Of a stretch of 64,000 bases of DNA, positions 1 to 64,000 are shown piece after piece. The notes beneath the pieces were generated by a model, which did not search any database, was not told the origin of the DNA, and worked only from the letters and a program-made list of their open reading frames with translations. The position numbers were made by a program, and so were the translations under genes. Position 1 is the first letter of the stretch, and every line of letters begins with the position of its first letter. Location: assembly GCA_034440575.1 (NCBI GenBank), contig JAOTOL010001662.1, forward strand, positions 1,548,001 through 1,612,000. Reading direction: 5' to 3'. The stretch is from Imbricaverruca yamaguchii (taxonomy: Eukaryota > Arthropoda > Thecostraca > Neoverrucidae).

Positions 1-2108
1 GCGTGGACATATTTCCAATAGATAATGTAGCGGTGCCCGATGCAAATGCATTCTTTTGACTTCTGTAGTTCGTACGCGAAGCTTCTCAAGCCCTACTTGC
101 ATGCAAACCGTTTTCGCCCCCTGCTGGAGGCTTTGCTAAGCTAATATGGTAGCTCTTCCGAATTGTGTTCTGTTTGTTTTAGTTCTGACAGCTAAGCTTT
201 TCAATACACCGGGAAAACAGAGGGAGACGGCCGCGAACTAACCGAATGTCTACCACACAAACGTTTCGCTGCAGAATCACTGTTCAGCTGTCAGAACGGA
301 AAATCCCACGAAGTCGTGGCGGGGTGGGCTTGTGTCGGTCGGCTGTACTGCACGCGCAGCACGTCCGGACGTCAGGACGTCCGGGCCGTAGACGGCGCAT
401 GCTGGAGCCGCCGTGTGTCGGCGGCTGTGTGGTGAGCAGGGAGCGCCGCCGGTCCCTGGTGGTCGTGTGTCCGCTGACCTGCTGGCGCCTGTGCAGCCAG
501 TCTGACGCGCCGCGCGGTGCGTGCCGCAGGCGAGCTCCTGCTGCCCGCGCGTGTCGCGCCGCCCGCGTCGCCCCGGCACCGGCTTTTATGAGGTTAATGA
601 CGTCACTGGCGTACATCGCACAAAGGTATAATAATGACGTCACTGGCGCACATCGCACAAAGGTATACTAATGACGTCACTGGATCACATCGCACAAATA
701 ATGACGTCGCCGGCCCACATAGCACAAATGTATAATAATGACGTCACTTTGCATCGCACAAAGGTTAAATGAAGTCACTGGTTCACATCACATCGCATAA
801 AGGTATGCTGTGCTCTGGGCGCTGACGGCTCGACGCCTGTAGCCACGCCCTCCGGTGCCTCACACTTAGGGGGGGGGGGGCAGAGGCTGTGATATATGGA
901 CAGATTGTGATAAGAACGATGCCCCGGCTGCGAAACCAAGGCTGTGTTTCATGATGTGTTATTTGTGGCGAACACTAGCGTATGTCAGTTTCCACGAGCT
1001 GTTGCGCCAACCAACTACGGTATCCATGAGGCACTGAACCCTTTAGCGTGCATGATTCAAGTCCTACGGTCTTGATGCTCGGATTATGATTATGATTTGG
1101 TATCACCACATGATGGAACTTAAGTTATGCAGTTTCAAATGGACGCAGCAATTCGTCCGAACGTTTTACTATTACTGACAGGCAACAGAAGTATTCCGTA
1201 AGCAGATTGTATTTAATTTCAGTGCATAAGCAGCTCATTTCGAATAACTGTGTGTGCTTGCAGGTCTGCATATAAAGCAATATGTCTTGCACACCCGCTC
1301 TTTTATGTTAGCATACATTTAACCGTCCTTTGTTCATAAACATGCTCTGATCCATGTTGATGTTTAGCCATGGCAGAAATATACAGAAGCTGAGGCTAAT
1401 AGCTGTTAGTGTGAAGTGCCCATGTTTACGTTGCCACCCTGCATAAGTTTTATTCTTAAGGATGATTTGTTGACCTGATGGTTCGTAGTCCATTCTTTGC
1501 ATGATATAATCACATGCCCTTTAGGTCGCTATCGAGCGTATCGTGTTATGTCTCATTATCTTAATTTAAAATGTCTGTACAAAGATTATTATCCGCGTGA
1601 TGCACTTCATCACCAACAGCAGTCGTCACGTTCATAAGTTCAACTCGCCCATTTTTTGGCTTGCTATTCGTATGTTCCAGGGGCTATAAATACCTTGCTC
1701 AAGCTAAACACTCTCCAGCTCTGCCTTGCCCAAGGAAATTGCACATACCTCGGACCGTACGTGTCAAACCCAACCATATCTCTTGGATTCGTGAATGTGT
1801 CAGTTTAGCTTGGTTCAACACAAAAAAAAACAGTGAAAAATCACCAAATATGTGGAACAGATTGGGTGAATAGACGCCACGCAGCTGAAATCAGCTCGAG
1901 CTAACGATAATGACAGGGCCCATGCCGGCCTGTATTGTCAGGCTGGGGTGACCAGCCGGCGAATATTAACCACATTGTCTCCCCTCGCCCCCTCGTGTAG
2001 GGCTGCTCTCACGCACCTCCCCTCCCCCTGCAGCTGCTCTCCTTCACCACTGCCCCCTCCCTCCCACTGAGATGGGACTGCTCCTCACGTGGATGCCTGA
2101 TTCCGCAG
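1..2108. other. 5' flank or first intron of the otopetrin gene; no confident exon
   Basis: No exon can be fixed here. The first recognised otopetrin exon begins at 2109 in phase 0, so a start-codon exon must lie in this stretch or before the window. A GC-rich block at about 300-590 contains an ATG at 246 in frame with a GTGAGC donor at 432 (phase 0), which would fit. However, the encoded peptide is Arg-rich and unlike any otopetrin N-terminus I know, so it is only a candidate. Apart from the CRE-containing repeat at 583-800, the remainder is AT-rich and featureless. Confidence 0.4.
583..800 (+). repeat. Tandem repeat carrying CRE palindromes
   Basis: A 30-37 bp unit of the form TGACGTCACTGGcgcacatcgcacaaaggtataa is repeated five to six times. 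Perfect TGACGTCA palindromes occur at 598, 635, 672 and 739, with a TGACGTCG variant at 702 and a decayed copy near 770. TGACGTCA is the classical CREB/ATF site. The array sits upstream of the first recognised otopetrin exon, so it could be a promoter or enhancer, but function is inferred only. Confidence 0.7.
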
Positions 2109-2295
2109 AAGTCTAAGCCCCCGGCCGATGTGAACCTGAACGATGGCGGCGGCGGTGGTGGTGAAGGTGGCGAAGGTGGTGGCGGCGGCGGCGGTTCGCC
2201 GGAGCGACTGACGCGCGAGTGCCGACCCTACAAGACCAAGACGAGCGACAACGAACACAGCCACGGCGGCTTCTTCCTGCGCATCGGAGCCATCG
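2109..2295 (+). CDS. Otop: Otopetrin exon 1 of those seen
   Basis: The acceptor is gattccgcag before 2109 and the donor GTCAGT is at 2296. The exon starts in phase 0 and ends in phase 1. It encodes KSKPPADVNLNDG, a GGT/GGC-coded Gly/Glu tract, then ECRPYKTKTSDNEHSHGGFF and LRIGAI, the start of the first transmembrane helix. Confidence 0.8.
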
Positions 2296-5200
2296 GTCAG
2301 TGAGTCGGCTGTGCGCATGGCTGCAGCTACTGGGGGAGGGGACATGTCCCCTAATTTCTGATAAAAATTTCCCCTCAATTTATTTTGTGTCCTTCAAGCC
2401 GCAACTATCTGAGCATGCTCGCCGTAAAATTATGCTTCTTTATTTATACAGGGAAACTATCTATGCAAGAGAATCACCAAAAATACTAGATTCTGATTTA
2501 GCCAAACAACGGGATTCACAGGCTACCTGTCGTCACAAAATCTCCAAGAGGTACATCAGTAAACATTAGACACTTTTGCTTCCAGGCAATTCTTGAATAA
2601 CATGAGCCTTGACCATCTTGTGTTTTCGCTTTGGTGCAAAATTGTGCTTTGCGAGGCAACACATTTGCAATATCACAAGGCTTTATATGTCCTAGAATGG
2701 ATTTCCTTGCGCATATATCCATATATCTTGAACAAACGTAACTCTGAGTGTCCTTGGGTATCTTCAAGACCATGGATGGGAGTCATTGGAAGCCTTCAGC
2801 ACGTACGTCAAATTAACGTCGTATTGGTATTCGCATTCAGCGACGAGTTCGCGAAAGGCGTATTTGTATTCGCATGGACATTCAGCGACGGGTATATGAT
2901 CGTTCGAATCAATTACCATACGTGCTTCTGCTTGTACTGGACTCGCTGGAAGCAACTACACAGGTTTCACATGACCACTTTAACGGCCAAGGTTCAACGT
3001 AAACCGGTTTGTTCGGCCGCCTCCTTTTTTGCGTTTTCACCCAAACCTGCCCCAATCTGCTATCAAGCGATATCCTGTGATGAACCATCGTGTAACATTT
3101 CAAACCGGTACATGTCAAGGCCAAAGGTTAGCTTGATTTATTAGATGGTGATATTGAAGCGGTATCGACCGAACGTGAGGTTCGGTTGCTATCGCTTCAA
3201 TTTCCATGAACTGCGAGTCGTTCGACGTGGCTTGTTATATCTAATCATAAAGACGATCATAGAGACGATGAGAGAAAATAGCTTATATCGTGAAAATCCA
3301 TTGCAGCAGCACTTAACACAATCCGCACGAGAGCAGCTTCCGTGGATTATGCACGTGCAGTTAGTTGTTTGCGGCGCCACCCGGTAGGTGGCTATCCGAC
3401 GCGTCGGTGGCCGCTGTCTGACGACTATTTCCGGGTGGCAACATAGTGCAGGGCATATGACTATCCCCGTCGAGGACAACGGCCAAGGCGGCAGACAGCA
3501 CGGAGTCACCACTAGCATGGGATTATGCATTGCTTGTAGACCGAGCAGAAAAAAAACACTGCGGCAGATTTAATGTCACCGTTTGCTCTGTGTGCAGAGC
3601 TGGAGATCTATCACGAAGCCAACGGATCGAAGTCCTTATTTTCAAGTCGTATTTTCAGAGTTTGAGAGGGAAAATGATAAATTAACATTAACAGGCAACC
3701 AAACCAGGGTACCAAACCAAAGCAAGGTACCAACGAACAAGAGTAAAGACCCCCTCTGTAATGAAGCAAACTTCGGAGCCCTCCCTCGGAATACGTTTTG
3801 TTCCTATGTGTCCTCGTCGAGTCCAGTCATGAACGCTCCGAGCGGAAGCCGTCGCCGACGTGCCGGCGCTGACATTCGGCATTTGGCGCCTCGATTATCG
3901 GCCATGACCGGGGGTGTTGTGCCGAGCCGGTTTCTGTTCGCACATGACGGCGTTGGCCGGTCAGCCGGCGCTGTGTCACTGCGCCTTGACACAGTCGGAA
4001 GTGATGGCGCCGTGTCGCCATTTTGACACCAGTGTCAGCGTGGCCGAGTGGTGCGCGATGTCAGCCGAAGTTGTGAGACGGAGTTGTGTTGTCGAGGCTA
4101 TTAAGATGTAGCCCTGGGATAAGGTGTGGACGATTGGACGGTTAGTGTCAGTTGAGACTGTTGAAGCCGTTGTTCAAGCGGTCGTCGTTTGGTTAGCTGT
4201 CAGTCCGATCGAGATAGTAGCAGCAATGGCTGGTGGTTTTGGAGAAGAGAAGGATTTGAAAACTTGTCGGATGTGAAAAGAAGTTGAAATTGAGAACCAG
4301 TTACCGCGCAAGCGAGCAAGCCCTAGACTATCACTGCTAGGTGAAACGAACTTCCCTACGCACTCCGACCCACCCGGACTATCCAGCCATGTTTGTGTGG
4401 GCCAACATATTCAACATAAGTTTGCTTCTCGTAGTTCGAGAAGAAGTAAACTGAAAATTGCGTCGACCAGGCTGACATATTCAATTGCTACTTGCGAAAA
4501 AAAACCTGACATAGCATGGTGGCACCAGAGTGGTTGATACTGGCGATGAAGTACAAATAATACATGCACGAAATGCAAAGTTCGTCTTCATCAACAACCG
4601 ACTATGACCGTATCAAATGACCACATGATCAAGTAATGCATACATCCAAAACGGCAATATGTTCTGGTTGAGAGCTCCTCTGATAATGGAAAAGACGTTG
4701 CACCAAGCGCTAACTCAGACTGTATTTCGTTGTTTAGTGCCTTACCATTGACGACACTATTATAATGACATATGGATCTGTCAGACATGCAATAGTGCTT
4801 TATGTGTGTTTTATTATTATGTTTGTTCCTCCCATGATTTACTTCACGTTCATAGTCTTCCAGAACGAAGCATTATGTTTTACCAGTAGAGATGACTGAT
4901 GTGGTGATGACTATAAAGCAAAATGAATGATCCCATCGGCAGTTAGTTGCGTTTGTCACGTGTGCTTCATACAAGGTTCAGATCGTACCCTGCATCATGC
5001 TACATTGGAACCTATGCATGTATATGATGTACGGTAACCTTCGATATTTCTATTCTTGTCAAACGAATTCGAGGTCAATTTATTCGTTATTGCTGTCCTG
5101 TGTGCAGATTATATGGAAATGGCCCACTGCTTAATTGTCGCGTGCGACTTACACGACAATGAATCCTTCGTGTATGTTCTGGTTCACAGCCTTCGGCCTG

Positions 5201-8200
5201 GGCACCATGGTGTACAACGGTCTGGAGCTCGGCTCCTTCTTCGAGATCCCGAAGGGCTCCGACTGCTGGCAGATCCTGATGGCCATCAATCCCTGTCTGC
5301 AAGCCACCTTCACCTTCATGCAGATGTACTTCATCTTCATGAACTCCAGGGTGAGTGGTTCACCAAGTGTGCAGTATCGCCGGGGATTTCCTGCTCGGCG
5401 TGAGGCCTCAGCACTGTGGAACAGTTACGAGCTTCGCAGACCGTGCTGGACTGTCACGGGCGGGAACCGTCGTGTCGTTTCGAGGTCTGGACAGCGCGTA
5501 AAGCGAGCCGGCTGGTGCCAGACGTGGCTGCACATCTGCAATGCGGCTGCGGCGTAACGGGGCGCGCCGGGACCGCAGCTGGCTCCAGTGTCGCCCGTAC
5601 GCTGGCATTGCTCGCCTGCCCCGCCGGCTCTGCCTGCCTCGCCGGCTCTGCCTGCCCCGCCGGCTCTGCCTGCCCCGCCGGCTCTGTCTGCCCCGCCGGC
5701 TCTGCCTGCCCCGCCGGCTCTGCCTGCCCCGCCGGCTCTGTCTGCCCCGCCGGCTCTGCCTGCCCCGCCGGCTCTGCCTGCCCCGCCGGCTCTGCCTGCC
5801 CCGCCGGCTCTGTCTGCCCCGCCGGCTCTGCCTGCCTCGCTGGCTCTGCCTGCCCCGCCGGCTCTGCCTGCCCCGCCGGCTCTGCCTGCCCCGCCGGCTC
5901 TGCCTGCCGACTTGACCCTGCGGACTGAGAGTCTGGCTCTGTCTACCTCATGGTCTGGCGGTGTCCGCTGAGGATCTGATTGTGTCTACTGAGAGTCTGG
6001 CTCTGTCTACCTCATGGTCTGTCTGTGTCCGCTGAGGGTCGGACTGTTTGCTGAGAGTATGGCTCAATCTGCTCATGATTTGTTTGTGTCCGCTGATGAT
6101 CTGGCTGTGTTTGCTGAGAGACTGTCTGTCTGCTGAGAGTCTGGCTCTGTCTGCTGAGACTTTGACCCTGTCTGCCGAAAGTCTGGCTGTGTCCACCAGT
6201 GGCCTGGCTCCGCTACGAGTCTGACATCCTCCTGAGCGTCTGAGCCGGTTCGCTGACGGGTCTGACTGTCTGCTGAGGTCTGATTGCGTTTGCCGAGTCT
6301 GACGTTATCTGCTGAGAGTCTGACGTCTGCCGAGTCTGACGTCTGCCGAGTCTGACGTTATCTGCCGAGTCTGACGTTGTCTGCCGAGTCTGGCGTTGTC
6401 TGCCGAGTCTGGCGTTGTCTGCCGAGTCTGGCGCTGTCTGCCGAGTCTGACGTTATCTGCCGAGTCTGACGTTATCTGCCGAGTCTGACGTTGTCTGCCG
6501 AGTCTGACGTTATCTGCCGAGTCTGACGTTGTCTGCCGAGTCTGGCGTTGTCTGCCGAGTCTGACATTGTCTGCCGAGTCTGACGTTATCTGCCGAGTCT
6601 GACGTTGTCTGCCGAGTCTGACGTTATCTGCCGAGTCTGGCGTTGTCTGCCGAGTCTGACGTTGTCTGCCGAGTCTGACGTTATCTGCCGAGTCTGACGT
6701 TGTCTGGCGAGTCTGACGTTGTCTGCCGAGTCTGACGTTGTCTGCCGAGTCTGGCGTTGTCTGCCGAGTCTGACGTTGTCTGCCGAGTCTGACATTGTCT
6801 GCCGAGTCTGACGTTGTCTGCCGAGTCTGACGTTGTCTGCCGAGTCTGACGTTATCTGCTGAGCCTGACGTTATCTGCCGAGTCTGACGTTGTCTGGCGA
6901 GTCTGACGTTGTCTGCCGAGTCTGACGTTGTCTGCCGAGTCTGGCGTTGTCTGCCGAGTCTGACGTTGTCTGCCGAGTCTGACATTGTCTGCCGAGTCTG
7001 ACGTTGTCTGCCGAGTCTGACGTTGTCTGCCGAGTCTGACGTTATCTGCTGAGCCTGACGTTATCTGCCGAGTCTGACGTTATCTGCCGAGTCTGACGTT
7101 GTCTGCCGAGTCTGACGTTGTCTGCCGAGTCTGACGTTATCTGCCGAGTCTGACGTTGTCTGGCGAGTCTGACGTTGTCTGCCGAGTCTGACGTTGTCTG
7201 CCGAGTCTGGCGTTGTCTGCCGAGTCTGACGTTGTCTGCCGAGTCTGACATTGTCTGCCGAGTCTGACGTTGTCTGCCGAGTCTGACGTTGTCTGCCGAG
7301 TCTGACGTTGTCTGCCGAGTCTGACGTTGTCTGCCGAGTCTGACATTGTCTGCCGAGTCTGACGTTGTCTGCCGAGTCTGACGTTGTCTGCCGAGTCTGA
7401 CGTTATCTGCTGAGCCTGACGTTATCTGCCGAGTCTGACGTTATCTGCCGAGTCTGACGTTGTCTGCCGAGTCTGACGTTGTCTGCCGAGTCTGACATTG
7501 TCTGCCGAGTCTGACGTCTGCTGAGAGTGCGGCCGTGCCCGCTGTGGTGTCGGCCCCGTTTGCCGCCCGTCTGCCAGACCCCACAGACGGCTCGGACCGT
7601 GCAGTGAGCGCACATTGCAACGCGTCGCCACGTCGGCATGTGCGCCGGGGCCATATATAAGTGGGCGGCGACACATCGCCGGGTGGCCCCGGGTAATTGG
7701 ACCGGGCAAATTGGCCCGCTCTGGGGCCGAATGGCGCGCGGGACGGCGGCGCGGCCGGAGCAGCCAGCAGTCCTGCATGGGTCGGCTGCTGTCGGCTAAA
7801 AACAGGCTCTGGCGCCATGACGCCGTATCCGTATGCTCGGTAGCGGGAAATGTTGGCATAGAGAGTGCTGGTGATGTAGTCCACGTCTATAGCCGATTGG
7901 CGTAATTTTCGAATTCAAGCACGCTAAGAATGACAGGACATATTCCGGCATCTACCACTGCCGGCGTCCACGCCGTGCCTGGCCATGCTGACTGCAGGAT
8001 CACCCGTCAGTCACCATCGGAGTCGTCTAATATGTGGACACACGCGTCGTCTCCAGTATATCGGAACTCGTAATATTATGAATGCTACTGGGCCGAGAAT
8101 AGCTTCATGTCTGGTTATGTATTCAAATTGTGTCTGTGGCTCCATAAACGCAGCTATTCCCCAGTCTTAATCATCTTGAGAAAGCGTCGGTTCACTGGTT

Positions 8201-11200
8201 TCGCTTCTAACTTTGACTGTTCACCAATCAGTCAGTATGTTGTTCATTTGTCGGTGTCTGATCCATCCGCCAGTGTTCTGTTGACCCTCTAGCACCTGAC
8301 CTTCCATCAGTGTCTCACCCATTGTTGCTCCCAACTGTTAGTGTTTTGGCCATCCACCAGTATCTCACTAATTCGTCGGCGTTTCACCCATTCACCAGCA
8401 TCTCACCCACTCCCAGTGTCCCACACACCCGCCAGTGTTTACCCACCCGCCATTGTTTCACCCATCCACCAGTGTCTCACCAATCCGTCAGAGTCTCAGC
8501 CATTGGCCAATTTGGCCAATATCTCATCCATCCGCCAGTGTTTCACCCATCCGCCATTGTCTCTCATCCGCCATTGTCTCACCCATCCGTCATTGTCTCA
8601 CTCATCCACCAGTGTCTCACCCATCCTCCAGTGTCTCTCATCCGCCATTGTCTCACCCATCCGTCGTTGTCTCACTCATCCACCAGTGTCTCACCCATCC
8701 GTCATTGTCTCACTCATCCACCAGTGTCTCACCCATCCGCCATTGTCTCACCCATCCGTCATTGTCTCACTCATCCACCAGTGTCTCACCCATCCGGCAA
8801 TGTCTCTCATCCGCCATTGTCTCACCCATCCGTCATTGTCTCACTCATCCACCAGTGTCTCACCCATCCTCCAGTGTCTCTCATCCACCAGTGTCTCACC
8901 CATCCGTCATTGTCTCACTCATCCACCAGTGTCTCACCCACCCGACAGTGTCTCAACCATCCGGCAATGTCTCATCCGCCATTGTCTCACCCATCCGTCA
9001 TTGTCTCACTCATCCACCAGTGTCTCACCCATCCGGCAATGTCTCTCATCCGCCATTGTCTCACCCATCCGCCATTGTCTCACCCATCCGTCATTGTCTC
9101 ACTCATCCGCCAGTTCCTCACCCATCCTCCAGTGTCTCACCCACCAGACAGTGCCTCACCCATCCTCCAGCGACTCACCAATCCGACAGTGTCTCACCCA
9201 TCCTCCAGTGACTCACCAATCCGACAGTGTCTCACCCATCCTCCAGTGACTCACCAATCCGACAGTGTCTCACCCATCCGCCAATTTCTCACCCATCCGC
9301 CAGTGTCTCACCCACCCGACAATGTCTCACCCATCCTCCAGTGTCTCATCCATCTGTCAGTGACTCACCGACCCTACAGTGACTCACCCACCTGACAGTA
9401 TCTCACCCATCCGATAGTATCTCACCCACCCGCCATGGTCCCGCCCATCGGCCGGTGTCTGACCAGAGTCGCGCCCGTTGCAGCTGAACATCCACAAGTT
9501 CAAGGTGGTGGCGCGCTGCGGCCTGATGCACGTGATCGCCACAAACGTGTGCGTCTGGGTGCGCACGCTGGTGCGCGAGAGTCTGCGCGTGTTCACCGAC
9601 CACAGTCGCGCGACGGGCGGCCGCAACACCGAGGACTTCCTGATCCTAGGTCAGTGCGCGCCCACTCGGCACGGTGGACCGGCGAGTCGCGACGCTCGAG
9701 TGGTTGGACCGGCCAGTTTGGCCGCTGACAGGGGGGGGGGGGGGACTGGCGCCGCCACCGGCACGTAAGGCCCGCCGACGCCCTGCAGGGTGTCTCGCGA
9801 CCAGCCAGTCGAGCTGCGATGTACACTGGATGACCCTGAGGTGACGGCGTTCGTTTCGTGAAGCTCAGGACATGACCTGAGCTGTGTCTTTGATCATCGT
9901 CGTCTATTAGTGTTGCCGTCACCGTTACCGTCACCATCACCAGCACCATCATGAGCATCATCATCATCTCATATTCATCTCAGCATAATCTCAGCATCAG
10001 CATCATCGTCATAACCATCCTCATCCTCATCATCCTTATCTTCCTCATCCTCCCCATCCTTCTCATAAGTATCATCATCGTCATCTCATTGACAATATTT
10101 TCCAATAATGGTTGCTGTTTCCATGGTAGCAAGATATAAAGTCTGTGAGTGGTGCGTGTATGTATAAAATAGGAGTAGCAGCTATGGAGATTAATGGTAA
10201 TGACAAAATAACCGTGGCAGTATTAGCCCGATAATGCTGTGAGCAATATCTTTGCTGATCGCATTGTGGGTGTGCACAATCCTTCGATCGGTCTAAGATG
10301 TCGGCTTCTTTGTTGCATTGGAGTGATTATGCACTCGATATTGAAATTCGTTAACATTACCTTCACAGGAAGTCCGGTAGAAGACCATGCAACATTGACC
10401 ATATCTATGATGCACTTAATTATCATTATAAACATCTCGATTGCTACTTCCTAGCGTTAGCCGGCCCGGTACGAGGCATCGATTGCCGGAAACAGGAATG
10501 CATTTTGTTGTTAAAGGCATTGACAATCGTGTTCGTGAAGTTGGCACCTGGGGGGTTATGATGCCGCGGCGGCATCCGGTGCTAACACCAGCGCCTGTGT
10601 ATCAACATCATTGACTGGGCGGGTACCATGGGCGATGAGCCTGTGCCGGCTACACCCTCCCCCGTGATAGACGCGTGCCACCAGTCACTCTGACGGTCCA
10701 TCTGTTATCCCTGCCGCTGCAGCGGAGGCCAATTGAACAATTGCCTACCCACTTAGCGTGATCGACTTCATGATTGATCCAGTGAATTTGCGGGGTCTGA
10801 TCAGATGCACGGCGTCTAACTTTGTGAGTGGAACGATTGCGACAGTGGTGGTGTGGCCGGTGTACTCTGACGCACCGGTACCACCACGGTGGTGTGGTCG
10901 GTGTACTCTCTTGACGGTCCGATACCACCACGGTGGTGTGGTCGGTGTACTCTCCTGACGGTTCGATACCACCACGGTGGTGTGGTCGGTGTACCTTCCT
11001 GGGGCACCGATACCACCACGGTGGTGTGGTCGGTGTACTCTCCTGACGGTCCGATACCACCACGGTGGTGTAGTCGGTGTACCCTCCTGACGCGCCGATA
11101 CCACCACGGTGGTATGGTCGGTGTACTCTCTTGACGGTCCGATACCACCACGGTGGTATGGTCGGTGTACTCTCTTGACGGTCCGATACCACCACGGTGG

Positions 11201-14200
11201 TGTGGTCGGTGCGCCCGCCTAGCGACAGTTAGCCGTTCTCTGGCTTCCCGTGTGATCGGTAGACTGGGACTCGGACTGGCTGCCACCCAGCTCTCCGTGG
11301 GAGATAATGAAGAAATGCGTTTTTGTGTGTGTGACATAATTAGTCTGGATCTGCCGGTTCTTATTCCGTCTGACGACGCTCCCTTCCGAGTACAACCTTG
11401 GCGTGAGGGTTCGGAGTAGTCAGCTGTTCGTCCAACTTGTCAATGCTAGCTGCTGAGGTGTTTGTCAATTCATTTCGCTCGGACAGAGCGCATGGACTCT
11501 GCACTTCGCCGCATGCACGACTACATGGAATGGTCGTGCACTACACTGCGCGCACGACTAATCTAGCTCGGCTTCACCGCGACCAGCTGCCGAGTGTGTG
11601 TGTAGTGGAACTCTTCAGGGGGAGAAATATAAAGTCAATATTTTGTTTGTTTAATTCTGATCGTGCACATTAGCTTTGTGAGATAACTGCATTAAAAGAT
11701 CGCCCATCGGATCTGTTGCTATGTTTTGCGGCGTAATTCTACCAAATGTATGTGAAATTATTCGCTGGGACCACACGTCCATGATGGGCGAAATATGTTC
11801 TGAAATGACAAGTGTGTGTTAAGTCTCGCGCGCTCGCTCGCCCCGCCCCATCGTTGGCCGTCCCAGCGTTGGCCGCCCCAGCGTGCAGCGGCTGTGGCCG
11901 TGCTCGCAGACCCCGTGTGGCGGCTGGGCCGGCGCCTGCTGCAGTTCGGCAGCGACTACGACCCGCCGTTCCCCGTCTACGACGCGGCCAACGACACGCT
12001 GCCGGAGCTGACGCCCAGCACCAGCACCAGCACCAGCGCCAGCGCCAGCGCGGCGCCGTGGCCGGTGGGCGCCGGCACCGTGGCGGCCACCGTCAGCGCG
12101 GCCGCCACCACCAGCACCAGCGTGCCGGCCGCCGTCTCCATCTCGGCCCTGGACGTGGTGCAGAGCGTGTGGAGCCGCCGGCCAGAGGACTCGGGCGTGC
12201 TCGGCTCTGTGCTGGGCGTCGATCAGGGTACCGGCCGACACGCGGCGTGCTGCTCGTGGCTGCGCATGCGACGTGCGCGCGCGTTCACCACCCCCGGCTG
12301 TCGGTGGCCGCCCCGCACGCATGTGGACACACTCCAGATCCAGATCGTAGACTTCTCGAGCGCACGATTCCGAGCTTTTCGGTCGGCTTAGATGTTTAGT
12401 GTGCAGGGTTGTGCTCCATATCGTAGTGGGCTCGACCGCGCGCGACTTCGTGCTGTTCGGTCTGCTTGGATGTTTAGTGCGTGATTTGTGTGGAACCTGT
12501 GAGGTGTTGTAGTTGAGGTGTCATGGTTTTTCCGGCAGCTGCTTGTGGTCGGAGTTGGCACTGAGTTTTGTCGTCGAGGTGTGCACCTGCAATGTGTTGG
12601 GTGTGGTCGTGCATGTGGGACGGACTGTTTAGCGTTGCTGTGCTCCCTACAATAGCATTCTCGCTCGGAGCGCTGTTGCAGACGTGCAGCCGTATTGCAC
12701 TCGTTGTCAGTCGGCATGACCGTACATTAATGTTCCTGCAGCATGTTCGTAGCCCTTTTCTACGCGGATTCGACCACGCTTGCATTCCAGTTTTTAATCT
12801 CCCACACAAGTTTGCATTGTTGTACTGTGTGTGGTGTGTTTTCAAGGTGTGCTTCCTTACTCTGATGTTGTGTGGCGCTGTGAAAATGATTTGTTTATGT
12901 GACTCGATTTATCGTAGCAATGCGTCGGACACGAAAGCGTTTGCTCTCCACCCAGGGAGCACATTATCATCGACCTTTAACTGCCCTTTACGTTCTCCGA
13001 GTTGGCTTCTTGAGATTTAAAAACATTTGTCAGTAGAGAGATAATTCAACATATGCGGGAGAAGATCCTTAACCTGGTGCACCTCACGGTATCCTCTTAC
13101 GTCGTATCCTCTCTATTGGAACCCCCTGTATCCCCCATCGCGGAGGTTCTGGTGTGGAAGCGGTCCCCATGCTTTCCTGCGCAACAAGTAGCAGGTTTTT
13201 GTGCTGTGAACTATGGAATATCAAAGTGCGTTACCACGCATTTGTATATAATTGTAATTATTGGATTCGCCTACACAAACAATCCAACTACAGTGCTTGG
13301 TCTAATGGAATAACTGTTCGGCATCATCATGAGCAAACACGCTGCTACGCTGACTCCTGTCAGCCTGTGTGTTCACCAGCACCGCTCTAAAACTACAGCG
13401 TACGACCTGTGTCCACCAGCACCACTCTAAAACTGGGGGACGAGTAGTCTAGGGGTAAGTTGCTCGTCTCACAATCGAAAGAGTGTGGGTTCGAGTCTTA
13501 CCTGTCGCTACTCTTCGCCCGCGACCAATCGGTGTGAGAGACTGGCGACGCTACGTGACTCAACGGTCGATGCGTCGTAAAAACCAATAACCAACCAACG
13601 CTTTAAAACTACAGCGCACGCTCTACTCCGACAGCCGAGTCGAGCGTGGCCACGCCCGACAACTACACGTGCGGCCGCATCAACATCATGGGCGACATCG
13701 TGCGCGACGCGTCGCCCTACCTGTTCCCGCTCATCATCGAGTACTCGCTGATCGGCGCTGCCGTGCTCTACATCATGTGGAAGAACATCGGCCGCTGTCC
13801 GCGCTACCTGGAGGAGGACGACATCCCCGACCACGTCAGCGTCACGTCGCGCAAGGCGCACACCAAGGTGCGGCGCCGGCGCCGCTTAGGTTCGCCTGGC
13901 TGCGGCGGGTGGCGAGACCGGGTCCCTTGTGCATCAGATGTACTCTTCGTGGTGCCAGAATAAGTGCCAGTTGTCCTGGCCTGGGCCGGACGCGCTTAGT
14001 GCTGAGGTGCTGGCGGTATGTCGCGACGTGTTACCTGTTCACACAGAGGTCAGGTGGGCGCGATTAATGTTGAATTACCGACGATATGTCGTGACGCATC
14101 ACCTGTCCAAATGGTGCTCAAGTGGGCGCACTTAGTGGTGAAGTAGAGACGGTATGCTGTGACGTGTCACCTGTCCAAACGGTGTTCAGGCGAGCGGAAT

Positions 14201-15960
14201 TAATGTTGGAGTACCGACGGTATGTCCTGACGTGTCACCTGTCCACACAATGTTTAGACGACGGTGGCCTGGAGCACCGACACTTACGCCATTGTCTGTC
14301 AGCAGCCGATGCGCTATAAAGCTAGCAACCAACAAGTGGTAGTGCTCGTTGTTTTGTCTTTTACATGTATTTTACGTACACTGCTCCACCACATAGAATG
14401 CATGCACACCATACGCCGGCAGGTGACTGGCACTTTCCTCGCTGAGGCTGTTCTGTGTGGACCCATTTGCAGGTGGACTGTATCGGCTCGTCCAAAGGTC
14501 TGTTCTGCGGCCTGCTGGTGCTGGTGACGGCCATCATCTGCCTGGTGCTCTACTTCGTGCTGATCGACCAAGCCGAACACAAGCGACTGGCCATCTTCCT
14601 GGCCGACACCAGCCACGCTGGCATTCTCTTCCTCATGATGCTCGCCACTTTCGTCGGCTTCTGCAGGTGCTGATGCTGCTCTTCCTGCTACTGGTAGAAC
14701 AACGATATGTGAACGGTGTGGATTTTGTTGTCCTTTTCTGTAGAAATATGTGGGGATAAGTCAAGTTCATTTGCTCAATTACCCCTTGCATTTACCCTGA
14801 ATTTGTTGGATGTCTGAGATGAGAATAAAATAAACATTAAGCACTTTCCAAGGTAGCTAAATGATCTCAAATTGTCAGCCTCGGTTTAACACTCAGGAAA
14901 TGCTCAGACAGCTTCTTCAAATGCTCCTTAGAGTATGCTCTTTCCTGCACTATTACTTTATAATTGATCGTGCTTTTTGTGTGGTTCGATCCGTAAGTGA
15001 TAGTGTTGTCAGGCTGGACCAAGTAGCAGGTGCACCTTGATGTATCTGTTTTCATTTTTTCAGTCACCAGCCAACCTACTTTTTAACGACACCATGGGCT
15101 AGGCTTTATTTAAAACTTTTGGCGCGCGCACAGCTGCACGACTAGGAATGAGGGCAGGGAAGAATTATTGGTGCTGGAATACAGGAAATAAAAATGTTTT
15201 GCGTCAAGTGTCTCAGGAAAATACACATTTGAGCAATACGGATGCCAGATTTAAACTATCAGGATAGATCATCTAACCTGGCCATGTGCGCATTGTATAG
15301 CGATAGAGCGCATGTTTGGTGTTACCCGAGCACATTTTGGGAAAGGCACACTGATCGCGTGCGATTTCCACGGAATCCGTGGTCTTTAAATATATAATGC
15401 AAGTTGTAAAGCCCTGGAAGAAAACAAAGAATCGAATGAAGAGCAAAATGAAGTGTATCAAGCTTCATGAATGTACTATACTAATTTCATGAAATGAATC
15501 ATTGTGCTGATAACATGTGATTTTCTGCCGTGCAATTGGATGCAAAAGAACATTTCAACCAAGACATTTTCCGCGCCGTTTGCTCGTACTTCGATATGAG
15601 AAAACTGTTGCTGTGACAGCTGTGATTTATCATAGCTTATTTACTGATTTGCTCGCTATAGTTGGTCAATTAATGCGCGATGAAACAACTTTGCCCGGGC
15701 GAGTTACTTTGGTGACAATGTCCGGAAGCTATTGCATTGGTGACGAAATCACGTTTTGAAATCAGACCATCCTCACCAGTAATGTCGAAATAGGCTCAGA
15801 AATTCCAAATACAAAGGCACACAGACAGTACACCACTTACTAATGCATGTTAATGTTACTCGTAGTCCTCATTTATGTCACTGATAATGTATCTTCTTCG
15901 TGGCGATGATCTGGTGCTGAAACGTGTCGTCTTTTGCGACTAATGCAGTATTTTTTAACA

Positions 15961-16055
<95 letters not shown>

Positions 16056-19000
16056 TTTGCATTAGCCCAGTATATATATATATATATATATATATATACT
16101 GGGCTAATGCAAGTTGCCTTATGATGCATTGCTTTCTGCACCATGATAAACACCACGAGCTAAGTAGAGCCACCTTGTGCTATGCCAATTAGGACCCTTT
16201 ATGGTCTTAGTCATGAACGAAGTCATGAACAACGATCAGCGCCTGGTGTTTAGACACGGCGATAACGCGTGATATCAGCGCCGATGGAGCTGACACGTGG
16301 CGTCAACAGGAGACCGCCAGTCTATAGTAGAACCAATCTGTGTGCAGACGGCACGACACACAGAGCCGCTCACTGTGCCCTCGGCCGTCGGCAGGAACAA
16401 GAAGCTCAAGTTCGTGCACGACAAGCCCGACAGCCTGGACGCCATCCTGCAGCGGGTGTCGGCGTTCGGCCTGTTCCTCTACTCGGTGTTCTGCGTGATC
16501 GCGGCGGCGCTGTCCCCGCTGCCGCACGTGCCCAACCTGCTGGTGCTCATCAGCGCCTCGCTGGTCATCCTGCAGGTGAGCTGCGGCCGGGCCGCCGGCG
16601 GGTCGCGATCGGGTCAGAGGTCGCTGTGTAGGTTAGTTACTGTCGGTTCAGAGGCCGCTCTGCGGGACCGGTCGTAATCGGATCAGAGGTCACTGTGTAG
16701 GTCACTTGGTATCGGGTCAGAGGCCACTCTGCGAGTTGGCCATGATCGGGTCAGTGGTCACTGTGTAGGTTAATTACTATCGGATCAGAGGACACGCTGT
16801 GGGTCGGTCATGATCGGGTCAGCGGTCACTGTGTGTAGGTCAGTTGCGACCGGGTCAGATGTTACTCTGCGTGTGAGTTACGGCAGGGTCAGGGGTCATC
16901 CTGTGGGTCAATCAAGACCGGGTCGGATATCACTGTGCATGTCAGTCAGGACCGGGTCATGGGTCACTGTACATGCTGGTCTCGGCCAGGCCAGGGGTCA
17001 TTCTGTTGGCGAGTGACGAGGTCAGAAGTCATGCAGATTGCATGGCTGACGGTGTGTCGGCACAATACCAGCACCACAGCGACCCTCAAATTCTTGCTTG
17101 TTTGTTTGTTTGGTAAGAATTATGTAGGAACATGAGCGACATTACTGATCACCAGTTGTTGCAAACGGAAACACGAAACTGACCCAGCGGCATAGGCGCA
17201 CCGGAGGGGGGCAGGGGGCCCGTCCCCCCATGAGACCAAAGTACCCTTTTGGCCAAAAGTGCCCTTTTGACCGAAAAGTGCCCTCTTGGCCGGAATGTCC
17301 CAAATTCAGCCCAAAAATCACCTGCCTTATGTGCCCCGCCGGTGTCGAATGTGCCTTTTGGGCTCAAAACTGCCCTTTTGGCCAACATTTTTTCACGCCC
17401 CCCATCCCCTCCCCCCGGCCAACAAACCTTCCATTGTGCCCCGGGCCGCAAAGTGCCCTTTTGGAGCCGGACAGGTGCCCTTTTGGAGCCGGCCAAGTGC
17501 CCTTTTCGGTCCGGCCCCCAATGGAAAAATCCTGGGTGCGCGCCTGCCCAGTGGTGGCATACATCATGGGCTCCGTGGCTTTCCATTCCATTTTATGCAG
17601 CCCATTTAATTCAAACGTTTCGGGAGCCTAAAAGCGGACTGGGTGGATTATGACTTTAAGGTCCGCTGGTGGGTGGCGCAACCGCCCCAATGACTGTGTT
17701 CATATTACACGAGAACAGTGCACAGGCCTTGTTATGCTCCACGGGTATTTCCCGTGTGCGTCGGGTATGACTGGTTCGGGCGACAAATGCCGATGACTGC
17801 ATATCTGATCGGGGGTTGACGCGTGTTATCAGTTTATTGGCAGTATCGTTCTTTTTCGCTTCCTCCTTTACCTCAGCTACCAAGTGTCATGCAGTCCTTG
17901 CCCACCATAGCTTGAAGTAGTGTCCTGGTGGTGACATCTAGCGTCAGGCGAGTGCATTACCCGTCCTTGGCCGCCGCCATCAGCCGGCTAATGTGAATCA
18001 TAACTCCAACCAACCACTTGGAGTTAAATGACAGTTCCAGTTTGCTATGCCTGGAGTTCCAAGAAACGTAGTCTTGCTGCTCCAGTTATATGTCGTGTGT
18101 CAAAACGGTGTCGTCATTTGTTTGCGGTTATTACACGTGACAGCCACCATTACTCACAGCTTACGATGTTCCGTGAGTTCATCCATTAGACATATACCGC
18201 CAAATACCGGCATAGCTAACCGGAGCGGCTTTCGGTACTGCACTGTTACGATGAGTTGTTGACTTGGAGATGGGGGGCCCGCTGCGTGGGCACTAGTGTG
18301 GCTGCTACTGACACTGACTCTGGTGACTGGCAGCAGCATGGTGCGTGTGATCGGTCGTTCTCAAACCCAGTCGATTGGCGCCAAACGGGCAGGGAATCGA
18401 CGCGCCGTACAGCCCAAATATTCAGTCGATAATTAGTGATGCTCGGCCAAAGTCAGTTTGTCCCCCATGTAGCTGATGTGTCCTGGACAGTTGCGTGGCT
18501 GACGTGTCCTGGACAGTCACGTGGCTGACGTGTCCTGGACAGTTGCGTGGCTGACGTGTCCTGGACAGTTGCGTGGCTGACGTGTCCTGGACAGTTGCGT
18601 GGGACGTGTCCTGGACAGTCACGTGGCTGACGTGTCCTGGACAGTCGCGTGGCTGACGTGTCCTGGACAGTCACGTGGCTGACGTGTCCTGGACAGTCAC
18701 GTGGCTGACGTGTCCTGGACAGTCACGTGGCTGACGTGTCCTGGACAGTCGCGTTGCTGACGTGTCCTGGACAGTCGCGTGGCTGACGTGTCCTGGACAG
18801 TTGCGTGGGTGACGTGTCCTGGACAGTCACGTGGCTGACGTGTCCTGGACAGTTGCGTGGCTGACGTGTCCTGGACAGTCACGTGGCTGACGTGTCCTGG
18901 ACAGTTGCGTGGCTGACGTGTCCTGGACAGTTGCGTGGCTGACGTGTCCTGGACAGTTGCGTGGCTGACGTGTCCTGGACAGTTGCGTGGCTGACGTGTC

Positions 19001-20424
19001 CTGGACAGTCGCGTGGCTGACGTGTCCTGGACAGTCGCGTGGCTGACGTGTCCTGGACAGTCGCGTGGCTGACGTGTCCTGGACAGTCACGTGGCTGACG
19101 TGTCCTGGACAGTTGCGTGGCTGACGTGTCCTGGACAGTCGCGTGGCTGACGTGTCCTGGACAGTCACGTGGCTGACGTGTCCTGGACAGTCGCGTGGCT
19201 GACGTGTCCTGGACAGTCGCGTGGCTGACGTGTCCTGGACAGTCGCGTGGCTGATTTGTCCTGGACAGTCGCGTGGGCCGACCAAAGCGCTAGTGAACCC
19301 TACGACGTGCCACATATTACGGTATGGATTTACGTCCCAGAGAGTTGCACCTGGAGAGAATATTACACTTTCAAAGAACGAAGAAAAACAGATGATGAAG
19401 CCCTTGCAATGTGTAACTCGTGTTACCGACATTATTTTCCAGAGATTGGTTGCACCCGTAATTGCGAACACTTCCGGTGAAAGTCGAAACTGTACGGTAA
19501 GCTTAAGTTAGCCTATTTGAATTTGAATGTGAAGGAACAGTAAATTGCGGATTAGAAGAATGTACAGCAGGTTCATTAGGAGAATATCGCGCTGCGATAT
19601 TCTCGATGATGTCTTCATCGAGACGATGTCTTCACCAACGCCGCAGGCTTCCATCCCGTAGTTCCGACGGGTTAGTTGTGATACCGTATGCTGGTCGGTT
19701 TTCGGCCATTGGTAAAGGTGTAAGCGCATCCAATAGGAAAGTCCCAGCAGCTTCCGTGGAGGAGACAGGATCAGGTTCAGACGCACACACATCAGCTGCG
19801 TGATCAGGGTCGGACAGAGCGGGCTCTCAGGGCTGGACGACACAGGCGGATGACACAGGCGGCTCGGCACTGTCTTATTGCTATCTTAGTCTATAGCTAT
19901 GTTTATAACTATGACGTATCATGTGTATCACGACGCCTCTGATAATCGAATCAAGGTGCTGACGTCACTTAAGGGTGATGTTTAGCTTGCGCCGTTTTCA
20001 GCACTTCGGACGATGTTTATAATGGGCGGAACCTTGATCTTCCGCTTCGATAAGACGCAGGCTTCTTCGGAATGTCTTTCTGGAGTGGAGCTGCGTGATC
20101 AAAACCTGCTCCAAGCATAGTTCCCAGAAGAACGTAACACCCAGGCACATTACTCATGTTAGGCGGAATGACTTAAGCTTGGAGAATGTATGCGCATCGA
20201 CAGTGTTGCAATGCTCCCGCCCTCTTGACTGTGGTTAAGGCGTGCCGACCGTGCACTAGTTAACCCCAGCCAAATCACGCCGCCGGCTATGGTTATTCAG
20301 TGTGGCAGTAATGGTACAGAACATTTACAATTAAGCCTCAAGGGTATTTGGATCGATATAAAGGACTGAATCGTCCACACAGAAAGCTATTATTTTCATG
20401 TATAATGAAATCCATAATATACAT

Positions 20425-20488
<64 letters not shown>

Positions 20489-21585
20489 ACACAGGTCCCA
20501 AAATGGATACTAACTTTAATTTTGGCATTGGAAGATGCAACGACACCTTTTCTCATCGAGCACGCTCACCTTTCGCAAGCGCCAAACCTGCGGTGAGGGT
20601 ACTTGGGTGATGTGTCGCAGGTGAAAAGCGACAGCTGGCGGCCGTGGTGACGTCATGGACGACACGCCGACCGTGTGTTGCAGGTGTTATTCCAGCTGCT
20701 GTACATCTCGGACGTGGCGAAGCGCGCCGTCTACATGCCCGAGCACGACCTGACCAAGCCCGGACGTCAGGTGGTCACCTTCCTGCTGCTCTGCAACATC
20801 GCACTCTGGGTCGTCTACACGCTGGAGATCAAGAAGGTCGAGGCCAACCCCGTGCAGGTCAGCGCCGACCCGCTAAACCCACGCCTCGCCGGCGGCCGGC
20901 TGGAGACCGGCTGTGGCCGCGCGTACAGCGCTAATAAGCGGAACGCCTGCGTCAGAACGATGAAAGACGTCGTTTCGTCGACAAATTTGAAGACAGTTCT
21001 GTTATCAAATTTGACGGCAAAATGGCGATTTGGCGACGGTTCTGTGATGAGACTTGGCGTCGCAGCTGCGCCTTTCGCCGCCGTGGCGCCTTTTTGCTCA
21101 TTTGCCGTTCTAACCGTGGCTAGTGATGGTCGTTCGGCTATATGTCTTCTCGCTCGACCATGTCGCTTAATCACTACTGTTCGCTGGGTGTCGTCGTGTT
21201 ACTACAGAAAGTTGCTAGGTGTCGTTGTGTGACTACAACTAGCTGCTGAGTGTCGTGTGAATGTGATTATCTGCTGGGTGTCGTCTTGTGACTACAGCCA
21301 GGTGCTGGGTGTAGTCACGTGTGACTACACGACATGGTGTGTCCCCGCAACATAGTGTGTTGATGGTTCGTCTCGCTGGTCGATACTCGGCGACGACGTT
21401 CGCTTGACCTGGCCAGCGGGCGCTGTTGACGAGGTGCGGCGTCGTTACAGTTGAACTTCTACGGGCCGCTCAACTGGGCCGTAATCGTGCGCGTGACGCT
21501 GCCGCTGGCCATTTTCCACCGCTTCCACTCGGCCGTCGTGCTGGCCGAGGTGTGGAAGTCGAGCTACAAGGCGCGGGCCGACTGA
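2109..21585 (+). CDS. Otop: Otopetrin-family proton channel (spliced, nine exons seen, 5' end missing)
   Basis: Otopetrins are plasma-membrane proton-selective channels used in acid sensing and pH control. Nine exons joined at GT/AG sites with matching phases give about 589 residues and a stop. The order is: Gly-rich N-terminus; a first helix block containing GAIAFGLGTMVYNGLELG; LNIHKFKVVARCGLMH with NVCVWVRTL; a variable Thr/Ser/Ala-rich loop (exon 4); SPYLFPLIIEYSLI with AAVLYIMWKNIGR; VDCIGSSKGLFCGLL with a hydrophobic helix; DAILQRVSAFGLFLYSVFCV; VTFLLLCNIALWVVYTLEI; and the C-terminal FYGPLNWAVIVRVTLPLAIF ending KARAD. These blocks match otopetrin family motifs as I know them. Introns are full of minisatellites. 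The start codon is not identified. Family assignment is very secure; the exact paralogue (OtopLa-like or other) is not. Confidence 0.93.
5190..5350 (+). CDS. Otop: Otopetrin exon 2
   Basis: The acceptor is ggttcacag before 5190 and the donor GTGAGT is at 5351. It begins with two bases that complete an Ala codon, giving GAIAFGLGTMVYNG across the junction. It runs to FTFMQMYFIFMNSR and ends in phase 0. It covers the end of the first helix and the second helix. Confidence 0.92.
5600..5915 (+). repeat. 18-bp minisatellite in otopetrin intron
   Basis: About 17 copies of GCCGGCTCTGCCTGCCCC. The period is a multiple of three and no unit contains a stop, so all plus-strand frames are open across the array. 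The resulting Pro/Ala/Leu/Ser-rich ORFs are artefacts. Confidence 0.95.
6290..7515 (+). repeat. 19-bp minisatellite, about 64 units
   Basis: The unit TCTGCCGAGTCTGACGTTG recurs without interruption, with point variants (GTTA/GTTG, TGGC/TGAC, GGCGAG). Blocks of several units recur as higher-order repeats, for example around 6660-6860, 6880-7050 and 7160-7400, which share the same variant order. The minus strand is open in all frames, giving spurious ORFs. Confidence 0.96.
7640..7700 (+). promoter_or_regulatory. TATA-like sequence in the unique island between two arrays
   Basis: CCATATATAAGTGGGCGG at about 7650-7667 lies in a GC-rich 730-bp island (7515-8240) separating two 19-bp arrays inside otopetrin intron 2. 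It resembles the TATA box of the Kunitz-Spatzle gene (CATATAAGTGGACCG at 26029). No downstream first exon could be assigned, so an alternative promoter is only a possibility. Confidence 0.25.
8240..9450 (+). repeat. 19-bp pyrimidine-rich minisatellite upstream of otopetrin exon 3
   Basis: About 60 diverged copies of TCTCACCCATCCGCCATTG, with CACCAGTG and CTCCAGTG variants. The sense strand is C/T-rich and the array reaches to within about 30 bp of the exon-3 acceptor, so it may act as an extended polypyrimidine tract. Confidence 0.93.
9484..9649 (+). CDS. Otop: Otopetrin exon 3
   Basis: The acceptor is cccgttgcag before 9484 and the donor GTCAGT is at 9650. It encodes LNIHKFKVVARCGLMHVIAT and continues NVCVWVRTLVRESLRVFTDH to EDFLIL, ending in phase 1. 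This is one of the best conserved otopetrin blocks. The preceding 19-bp array stops about 30 bp short of the acceptor. Confidence 0.92.
9930..10095 (+). repeat. Imperfect CAT/ATC trinucleotide-rich tract
   Basis: Runs of CATCAT, ATCATC and CCTCAT make a low-complexity tract inside otopetrin intron 3. Confidence 0.8.
10860..11215 (+). repeat. 44-bp minisatellite with an internal palindrome
   Basis: About eight units of GGTGTACTCTCCTGACGGTC followed by CGATACCACCACGGTGGTGT and GGTC. Each unit contains CACCAC-G-GTGGTG, an inverted repeat with a one-base spacer, so the array is a series of small potential hairpins. Confidence 0.93.
11889..12227 (+). CDS. Otop: Otopetrin exon 4, variable extracellular/linker region
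   Basis: The acceptor is ccagcgtgcag and the donor GTACCG is at 12228; both ends are phase 1. It encodes AAVAVLADPVWRLGRRLLQF, then a low-complexity Thr/Ser/Ala stretch coded by ACCAGC and GCCAGC repeats near 12010-12130, then SISALDVVQSVWSRRPEDSG to GVDQ. Linkers at this position are poorly conserved in the family, so the boundary at the 3' end is less sure. Confidence 0.82.
13436..13606 (+). mobile_element. tRNA-derived SINE, family A
   Basis: It begins with a tRNA-like head: A box TAGTCTAGGGGTAAG near 13446 and B box GGGTTCGAGTC near 13488. A conserved body (CTACTCTTCGCCCGCGACCA and onward) follows, ending in CCAATAACCAACCAACG. A close copy lies at 35699-35868 on the same strand and a 5'-truncated one at about 54330-54427 on the minus strand. 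Two full-length copies with the same ends show it is a SINE and not a tRNA gene. Confidence 0.85.
13635..13867 (+). CDS. Otop: Otopetrin exon 5
   Basis: The acceptor is ctccgacag before 13635 and the donor GTGCGG is at 13868. It encodes ESSVATPDNYTCGRINIMGD, then SPYLFPLIIEYSLIGAAVLY and IMWKNIGRCPRYLEEDDIPD, to KAHTK. It ends in phase 0, which matches exon 6. Confidence 0.92.
13985..14270 (+). repeat. Four units of a 68-69 bp repeat
   Basis: The marker GGTATGTC (or GATATGTC, GGTATGCT) followed by TGACGTGTCACCTGTCC recurs at about 14014, 14083, 14151 and 14219, immediately 3' of otopetrin exon 5. Confidence 0.8.
14473..14666 (+). CDS. Otop: Otopetrin exon 6
   Basis: The acceptor is cccatttgcag and the donor GTGCTG is at 14667. 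It encodes VDCIGSSKGLFCGLLVLVTA and two transmembrane segments, ending FVGFC plus two bases (phase 2). Confidence 0.92.
15967..16111. repeat. TA microsatellite ending in a long perfect hairpin
   Basis: About 42 TA repeats (15967-16050) are followed by TGCATTAGCCCAG, 14 more TA units, and the reverse complement CTGGGCTAATGCA (ends at 16111). The segment 16058-16111 is thus a 54-bp near-perfect palindrome. Confidence 0.93.
16395..16575 (+). CDS. Otop: Otopetrin exon 7
   Basis: The acceptor ggccgtcggcag was chosen because only it restores phase 2 with exon 6, giving FCRNKKLKFVHDK across the junction. It encodes DAILQRVSAFGLFLYSVFCV and LVLISASLVILQ, and the donor GTGAGC is at 16576. Other AG dinucleotides upstream are open but out of phase. 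Confidence 0.88.
16600..17015 (+). repeat. Degenerate repeat of roughly 40 bp 3' of otopetrin exon 7
   Basis: Variants of ATCGGGTCAGAGGTCACTGTGTAGGTCAGT recur about ten times. Divergence is high, so unit borders are approximate. Confidence 0.7.
17185..17540. repeat. Degenerate TGCCCTTTTGGCC-rich segment
   Basis: Short motifs such as GTGCCCTTTTGG, AAGTGCCC and GGCCAAAAG recur about a dozen times in a C-rich context within an intron. It looks like a decayed dispersed or tandem repeat; the open frames through it have no recognisable protein. Confidence 0.5.
18475..19275 (+). repeat. 26-bp minisatellite, about 30 units
   Basis: The unit GGCTGACGTGTCCTGGACAG followed by TCGCGT alternates between TCGCGT, TCACGT and TTGCGT forms. 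It lies in the large intron between otopetrin exons 7 and 8 and opens all minus-strand frames. Confidence 0.96.
20424..20485. repeat. CA/TA compound microsatellite
   Basis: Nine to ten CA units run directly into about 21 TA units. Confidence 0.95.
20684..20857 (+). CDS. Otop: Otopetrin exon 8
   Basis: The acceptor is gtgtgttgcag and the donor GTCAGC is at 20858. It encodes VLFQLLYISDVAKRAVYMPE and VTFLLLCNIALWVVYTLEIK, ending VEANPVQ in phase 0. Confidence 0.92.
21451..21585 (+). CDS. Otop: Otopetrin last coding exon with stop
   Basis: The acceptor is gtcgttacag. It encodes LNFYGPLNWAVIVRVTLPLA and the terminal HSAVVLAEVWKSSYKARAD, followed by TGA at 21583-21585. Confidence 0.93.
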   Translation: MNFYGPLNWAVIVRVTLPLAIFHRFHSAVVLAEVWKSSYKARAD

Positions 21586-22948
21586 GCACCGGTCGACAGC
21601 GCCCTGCACGGCGCGCGTGCGCCGCTCTTTTGTGGGTGTTGTATGTGTTCACCGTGCTGTTTGCCGTGCTCCGCGCCTGCGTTCGGCATCCTGTGCTCTG
21701 CTTCTGAATGGACACGTGTGCGCCGACGTCGCGCGGCCGCATGCTCACGCGCGCGCGTGCGACACCCACCGACACCGGCCGCCGGAGCGTGCCGCCGCGC
21801 CGCACCGACACCGACTGACACCGGCTGACACCGGCTGACACCGGCTGACACCGGCCGACCCGGGCTCACCCGGGCTGACCCCGGAGCGCGCAGCCTACAA
21901 CAATCGACGCATCTCAAAGTCGACTCGGCGGTTCAAACGTGTTGCCAAGTCACAGGGGGTGGTGCGCAAGGAACGGCGGCGTGCTCGCGCGCGCGCGGCA
22001 GAACACCGCTCCCGCTCGGCTGTCAGGCGGCCATGGTACAAAGTGACGTCTTCTCGGTGTTAGCTGTGGCGCGCGGGCCGACGCCGGCCCGACCGCCGTG
22101 CGGCTCCGGCGCGGGGCCCGGACGTGACGATGTGGGCGCGTCCTCGGACGCGGCGACTCGCCGCCGCCGTCGTGGCGGGCACGGTTTCACTGCCAGACTC
22201 GCGCCGCGTGTGTGCGTGACGAATCCGTAGGTGGGTGCGGCGTGGCCGCCGACGGCCGCCGACGCTGCACGCCGCTCACTCGTTGTACATACGTAGCGGA
22301 ACGACAGGAGTTGCTCGCAGCCGGCGTAGGCTTGTCGCTTTCAGTTCTGCTAGCGTCGCCGTTTTGTACCGTTTGATATATATATAGGTGACGTTTTGTA
22401 ACGCATGTAATGCCGCGACGCCACGCCCGCTCAACGAGCGGCGGCCGTGCTTGGACCCGGCTCGCCACGCGAAGCGATGAGTCCGGCACGGTTCAGTCGC
22501 CGGGAGGCAGTTTACTAGTCACCGCCGGCCGGGGCGACGATGCGGCGGCGTCAGTTCATCTTCGCCGCGTGTGAATCTTGCCGCACTCTGCTAATGCTCT
22601 AGACGTCTCTTAGTGGCGATATGCCCGTGTGTCGGAGGTCACTCCTCTGTGTGATTGCGCTTGGGTGCAACGTCGGCCGGGTCGGACCAATCCTGCTCAC
22701 ACTGTAGAGTCCACGAACGACGAGGTGCCGCCACTGCTTCGTGAGGGCACGTTCTCCGTGTGGTCGCACTCACGACGCGTATCGGGCCGTTTTCGTTATA
22801 GTCGGTGTATCTGCGTGCTCGTTAATTTATCCTTTGGCGCTGCATCCGCTGTATCCGCTGCGCATCGGCCGATTGAACTTGTCGCCGTTTAATCTAGACG
22901 TATGTAGTCGGTACTATCGTGTCAACCCTGTGAATGTTCCACAATAAA
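21586..22948 (+). other. Probable otopetrin 3' UTR with AATAAA at 22943-22948
   Basis: GC-rich, non-coding sequence follows the stop, including four tandem GACACCGGCT-type decamers near 21806-21860. The first convincing AATAAA is at 22943-22948 (ACAATAAAACGTG). The UTR extent is inferred. Confidence 0.5.
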
Positions 22949-23388
22949 ACGTGAAAACAGGAGCCGCATGTTGGAAGAAACGCGATCACTCGCTCGCTCG
23001 CTCACTGCACGTTGAACGTGCACCACATGCTGCGACTGGGCAGTGCGCTGCCTGGGGCGTTGCTGCTGGACAACCGTGTCCAACGTGACAACTGTTGTCG
23101 GTAGCGGTGCAATGTAAAATGAGTACAATAATCAAATACAATTTACGGACTATCTGACGAATCAAGTATCGAGAGATGTGTCAAAAGGGATCCTTACGCC
23201 AACCACAACACAACTAGCTGTGAGTTGAGAATGTAGTACAGCCGGCATTGCAAGTACAACACCCCATGTGGTGACCATACACACTGTTCCTCAGCTAACA
23301 ACAGATTACAATCCTCATGCATGCAATACCAACGTCCTCTTAATTTCCATCATATGATGTAACCTGCACCATCAACTTGAGTGAATAT
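22949..23388. other. Intergenic, nothing recognised
   Basis: The sequence between the otopetrin polyadenylation signal and the DNA transposon is moderately AT-rich and unique. No exon, RNA gene or repeat could be supported. Confidence 0.4.
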
Positions 23389-23516
23389 TAGGGTGGTCCA
23401 AAAGCTGATAATAATATTTCTTTCTCTCCACAGGATTAATTTTTATTACACATCATGAAAAGGAGTTACACGTACAATTTCGTCTCTATCTCATCATTTA
23501 GGGGTCGCCCCACTTT

Positions 23517-24439
23517 TCACTTTTTCTTCGTCAGGTTGGTTTTTGAGGGCGTCGGGATGGCAATTCGGTGTCCGTGAACAAGACGGAAAATGAATTGTTT
23601 CTGATTCTCATCCTTCTTCTTCTCATCATTCTCATCTTTGTACGCTTCTACCAGGGCCAATCCGCGTTCAGCTGCGTCGTTCACCACTCTCAGGATTTTG
23701 GCTCTGGCCTGAAAGTCCTCGAACAGCTTGTCTTCCTTCCAAGCCGAAGGATCCATCTGCAGGAAGCCCTAAGTTTCGCTTCCTGGCCTCCGCATTTCTT
23801 CAGGACATCGAAAACACTATGCGACATTTTGGTGAAGAAGGCATCAAGGCGGATGTCCCGTGCGTCTTCGATTTTTTCCCGGCGTTGGTGATCATCGGCC
23901 GGATTTTCCGTCTTCATCCGAGTCACGCAGTCGGCCTTCATCTTGCCTGGAACGCGGCCGACCAAGACTTCCGCCAAGTACCAGAGATGCCATTGGAGGG
24001 CATTGCTCGCGATTGCAGGGACGTTCATCTGGTTCGTGTACTTCTGGAGTTCAGTCAGCATCATGATGTCGTTGTATGGGGCGTGGGATGACAGAGGAGC
24101 TTCGTGCCAAAATCGGACATACATCAGGGCAACGAACAGCGCCATGCCAGTCAGATTCCGCTCCTCTCGTTTCGTTGTCTTGAACTGGTGTCGGAACAGG
24201 AACATTTTGAGGCAGTAGATGCCTTTTGACATCCACCTCGCGTGGTGCATGGCACCAGGGGCACGAAACGGTGGTTGAGTCGTAGTGCCCCCTCTGAGGA
24301 ACAGGGCTGCGAGCTGCAGGAACTCGAAGTAGTCCTCGCGCGCACACTTCGTTGGATCAGCCAGGGCAGATGTCAGGAAATCCTTCATCTGACAGCGGAG
24401 CTGCTCCAGATGTCCTTCGAAGAGGGCATCCTTACCCAC
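23517..24439 (-). pseudogene. Frameshifted transposon-borne gene of an invertebrate multicopy family
   Basis: Two overlapping minus-strand frames make one protein. Frame one (24439 to about 23770) contains LTSALADPTKCAREDYFEFL, FRAPGAMHHARWMSKGIYCL and KMFLFRHQFKTTKREERNLT. Frame two (about 23756 to 23517) continues MDPSAWKEDKLFEDFQARAK, ILRVVNDAAERGLALVEAYK and QKQFIFRLVHGHRIAIP. The order and motifs (HARWM, NDxAERG, then a QFxxxxVxxHR-like end) recall a family I have seen repeatedly in invertebrate genomes as multicopy uncharacterised proteins. A frameshift near 23750-23780 breaks it, and the N-terminal part looks missing. The first frame stays open a little upstream of 24439. Function is unknown; association with the TIR-bounded element suggests it is transposon-encoded or captured. 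Confidence 0.7.
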
Positions 24440-24608
24440 CGTGCACTTTTGCTGGTTGATGGTTGGCCGGTTGATACTCTTGCTGGTTGATAAAAACTTG
24501 TTTTTATAGATAATAAATATTAAATGAATAGTAATAGCATCTTAATAACATACTACTAACTGAAAGTAACACTGTTGTTTGATTTAAAAATAACACCAAT
24601 GTACAACA

Positions 24609-24833
24609 TCAGGGTTGCCACAATGCCTTTAAACTTTAATTCAGCTTATTTTATAATCGCAATTTAGAAGTAAATTAAATGGCATACATCCTGAGCGATG
24701 TTCTTAAACTAACGCAGTCTTCTACTACGTTAGCTTAGGAACGCTGGCGAAGATATATGGCATTTTATTTAATTTTAAATGACAATTATAAAATAAGCTG
24801 AATTAAAGTTCAAGGACATTGCAGCAACCCTGA
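24609..24833. mobile_element. Nested foldback/MITE element with about 85-bp inverted arms
   Basis: The left arm starts TCAGGGTTGCCACAATGCC and continues TTTAATTCAGCTTATTTTAT. The right arm is its imperfect reverse complement, ending GCAACCCTGA at 24833. Together they span about 225 bp with a short centre. The terminal CAGGGTTGC is hAT-like. No clear target duplication is visible. It sits inside the larger TIR element, upstream of the minus-strand gene. Confidence 0.8.
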
Positions 24834-24891
24834 GCATGTACTAACCTCCAAGTGTTGATGGTGCTGCAACGCACACGCGAGTCGTGACACA

Positions 24892-24911
24892 CACACACAC
24901 ACACACACACA
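24892..24911. repeat. CA microsatellite
   Basis: Ten uninterrupted CA units. Confidence 0.9.
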
Positions 24912-25168
24912 ACGAATACGGGAGCGACGCAATGCACCCACAACCACAGCAACGGTTCAATTGAGTGCAGCATTAATCTATGCCGCACGCAGCAGCAGTT
25001 GCGCCAGGTTCTAAAGGTTAAAAGTGGGGCGACCTCTAAATATCATTGTATCGCGATTAAATTTTGCACACAAGGAGAGGAATGCAACACGAAAAAAGCA
25101 GTGGTGTGGAGAAAGGACCAGTGCACTTTGAAATTTTGCCACCCTTTTTGGACCACCCTACTGAATAT

Positions 25169-25754
25169 TCTACACCTGCAACTAGCTGCTTACAATCAGT
25201 TTTTTTATTGTGACACACTTTAATCACACGTTAATATAATGCATTCGCTTCGGCGCTCGGACAGTTGCAGAGTACCGCAGGTGCTGTAATCAGCTTAACC
25301 TAAGAATTGCTGAATAGTGATTAAGGGCTCTCCAAAGTGGGCCCAGTCACCCCAGGTGCTCTCCAACAAAACTAGTGCATCCTTCCCTCATTACTAAAAT
25401 CCTGTCCACCCTGGATCCTGAGCACTTTAGTCAGTCCAGCTTAATCATAATTTTCAGTGCGTAGGAATCTGGTCGTCTCGAGGTACTTTGTTGGATCGAT
25501 TTTCATGTTTTGCGTACACCCGTGTCCGAACATATTATCTTTGTTGTTACCACGGGAAGTAAATAACTCTCCAAGCCTTGCTCCCTGTCTTCCAAACCAA
25601 GTGCCATATGTGTGCAGTGTGCAAGTTGTCTTCGGTAGCAAAGGCCGTTTAAAAGAGCTATACGATAATATCTACAGGGTACATAAGGTATTCATCATGC
25701 AGTGCTATTTGTACGGTATTTCGAAATTTCCACGATGAAATAAACGGGCCTTCA
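25169..25754. other. Intergenic, nothing recognised
   Basis: AT-rich unique sequence between the hAT-like element and the promoter region of the next gene. The open frames here have no exon-like base composition. Confidence 0.4.
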
Positions 25755-25905
25755 AGTGTCACTTCGAAGGGAGTGACATTCTGAGTGTCACTTCAAGGGA
25801 AGTGGCTCTCCGAGTGCCACTTCAAGGAGACTGGCTCTCCGAGCGTCACGTCCAGGGGAGTGGCTCTCAGAGTGTCTCTTCAAGGGGAGAGCCGACCGAG
25901 GGTCA
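25755..25905 (+). repeat. 29-bp degenerate repeat, about five units
   Basis: Variants of GAGTGTCACTTCAAGGGGAG followed by TGGCTCTCC, just upstream of the Kunitz-Spatzle promoter. Confidence 0.85.
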
Positions 25906-26024
25906 GCTCGCTTTACCGACTTCCCTCGTGCGGCAGTACGGCCATCAGGGACTGCGGGCTTGCGTCAGGCGGCGAGTGGGAGGTCCCGCGAAGGACGGCC
26001 GAGGGCCGCCAGCGGCGACATGAT

Positions 26025-26040
26025 GTCACATATAAGTGGA
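26025..26040 (+). promoter_or_regulatory. TATA box of the Kunitz-Spatzle gene
   Basis: ACATATAAGTGG is preceded by TGATGTCA, a CRE-like site. TATAAGT occupies 26031-26037. Transcription would start near 26060, giving a 5' UTR of about 190-200 nt before the ATG at 26257. Position relative to a well-supported start codon makes this plausible. Confidence 0.55.
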
Positions 26041-26256
26041 CCGCCCCGACGCCTGGCCGCCGCCAACTGAATGACCTGCGCCGGAACTGTGCGCGGTCCA
26101 CCGCGACCCTGGCCGACCTCGTCGGACTGACCTCGCCCCGGCGAAAGGCGCCGCCGGGGGAGTACCGCGAGTCGACGCCGGAGGGCCCACTCGTGGCCGA
26201 CGCGACCGTCGAGTGTGGACGTGACCCTTGGAAGCGGGCAGGAACAGGACGAGAAC

Positions 26257-26283
26257 ATGGCGTCGGCTACAGGGCCGCTGATG
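26257..26283 (+). CDS. Kunitz-Spatzle exon 1: start codon and signal peptide start
   Basis: ATG GCG TCG GCT ACA GGG CCG CTG ATG is followed by GTGAGT, phase 0. Joined to exon 2 it makes MASATGPLMVLLCGLCHVTC, a convincing signal peptide. It is the first of 13 near-identical copies of the same 41-bp unit. Confidence 0.75.
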
Positions 26284-26786
26284 GTGAGTGGCAGAGCATG
26301 GCGCCGACTACGGGGCCGCTGATGGTGAGTGGCAGAGCATGGCGCCGACTACGGGGCCGCTGATGGTGAGTGACAGAGCATGGCGCCGACTACGGGGCCG
26401 CTGATGGTGAGTGGCAGAGCATGGCGCCGACTACAGGGCCGCTGATGGTGAGTGGCAGAGCATGGCGCCGACTACAGGGCCGCTGATGGTGAGTGGCAGA
26501 GCATGGCGCAGACTACAGGGCCGCTGATGGTGAGTGGCAGAGCATGGCGCCGACTACAGGGCCGCTGATGGTGAGTGGCAGAGCATGGCGCCGACTACAG
26601 GGCCGCTGATGGTGAGTGGCAGAGCATGGCGCCGACTACAGGGCCGCTGATGGTGAGTGGCAGAGCATGGCGCCGACTACAGGGCCGCTGATGGTGAGTG
26701 GCAGAGCATGGCGCCGACTACAGGGCCGCTGATGGTGAGTGGCAGAGCATGGCGCCGACTACAGGGCCGCTGATGGTGAGTGTGCA
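26257..26786 (+). repeat. 41-bp array: 13 copies of start-codon exon plus 5' splice site
   Basis: Units start at 26257 and every 41 bp to 26749. Each reads ATGGCGCCGACTACAGGGCC then GCTGATG and the donor GTGAGT, followed by a GGCAGAGC spacer. The first unit differs (GCGTCGGCT); one unit has GCGCAG and one has GTGAGTGACAG. Every unit keeps ATG, the nine-codon frame and the GTGAGT donor. Confidence 0.95.
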
Positions 26787-29700
26787 CGTCCGTCGGAAAC
26801 ACGGCAACACCCACCACCGGAGCACGGTTCCAGTCATCCGGAACACAACACCCACTACCTAAGCACAGTTCTAGCCATCCAACCATCCGGAACACAACAC
26901 CCTCCACCAAAACACAGTTCTAGTTATTCAACCATCCGGAACACAACACCAACCGCCGGAGCACAGCTCCAACCATCCAACCATCCGGAACATAACACCA
27001 GCCACCACAGTACAGTTACAACCATCTAGAACACAGCACCAGCCACCGGAGCACAGTTCTAACCATCTGGAACGCATCACCAATCATCACCATCATCACA
27101 ATCACTACACCACCCATCGGAACACTGCACCAACACCAAAACCGGAGGGATGTAGAAACAGTCTAGTTCACAGGAGATTCTTCTCCAAAGTCTTGCAGGT
27201 GTAGGGACAAGATAACTAGCACATCTGGTAGAATAATAAATAATAAATAAATAATGAATTTACGAGCGATAAGTCTTATGGCTGCCAGGTGACGAAATTA
27301 GCACTACGGATATATCAGTGGGGAATGCAGTTAAAGCATTTCAGGGGCAAAAGTAAATGGGATTATTACTGGCTACAAACATGTAATTACAAATTACGAA
27401 TTACAGTAACATTACTACAAACATGTAATTCATAGATGTCAGCCAGGTTCTTGCATGCATACCTGGACTCCGGTCTTCCGATATGCTCGCACCGCCGAAG
27501 CAACAAATATTGCCACCACGACTTACGAGTAGGAGGCTCGGAGACTGACCGATTTATTTGACTGTCATAACTGGGACTATTTGTTTGGAGATATCCAATG
27601 GTTCATTAATATTACACTATGCGATCATTCTGCTGACATCATTTTCTGTGCACGATGAAAAAACAAGATATTAAATTCAAAATAGTTCGTGACATTAATG
27701 TGACAATTGCACCAACTGATTCAAACTAAATGTCATTTGCATTTTGGAATGATATAATTGTTCTGCTCATATATGGATAAAATGTCTTATTTTTGCCATT
27801 CTGATATTTTCAAATATATTTTATCATACCTTCAAAACACAAAAACACAAATGCAAAGCACTGCGTGCTAAATGGCCTATTCTAGGATGGAGAATAAGAG
27901 TGTGGAAAGAAATGCCATTCTGCGTTCTAGCTCGGCATCCTCAAGTGCTGGGTTTTAATTATATTAGGTACTCACTTGCATTTCGCTTTATCCAATTCAT
28001 TCCTGCATGCTATATGTATATTTCATGATTTATCCAAGATTAACAGCAATAACTAGTGCAGTGATCAGTTCGTTATGTATTTCACCCATTACAGTCAAGA
28101 AATCGATGGCGTAGAAAATACCTTGTGCTGGAAAGAGTATTTTTGGAAAGTTTCACTTTTCACTTTCACAAAAGTTTCACTCGACCTTCGGTCTCGAGCG
28201 GTGCTTTTTATTTGTGTGGGAGAGGGTGTGAGGGAACTCGACAGCGTAATTCCTTTTTCCAGGATCGTTCAGCAATATGTGTTTCTGTAGGATGCCATGG
28301 GTCATGCTACTACCACTTCACTTCCATGCTTAGTGCATCTCTGATGCCTTGGACCTAGCCCAGCCAAGCTCCTGTTTTAAGCTAACTGTTTTCGTACAAC
28401 AGGTGCTGCTGTGTGGACTGTGTCACGTGACCTGTGCCGATGTGGCCGCGCCGCGTCACGTGACGGCTGACGTGGGCAACGTCAGCGTGGCCGTCACAGC
28501 GGCGGCGCAAGACGTCACTGGGAGGACGGCCCGTCACTCGCCGGCCATCGTCACTGTCGGTACGTACCTGCAGGGCACCCGACTACCAGGGTAACGCAGC
28601 GCGAAAGTACCCGACAGCCAGAGCAGCAGCGCTTTTAGGCAAACACCCTGGAGTACTGGGACCAAGTGTTACGACTGCACATCTCAGAGCTGACTTAACG
28701 AGGACTGTGCAACAGATCAGAGCACATCAGAGCTGCGATGCGCACTCCAACGACGGACCAGCTTCTCAGAATCACGCGACTGCTGAGCTGATTGAACGTT
28801 TGAAGACAGACACGCACGTTAGACGCAATTGTCGACATAGCCATCTAGGTTCCGATTATATTCCAAAGTCATGCCTAATAGTGTACTATGTGGCCCGTTT
28901 TCAGGCATAGTACCGTGAGCGGTCACTTTGCAAGTGACTAGTGTGCGCATTGTCAACATGGTATTGAGGGTGGCATGCTTGATAGTTAGGGCATCGAGAT
29001 ATGCATGCTATCGAGTCTACGTGACTTTCCTGCGGTTACTGTAGACTTCCTGTCATCTCCTATGGAAAAATTATCTCCCCACGAGAGATATTCCTCAAGA
29101 TATTCCCCTTGCTCTTGGCTATCTACACCAGTGCATTTTTTCACCATATACAGAACATGAGCATGACTATGGTTTGCACGGCAGGATAAATTTGCCTGAT
29201 TGAATATGCTGAAAATGTGGTCTTAGGAAACAGCAGAAAGACTGGTCATTGCCGGCCGTTCTGGAGAAAGGATGGATTTGTTTTCACACAGTCAAAACAA
29301 GAACACGGAAAAGCTCCTCCACACGTGCCTAACACCGGCCACTGGCTTTGGGCATTGGCCGCCAGCAGGTCTAAGCGAGCAGTCACCTAACTACATAACA
29401 TCAGCCCATTACAACCCTCGTAACCCAGCAAATATCCCCATCACATTCTAATGAATTGGGACTACTTTGTGGCCACTCAGAGACGCTTTGCCACCGGTCA
29501 CCACATCATGAGCCCCTTTTTGGTGCTAATCTTACGGAGAACATTTGGGAATAAGGCTGAATAAGAAGGTGCCTTTATATCCTAGCTGTCACCCCGGGCT
29601 CAGGACCTGGAATCCTTTCAAGGCGGAGGTGAGGGGGTGATGACTGATCTGTGTCTTCACCCCGACTACGTCCTCTTTACGCCCATTGAAGCGAAGCTAG

Positions 29701-32700
29701 TCCGGCTGGAAACTGGCGTGCCAGGGCCACCACGGACCGCAGTGACACATCAGCAGCGCCACGCAGTACCGGTCCGGTCGCGGTCAGTGGGAGCAGCGTA
29801 GGCGTCGGCCCTGACCCCAGTGCCATCACACCACCGCTGTTGACGTCCACACGTACACGCGCCGTCTTGACACGCACCAGATGCGCGCGGCCGCGGTCGG
29901 AACCTCTGCACGACACGCGGACCGCCACCGTGCAGCACGCGACAGCCCCTCTGTCCATGCGTCCCCCGGCGGAAAACAGCTCGCACTGCGGGACAATGGC
30001 TTAATCACAGCCCGAGGTCTCTTGTCGCGGCCCCAGCTTCCTTGCTCGGCCCCCGTTCTGTCCACCGGCTTTGGATTCGCCACTAGACCCGACTCTAGTG
30101 ACCCTTTCTATCTAGCAAGAGAGCCAACATTTTCCCTTAGCGTTCCCCTAAGCCACAACTCTTCCTCTAGCCCAGACATCTCGCCTCAGCCCCGACTCTC
30201 CCCCGAAGCCCCGAGTCTTAAATAAACCCATCCTCCTCCCTCAGCCCCGATTCTCCCCCCAGCCGCGACTCTTCGCCAAGCCGCGACCCTCCCTGCATCC
30301 GCAACTCTTTCTGTGGCCCAGTTCGCCTTCGGGAGCCGCTCGTCTCCATCAGCGTCCCCCCCCCCCCAGCCGCGACGCAGAGCCGGCCGGCGGCGGCCTC
30401 ACGTTTTACCGGCCATCTGTTCCGTGGCTAATGTCCGGCAGCCACTCTGGCCGCCGGCGCCGGCAGCGCTCGCGCAGCCAGCCGGATGACAGCCCAATCA
30501 GAGTCCATCGTGCCTTCAGTGGCGTTGCGTCACGTCGGGGGCGTCACGGCACGATGCATCACGGGGGCGGGGCGACGTCAGACGCCGCGGCCGGACCGGT
30601 CGCGGCGTGCGACCGTCGAGCTGCGGCAAGTGTGTGTGACGCGTGCCGCCAGCGTGCGGCACATTCGGCCCACATTCGGGCAGTATGCGGCATTTGCTGG
30701 ACACCAACCGTGAACGGCCCAGTGCCGCTCATTTCGCAGCAGGGTGCACGGGTCGTGGGATGGATGGCCATTGTTCAGTGCCCCAAGGTGGCCGACATTA
30801 AAGTCAGACGTTTTCCTAAAACGTCACTTTACGCAGAGGCGGAGCTGCAAGGAACTTATGGGAGCGGGGGAGAGCCAGCTTTTAAAACACATTGGGGGCC
30901 CTCGCTCACGCGGTCTGACACTAACCATATGCACTTATCTGAGGCCTTGATCAAACCTTGAGGTGTTCGAACTCTTCCAAACAGACAGGACGCTTCACCT
31001 ATGACGTCAAATCGATGTTGCCAAGTCTGTCAAAAATGAATTCTAAGTACACACCAGATCCGTCACCACATGTCACATCTCTGCCGTGTGCAGGTCAGAT
31101 CCGTCACCAGATCCGTCACCACACGCTACATCTCTGCCGTGCGCAGGTCAGATCCGTCACCAGATCCGTCACCACACGCTACATCTCTGCCGTGTGCAGG
31201 CTCTTCTAACGATGACCGAAGAGCGAGTCTCCGAGCGGGCCCTCCATGGCCTGTTCCCCCCCCCCCAGACAGCCGTACTCCCCTGCGCCCGTCGCCGGCG
31301 GCGCTGACGCAATCTGCGGCGTGTCGGGGTCAGTGCAGCGGCGTCGGCGACTCCGTTGTCCGCACGTCCAGCCGGGGTCGACGGCAACACGCCTCGCGCT
31401 CGCGAACAACTCCCGCCACGCGACGCTGACGGCGGCCCACTGCGGGACGACGCCAACCTTGACCGGCCCGGGGAGATTAGGGACGGGGCGATGACACTGG
31501 CCGGCCACTCATTCACGTCAGCCGACCTTGACCGACCCGCAGAGTGGTGGGGTGGAGAATTGCGGACGGGGCATTTGCGCAAGAGAAGCAAGCGTTGCCG
31601 GAATGGGCGATTCGCTTCGGCGAGCCTGCGTCGTTGAGGGCACGCTGTTTGATGCAGTTGGTCCACGGTCAGTCCGACTGACGTGCTGACGGTACTAACA
31701 GTCAGTCCGAGTGACGTGCTGACGGTACTCGCAGTCAGTCCACAGTCAGTCCGACTGACGTGCTGACGGCGCTCACAGTCAGTCCACAGTCAGTCCGACT
31801 GACGTGCTGACGGTACTCGCAATCAGTCCACAGTCAGTCCGACTGACGTACTGACGGTACTAACAGTCGGTCCACGGTCAGTCCGACTGACGTGCTGACG
31901 GTACTAACAGCCAGTCCACAGTCAGTCGTCAGTTAGTCCGACTGACGTGCTGACGGTTACGGTACTAACAGTCGGTCTACAGTCAGTCCGAGTGACGTGC
32001 TGACGGTACTCGCAGTCAGACCACCGTCAGTCGTCAGTTAGTCCGACTGACGTATTCGCAGTACTGACAGTTAGCCCGACTGGTATATTAACGGCAGTCC
32101 ACAGTAAGCCTGACTGGCATATTGAGGGTTGTCCACAGTCGGTTTGACTGGCGATCCACAGTCAATGCGGCTGGTATATTGACGGCAGTCCCCAGTCAGT
32201 CTGACTGGAATAGTGACAGCAGTCCACAGCAGTGTGACTGATATGCTGACAACAATTCACAGTAATTTCGGCTGACGTAGTGACGATAGTTCTTAGGCAG
32301 TTCGACTGACATAGTGACGGTAGCCCAGCCAGTCAGATTGATATAGTGCCGGTAGTCCAAAGTCAGTCCGACTAGCATAGTGATGTTAGTCCACAGTCAG
32401 TCTAACTTACATAGTAACGATAGTCCACATTCAGTCCAAGTATTAACGGTAGTCCACAGTCGGGCCGAGTTTTGACGGTAGTCCACGGTTAGTCAGAGCA
32501 TTCACGGTACTTCTCGGTGAGTTCGATCTGAATAGTGACAGTAGTCCACAGTCAGTCCAGTTATTAAAGGTACTTTTCTGTCAGTCCAACCGGGATAGTG
32601 ACCGTAGTCCACAGTCAGACGGAATGACAGTGACGGTAGTACACAGTCAGTCGGACTGGTATAGTGACGGTAGACCACAGCCAGTCCGGCTGGTATAGTG

Positions 32701-35700
32701 GCGGTAGTACACGTGTTCGAAGTTCCACATGTTCCATCTTCACTTCACCAACGATGGTTGAAGCTATAACTCAGACGTTATAGCAATGCCAGAACAACAC
32801 GAGATGAGGTGTCGCCGTGACTAGCATGACGTCCGCCCTGCGTTCTGCGCCTGCCACGGACTCTGACGGGCCTGTCGCTCTCCCAGAACCGGTGAAGGGA
32901 CGGGCGCGCGGCCTGACGGGCGGCCAGGTCAAGTTCCCCGGAGAGGAGGGTCGCCACGCGCCGCCGCACTTCGGCGCGTCGTCGCACTCTCGACTCTGGC
33001 ACCAGGTGCTGTACGGCACGGCCGACCCCGGCCGCTACACGCCTGCCATCTCGCGGGCCGTCTGCCAACTGTACCCGGACGGCGGCTCGTGCTCGGGCAC
33101 TGTGCGAGCCTGGTACTGGGACTCGACCGTCGAGAAATGCAAGACGTTCCTCTACGGCGGCTGCAAGGGCAACGGCAACAACTTCATCACTGAGCACGAG
33201 TGCCATTCCGTGTGCGACATAGGTATGTTCATTGCTCAAGGTCATGTAAGTTATGAGCAAAATCTTAGTGACGCGATATCCGGCCTGGACATTGGAGGCT
33301 GTGTCGCTATGTTTGCAGGACGCGTCCAGATTACTAGGGCGACTACCATACCAGTGACGCGATTGTCCTCCAGATCAATCTTGAGTAATATTAATGTGGG
33401 CTGCACAGAAACTGAAGGGTCGACAGTACTCAAAATTGTTCCAATACGCATGTGTTGCACCTTCTTGACTCAGACAGGGCCAGACATTGCCCTGATGTAA
33501 TCTTGGCCCACAATACTTTTAGAACGTCTTGTTCCTACCGCGACCGCTTCTCTTGATAACGTTCTCGAGTCACATGGAGCAGGCAGACCAGGCATAGATA
33601 TAACCCCTGGATTTCAGCTATTGCGTTGACATGGTAGCGGAGGTTCAGCCAATCATGTGTAATGCTCCATGTCTGCCACTGGAGCGGTGTTCGCTAGTGG
33701 GACCATTAAGAACACTGCTGGTTCCGAACTGACGCGTGCTAATGATGGCAGCACAGTCCAACCATTGATAGGTCGAAAACGAGCATTACACCACATTCCT
33801 AAATTGTGTATAACCTAACTATTTGTTGAAATGGCACGCTTGCAGCAGATGTATATATATTTTTAAAACAAGGGCATCGCTAAAATGTAAACATCGTACC
33901 GTTAGATATAATGTGGTCACCCGCTTGAAAGTAAAACGAACTTACAAAGGTGCATTATCATGTATTATATTAATTATTTCGTGGGTCGCAAACACACAGA
34001 TGTTGGTTTCGTGTTCATGTTCCTTATAAGGAAGACAATTAAAGGCACTTTGGTATGCATTCCACGTTTTTATCAGGCAGTGACTCGTTCGTCAGAGTGG
34101 TACTTGCCACATTTACCATAATACGTCATTAATAGGTACCAATTAGCTATATAGCACATTGTTGCATGATGCAAATCAGACTTGTTCTCTCAGACTCACG
34201 TGCCTACGTTAACAAGCCCTCCTGTTGCCAGGGTATCGTCAGAAGGTGACAGGCAGTAGCAACTTTCTGCCGAGGCCCGTCTCCACTGGGTACCTCCACC
34301 GTCCGACCGCCGCCTCCCAGTACTACCCGCCCACACCGCTCGACACCAGCTACCGACCGAAGCCGGCCGTCTCCTCCCGGCCCACCTACCCCAACTTCTC
34401 CCACGGCCACGCCCACCTGGCGACTATTGGCGAGGTCGACCTGAACGGCCTGACCCCGCTGTCGCCGGCGGCGGGGTCACGACCCTTCGGGCCAGCTGCG
34501 GCCGGGTCACGGCCGTACGACGAGCCGCCGCCGCACCTGCCGGGCCGCTGCTCCGACTCGGAATTCTTCTGCGACTACGACAGCGACGACTATCCCAGGT
34601 ACAGTCGGGCTCGAGACCTGCGACTAAAGTGACTATCTAATGCCGCGTTGATGTCGGGTACTACGACAGCGACGACTATCCCAGGTATAGTCGGGCTCGG
34701 GACCCGCGACTAAAGTGACTATCTCATGCCGCGTTGATGTCGGGTACTACGACAGCGGAGACTACCCCGGGTACAGTCGGACTCGGGACCCGCTACGAAG
34801 GTGACCATCACATGCAGCGCTGAGGCTGGATACTACGGGAGCGGAGAGTATACCGGGAACAGTCGGGTTCGGGACCTGCGACAAAGGTGACCATCTCATA
34901 CAGCATTGAGGCCAGGCACTATGGCACTGAAGAGTAGTGCAGGTAGTGCCACGGTCGGGAGCCACGGCAGCGGAGAATATCCCAGGCATCGCCACTGTTC
35001 GATGCGGTGGCAATGATGACTGCCTAAATTGGCCACGAGCTAACTGAGTTAACTAACTAATGGCACATACGATGACTGGGAAACACTTATACGATGCATT
35101 AGTGGACACTAAGTATGAACTGTTGGCTTGTTTGTCGGATGGTTCGCTACGTACCTGATGCACAACCACGGCTAATGCCCCCCCACACTGTTTCGCGGAC
35201 GGGCCATGGAATTGGGCGCTACAAGACCAAAGTAGTTGATGCGCCCTAAAGCCCTAATAACCAACCGGGTCATGGAATTTGGAAACGTTCCAAATGGTGC
35301 GAGTTTTGAACTTGGGACCTTGGCACCCGGAGTTCAATACTGTGACCACCCCGCCACCGCGCCCCAAGCACAAATTACAAAGATGCTTTATGCTTGCTTC
35401 ACTGCTGCCTGAATGCAACCCTTTATGACTGAGTAAGTAGAATATAATGTGTTAACCGCAATAAGTTTAATTGTGACCTTTGGTACACAGTTCAACGGTG
35501 AACTCCCTTTTCGAGCGGTACGGACCCGAGCTGCGGCAGATGTACCGGGAACTGTACCAGCACGCTCCAGAGCAGTACCAACGTCACGGCAACGGTACCT
35601 GGGACCAACTGAGGTACGCACGTCAACCAGTCAATGTCATGTCAGACGGAGTGTGATTCATTGCCCCGACAGGCAGACGGCGCAATGAAGCTTTGGAGTG

Positions 35701-38333
35701 GGGACGAGTGGTCTAGGGGTAAGTTGCTCGTCTCACAATCAAAAGGTTGTGGGTTCGAGTCTCACCTGTCGCTACTCTTCGCCCGCGACCAATCGGTGTG
35801 AAAGGTTGGCGACGCTACATGACTCAACGGTCGATGTGTCGTAAAACCAATAGCCAACCAACCAACTGAAGCTTTGGAGTGTCGAAAAATGGTATCGATA
35901 CAATCTATGTGTGGCAATCGATGCATGGATATGCATGTAAAGTATGCATGGTATGGTAATCAATGTATATGCATACATATACAAATGTATATATATATAT
36001 ATATATAATATGCGATCGATGTAATGATGGGAAATGGCGTTATCGAGATGGAGATCTTCAAAGATTTGACCTTACTTTTCATGAATCAGGTCAGCATACT
36101 ATTATGAAGCCTATTTTCAATTTGGGTTAAAAAATCGCAATGGCAATCCTTGGCATTTGCGGGCAGCATGAATGGTCAACCAATCTTGATGGTAGATCGC
36201 CCTCACCAGCAACTGCTTGGTGATGGAATGTCCCCAATTTCGGTAAAAATATTCCCCAAAAAAGAATGTTAATTAAAAGCGACGTTTTTTTCACATTTTT
36301 CACGTAGTTTTCACATTGACATTGACAATGCTTGGTGCAGTGATTTTTTTTTGCCGTGCGGGGAAATCCTATGAACCTCAAGAACCTAAAGGAGGACATA
36401 AAACCAAAACTAGAAGCCCCACCAATAAGCTTCTACTTATGATTACCGTTTGATTGATTATGATCAAACAACTTTTGATTATGATTGATGATTATGATCA
36501 TAGAGGACTTTACCGTTTGTAGAGCATCTCTATGATAGACAAAACCTGATCGAATGTTCCGGTAGCCGCACTGAGGGCCAGATGTTCGCTGCAGCTCCAC
36601 GGACGTACTCTTCACAGGCTCCAGGGCCTATTCGATGATCCACTGAACCGTCGAATAGATGATTAAGGCGCAGCCAAAGTCTGGCTCTTGGTTGGGCCCA
36701 GAGATGCAGCCAAGTGCTCAGCTCCAGGTCAGGGGCCCGGCCCCTGCTCCCTTAGCGACCAAAAATACGTTTGAGCCGCCAAAATATTTTGAGATTTCTA
36801 CGACTGAAACTGTAGGTTTTTGACGCGCGAAGTGCGCCAAAAGTGTTCTTTCTTTCATGCCATTGTTTTTTGGTTGAATCCTCTCAAGAAAATACTCACT
36901 GCACACTTGACTGAATCCCTTCTTGGAAATTATACCTTGGAGGTTCCTCGAACGTTTCATAGAGGACTTTAGGATGCACCGTACGCTGGGACCAGGGGCT
37001 CTTTTACTACGCTTAAGACCTCTGTCGGTCCAGAGGCCTTTCACATCGTCTCTAGGACCTCTCCGACGGTCCAGGATCCTCCCTAACCTGTGGCTCGGGG
37101 CTCCTTCCCGTCGGTTCACTGGCTTTCTTTGACTGCCAAAGGCATTCTCAGCCAGGCCCGAGTTGGCTCCTTCCGTCATACCAAACTCTTCCAAAAGTTT
37201 GGCTCCTTCCGTCAGACCACACCAAAACCTTTCACCAGTCCATTTGAAAACATGCAGCGATTGGAAAACATCGACGACAAACTTGTGGGGCCGGAGCTCC
37301 TCCGAAGACACAACTGCGCCGGGGCGTTGAGCCGGTGTTGGTCGCCGTTGCAGCGCCGGCGGCCGGTCGGCGCCCGAGTCGCCCTCGGCTCGCCACGGCC
37401 CCGGCGAGTTCGTGTGCGAGTCGGAGGTGCGCCACAGTCGGCCCGGCTGGGCGCGCAGCTTCGGCGCCAGCTGGCAGCTGGTGATCAACACGTCGTCATT
37501 CCCGCAGGCGGTGCGCACTGAGCGCTGCAGGTACGGCTGGCGGCGAAAACGACACCGCTCGGCAGGAGCGCCACCGCCCCCGGGAGACGGCGGTGGGAGA
37601 GGCATGCCCCGAGCTTTGTTAAATTTGTGGTTAAATTATGCCCATGACCTTGCATGGAAACAATCGAGCACAAAATCCCTCGCCCCTCCCACCGTCCTAC
37701 GCAAAGCACTGGGTAACGCCCATGGATCCTCAGACCGTATGCTCACTGTATCCTGAAGTATGGATCCTCAGACCATGTGTTCACTGTACCATGAAGCATG
37801 TATTTTTTTAGATGGAGGGGATGCATGTTCCGAAAAGTGCCGATACGGTTTGCGTAGCTGCAAAATTACCTTAAAAAGATGCATTTCATATGTTCAGCCT
37901 TATTGAGTTGAGTGTCGCCTTGGTCTTAATAGTTTCAGTGTTGATAAAACACCCATACAGCAAACAATATGACAAGTTTATCGCACAATTGGCAATTATT
38001 TGGGCCTTTGTTTCTGCAGCTGCCGCCATATTCTTGCTCACTTTAATATATATTATGTAGGCACTTCAAAATTACTTCTACTAAATTGCCACCGACTGTT
38101 TCAGATACGAAGGGCGACGCTGTAACTACCTGCCACCCTGCATGAGCTCGTTTTGCGTGCAGCGCTTCGCTGTAGTGAAAATGCTCTGCGCCAACCCCCT
38201 AAATCCCTTCGCTCGGCCGAGGGTTCAAGAAGTTGACATCCCGTCCGGCTGTTCCTGTTACGTCACCGGCGACCGGGCTGACGTCTGGCGGGAACCATGG
38301 CTCCGGTCCAAGCATGCCGATCATAAAGACTAG
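26257..38333 (+). CDS. Secreted Kunitz-domain plus Spatzle-like cystine-knot protein (seven exons)
   Basis: Seven exons with perfectly matching phases encode about 471 residues. Order: signal peptide MASATGPLMVLLCGLCHVTC (cleavage likely near CA/DV); a short linker; one Kunitz/BPTI domain in exon 3; a Tyr/Pro-rich linker; a Spatzle-type prodomain CSDSEFFCDYDSDDYP with LFERYGPELRQMYRELYQHA; a putative activation site SPSAR/HGPGEFVC; and a cystine knot with EVRHSRPG, SWQLVINTSSFPQAVRTERC, CNYLPPCMSSFCVQRF and VDIPSGCSCYVTG. Spatzle proteins are proteolytically activated Toll-receptor ligands in arthropod immunity and patterning; Kunitz domains inhibit serine proteases. Having both in one precursor would place a protease inhibitor on a protease-activated cytokine. 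Spatzle identity is strong (WQL-VIN, QAVRTERC, IPSGCSC). One-gene linkage rests on phase matching and continuity; a transcript would settle it. Confidence 0.85.
26790..27120 (+). repeat. Degenerate repeat of about 40 bp downstream of the exon-1 array
   Basis: Variants of ACCATCCGGAACACAACACC followed by CACCGGAGCACAGTTCTA occur about eight times. Confidence 0.85.
27130..28402 (+). other. Kunitz-Spatzle intron 1, unique AT-rich part
   Basis: No repeat, exon or RNA gene could be supported. Short AT-rich runs only. Confidence 0.5.
28403..28559 (+). CDS. Kunitz-Spatzle exon 2
   Basis: The acceptor is tcgtacaacag and the donor GTACGT is at 28560. It encodes VLLCGLCHVTCADVAAPRHV, TADVGNVSVAVTAAAQDV and SPAIVTV, starting in phase 0 and ending in phase 1. 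It contains one NVS sequon. Confidence 0.78.
28560..30989 (+). other. Kunitz-Spatzle intron 2, proximal part
   Basis: Unique sequence, followed from about 29980 to 30370 by a pyrimidine-rich tract with recurring CCCGACTCT motifs, then a GC-rich block at 30430-30770. The open frames have no recognisable domain and no matching splice sites. Confidence 0.4.
31055..31205 (+). repeat. Three units of a 50-60 bp repeat
   Basis: CAGATCCGTCACCAGATCCG, TCACCACACGCTACATCTCT and GCCGTGTGCAGG recur three times. Confidence 0.85.
31655..32720 (+). repeat. Degenerate CAGTCAGTCCGACTGACGTG array upstream of the Kunitz exon
   Basis: Units of roughly 40-60 bp contain CAGTCAGTCCGACTGACGTG followed by CTGACGGTACTAACAG or CTGACGGTACTCGCAG. 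They decay towards 32720 into a looser pattern (TAGTGACGGTAGTCCACAGT). CAGTCAGTCCGACTG includes an inverted CAGTC/GACTG pair. TACTAACAG resembles a branch-point plus AG. Confidence 0.85.
32887..33222 (+). CDS. Kunitz-Spatzle exon 3: Kunitz/BPTI domain (phase 1-1 cassette)
   Basis: The acceptor is tgtcgctctcccag and the donor GTATGT is at 33223. Cysteines are spaced 8, 15, 7, 12 and 3 apart, exactly as in BPTI: CQLYPDGGSC, then WYWDSTVEKC, KTFLYGGCKGNGNNF, EC and HSVC. The P1 residue after the second cysteine is Ser, not Lys or Arg. Both boundaries are phase 1, so skipping the exon keeps the frame. Confidence 0.9.
34232..34598 (+). CDS. Kunitz-Spatzle exon 4: linker and start of Spatzle prodomain
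   Basis: The acceptor is cctgttgccag and the donor GTACAG is at 34599. It encodes YRQKVTGSSNFLPRPVSTGY, a Tyr/Pro-rich linker and RCSDSEFFCDYDSDDYP. The phase is 1 in and 2 out. The C-x6-C-x6-YP pattern is the Spatzle prodomain signature. The donor region is repeated downstream with an 86-bp period. Confidence 0.85.
34575..35000 (+). repeat. 86-bp repeat copying the exon-4 end and its 5' splice site
   Basis: The authentic end TACGACAGCGACGACTATCC with CAG/GTACAG at 34599 is copied with an 86-bp period. Copies are CAG/GTATAG at 34685, CCGG/GTACAG at 34771, a mutated GAACAG at 34857 and GCAG/GTAGTG at 34943. Identity falls with distance from the exon. Confidence 0.9.
35155..35370 (-). mobile_element. 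Degenerate tRNA-derived SINE, family B, with a nested SINE fragment
   Basis: It shares CACGGCTAATG, CCCACACTGTTTCGC and a tRNA-like minus-strand head with the copy at 62050-62231. A fragment ending GATGCGCCCTAAAGCCCTAA then TAACCAACC (35217-35266) is inserted. It is flanked by a 16-bp target duplication: GGGCCATGGAATTGGG at 35201-35216 and GGGTCATGGAATTTGG at 35267-35282. Confidence 0.75.
35491..35613 (+). CDS. Kunitz-Spatzle exon 5: prodomain helix
   Basis: The acceptor is ttggtacacag and the donor GTACGC is at 35614. It encodes STVNSLFERYGPELRQMYRE and LYQHAPEQYQRHGNGTWDQL, with one NGT sequon. The phase is 2 in and 2 out. It resembles the amphipathic segment that follows the YP motif in Spatzle prodomains. 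Confidence 0.82.
35699..35868 (+). mobile_element. tRNA-derived SINE, family A
   Basis: It is nearly identical to 13436-13606: A box TGGTCTAGGGGTAAG, B box GGGTTCGAGTCTCAC, body CTACTCTTCGCCCGCGACCA and tail AACCAATAGCCAACCAACC. Confidence 0.85.
37354..37530 (+). CDS. Kunitz-Spatzle exon 6: activation site and first half of cystine knot
   Basis: The acceptor is tcgccgttgcag and the donor GTACGG is at 37531. It encodes GGRSAPESPSARHGPGEFVC, then SWQLVINTSSFPQAVRTERC plus two bases. The Arg in SPSAR lies eight residues before the first knot cysteine, the same place as the Drosophila Spatzle cleavage Arg. WQLVIN is a family hallmark. Confidence 0.88.
38105..38333 (+). CDS. Kunitz-Spatzle exon 7: second half of cystine knot and stop
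   Basis: The acceptor is gactgtttcag. It encodes YEGRRCNYLPPCMSSFCVQR, then CANPLNPFARPRVQEVDIPS and GCSCYVTG, ending KHADHKD with TAG at 38331-38333. Eight cysteines are present over exons 6 and 7. A TTAA-flanked element begins 53 bp after the stop. Confidence 0.88.
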
Positions 38334-38385
38334 GACAGTGGAGACAATGTCGTTGGGATGAACGTACGAGTATTCATGCACTTAA

Positions 38386-39258
38386 CCCACCCACGTTTCG
38401 GGAGAGGGGGTAATTGTGCACTTCTCTGAGGTTTCCGCGGATAGTGAAGAAAAAACGACGCGAGGCATGGCGCTGAAATTTGACATCAGTTGACGAGTTT
38501 GACAAATTTGAAATCTGACAAATTAGAGCCACATCAAATTGGCATGCTGTGTAAAAATGTTGAGGTCAGGTCATCTACGGTCAGCGAGTTATTCAAGGCC
38601 AAATGAGGTAACCTCGAAAAAGTTCAATCAATCAACACGCTTTAATAGGTAAACATATTTGAATGAACTTTCAGCGTTTGTTTGTCTTTAAGCATGCAAC
38701 AAAACGCACAAGAGAAATATTTGATTAATTTTTCGTTTTTGATGACTTATCACCTTGGCATATTTGGCCATTAGGTCTAAAATCGAAGATCCCGGCTATT
38801 TTACTATACCATAAGTACCAAAGCCCATAAGCATAATCTATTAAAAGTTACTTACAAGCAACGTGCCGCGGTCCGCTTTATCCATTACAAAATGAAAATT
38901 AGAGATAATTGAAAATTCAATATTTTGAAGAAAAAAATGTTCATTTTTGGTAGGCAAAAACTTTAAGGCCATGATCGGTTTCGCCTTCTATTTCTGATCC
39001 CAAGCAATTTTCGCTTTTAATACCACTCCAAAATGAACTCCCAAGGATGTGATGGCATACGTGATCACATAGACCCCTAATGACGCACATTTTGACGGGA
39101 GAAAATTGTGGTGGTTGTTTCGGACCCTACCCGTCGAGCGCTTTCGGATGATACCACTTTCGTTTTTCTGCAACGCTTAGTTTGGAAATTAGAGGGGGCA
39201 TATATGGACTACAACACAAAACGGCGTGTGTGGATCTGACCGGAAAGACCGGAAATGG
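38386..39258. mobile_element. Non-autonomous TTAA-flanked element, copy 1 (piggyBac-like)
   Basis: Flanked by TTAA at 38382-38385 and 39259-39262, starting CCCACCC and ending ATGG, it is related over most of its length to 61797-62818. Landmarks shared by both: CGGGAGAGGGGG; AAAAGTTCAA; TTTCAGCGTTTG; AAAACGCAC; CGTCGAGCGCTTTC; CGCTTAGTTTG. TTAA duplications and CCC/GGG termini fit piggyBac-type elements. No transposase frame is present. Confidence 0.8.
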
Positions 39259-39262
39259 TTAA

Positions 39263-42200
39263 ACTCGCAATCGGCAACTTGGCAAGGAACGAGTGGTTGA
39301 GAAATCTTATTGCCAAAGATCGATGACCTCTTTCCCATTCAAACTTGGCTGACTAATTATCCATAGTCGCATTGACTTAAAAACGGCGGAGAACAGTTTC
39401 ACTTCTTTCCGCGTCATTGTTGGGGATCGTTTTTGTTGTTGGTTACCAAGCTGTGAGCTATTGACAGTGTTTGATCAAGAGGGCTCGTTTGAGAGGGGTA
39501 ACAATTTTTTTCCCACGAGCAGAATTGCCAAGGCCTTATTGTTCTCACAAGCCAGAGGCACATCAAGGATTTTCTTCGTTGGTCAAGCCCCGCATAAAAG
39601 CATTAGCGAGACCGATTTTGGGCGCACGAAGCGAACCGAAAATATCTGGTTTGGCGTGTCAGAAATACCAAATTTCTCCTTTGATCTGGTGTATTTTTTG
39701 CTTGTTAAGAGGGGACCCATGGCTTTGTCTATATCTCAAACATATCCAATTTTGATGCCTTAGATCTCCAGTAGGTATGTCCTATGGTTGCACCGTTGGT
39801 CTGAGATCGATGGAAGTTGGAAATGTTGTAATTATCTGTTGAGACACAGACACCTGTGCTGTAGAGAAGTGACTTTTTCTTCAAATCTCCTGGATCCATC
39901 AGTAGATGCAGCACCCTTCCGAAGCAATAGATACACTGTGCTTCTGTTGTTGGGGATATGTTTGTTGAAAGATAATTTACTCATTCGTATGTCGTTGACA
40001 ATGGTTGTCCCTGGCGCTATGACATGTGATTCATGGAATACAACTGCCTGCCTGTATGCCTCTAGAATCGGCAACTATTGCGGTTTACGCAGATAATTGG
40101 AATACACTGATTCGACTGTCCGTTCGTTTGTTTAATAACTGCCAGATGCTGCTGCCAATGGCGGATCGAATGGTGGGGCGAGATTAAGGAGGCATGTGTC
40201 CCTCTATGGAAGTGTTGCAGCCCCCTGACTGGAAAAAGACGCATCTCCAGGCAGGCTCGAGTGCAAGATGTAGGTTTAAAGCTTCAATGTTGCAGGCATG
40301 GTATCAAGTACCATATCGCGATATGAAAATTGTTGACCGGCCGCAGCTTCGTTCGCTCAGAAACCTATGATGACATGCACTATGCTCAATGTTCGTGGAA
40401 GTGCAACATATTCAGAAATCAGAACGTAGTGAAATGGGCCTTATACGTCTTAGGTTGCCTTCTCCTGTGCATTTATCGATATGTATTAAACACACGCGAC
40501 TGGGTGTCCTTGCGTATGTCAGGTAATTAATACCCTGGCCGTGGGTAGTCTAGGGATGGACCTGCGCGTTTAACTACTCCCCAGGTTTCGGTAACGATCA
40601 GCTCGCGCTTTAACCACGTCGGCTCAGAGATTTGGGGAGCAAGACGGCTGTGAGAATCGACCGTGAATCTTTCTGACTCAATCTGTCAACGCAGTCGACC
40701 GATGCGACCGGCCGTTACCCAGTACAGTGCAAAGACCAGCGTCCGTCTCTGCGCATCTCCTGGGACCCTCTCTTTCTTATTTTCACTCAAACACCGGTAT
40801 ATATACGACACAGCCTAGACTATACAGCATTTCTAACAAGCAGCGTTTTGATTGGTGAACTCACGCGGCGCAGTAGGCTATATTGTATGCCGGACCATGA
40901 TTGGTCAATCGAGACAGCGGCCATTGCTCGGGGGGCGTGACGGTGTCAAAAGGTGACATGTGCTTGCACCGGGCGGGCGACGGCACTGGCTTCCGTGCAG
41001 ACGAGAGTTGTGGGGGGGCGTGGTGGCTGGCGGCAGCAACCCGCCAGGATGGAGCCCTTCCGGCCAGAGGCGGTCGTCTGGGTATGTGGCGAATGCCACG
41101 TTTTGATAGGGCCACATTCTCCGACGAGTTCACAGATAGGTCAGTTCCGGCATGTTCGGTACGCTTATCGGCCGGATGCACGATGAGCATTCCTGAGATT
41201 CCGAACTCTGTTACACGTATAACACAGCGTACAATGGCACAAGATGCTACATTCATGCGAACGTACACGAACTTTTCGGTATAATGTTTTCATCAGGGTA
41301 AGAAGTACGAAATTAAAAAAATGAAACAGAACGTTTTAAAATGTACCGAATGGCATGTGACACTAGATCTATCACACACTCAGGCTGGCGAAAAACACTC
41401 AGACGAAATATTCTCAAGCGCATGTATATAAATATACAAATATCGATCAGTCGTGGATAATTACTTTCCTTACTTCATCATACGGTTCGCAGTCGACAAG
41501 GAAAACGTGCGTATGGCATCGGCGCAACTTTCATATAGGGCGTTACGAGCTTTCATGACATGTTCGTAGCATTCACATGCGCTCAAGTGTACTGTGTGTG
41601 TGTGTGTGTGTATGTGTGCGCGCGTGTGTGTGTGCGTTAGTGTGTATATGCGTGCATATTTATGTAGTGTCTGTGTGTGCTTATACCGCCACTGTCCCCG
41701 AATATTTGTCACACCTTCCTTGGCACGCCCACGTCCGGGGGCAGATATCTTCCCCCTGCGGGTTTTCCTAATTTGCCGCCATACTAATCGAGTTAGCAAT
41801 GTCAAACCTCGCATGGCTGCTCATTAGTCTTTTCCGCATATCCTCGTACATTTTAAATCCTGGGTCATCCTAGGTCAGGTTACCAGGTCAGGCGAAGTGA
41901 CCCAACTACACTCGGAGTTCTAGGTGGCATAACTTCCGCAATAATTGGGCAATTGATTTCAAACTTAGAACACGTCATGTCATCAGGAACCATTATATAT
42001 ATCGTTTTCTTTCGTAGCACTGACCTGAGGTCAGGTCGCGGCCATGGTTTCCCCATTATAGGGCTATGGTAAAATATACAAATGTTTCCCGGTTACATAT
42101 TTACTCTTGGAATGAGCTCGCAACGGTTGTGGCATATAGTTGGAAGCTATGCTCAATGTTCCCACGGACATTTTTGCTTAGTGACCCCATCAAGGTCATC

Positions 42201-42690
42201 TGAGGTCACCCTGAGATCACTATGCATTTCTGCCCATTATATCGCACTGCATTGAACTAGAAGGCTGAAGTTACCGCCATTGTGCTTGTATCGCCGAGAC
42301 GTGTCGATTGATACATTACATGCCCTCCCTAGGCTAATTCATAGCCTTGACCTGAGGTCATAGCTTCAGTTGACCCGACGTTAAATCACACCGCCTATTG
42401 TCTATAGCACAATTAAAGGACTGTCGAATTGCGTTCGCCGTTTGTTTCTATCTGTTACAGGTCCTGAGACATGTGGCAATAGCTGAGTCCCACCCGATCT
42501 TGTCGAATTTGATCTATGATGACCTAGTGACCTGAATATTGACCTGAGGGAAAAATGACCGAAACGCTTTCGATTGAGCCTGTCACCAGCTATCCAACGA
42601 CGTTTGTCGCTAGCTGGCATAGTTCTAGAGATCTTAGGGGGTTGGGGCAGACATCTGCCCCCGGACATGCGAAGTTGGCGCGGACCGCCG
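39263..42690. other. Intergenic stretch without a supported gene
   Basis: AT-rich unique sequence, a GT microsatellite at about 41592-41640, and at 41850-42560 a region rich in AGGTCA half-sites such as TGACCTGAGGTCA near 42026 and 42348. A GC-rich patch at 40900-41090 has an open frame but no recognisable domain or paired splice sites. Confidence 0.4.
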
Positions 42691-42699
42691 GACGTGCGA

Positions 42700-43310
42700 A
42701 TGTTAACCATGAATGCTACTGCATGCGCTTCTGTTATGAAAACCCGGAGATGTGTTGATACACTCTTCTGTTATTTGGGTTTTAGGGCGCCCCGACCAGA
42801 ATCGATAATTCGCGTTGATACACTCTTCAGTAACTATGCGGGCCGCCTCCATTGCTTTCCTCCTAAACTTATTCTCTATCCTAACTATTTTGTGTCCCCC
42901 GTTCCAATATGGGAGGTGGTCTTTCCTGTTTGCATGGATGACTATGGCATTGGATAGCCTATGGTTACGCAAGTCACCCCTGTCCTTCCTGATCCGTTCC
43001 TTGATGAAGCGGTTAGTTTTACCGGTATATGCTTTTTCACGTCCACACGGGAACTTGTACACGCCTGACTCAGTATGAGAATATCGGACTTTGCTGATCA
43101 CGAAGCTCAGCATCACTTACGATGCTGAGCGCGAAGAACATCCCTTACTGTCTGCGCAGTGGACTCCACTATTCTTACCAGGCCTCCTATATAACGGGAA
43201 ATGTTTACGTCGTTGTGCTGTATGGAGACTATAATAGGCTGGACTTGAGTTTAGCTCGGACTTTGTGCCCTTAATCGTATATGCTTTTTGCTTTTGCTTT
43301 GAGGCCAAAA
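42700..43310 (-). pseudogene. Penelope-like retroelement remnant (GIY-YIG endonuclease end)
   Basis: The minus strand encodes SGVYKFPCGREKAYTGKTNR, then FIKERIRKDRGDLRN, SNAIVIHANRKDHLPYWNGG and RKAMEAARIVTEECINANYR. GVYK-P-C, AYTGKTNR and the downstream H-A-NRKDH and E-A motifs match the GIY-YIG endonuclease of Penelope-like elements. Upstream fragments in another frame (43117-43308), and the partly duplicated end ITEECINTSPGF, show that it is decayed. No full reverse transcriptase remains. Confidence 0.75.
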
Positions 43311-43855
43311 AGTTGCTCCGGAAAAATGTAAGGCCTGCGTGAATACCTGTGTTGTGTGTGTGTTAACTCATGGAGGATCCTGCCATCGGCCGATTCCAAA
43401 TGGACAGAGAGGGAGGTGGAGGGGGGGGGAGTCTGTGACGCCCGGCAAACCAGGGCGTGCGGGGGAGGTGCACGTGACGCTTGTGATAAACAGTGCCGGA
43501 GAGAGTGGCGGGAGCCCGGCTTCCGATTTGTAGTTGGCTCCGAGGCGCAGGCCAGCACAGTCAGAGTGACATACTGGCCCTGGCCGGTGGCTCGCGGCTC
43601 GCATAGGTGAGACCGCCCGGTGGTGGGTACATCTCGTGCTGTGGTGCAGCTGCCGTTGAATTCTGCCGTCGAGACTGCAAAATATCCCGCCACGCGGTAA
43701 AACCACATTCATCATCATATCACCACCAACTGGCCGTGTCCACGGTGCAAGCGGAATCGAGCCGTCAACCTTAAACTCCACGCGAACCGGCAGCGCGAAC
43801 ACTTGCACGGCTGAGGTCGGGAACCAGCTGTTGCCCGCAGTGCGCCTGAAGCGGC

Positions 43856-45541
43856 ATGCGGGCGGCGGCGCGCGCGCTCTGCTGCTGCCTGCTGGCGGCG
43901 GCCGCTGCGGCTGACATCTGCAGCAGACGGCCGGACCGCTACCACCCGACGCTCCGACTCCACGCCGACTCGGACACACTGCGCCAGCCGAGCGTCCACC
44001 AGGAGGCGCGCCGACCGGCTGGCCGGCCGGCACCAGCGGCACCACCACCAGCTCGACCGGATCGCGTCCGCCGCCGCCGTGCCGCCGGCTCGAAGCGTGC
44101 GCACCTCCCGCGCCGTCAGCGGGCCGCCGGCCCCCGCCGACGTCAGCCGGACGTCGTCCGCCGACGACACGCCGCAGCCCGTGACGGTGGTGCACGGCGT
44201 GCTGCTGGAGCCGTGGCTGAACGCCAGCGCGCGTCACAGGCGGCGGCTCGAGGCCGGCGAGCCGGCGCCCGACGACGCGTCGGCCACCGTGCGGCGACAC
44301 GCCCTGGTCGCCGCCACCGTGCTCAACGCCGTGCAGACGCGCAGCGTCAGCGCCGGCGACCTGCTGCGCGAGTTGGCCCGGCTGGCCGGCGAGCCCGACG
44401 GCCGGCTGGAGCGCAGCCTCAACATGTCGGTGGCGGCGCTGCGCGACCGCAGCCGCTCGCGCGACATCCGGCTGGAGGCGCTCGTGCTGGAGGTGAAGGC
44501 GGGCCTGCTGGAGACGGCCGACGCCGTGCGGCTGCTGGCGCGGCGGGCCGACAACAGCAGCGCCGACATCGTGCGCACCGGCCGCTTCATCAACGGCGTG
44601 ACGGCCGCCGTCGACGGCCGGCTGCGGGCCGCTGAGCGTGCCCGCTCGGCACTGCAGGCCGACGTGGCCCGGCTGAACGCCAGCCTGGCCCAGCTGGACG
44701 GCCGGCTGAACGCCAGCCTGGCCCAGCTGGACGGCCGGCTGAACGCCAGCCTGGCCCAGCTGGACGGCCGGCTGAACGCCAGCATGGCCCAGCTGGACGG
44801 CCGGCTGGCTGTGGCGCCGCGGCGGGGGGACGAGCCGCTGGCGGCGCTCGACCGCCGGCTGGCCGACGCGAGTCGAGGCGTGGCCGAGCTGCGCGAGCTG
44901 TGCTCGTCGCCGCCGCCAGCTCGGCCAGCCGGCGAGCTGGCCGAGCTGGCGGCGCAGCGCAGCCAGACGGCCGCACTGCGCCGCCAGGTGGCGCGTCTGC
45001 GCGAGACGGGCGCAGTCGGCCGCCGGCGTCTGACCGCGGCCGAGGTGCGCGCCGATCAACTCGAGAGCCGTCTGCAGCGGCTGCAGGACATCGTCGTCGG
45101 CCTGCACACGCCCGATCAGACGCAGCTGCAACGAATGCAGGTGCGGCACGAGCTGCAGAGGCTGCAGACAGCCGAGCACACGGGGGCCTCGCGAGTAGAT
45201 GCCGTCGAGAGCAGCACCGGCTCGGAGGACGATGACGACGAAGACCCGCTCGGAGAAACCGCCGAGAGTGGCCAAAGTTTGTCAGCCAACGTTCTGGCGT
45301 CCGACCCGAGACCCGCCGGCGGCAATCGCCTCGGACTCGGTGCCGAAGGCGGGTCTGACCTGGGCGCCGGGTCAGACGTGCCCGACGCTGACCTCGGGAC
45401 TGCGGGGTCAGAGGTGGCAGGTCACCTCCTGTTGCTGTCAGGAGACATCCCCGGCGCCATCGTGACGGCTGACGGTCTGGTACACGCGGACCACCACGGC
45501 GGCACCTTGGTTCTCGCCAGCTCCGTTCACGTCGATAACAG
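43856..45541 (+). CDS. Coiled-coil protein exon 1 (contains a frame break)
   Basis: The frame of ATG 43856 has high GC at third positions through GTCCACCAGGAG (about 44004). The +1 frame has it from about 44010 to 45541. The donor is AACAG/GTCAGT. Potential N-glycosylation sites are numerous (NAS in each 11-mer, NMS, NSS). The acidic tail SSTGSEDDDDEDPLGE lies near 45210-45260. Confidence 0.7.
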
Positions 45542-47592
45542 GTCAGTCACTCGCCGCTGAAGTCATCCACATGCATATAGCTTGGAGTGGCCGATAAAAG
45601 TACTGGTATCTTCAGGGGATGAAGCGAAGTCGTGTAGTCGAAGCGATAAAAGCGAAGTCGAAGCGAAGTCGTGTGAATAAACCATACGTTGCAAGACAAA
45701 TTATAAGATCTGAAAAATAATTTTTAGAACAATTTATATTTTTCGATTGAAAAATCATATAAATAATTTATTGAGATGTACAAGGCATGCGATGACGCAC
45801 AGGCTCTATTACGTCAAATTAACTACTTCGCTACTGCAAAAATGTCGCTTTAAGTAAGCACGTGGCTCAGTGGGAATAACCACTGAATACAACGCACTAC
45901 TTTTCATTTCAAACCTTTTGAGGACGGGGTCTGGAATAATTTCGGGCACAGACAACTCACACGGAGTATGCTTTGCCAACGGACATTTCAGACGTCCCCA
46001 ACTTGTATTGTCAGAGTTTATCAATGTTGCTCGAATATTTAGGGTATCATTGCCACGTAATGACAATGAAGCACAACCTGGTCGTCTCCGTGGCCGAGGC
46101 TAGTCGTTGCAGCAGGGCGAATCCCCGCCCACGCTTCTCGGATGACCGAATGCCCGCCGGTAATGCCGGTGACCCGAGCATGGCCAGTAGTGCTTGAGTG
46201 CTCAAGGTCGGCCACCCTCGAGTTAATCGGTGGAGCTTAACAGACTAGACTGTTCGTGGTCAAGCTCAACACAAGACCCACAGTCCCTTAACACGGCGAG
46301 TCAATGACAAGAACCTTCATTTTATTATATCACTTGTAAATACTACAATAGCAAATGATCTCGCTGTGTGTGAAATTCCCATTGTCAAAATATATACAAT
46401 GAAGACGTGTTTGTCAAAAGCTATTCCCAAACGTACCGGTCAAAGGGTTTGCACGCAGACATTTCAATTGTAATGCATCGATGAAGTTTCATCTAAACAT
46501 ACAATTTCGTTGTAATGCGGTCACAATTCAAGCAGGTACCTATGCATGTCATACAACCAAATTCGAACTGTGATCTGGAAAACTAAACCAATGTATTCTC
46601 CCGCGTGGCTGCATGACGTGAAACCATATATATTTGGAACCGCCTGCATCGCCTGTTCGTCCTGACAAGCCTTCATTTTCAGCATCTCTTCGGACCAGCC
46701 GCTACCGTCCAGCCAGCAAACGCCGCAGGCCGTCACGTTCAACCAGCAGACGCCGCAGACCGGCCAGTCTGACCAGCAGACGCTGCAGGCCGATCAGTTT
46801 AGCCAACAGACGCCACAGACCGGCCGGTATAGCCAGCAGCCCGACCAATCTAGTCAGCAGATGCCAAAGGTCCACCAATCTAGCCAACAGACGCCACAGG
46901 CCGGCCCGTCTAGCCAACAGACCGGTCAGTCTAGCCAGCAGGCCGGACAGTCTAGCCAGCAGGTCGACCAGTCTAGCCAGCAGGTCGACCAGTCTAGCCA
47001 GCAGGTCGACCAGTCTAGTCAGCAGGTCGACCAGTCTAGCCAGCAGGCCGGACAGTCTAGCCAGCAGACGCCAAAGGCCGACCCGCCCGGCGTGCAGCCG
47101 CGGCTGGGCGGCACGACTCTCGGTTCCGCCAGCCTGCCGGACACCGGCGGGTGGCGTCCAGTGCAGGGCCGACAGTTGCACAGACTGCCGTCGCAGGCGC
47201 CACCGTCGCCTGCGCGGCGCCAGCCGGCCGGACGACAGGCGGCGCCGACGCCGACGCCGGCGGGCCGCCTGCCGTTGCCGGTCGGCAGCCCACCCGAGGG
47301 GAAGAAGTTCACGGGCCTGCGGATCGGCCGCAAGAAGCCGACCGGGCCGAAGCCGGCGGCGACGTGGCCGGCCGGCGCGGTGGTGGTGGTGGACCCGAAC
47401 TCGCGGCTGGCGTGGCGCAGCGCGCCGGACGCCGGCGGCGTGTGGCGGCGCACCGTGCTCGACTGCCGGCCCGCCAGGAAGTACAGCCGGCTGGAGGGCA
47501 TGCGCGACTGGTGCCTGGCCAACTGCCCCATCAACTGTCCGCGCACGCACTGCGTCTGCAGGTGGGGCCGCCGAGCGGACGACCTCGACTGA
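43856..47592 (+). CDS. Secreted coiled-coil, Ser/Gln-repeat protein with C-terminal cysteine domain (two exons)
   Basis: I do not recognise the whole protein. ATG at 43856 gives a strong signal peptide (MRAAARALCCCLLAAAAAAD). A long Ala/Arg/Leu-rich coiled-coil region follows, including four tandem LNASLAQLDGR units, an acidic SSTGSEDDDDEDPLGE stretch and a Gly/Asp-rich segment. Exon 2 adds Ser/Gln repeats (SSQQVDQ), a Pro/Arg-rich linker and a C-terminal domain with VLDCRPARKYSRLEGMRDWC, LANCPINCPRTHCVCRW. That C...GMxxWCxxNC...CPxxHCxC pattern resembles a small cysteine module I know from several secreted arthropod proteins. The signal-peptide frame and the coiled-coil frame differ by one base: codon bias switches near 44005-44015 with no credible small intron, suggesting an indel or assembly error. 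The junction 45541/46683 matches phase 2. An extracellular or glue/matrix role is speculation. Confidence 0.7.
44672..44803 (+). repeat. 33-bp coding repeat, four units
   Basis: CTGAACGCCAGCCTGGCCCA followed by GCTGGACGGCCGG repeats four times almost without change (the last unit has AGCATG). It encodes the hendecad LNASLAQLDGR, each with an NAS sequon. Confidence 0.95.
46683..47592 (+). CDS. Coiled-coil protein exon 2: Ser/Gln repeats and cysteine domain
   Basis: The acceptor is cttcattttcag, and one base completes a Ser codon. It reads ISSDQPLPSSQQTPQAV, then repeated SQQTPQ, SQQAGQ and SQQVDQ heptads, a basic Pro-rich linker and the terminal cysteine module ending WGRRADDLD. TGA is at 47590-47592. 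Confidence 0.8.
46700..47070 (+). repeat. 21-bp coding repeat (Ser/Gln heptads)
   Basis: CAGCAGGTCGACCAGTCTAGC and variants recur about 15 times, more uniform in 46920-47060. Units encode SSQQVDQ, SSQQAGQ and SQQTPQ heptads. Confidence 0.93.
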
Positions 47593-49640
47593 GCTGGCTA
47601 CCATCGGCCGACCTGGTGGGTGACGCAGGATACCCCTGCCCAGCCCTCACCCCACACGGCGAGGCGGTTCAAACAAACCCGACAAGCCTCAAAATCAGGA
47701 GGCCTGGAACAGTTACTGTGTAGATGTTTAATCATCCTCAACGGAGGTCGACGAACAATCACCCGAGCCACACATCACCAGTCGGGGATCCAGCTAGATC
47801 GCAAATTGCGATGTTCTCCGCCGTTCTCAGGGCATGTGCATGCACTGCTCACTCCGTCAGCGCCAATCACCAACGACCATCAAACGCGGTGTATCATTCA
47901 CGGCCGCTGCTCACGTTTCCTTGGAGCCCAGAGTGGGGCAGATTCGAAGCACCACGGATGGGTGTATAATGGAGCGCAAAGGATGAGTGTACAATCGCAG
48001 TCAACGTTGGCGTGCAAACGGCGTGTGCAGTGCCATTTTTTCCAGTTGGTGACAATGAGCCACATGTTGATAATCCTCGACAAGACTGGTGTGGCACGGA
48101 CCACAACCGCTTCACAGCATTCTCCACTCGTACCGGAGAGATAACAATACGCGTGAAGAATTATTAGAAGTCCGTCGCATTGGGATATATCATACCAAGC
48201 GAGTCCTTCCTTCGCGCAATACATGTTCCAAAGCTGGCGATGAAAAGCCTTGTATGGCAATTGCTTCTTATTTTATAGTCAGCTCATTTGGGGCCGGCCA
48301 TAACCGACGCGCCCCACCGTGGATACATCCATAACTAACGGCGGCAAAACCCCTCGTTTCGATAGGGCGAGCAGTTCACTTCCGACCCAATATTTACCAT
48401 GCAATGCCATAGGGTTAATGCAAACGCCCATATTTTGTGGTTACTGCCTTCTGCTCCCTTAACCCGCTGCCCATACATCTGATGGGTCATGGGGCCTTTT
48501 CCCGAGTGATGAACGCACAGCCATCCACTGTGGGTCCAAGATGACCCCGTTAACTTTTGAAAAGAATCGCTTAGAAAATTACCACTTCATCAAATAAACG
48601 TAATATAAGTTGCCGACTTTACAATGACCTGAAATGTTGCGCCGTCAGTGACGTAGACCTGGTCCTTTTCTTAAATACAAAGTGCTGCACCGAGTTTACA
48701 TGCACTGGAAGCCCACATCAAATAGCGCGTGAGAGCTCCAAAGCAGTGCTACCTGCTGGATGCCGGCGCCCAGGAATTGGAAGCCAACAAATCTATCAAC
48801 TCTGAATGTCGCAGCCGGGTAGCATACCATAAGCGGGCGAGCCAGCCAACTGGGACAATTGTAGCATTCGGCCGAAGCATTTGTAAAACTCCACTGATCA
48901 ATACCGACAGGAAATAAATCTCAACCCACAGATGCCCGACATTCGAACGGCACGTGCACCGTGAATGTGATGATGTACGTCGTCTGGGCATTCGGAGCGC
49001 TTCCAGAGCTTGTGCCCGCCACAAAAAGCGCGCGACCGCGTCGTGCCGGATACATCGTGTATACATGGAGGATACGCTGGCAGCAACATAACACATAGCC
49101 GAGCCCGGCCTTCGCACGGCACGACGCCAATACGATGTCAACAGCACCCCACACCCGTGCCACCGGAGCCGCTCATGCACGCAGCCGGAACAACGGGGCA
49201 GCCGGTGGCACCTGGCCGCCGCATCGCCCGCGATGACACACACTCACGACGGTGAGCAACAAATCTAAGTAAAAACATCCGGGTACAAAATAATCCCACC
49301 CCAGTGAGCTGGCGTGTACGCGCCGAGTAAGACCGGCACCTGCTACGCACTGGCTGGGCGGCGTCGGCTGCGCTACCGACGCCGGCCACGTGCCTGCCCT
49401 CCCGCCCAGTCACAGCTCTCGCACGACGCCACCATGCAGCTGCGGCGGCGGCGGCGGCGGCGGCGGCGGGGATCCTGCTCGGTACCCCGCGCACGCGTCC
49501 GTGAAGAGCCAGCCGACACTGCCGCAGCCACCGCTCACATGCAAACGTATATACAGATGTTTTGATTCTGCGACCACAGCGCAAGCGAAGGCTGGACTGG
49601 TCGGCGGCCCGCCAGCTGCCATACGCGGCACGGCTCGAGT
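47593..49640. other. Intergenic stretch without a supported gene
   Basis: No exon could be supported on either strand. A CGG run (about eight units) lies at 49438-49470, just after a Kozak-like GCCACCATG at 49430. Confidence 0.4.
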
Positions 49641-49644
49641 CGTC

Positions 49645-50630
49645 TACAGACCAGTGTAGCGCCGCCCGAGGCAACAACAGACTAGTGTACCGCCGCCCGA
49701 GGAAACTACACACCAGTGTAGCGTCACCAGGGGAAACTAGACCAGTGTAGCGCCGCCAGAGGAAACTACAGACCAGTGTAGCGCCGCCAGAGGAAACTAC
49801 AGACCGGCATAGCGCTGCACGAACCGTTTGCAGACCAGCCAGTGGCGTCTCCGGGCGTACAGACCAGCACAACGCGGCGCGAGGCATCCACAGACCCGTG
49901 TGGCACGGTGCGAGCCTAGCACAGCCCAGTGTAGCAAGGCCAGATACCGATGTAGCACGACCCAACACACCTTGAGATATTGAGATATGTGTAGTGAGGC
50001 GCGAGCCGTCAGCACTAGTGCGACGCGGCCAGACCCGTCCACAGATCAATGTTACGCAGCCAGAGCCGACCACAGACCAGTGTTACGGAGCCAGAGCCGT
50101 CCACAGGCCAGTGCTACGCAGCCAGAGCCGTCCACAGGCCAGTGTTATGCAGCCAGAGCCGTCCACAGATCAATGTTACGCAGCCAGAGCCGACCACAGA
50201 CCGGTGTTACGGATCCAGAGCCGTCCACAGGCCAGTGCTACGCAGCCAGAGCCGTCCACAGGCCAGTGTTATGCAGCCAGAGCCGTCCACAGATCAATGT
50301 TACGCAGCCAGAGCCGACCACAGACCGGTGTTACGGAGCCAAAGCCGTCCACAGACCAGTGTTACAGAGCCAGAGCCGTCCAGACCAGTGTTACGCAGCC
50401 AGAGCCGTCCACAGATCAATGTTACGCAGCCAGAGCCGACCACAGACCAGTGTTACGGAGCCAGAGCCGTCCACATGCCAGTGTTACGGAACCAGAGCCG
50501 TCCACCGACCAGCGTCGCGCAGCCAGAGCCGTCCACAGGCCAGTGTTACGCAGCCAGAGCCGTCCATAGGCCAGTGCTACGTAGCCAGAGCCGTCCACAG
50601 ACCAGTGTTACGCAGCATACAGACAGGGTT
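49645..50630 (+). repeat. 31-bp minisatellite downstream of MTMR14
   Basis: GCCGTCCACAGACCAGTGTT followed by ACGCAGCCAGA in about 20 well-preserved units from 50020, preceded by about ten diverged units (TACAGACCAGTGTAGCGCCG). A diverged block of the same repeat lies at 50870-51110. Open plus-strand frames across it are repeat artefacts. Confidence 0.93.
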
Positions 50631-51863
50631 GGAAAATACTAACCCTGGATTTTTGGTATCCAGAACCTCATCCTGTCGAGAAAAAAAATTATCCTGTCAT
50701 TATCAGCTGCTCTCTGATGTTGAATCAGTGAATAAAGTGCTCAAGATTTAATAGACAGTGTAAACTGGTATTATGATGTTACAGTTTTGAAGAAAAACTA
50801 TATTAGCTCTCCATATTCAGACTACTGAAACAAATTTCCTCTCCACATAGAGCATTGCCAAGTAAATAATCCAACCCGGTCCACAGACCAACGTAGCGCA
50901 GCCCGAGTCGTGTACAGACCAGTGTCGCACGGCCCGAGTCGTCCATAGATCAGTGTAATGCCATTCGAGTCGTCCACAGACCAATGCGGCGCATCCGGAT
51001 CCGTCCACAGACCAATGCGGCGCGTCCGGGTCCGCCCACAGTCCCAAGTGGTGCGGTTGGAGCCGTCCAAAGACCAACGCGGCCAGGCTCGGGTCGTGCA
51101 AACGGACCAGTCTGCGACCGTATCACTCACAGTACACCGGCACCACCGTCTTTCCGAGCAACGATGCCGCAACCGAAGCCACTGGCGCAGTAATTAATGG
51201 TACAAACAGACCGGCGAGCAGAACAAACCCGAAAACATAACGTACACTTAACCATAACTGTGCAATGGTGGCAAGAGAAACATGCTTGGGAAACGTGGGA
51301 CTTAATGTGACACATGGCTGGCTCAACAAAATTACGTATTTGGAGGTTACGTAGTCGCGTACATACCAGACGGCAACACGACACAACGCACCGAATAACA
51401 ATGAAGCCCTGAAACGAAGCAGCCTATTCAATGCCGTGAAATATCACGGATGGGGGTCGGTGTTCAACGCGATTTTCACAAATACCGATTTAGCGCGATG
51501 CAATCGATTCCACTGGCCAAGGACGCAAACAACTTACAACGCAATTGCAAATGCAAATACCCTCACGGGACACCATAGCGTATATGCAATAGGGGCTCAC
51601 TACAGCATGCATAACCAGGTATAAACACGGCAGTGAAGTCCAACCACGACTCCAGCGGCGCAGGCCGACTGTCTGGGGCTACACGGTTCAAGCCAACCAG
51701 TACCTGCCAGGCAGCCTGGCCCACCACCATAATACAGAGCTGCCGGCACAGCTGGGATTGCCGCTCCGCCGCCGAACGCTCTGCCATTCACACGGTATTG
51801 GCCACGCGCCGCGCCTGGCCCGCCACCACTCGGGACGAGACGGCGCCGTCCGCCCTGCTGAGC

Positions 51864-52035
51864 TCAGGTCATCAGGATGCTCACTCTGCCGGCTATGTTG
51901 GAGACGATGGCCGGTACCAGGGAGAAGCCGGCCGCGCTGGGCGTGCGCTGCGACAGCGGGCCGGTCTTGAGGCCGACCGACGCGCTGTACGACTGCAGGA
52001 ACAGCGTGCGCACGGCGCGCAGTCGGGCCGACCGC
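51864..52035 (-). CDS. MTMR14: MTMR14 terminal exon
   Basis: The acceptor is ctgtgctgccgcag. It encodes RSARLRAVRTLFLQSYSASV, GLKTGPLSQRTPSAAGFSLV and PAIVSNIAGRVSILMT, then TGA (plus-strand 51864-51866). The other reading frames of this stretch have poor codon bias. Confidence 0.85.
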
Positions 52036-55000
52036 CTGCGGCAGCACAGGGCGGGTCAGGTCACGTCCAGCAGGCATGGTACACCACAGGGCGGGCCGGG
52101 TCAGGTGTGGTCCAACACAGGACGGGTCAGGTCAGACATGGTACACCACAGGGCGGGTCAGGTCAGGCATGGCACAGCACAGGACGGGTCATGTCCGGCA
52201 TGGTACAGCACAGGACGAATCATGTCAGGCATGGTACAGTACAGGACGGGTCAGGTCAGGCATGGTACAGCACGGGGCGGGTCAGGTCAGGCATGGTACA
52301 GTACAGTGCGGGTCAGGTCGGGCATAGTACAGCACAGGGCGGGTCAGGTCCGGCATGGTACAGTACAGGGCGGGTCAGGTCAGGCATGGTACAGCACAGG
52401 GCGGGTCAGGTCGGGCATGGTACACCACAGGGCGGGTCACGTCAGGCATGGTACAGCACAGGGTGGGTCAGGTCAGGCATGGTACAGCACAGGGCGGGTC
52501 AGGTCGGGCATGGTACAGCACAGGGCGGGTCAGGTCAGGCATGGTACAGTACAGGGCGGGTCGGGTCACGTCCGGCAGGCATGGTACAGCACGGGGCGGG
52601 TCAGTTCAGGCATGGTACAGTACAGGACGGGTCAGGTCAGGCATGGTACAGTACAGGGCGGGTCAGGTCAGACATGGTACAGCACAGGGCGGGTCAGGTC
52701 GGGCATGGTACAGCACAGGGCGGGTCAGGTCAGGCATGGTACAGTACAGGGCGGGTCAGGTCGGGCATGGTACAGCACAGGGCGGGTCAGGTCAGGCATG
52801 GTACAGTACAGGGCGGGTCAGGTCAGGCATGGTACAGCACAGGGCGGGTCAGGTCGGGCATGGTACAGCACAGGGCGGGTCAGGTCAGGCATGGTACAGC
52901 ACAGGGCGGGTCAGGTCCGGCATGGTACAGTACAGGGCGGGTCAGGTCAGGCATGGTACAGTACAGGGCGGGTCGGGTCACGTCCGGCAGGCATGGTACA
53001 GCACGGGGCGGGTCAGTTCAGGCATGGTACAGTACAGGGCGGGTCATGTCCGGCATGGTACAGTACAGGGCGGGTCATGTCAGACATGGTACAGCACAGG
53101 ACGGGTCAGGTCGGGCATGGTACAGCACAGGGCGGGTCAGGTCAGGCATGGTACAGCACGGGGCGGTTCAGGTCAGGCATGGTACAGCACAGGACGGGTC
53201 AGGTCGGGCATGGTACAGTACAGTGCGGGTCAGGTCGGGCAGGCATGACACAGCTTTCGTCGGCCCTCAGGTCAGGGCTGGTCAGAGGTCAGATCAGTTC
53301 ATGGTGAGCCAGGTCACAGTGTAGATACTGCCAACAGCAGGCCGAAACAAGGTTCAGGTGACGGTCAGTCAGACCATGGTGGGTAAGGTCACGGTGCCAG
53401 GCCATGGCGTGTATGTTCACGGTGTCAGGCGATGGCGGCATGAGCACATTGCCAGGCCATGGCGGGTACGGTCACGGTGTCAAGCCATGGTGGGTACGTT
53501 TGACTTGAGGTGGAAACAACGAGATAATACGGGTCCAGATAGACAAGGCACAGTATACAGACAACAAAATACAGTTACTGAAAGAGAACTGCACTGTTTT
53601 GTACTTCGAATGCGACAGTTTCACAAGATGCAGCTTAATCCAGCAATACACTTAGGGATGAAAGAAACATGTTGACCGAACTGACAAGGAACGTCTCATC
53701 GAGTCAATTCAAGGTACATTTTCCAGGTGATTCATAACAACGCATGAGATGTCCGGGTTTCTCGTTACCCACTCTGTCGAGGTGACGTGCCAGCTAGCTG
53801 GCCGATACCTGCAAGTTCGGCATCAGCGACCCAGTCTCAGGAGGTTCACTCAGGTACCGCGACCTCTCGGCTCTCAGTATCCATTACCTGGTCTCCGGGG
53901 CTTCACGCGTTTGCTCGCCGGACTCGTCAATTAGCGTCGTGGTGGACTCGGTGAACTCTGGCCCCATGGACTGACTGTGGCAACAGGAGCACCACATACC
54001 CGGTCACTACATATCCTTCACACGTATACATTGAGAGCGGGTGTTCGCTCTTACATTGCCGAATGCACACGAGAGCTTCCTTTCCGTTTGCCAGTTTTCT
54101 TTCGATGTTTTCGACCTATCTCATGCAACGTACATTTCCTTAAGCTAACTGATCACGTGGAGGAGACAGCATCGAAGCTGGCATATGCATCCATTTATTC
54201 ATACTGTATTCAAACATGCAACGTTTCGGGCATTGTTAGAAAACTCAGGCTTAAAGAATATTGGTGAGAACATCATCGCAAGCACGACTAAGCAAAATGC
54301 ACAGACAACACATACATGTGGTAACACTTGGTTGGTTGGTTGGTTATTGGTTTTACGACACATCGACCGTTGAGTCATGTAGCGTCGCCAATCTCTCACG
54401 CCGATTGCTCGCGGGCGAAGAGTAACGTGGTAACACTTCAAGTGGAGGTTTCAATGACAGGCAATTCAACAAGCAGAACATCACATGCATGCGCAGTGGG
54501 CTTACATCACTATAAACCTGGCGCTCTATGTGTTGAACTCATCTGTGTACATGTCGGTCTACTTATTTAATTCCCTACCAGCGAAACATCCACATAAATG
54601 GCCCATAATATGTCTGTCATACTCAATCGAATTTTTTAACATGAACCTTGGATTCTTTTACGGCGTATTCAACCGCTAGGTCATATAGCACGGCCAACCT
54701 CTCACGCCGATTGCTCGCTGGTGGACTCGGCAAATGCCGTCGGTTGTGAGATTCGAACCCACAATCGTGGTCGGTTGGTTATTTGGGCTTTCGGGCGCAT
54801 CGACTGCGTTGCTTGTGATCAAGAGTCCGACGCACTACAATTGCGCTACCGCGTCCCCCCAATGCGCGATCATGTTAGCACTATCATTGAGACAAAGCTA
54901 TGGTTTAAAACTAAAGATGGCTTATAGTGGTCTAAACGCTGTATTTTAGAAGACAAGACAAAAGAACAGATTTGCATAACTTTGATGCCGTTCCTTGGAC

Positions 55001-58000
55001 ATCTGATTCATGAGCATTGCGTCAGACGAATGTATGCTTATATATCCATCTATCCATCTAATACAGGGTTAAAACATTGGTTTTTCATTAGGTGTGAGAT
55101 GTCGAAATTTGATATGTAATTAGTGTAATTTAAAATGTTTTTTATGTCTTTCAGACTAAAATTTGAGTTGATGGTGTAGGTGATTATGACTGGACCTTGA
55201 TCATTTGTTTTAAGATTCATAATTTAAGAAAAGATGTAAATCAGGATAAGGAGAATAATAACTATGATGAACTAGTATTGTATCCCATATCACATAGGTG
55301 GTCACTTTACCCGAAATTGCATTGCAAAATGTTTGTGTAATACCATTCCATATTGAGGGCATGCACATGCTATTTATAAACAAGGTACCGTTATAAAGGA
55401 GACATAAATACTTCATATCAAAGAGCAGGATGCTGATACTTCTTGGAGAAAGATGTCGATTGAGTGTTCAGAAAGTGGTATATTCAGAAAGTGGGATAAT
55501 TTATAACTGGGCAACTTTGATAAGCCTGCATATTGTATTCAGTGCAGGGCTTCATTGCTTGCTGAATAAGGACTTAAGGAGTGCTGGATGATACCGGGTT
55601 TCAGGATACTGGGTAGACTATCTGAAACGGAAGAGGCTCTGTGATACGGTTTCAGGAAATTTCCTGATCAGAGGTCATTGGTGCACCCCAACTATGGCAT
55701 ATTTGAATTGTTGAAGGGCATCAGGATGTCTTCAGTTGAGTTCATGTTGCTTTCATAATCAGCAGCTAGTAAACAAGGATGTCGCAAAAGCCATAGACAG
55801 GGAGGTCGATTGAGCTTTCATTAGGTGGTATTTTCCACCCATTTTCTTGAAAAATTTCACACTGATCTAATATATACATATATATATATAAAACAACATA
55901 AACTGCAATATCCCTCGCCCAGTGAAATGCCATTCGTATGCCGATTTCGGATGACATAACATTCAGCTGAGGACACCGCTTGGTCGCGGACAGTTAGGAG
56001 CTGTACACGAGTCTATATCATTAGTACCGCAGTGGATGTTTCGTGTACGACTTACTAGCTGCTCCGGGAATGTGACGAGCCGGACATAGCCGAGCCGTTC
56101 GATCCCGACCCGTTTACACCTTCGGATCCGTTAATGATCTGCCAACTGATGATCACATGAGTTAGATTACACTTCTGAAATCACAACATGAAGCGGCATA
56201 TAACTTTCATTTCCGTCGCACCAATGAAATGAAATAAATGACAGGCATAAATGTCACGGTCTGACCAAACATTGAAATCAATACCATCACCGTCCACATA
56301 CCTGGCATCACGCCAAGGAATTCGTTGGCTTGTGTTAGCGAAAGAGAAGGCGATATGCTACATAGCAATACACTGTCGACACACAAGGACGTTATCATAC
56401 GGTAATGTACACACAACACACTTCCGACATGAAAATGTGTGGATGTTGTGAAATAGAACTCCCTGTGTGGACACACTGCGTTGTCAGGGTAAAGGTAGCC
56501 GTGCATCTTACGACTTATTCCCGTCCACTGGCACTTCGTGTTTAATCAGTATGTCGAGGACATGCTGGACTTCTGACCTTTCATCGGATAATTTGAGATG
56601 ACGATGACGATGATGATGATGATGACTAATGACGACTTTCGAATCACAGTCTGACTGTACGAATTACTGTACACGAATATGATCATTCCTCTAGAGTTTG
56701 GTAACTGTCTGGGGAACTTGTGAATGGCTCAGGACCCGACGACTGTCCCGGGAACTGGTGACTGTGCTGAAAGCTGGCCTGTCGGAGAGCTGGGACCGAC
56801 GAAACAGTTTATCGCCCGGCCAACCGAGTGAAGAGCTCCGACTAGTGGCCGCCGACCCACCTGCCGACCGAACCGGTGCTCTCGTGACGGGCCCGGTTAC
56901 CACCGGGCACCGTGACGGGGCTGGTGCCCGGGTACGTCTCGTGGTAGATGCCGCCGCTGAACGAGCCCGCCTCGGAGCGGCACGGCCGCAGCTCGGCCGG
57001 CCCAGTCGCCGCCGGCGCCACTGGACGGGCCGGCCAGAACTTCTGTGGTGCACGAGACAGGTCAGAGGACGTGTGCAGCACAAGGAGCAGATCAGATGTC
57101 CACGACATCGGCAAACATGAACAGAATTAACACTGACTAGTACGAGTCACACGCGATGCAACCAAGTCGGTAGAACGGCCGAATATAGATCCTTATTGGG
57201 CACGTATCAACAATATAAACTCTAAATCATAGCATAAGTCAAAAATAAAAATAGCAAGGCATAGACCGTTTTCAGGGTCTTGCCAATGAGAAGGGAGTTG
57301 GCTTAAGGCTACGGCTACATATATTCAGCTCTGTTTAGCATTTGATGAATGGCCCTGATTACGATGCTTTCTAAAGCTCAATGGGGTGGTGGCCCTTACC
57401 CATCTAAATCCGTCAGTATTTTTAGCTGAACTGATAGTCTTCCATTTTATATGAATAACAAATATACCGTCGTGATACACCTGGTGTCGAAAAAAGCATC
57501 TGCTTCGTCCGCTCAGCTAAAAACAGTTTAATCACGCTCACTGACAGCGTAGTGTCAGTGCACTTTTCAGGTGCGCTTCTGTATATGAACATGATAACGC
57601 GGGTGAAAAGCATGCACTGTTAGAATAAGTCAAGTCAATATGGATTTGGCACCAATGAATCCGACCGGCCTTTCTGATGGGAGCCGAGCTGAGCATGCGA
57701 CCAACACGACCAGCGCAGAGCCGCTCGCGGTCCGACGCGCACCTGTTCGGGGAGCGACTCGAGCGAGCCGGAGCCCTGCCGCTCCAACAGGCGCGCCTTG
57801 CGCTCGGCGCGTCGGCCGAGCGCCGGCGACGCGTCCGGTGGCCGCAGCTCGGCCGGCTGACAGCAGGAGTCCGAGCGCGAGCCGACGTAGGGCCGCGGAG
57901 CGTCCGTGCGGCCGACGGCGGCCGGGTCGGCAGCGGCGGCGGCGGCAGCGGCGGGGGCAGCGGGGGCAGCGGCGCCGCGCCGCCGCCGCCGCCGCACCGG

Positions 58001-59335
58001 CCGCCGACCCGAGCTGCACGACGACGACGACGACAGCTCCACCTCGCTGAGGCTGGCCTCGAGCGACGCGAGGCTGGTCACGTGCGAGTCGGCCGGCGCG
58101 CACGCCTCGACGAACGGCCACGACTCGGAGCCGCCGCCGGCCGCCAGCGTGGCGCCGCCGCAGCCGCCGGCGTCCGACGCTGCCGACGAGCACGACGAGT
58201 GGATGCTGGACGCGTCCGTCTCGAGGCCCTCCAGCAGCACGCCGCCCACCAGGTGCACGTCCGACTCGGTGCGCTGCAGCTCGTCCCGCTTGGCACCGCT
58301 GCGACAGCCGTGCGCGCACGTCACGACGCGTCCTCCGCCGACCGGGAGGTACACGCAGGACGCCGGGAGACATCCGTCACAGGGGAATGGCAGACACATA
58401 CAGGTCACCGGTGGCATCTGTCACAGCAGGGGAGGGCGACATGAAAGGAGCAACGGTGACATCTGTCGCAGGGAGTGGATGGGAGGTCATACATATGGCG
58501 CCGGGGACACCCGTCATGTATGCGGGGGACACTAAGAGTAACGGGGATATCCGTCACAGGGGGAGGGGTAGATATAGATAATCAGGACATTCATCACATG
58601 AGAGGAGGGTGACACACAGGGCACCGGAGACATCCGCCACATGAGTCTGCATTGCCCGGTCACGGCACTATCCGGAAACACTACCAGACATCAAGGACGT
58701 TCCGCACGGGCAAGAAACATACTACGAGCAAACGCTTGTCAGTAACTTGACTATCAAACCAATTGCAAGTGATGCCAACTAATATATAACTACCATCAGC
58801 GGGCGAATTTTGACATTATTACAGTTCCCAAAGTCCTTGAGCAACACATTACAACCTATATGGATACTATCGAAAGAAATTCATCACCTAGCATTTAACA
58901 AACAACACACAACCTTTGTAACATGGCGCAACAAAATCAAGCTGGCTTCTGGGACGAGGCAACACAATGTGTGTACATTTTAAAATCTTGACACATCAAA
59001 TAGAGATAATTGCTAGATAACGTTTTCGAAATTACTCCACAAGAGAGCAACTTTAAGTACTTCCCTGATCACAGGTTAACACCTCGTTCGTGAAATCAAA
59101 GGGTCGCCAAATTATTCCCCTGGTAATAATTTGACTATCACGCCCCATCCCAGAGCGTTGTTCAGCTCGAGACGTTCAGCACCGCTCACCCGTAGTTGGA
59201 GGCACTGAACTCGTCCGTGTCGATGTGCAGCAGGAAGTTGAAGGCGAAGTGCATGATCTCCTCGTCTTTGGCCACGCGGTCGGGTAGGCTGTGTCCGAAC
59301 AGGAACCAGTCGTAGGCCAGCGTCAGGTACAGAAC
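51864..59335 (-). CDS. MTMR14: MTMR14/EDTP-type phosphoinositide phosphatase, C-terminal five exons
   Basis: MTMR14 (Jumpy; EDTP in Drosophila) removes the 3-phosphate from PI(3)P and PI(3,5)P2 and limits autophagy. Five minus-strand exons in matching phases give about 380 residues. The first, VLYLTLAYDWFLFGHSLPDR followed by EEIMHFAFNFLLHIDTDEFS, is the conserved segment just after the phosphatase core. A long Ser-rich tail with poly-Ala/Arg runs follows. The end, RLRAVRTLFLQSYSASVGLK, corresponds to the conserved MTMR14 C-terminal block (ETRLQEVRSAFLAAYSSTVG in the human protein, from memory). The catalytic C-x5-R exons must lie beyond 59335 and are not seen up to 64000. The last intron upstream of the terminal exon holds a large minisatellite. 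Family call is strong; the middle exons are supported by phase and codon bias only. Confidence 0.85.
52040..53262 (-). repeat. 31-bp minisatellite continuous with the MTMR14 last 3' splice site, about 39 units
   Basis: On the gene strand the unit is TGACCTGACCCGCCCTGTGC followed by TGTACCATGCC. The real acceptor reads CCTGACCCGCCCTGTGCTGC then CGCAG, so the unit is a copy of the splice-site-proximal sequence lacking only the terminal AG. CTGAC branch-point-like motifs occur twice per unit. Plus-strand frames are all open, producing long false ORFs. Confidence 0.95.
53263..53520. repeat. Diverged edge of the array
   Basis: Looser repeats of GGTCACGGTGYCAGGCCATGG continue for about 200 bp. Confidence 0.6.
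53888..53974 (-). CDS. MTMR14: MTMR14 small exon
   Basis: The acceptor is gttgccacag and the donor is ACCAG/GTAATG. The exon has 87 bases, phase 2 in and 2 out. It encodes QSMGPEFTESTTTLIDESGE then QTREAPET. The spliced ETR-RSARLRAV lines up with ETRLQEV of MTMR14. Confidence 0.7.
54330..54427 (-). mobile_element. 5'-truncated SINE, family A
   Basis: On the minus strand it carries the family-A body (ACTCTTCGCCCGCGAGCAAT ... GTCGTAAAACCAATAACCAA) without the tRNA-like head. It lies in an MTMR14 intron upstream (plus-ward) of the small exon. Confidence 0.8.
54665..54865 (-). mobile_element. tRNA-derived SINE split by a fragment of another SINE
   Basis: On the minus strand, GACGCGGTAGCGCAATTGTA (A-box region) and GTGGGTTCGAATCTCAC (B box) flank GATGCGCCCGAAAGCCCAAA with TAACCAACCGACC. 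That insert matches the SINE fragment inserted at 35217-35266. The family-A-like body GAGCAATCGGCGTGAGAGG follows. It looks like a SINE inserted in, or recombined with, another within the tRNA-like head. Confidence 0.65.
56590..56626. repeat. GAT/GAC trinucleotide tract
   Basis: GATGACGATGACGATGATGA then TGATGATGACTAATGACGAC, in an MTMR14 intron. Confidence 0.85.
56861..57042 (-). CDS. MTMR14: MTMR14 exon
   Basis: The acceptor is gtgcaccacag and the donor is GGCAG/GTGGGT. It encodes KFWPARPVAPAATGPAELRP, SFSGGIYHETYPGTSPVTVP and ESTGSVG. The donor was chosen over two nearer GT sites because only it gives phase 2, as the next exon needs. Confidence 0.72.
57743..58298 (-). CDS. MTMR14: MTMR14 exon, Ser-rich tail with homopolymer runs
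   Basis: The acceptor is ggctgtcgcag and the donor is GAACAG/GTGCGC. It encodes GAKRDELQRTESDVHLVGG, then SSIHSSCSSAASDAG, a run of Ser, Arg (RRPVRRRRRRG) and Ala (coded by GCC/GCT), and RRAERKARLLERQGSGSLES ending LPEQ. It enters in phase 2 and leaves in phase 0. GC third positions are nearly saturated. Confidence 0.8.
59190..59335 (-). CDS. MTMR14: MTMR14 exon with conserved post-catalytic segment
   Basis: The minus-strand acceptor is gtcgccag before 59335 and the donor GG/GTGAGC follows 59190. It encodes VLYLTLAYDWFLFGHSLPDR, VAKDEEIMHFAFNFLLHIDT and DEFSASNY. It starts in phase 0 and ends in phase 2. Confidence 0.88.
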
Positions 59336-59819
59336 CTGGCGACAAACACCACCTGGTACCGTATACGATACATATACCATATACAGCGTAGGACGAACAC
59401 GGACGATCCTATAATTATCAGCAGTGCTAGGGAGAGAAACTCAGACGAATCGTGCGCGGAGGCGGGACACACCACTCCTGCGCCAGCAGCACGTTGGAGA
59501 CAGCTAATCACCATAAACCACCCAAAGCGGCGAACTGCGCGCATGACAGAACCGTCGTTACGTCAGTGCTCGCCTTACACCAGACCATCTAATAACCATT
59601 AACCTGACCATTAACCAGACCGTACAGTTAATGCTGGCTATGCAGGTAACGGCGCTGATAACGTGGCCGTGGGCAGATATGAAAGCCGGCAGCGGAATAG
59701 AAGCATGCATTGAGTCCGCGAAATGAACTACTTCCGGCGATGCTCGGTCACTATAAATAGCTATTTAAGAGAGACGAGAGACGAGAGACGAAAGACAGAG
59801 ACAGAGACAGAGACATAAA

Positions 59820-60000
59820 GACAAGAAGCAAGAATACAAGAAGCAAAAATACAAGAAGCAAGAATACAAGAAGCAAGAATACAAGAAGCAAGAATACAAG
59901 AAGCAAGAATACAAGAAGCAAGAATACAAGAAGCAAGAATACAAGAAGCAAGAATACAAGAAGCAAGAATACAAGAAGCAAGAATACAAGAAACACGAAG
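59820..60000. repeat. 15-bp minisatellite, about 12 units
   Basis: AAGAATACAAGAAGC repeats almost perfectly, preceded by short GAGACGAGAGACG motifs. The period is a multiple of three, so the minus strand shows long Leu/Phe- or Cys/Ser-rich open frames that are artefacts. Confidence 0.94.
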
Positions 60001-60129
60001 ACAGCGAGTAGCAAGAGCTCCAGACACCCTCGACGAGCACACCTGCGACACGAGAAGAAAATCCACCCTCACCAAATCGCCAACTTTACCCTGTCTCTCA
60101 ATTAACCTTGATCCTACGGAGGAAACCTA

Positions 60130-61340
60130 ACGGTGACGAGCCCACTGGGGCCGGAACAGGACTGGATGGCGAAGCCGGAGCCGCCCTGCGGCCGGTGTGC
60201 AGCACACTACCCAATATCCGACTGCACATCAACTGAACGGACATGTGCAGCCTGTAACGGGCCGCATCCGCCACCGACCTCGACTGTCTCAAGTAGGCAT
60301 TCGAGAGGGACGTGTGCCGGTATGCGGCAGCCCAGGGTGTACCACACACAACACAAAACCACAACATATCCTTTAAAAAAAAAAAAAAACCCCCCCCCCC
60401 CAAAATCCCACCATCCCAAACCAGACCAACCGCCCGGCGCAGCTACACAGCAGCGCTCACATCACATCCGAGACCCACACCCAGGACAGCGCCAGCCCAT
60501 CTACTATCCCACCAGCGGCCGGGCCCCGGAGCCCAGCACACCTCCCACATCAACGCCCTACCCATCATCGATAGCACCCTCACCGCACCCCACCCTTGAC
60601 CAGGCCTGCTCCCACATCCACCCCACCCCAGACCTGGCCTCCTCCTCCTACCCCAGACCCACACTGCCTCCAAGCTTCCCTCTCAGGTACCACCCACCCA
60701 TCCCTTACAAGACTCGGCCCTATCCCTTCCCCACCCTGCCCTGCCACCAACAGGGCAGCGACAATCCCGCCACCCTGGCGACTTCCCGTGAGTTCCTTCT
60801 CCTTCCTTGTCCCACCCATCCGACCGGCCCAAACCACCAAGGCCACCTCAGCCGCACCTCGCTATACAGTTCGCAAGCGCACGGCCACGGTCTCCTGTCA
60901 GGCAGACCCTCACACTACCACCCGCTTTGCCATCAAAACCACTCCCAAAACATCACCTGTTGACTCGACCCAGACCGAGCTCAGCACGCCTACCAGTCTA
61001 TCTAGCCCGAGCCGACCACACCTGCCAGGTCCATTCCGACCACACCACAACCCCTACCAACCCAATCCAGACAAAACCCACCTCGCCTCCCAAAGGCAAA
61101 ACCAGCACCCGTCGCTATACAGCCCATTATCATCAGAGCCTGGCGCCCAGTCCTGTCGCCACACGCCACACACGTCACCACCACACGCCAGCCTCACCAT
61201 CCACCAGACCAAACTCTCCCGGCACGGCACCACCCCTGCATAAGAACACCAACAGACACCAATTACGCTCGACAATGGGTCTCTTCTACCAGTTCAACAC
61301 CGGTAGTCTTCCTAGCAAATTCATAGATATGAAATAAGAA
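60130..61340 (+). pseudogene. LINE ORF1-like remnant with zinc-knuckle cysteines
   Basis: The translation starts CGRCAAHYPISDCTSTERTC and AACNGPHPPPTSTVSSRHS, two C-x2-C...H...C-like knuckles of the type found in Jockey/I ORF1 (gag-like) proteins. An A14C12 homopolymer run at about 60367-60402 and a very Pro/Thr/His-rich frame-shifting stretch follow. The order with the reverse-transcriptase fragments downstream supports a single decayed LINE. Confidence 0.55.
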
Positions 61341-61539
61341 TTTCTAGAACAAAAAACATTACTAGACGCGCTCTAAGGTCCCAATATTGGAGACACAGAC
61401 TCAAGTTAGAACAACAATTCAGACTATTTGGCATGTTGACAACGTCAGCGGTCCAATTAAGAAATGGGTGCAGCCATACTCATCGTAACAGCGTTCCTCA
61501 TCCTCGGACAAAGTTAAATTCCCCCGGAACTGAGGATCA

Positions 61540-61796
61540 GTCAGCCTGAAAATCGCCTATTGTGAAACCGCTGTCATCTCTCAGCTGCCGCATTCGACCG
61601 AGTAAACAAATTCGCACGAACACACACTCTTCAAACTCAGGCCACGTAGACACACGACGCATTTCATTCCCAACTTACTCAAAGACAAGACCTTAAAGGT
61701 CTGATGCAACAGCTTCACACCAAGCACCACACCTCAGGATCAGGGCTTGACACAGGGGAGGGTGCTCTCGCCGAGCCTCTTCATCATCATGATTAA
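61540..61796 (+). pseudogene. LINE reverse-transcriptase fragment, N-proximal half
   Basis: The frame around 61705-61796 reads TPSTTPQDQGLTQGRVLSPS then LFIIMIN, the QGxVLSPxLFNIMIND motif of non-LTR reverse transcriptases. It stops exactly at the TTAA where the transposon at 61797 begins. Confidence 0.72.
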
Positions 61797-62818
61797 CCCA
61801 CGCCGTCTCGGGAGAGGGGGAAGGGAGGTTGATTTGGCAACTTGTGACACGAAATTCGGCATACCTTTTCTCACATCAATTTGACATTTTGTATACAAAA
61901 TTTTAGGTTAGGTCAGCTAGGGTCCACGAGTTAGTCGCGGTCAAGTGAGGTTACCTCCAGAAAAGTTCAACCAGCCGTCACGCTTTAAGATATAATGTGG
62001 TGTGTTGGAGTTTAGGGGCGCGTCGACATTTAAGATATAAATATATTTTGTTGTTTGTTTATTGGTTGGTTCACGACACACTTTATGCACATTCACGGCT
62101 AATGGCGCCGCCCACACTGTTTCGCCGGTGGGCCGCGGGATTGGGAAATGTCCTGAGTGGCGCTAGAGTCGAACCCGGGACCTTTGGTACCCATAGCCCG
62201 ACACCTTAACCACTCGGCCATCCCCGCCCCGATAAATATATTTTAATGACACTTTCAGCGTTTGCTTATCTTTAGGGACGAAACAAAACGCACGAGCGGA
62301 ATTTTTTCCCCGCTTTTGATTACTTATTAGCTTTGCATATTTGCCCATTAGAGCTTACATCGAAGATTCTGGCTAAAGTATTTTTTTTTACGAGAGCAAG
62401 TTGACTTCGAAAACGTTTTTCGGTCCGCTCTACGCAGTAGAAAAAAGATCGAAATTAAAGAAAATTGAAAGATAAAAATTATGAAATAAAACAGATTTAT
62501 GGGTGCGTAAAAATTGTAGGGCTATGGTCGATTTCCCCTTCTTTTTCTCATTCCCAATAAGTTTTTTTTTCTTCAAATCTCCTCAAAATGAACTCCCCAG
62601 AGCCAAAAATATGAACTAAGAGTCGTGAAAACCTTGGTACCTAGTAACGTCACTTTTATGGGAAAAATTTGGGATGGTATCTGGCCCTACTCGTCGAGCG
62701 CTTTCCGATGGCACCACTCGTTTTCATGCGACGCTTAGTTTGAAGATTGGAGAGGGTGCATCACTCCCCCCCCCCCCAGATACGGGGTGTGAGGATTTGA
62801 CCAGCAAGATGGAAAGGG
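61797..62818. mobile_element. Non-autonomous TTAA-flanked element, copy 2, inserted in the LINE
   Basis: Flanked by TTAA at 61793-61796 and 62819-62822, it starts CCCACG and ends AAAGGG. It is similar to 38386-39258 except for an extra SINE at 62050-62231. Removing it rejoins ATG ATT AAC GAC in the LINE reading frame. Confidence 0.85.
62050..62231 (-). mobile_element. tRNA-derived SINE, family B, with target duplication
   Basis: The minus strand begins GGGGCGGGGATGGCCGAGTG then GTTAAGG (A box), with CCCGGGTTCGACTC (B box), like a class-II tRNA. It ends AACCAACCAAT. The 13-bp duplication ATAAATATATTTT occurs at 62037-62049 and 62232-62244. Confidence 0.85.
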
Positions 62819-63955
62819 TTAACGACATACTTGCTAATCACACCGACACTTCACCTGAATATTCACTTTTCGCAAACGACATAACCAATTGGATACGAGC
62901 AAAATGCTCTCTAAAAGCCGAGAAAGCCATTTAAACAGCTCTAGACCACATAGTAGTGGGGCAAAACCTGGGCTTCATCCTGTCCGCACTTAAATCAGCC
63001 ACATCCACATATAGCCGCCCCCGCCCAAACACCGACAACTCTACTTCACATCGATGGGAAAGCCACTGAAGTGTTAAGTTAAGAAGCCACTGAAGTGGAA
63101 AGTGTTAAATTCTTAGGAGCACATTTGGACCAAAACTTTTAAACACACACACATCACTGTCACCTTAAAGAGACGCAAGAAGCTGATCAACCTACTCAGT
63201 GCATTAGCAGGTACATACTGGGACAGAGACAGGAAATACTACGGCGACTCTACAAGGCAAAATAACGACCCATCCTAGAATACAGCAACATCATCTTTGC
63301 TACCATTTTGCCAACACTGAACAAAAATAAGAAACCATCCAAAACAACTGCATCAGGGCAGCCATAAGAACCCTCAGCACCACACCAACAGCCAGTCTTC
63401 TTGTAGACTCAGACACACCTACCCTCCGCTTTAGGACACAATGGCTGTTCCGCTACCACATCAAAATCAAGTCCATTGAAAATCATCCGCCGCAGCCTGT
63501 GATAGCTCCTGTCGGAGCTATCAGGCTGTGGAGCCAGTTTGGACGCAAACACCCACCGTTTAGTGTTCAAATTGCCACGGCTCTTTCAGATCCTAACCTC
63601 ACGATGCCAGCCACCGCAGCTCGACCGTCCACTAGGCTATTCTGGACCCACAGTCAACCGGAGGTCGAGGACATGCTCTCGGGAAAGAAATCAGATATCA
63701 CATCGGCGGGAATTCTTGGTAAGTTCAATACGTTCTCCGATTTCAACAATCCAAAGCACTGGCATTCACAGAAGGGTCAAATACGAGGTCAAAGTAGGCG
63801 CATCGGCATCACTGGAACAGGCCTTAGGTCTTCCAAGCGCCTGTTGGATAACTGTTCTATCTACACTGCTGAAGCACTGGCCATATTGACCACTATTTCC
63901 ATTCGAAAGAGACGTATAACGAGAAACGTAGTAATTTGTTCAGATTTCACATAAC
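62819..63955 (+). pseudogene. LINE reverse-transcriptase remainder and RNase H-like remnant
   Basis: It resumes with VNDILANHTDTSPEYSLFAN then DITNWIRAKCSLKAEK: the FADD catalytic motif is decayed to FAND. Stops and frame changes follow. At 63500-63955 a frame ending NCSIYTAEALAILTTISIRK then RNVVICSDF matches the TAE-x-AI-x2-A and VICSDS motifs of the RNase H domain of Jockey/I-type LINEs. The DGS motif is degraded. The copy is inactive. Confidence 0.72.
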
Positions 63956-64000
63956 TTCTTCAACCAATTAGCAACACATGCGACTGTTCACATCCAGTCA

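Follow-up and report, generated by a model that had tools for sequence, protein, structure and literature searches.

The first coding exon of a Kunitz-Spätzle gene, together with its 5' splice site, very probably forms the unit of a tandem array in Imbricaverruca yamaguchii. The array consists of 13 units of 41 bp and lies in a gap-free stretch of 64,000 nucleotides with 53% G+C (the window). Each unit carries a start codon, a nine-codon open frame, and the same strong donor. We lean, with moderate confidence, towards a young minisatellite that captured the start exon and its donor, where a mixture of the donors is used and the extra copies are tolerated by-products. The features are listed in Table 1.

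Table 1. Features of the start-exon array and of the predicted gene (positions in the window)
Feature	Position	Strand	Basis
TATA-like element TATAAG, presumed promoter	26031..26036	+	inference
19-codon upstream ORF ahead of unit 1, weak start context	26071..26130	+	sequence
Minisatellite, 41 bp x 13; every unit has ATG + 8 codons + GTGAGT	26252..26782	+	Tandem Repeats Finder, unit-by-unit reading
Unit 1, probable exon-1 codons (MASATGPLM), followed by donor 26284	26257..26283	+	ortholog N-terminus
Unit 13, final copy of exon 1 (MAPTTGPLM), followed by the intron-proximal donor 26776	26749..26775	+	unit reading
Exon 2	28403..28559	+	gene model
Exon 3, Kunitz domain	32887..33222	+	gene model, Pfam
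Exon 4	34232..34598	+	gene model
Second array, period 86, exon-4 end and donor repeated	34574..34899	+	Tandem Repeats Finder, sequence
Exon 5	35491..35613	+	gene model
Exon 6, Spätzle domain start	37354..37530	+	gene model, Pfam
Exon 7, remaining Spätzle domain and stop codon (38331-38333)	38105..38333	+	gene model, Pfam

Array, gene model, and first exon

Tandem Repeats Finder reports the array with a period of 41, 13.0 copies, and 98% matches. A sequence-only reading had described thirteen tandem copies of a start exon with its own donor, and the description holds in 13 of 13 units: an ATG at 26257 + 41n opens a 27-nt stretch that is followed by GTGAGT at 26284 + 41n. The array was thus found where that reading had placed it, but the end claimed, 26786, lies 4 bp too far (26782 by Tandem Repeats Finder). 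The coding stretch reads MASATGPLM in unit 1, MAQTTGPLM in unit 7, and MAPTTGPLM in the other 11 units. There are six variable internal columns. In agreement with the earlier claim, coding variation is limited to codons 3-5: unit 1 differs at codons 3 and 4, unit 7 at codon 3, and units 2-4 at codon 5. The two remaining variants, at -2 relative to the start codon of unit 1 and at a spacer base of unit 3, lie outside the coding part. The final two bases of unit 13 also deviate, which marks the array edge. When up to three mismatches were allowed, the 41-mer was found at 12 places in the window and at none in 100 shuffles; unit 13 differs at its 3' edge. Tandem Repeats Finder, the unit-by-unit reading, and the shuffles exclude an array that arose by chance or as a repeat-finding artefact. 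The RNA fold of three units is unremarkable (z = -1.72, with 13 of 200 shuffles folding equally well), and a simple pyrimidine rule found no acceptor-like site within the array.

Read-through past the donor was expected to stop inside the next unit. This is the case for units 1-12, where 21 codons are read before the frame closes at the TGA within a TGATG of the following unit; from unit 13 it continues for 37 codons to a stop at 26860. It was further thought that no donor pairs with an ATG other than that of its own unit, and in all 13 possible splices to the acceptor at 28403, no upstream array ATG crosses the donor used and each closes before the junction. A splice at donor n puts n-1 array ORFs ahead of the main ORF, from 0 at unit 1 to 12 at unit 13. 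The 13 splices yield three N-termini only, and residues 3-4, which belong to the presumed signal peptide, are the sole variable positions among the first 26.

The joined exons have six GT-AG introns, remain in phase, and encode a predicted protein of 471 residues. Pfam places a Kunitz domain at residues 120-171 (E 1.7e-17) and a C-terminal Spätzle domain (PF16077) at residues 356-449 (E 3.2e-17). The best protein match is LOC122365025 of the barnacle Amphibalanus amphitrite, a protein of 502 amino acids with both domains and 49% identity over 90% of the query. At least four matches were obtained at E <= 0.001 (7,992 candidates scored), and a two-sequence profile again gave four. Residues 280-471 alone matched only LOC122365025, with 69% identity (102 candidates). 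With seven exons in phase, two domains, and a relative in A. amphitrite, the Kunitz-Spätzle gene looks genuine. The spliced N-terminus is hydrophobic (9-residue maximum 2.88), and the protein is presumed to be a secreted precursor with a signal peptide. Members of the Spätzle family serve as Toll-receptor ligands after proteolytic cleavage. In this gene and in its A. amphitrite relative alike, a single precursor, presumed to be secreted, unites a Kunitz with a Spätzle domain. The residue that follows the second cysteine of a Kunitz domain determines inhibitor specificity; it is Ser in both proteins, so trypsin-type inhibition is not obvious. Among the matches listed in a search of the literature on barnacle minisatellites or on Spätzle with Kunitz domains, nothing was relevant to the array.

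Exon 2 is unable to provide the start, because no Met occurs in its frame upstream as far as a stop at 28331. The A. amphitrite ortholog starts MELCRETLLVLLLW, and the spliced protein of I. yamaguchii starts MASATGPLMVLLCG. When these N-termini are aligned without gaps, position 1, position 8, and the VLL at positions 10-12 are identical across the exon-1/exon-2 junction. At shift 0 the alignment scores 11, and none of the other ten shifts between -5 and +5 exceeds -2; of 20,000 residue shuffles, 495 attain 11. A plain aligner puts a gap after VLL, and the local BLASTP alignment starts at residue 38, which leaves the junction outside. Exon 1 and the acceptor at 28403 are moderately well supported, as the ortholog N-terminus aligns ungapped over the junction; exon 1 is supported rather than proven, since this match is short and hydrophobic.

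Donors were scored with an approximate matrix, at a threshold of 7 unless stated. On this approximate scale, every array unit scores 10.11, compared with 4.71-8.26 for the other five donors of the gene. The 12 kb before 28403 contain 26 donor-like sites of at least 7, half of which are the 13 array units, and 34 in-phase ATG-donor pairs, 26 of them in the array. The in-phase model, the two domains, the ungapped N-terminus, and this share of the pairs all support the proposal of the sequence-only reading that the unit is the first coding exon with its 5' splice site, which is very probable. The true first exon might instead lie elsewhere, with the array being an intergenic or intronic minisatellite that has a donor by chance. 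Candidates can be named: 13 non-array donor-like sites, among which 16576 scores higher than the array (10.87) and 27289 (7.07) sits between the array and the acceptor, and eight in-phase pairs outside the array (16959-21337), some of which, such as those at 21334 and 17031, have hydrophobic N-termini. However, the eight pairs have weaker donors and lie at least 4.9 kb before the array, and some share their stretch with an otopetrin exon. The site at 27289 has no in-phase ATG, and no in-phase pair occurs between the array and the acceptor, even at a donor score of 5. Since the ortholog also backs a nine-codon first exon, we regard a first exon elsewhere as distinctly improbable.

Donor choice among equal copies

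In the explanation that we prefer, the array would have grown by repeated duplication of a 41-bp segment that holds the nine codons of exon 1, start codon included, together with the 5' splice site. Transcripts would start upstream of unit 1, some 30 bp past the TATA-like element at 26031, so that all 13 donors would be included. U1 snRNP may be able to occupy many of them, and a mixture of array donors would then be spliced to 28403. First exons and first introns may prefer the cap-proximal donor. In the excerpted text of PMC6002489, the intron-proximal member of a pair of comparable donors is favoured, for reasons described there as not known, and in that of PMC5585400, SRSF1 and hnRNP A1 shift the choice between competing donors. 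Given these influences, namely the intron-proximal rule, the shifts by SRSF1 and hnRNP A1, and the possible cap-proximal preference, a mixture is expected. The stretch protected by U1 is given as 23 + 12 nt (PMC6002489, in part), which is less than the 41-nt spacing; therefore, neighbouring units could be bound simultaneously.

Transcripts spliced from unit 1 would be translated normally. Those spliced from unit n would carry n-1 extra short upstream ORFs, each closing at UGAUG shortly before the next donor, and would give less protein. Since donor n places n-1 ORFs before the main ORF, early donors would account for most of the protein. Most likely, the additional copies are by-products that are tolerated rather than a dial kept by selection, and the copy number probably varies among individuals with modest or no effect. 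A strict intron-proximal rule would count against this neutral view, as unit 13 would then be dominant with its 12 upstream ORFs, a state that would be hard to tolerate neutrally.

A second donor-bearing array in the same gene, at the end of exon 4, favours a mutational by-product. Its copies (86% matches) retain GT at 34599, 34685, and 34771, and have GA at 34857. A stop at 34630, lying between donors 1 and 2, closes the frame of exon 4. Only the first donor can therefore yield the Spätzle domain and the full protein, because the stop precedes donors 2 and 3. Exon ends and donors have thus been duplicated in this gene without serving the protein. The comparison with the start exon is imperfect, since the exon-4 donors are weak (4.71, 4.88, and 2.51 with the approximate matrix) and the copies are older and more diverged.

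It is possible, if somewhat unlikely, that unit 1 alone is used, with the cap-proximal donor winning and units 2-13 being inert intron sequence. Exon 4 sets an example, as it must use its first copy for the Spätzle domain to be made, and the preference for cap-proximal donors in first introns would act in the same direction. Against this stand the donors of units 1 and 13, which are identical in sequence and score, and the usual preference for the intron-proximal site among comparable donors as it appears in the excerpted PMC6002489.

The array could also be a copy-number rheostat, in which donors compete, skipped units act as upstream ORFs, array length sets the amount of secreted protein, and selection preserves the units. 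This would agree with the intact ATG and donor in 13 of 13 units, with upstream array ATGs that always close ahead of the junction, and with the increase in upstream ORFs along the array. The 13 intact donors are compatible with selection, too. However, such conservation is expected of a young array anyway: with six variable columns placed at random, the nine columns of ATG and GTGAGT stay unchanged with P = 0.20, and selection on them is not detected. For a wider set of 13 functional columns the probability of being missed by chance is 0.084, again with six variable columns and low power. The suggestion that selection or gene conversion keeps the donors intact consequently found no backing in a comparison of so little power. 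The frame arrangement of the units is nothing special. When ATG and donor were fixed and the rest was shuffled, 38% of 20,000 random open units also stopped before the next donor, and a special frame design was rejected accordingly. The similar array at exon 4 has no such use either, and we consider the rheostat unlikely.

A bolder idea extends to secretion. Ribosomes that stop at UGAUG could restart at the overlapping in-frame AUG (Met9), giving MVLLCGLCHVTCA... as the N-terminus. A length-variable start-exon array might thus tune both the amount and the secretion of an immune or developmental ligand through donor competition, UGAUG upstream ORFs, and a restart at Met9 that shortens the signal peptide, but we hold this to be quite unlikely.

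Comparison with known systems

The clustered protocadherins and UGT1A have tandem alternative first exons with separate promoters, which are spliced to a common downstream exon. The start-exon array resembles them in having several first exons able to join one common downstream exon. In contrast to those genes, its 41-bp units have no promoter of their own: by eye, no TATA-like element is present, and only 14 bp separate the exon copies. Human IFI6 (6-16) contains a minisatellite with a 12-bp repeat unit that lies in the coding region and alters the protein. The title of Turri et al. 1995 attributes multiple splice donor sites to this minisatellite, and downstream repeat units are reported to serve as donors (PMC4526556, in part). 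The likeness is that of a minisatellite at an exon end that offers repeated donors. Here, a good donor is found in every unit, and from the gene model and the ortholog N-terminus a unit is predicted to overlap the true exon end. Unlike in IFI6, the unit contains a start codon, and a later donor adds upstream ORFs rather than residues. Use of the repeat donors is reported for IFI6 in the excerpted source, whereas for the array it is a proposal. Of the known systems, this minisatellite with multiple splice donors is the closest, and what differs is the start codon in each unit, which makes upstream ORFs of unused copies.

Closely spaced competing donors are also described for ER-alpha exon 1 (PMC6002489) and DOK7 intron 4 (PMC5585400). 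In the excerpts of these papers, the competition is between two sites, 33 and 11 nt apart, respectively; the array has 13 identical donors that are 41 nt apart, each with a start codon. The growth hormone gene of Sparus aurata has a polymorphic first-intron minisatellite that is reported to repress expression (PMC5133863). The unit as printed in the excerpt of that paper is 13-17 bp and, unlike the array unit, is without a start codon or strong donor. Among the matches listed in the open-licence literature, there was no precedent for a repeated start exon with its own donor.

Thirteen identical, evenly spaced donors with their own start codons represent a natural experiment on the choice of the spliceosome among equal donors, a choice whose basis is termed not known in the excerpted PMC6002489. 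The array bears on which donor, the cap-proximal or the intron-proximal one, a first exon follows, and the donor used can be read from RNA through leader length and unit variants. It also illustrates that, in a repeat-rich genome, minisatellites can come to include the start codon and splice sites of a gene that remains open. For gene finders, it is a warning that a single gene may present 13 equally good first exons.

Repeats across the window

Tandem Repeats Finder gave 84 rows in the window. With an array locus defined by a period of at least 10 and at least three copies, 29 loci including the start-exon array cover 9,918 of 64,000 bases (15.5%). Of the gene's six donors, two lie in arrays; of its six acceptors, none does. 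The probability that at least two of six donors do so is 0.235 at the window coverage and 0.204 when both arrays concerned are removed from the coverage. Other arrays are similarly uniform (99% at 44665, 97% at 59821, and 95% at 18472 and 5610). The array on the start exon is probably a repeat that happened to lie there. Donor-like sites on both strands fall in arrays in 54 of 173 cases, exceeding coverage alone; 44 of these are contributed by three arrays (13, 16, and 15), as copies of each other. It is very unlikely that the array functions as clustered U1 sites, raising early transcription or guarding against premature polyadenylation whichever donor is spliced, since the local abundance of arrays already explains its presence, despite 13 strong U1 sites in about 530 bp near the presumed start and the effect of promoter-near donors.

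Two further arrays are rich in donor-like sites of at least 7, one at 52071-53241 (+) with 16 and one at 8350-9464 (-) with 15. The array at 52071 was considered as a further exon-end array; the neighbouring frames that were tried matched nothing in Pfam or PDB. At 14014, a 232-bp array that contains GTATGT was considered as a third exon-end array and left out because, by eye, the open stretch nearby probably ends about 150 bp before it. Rfam at gathering scores had no match in the 64-kb window. The unit sequence had no match in viral contigs and a shorter pattern had none in prokaryote genomes, two collections not meant for barnacles. Directly 3' of the start-exon array, in intron 1, lies a C/A-rich array with periods of 41, 49, and 98 (26835-27083, +). 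The window also contains two matches to the proton channel otopetrin (PF03189), at 5189-5359 (+, E 3.6e-20) and 20672-20863 (+, E 2e-20), and a further likely exon was seen by eye near 13650-13868.
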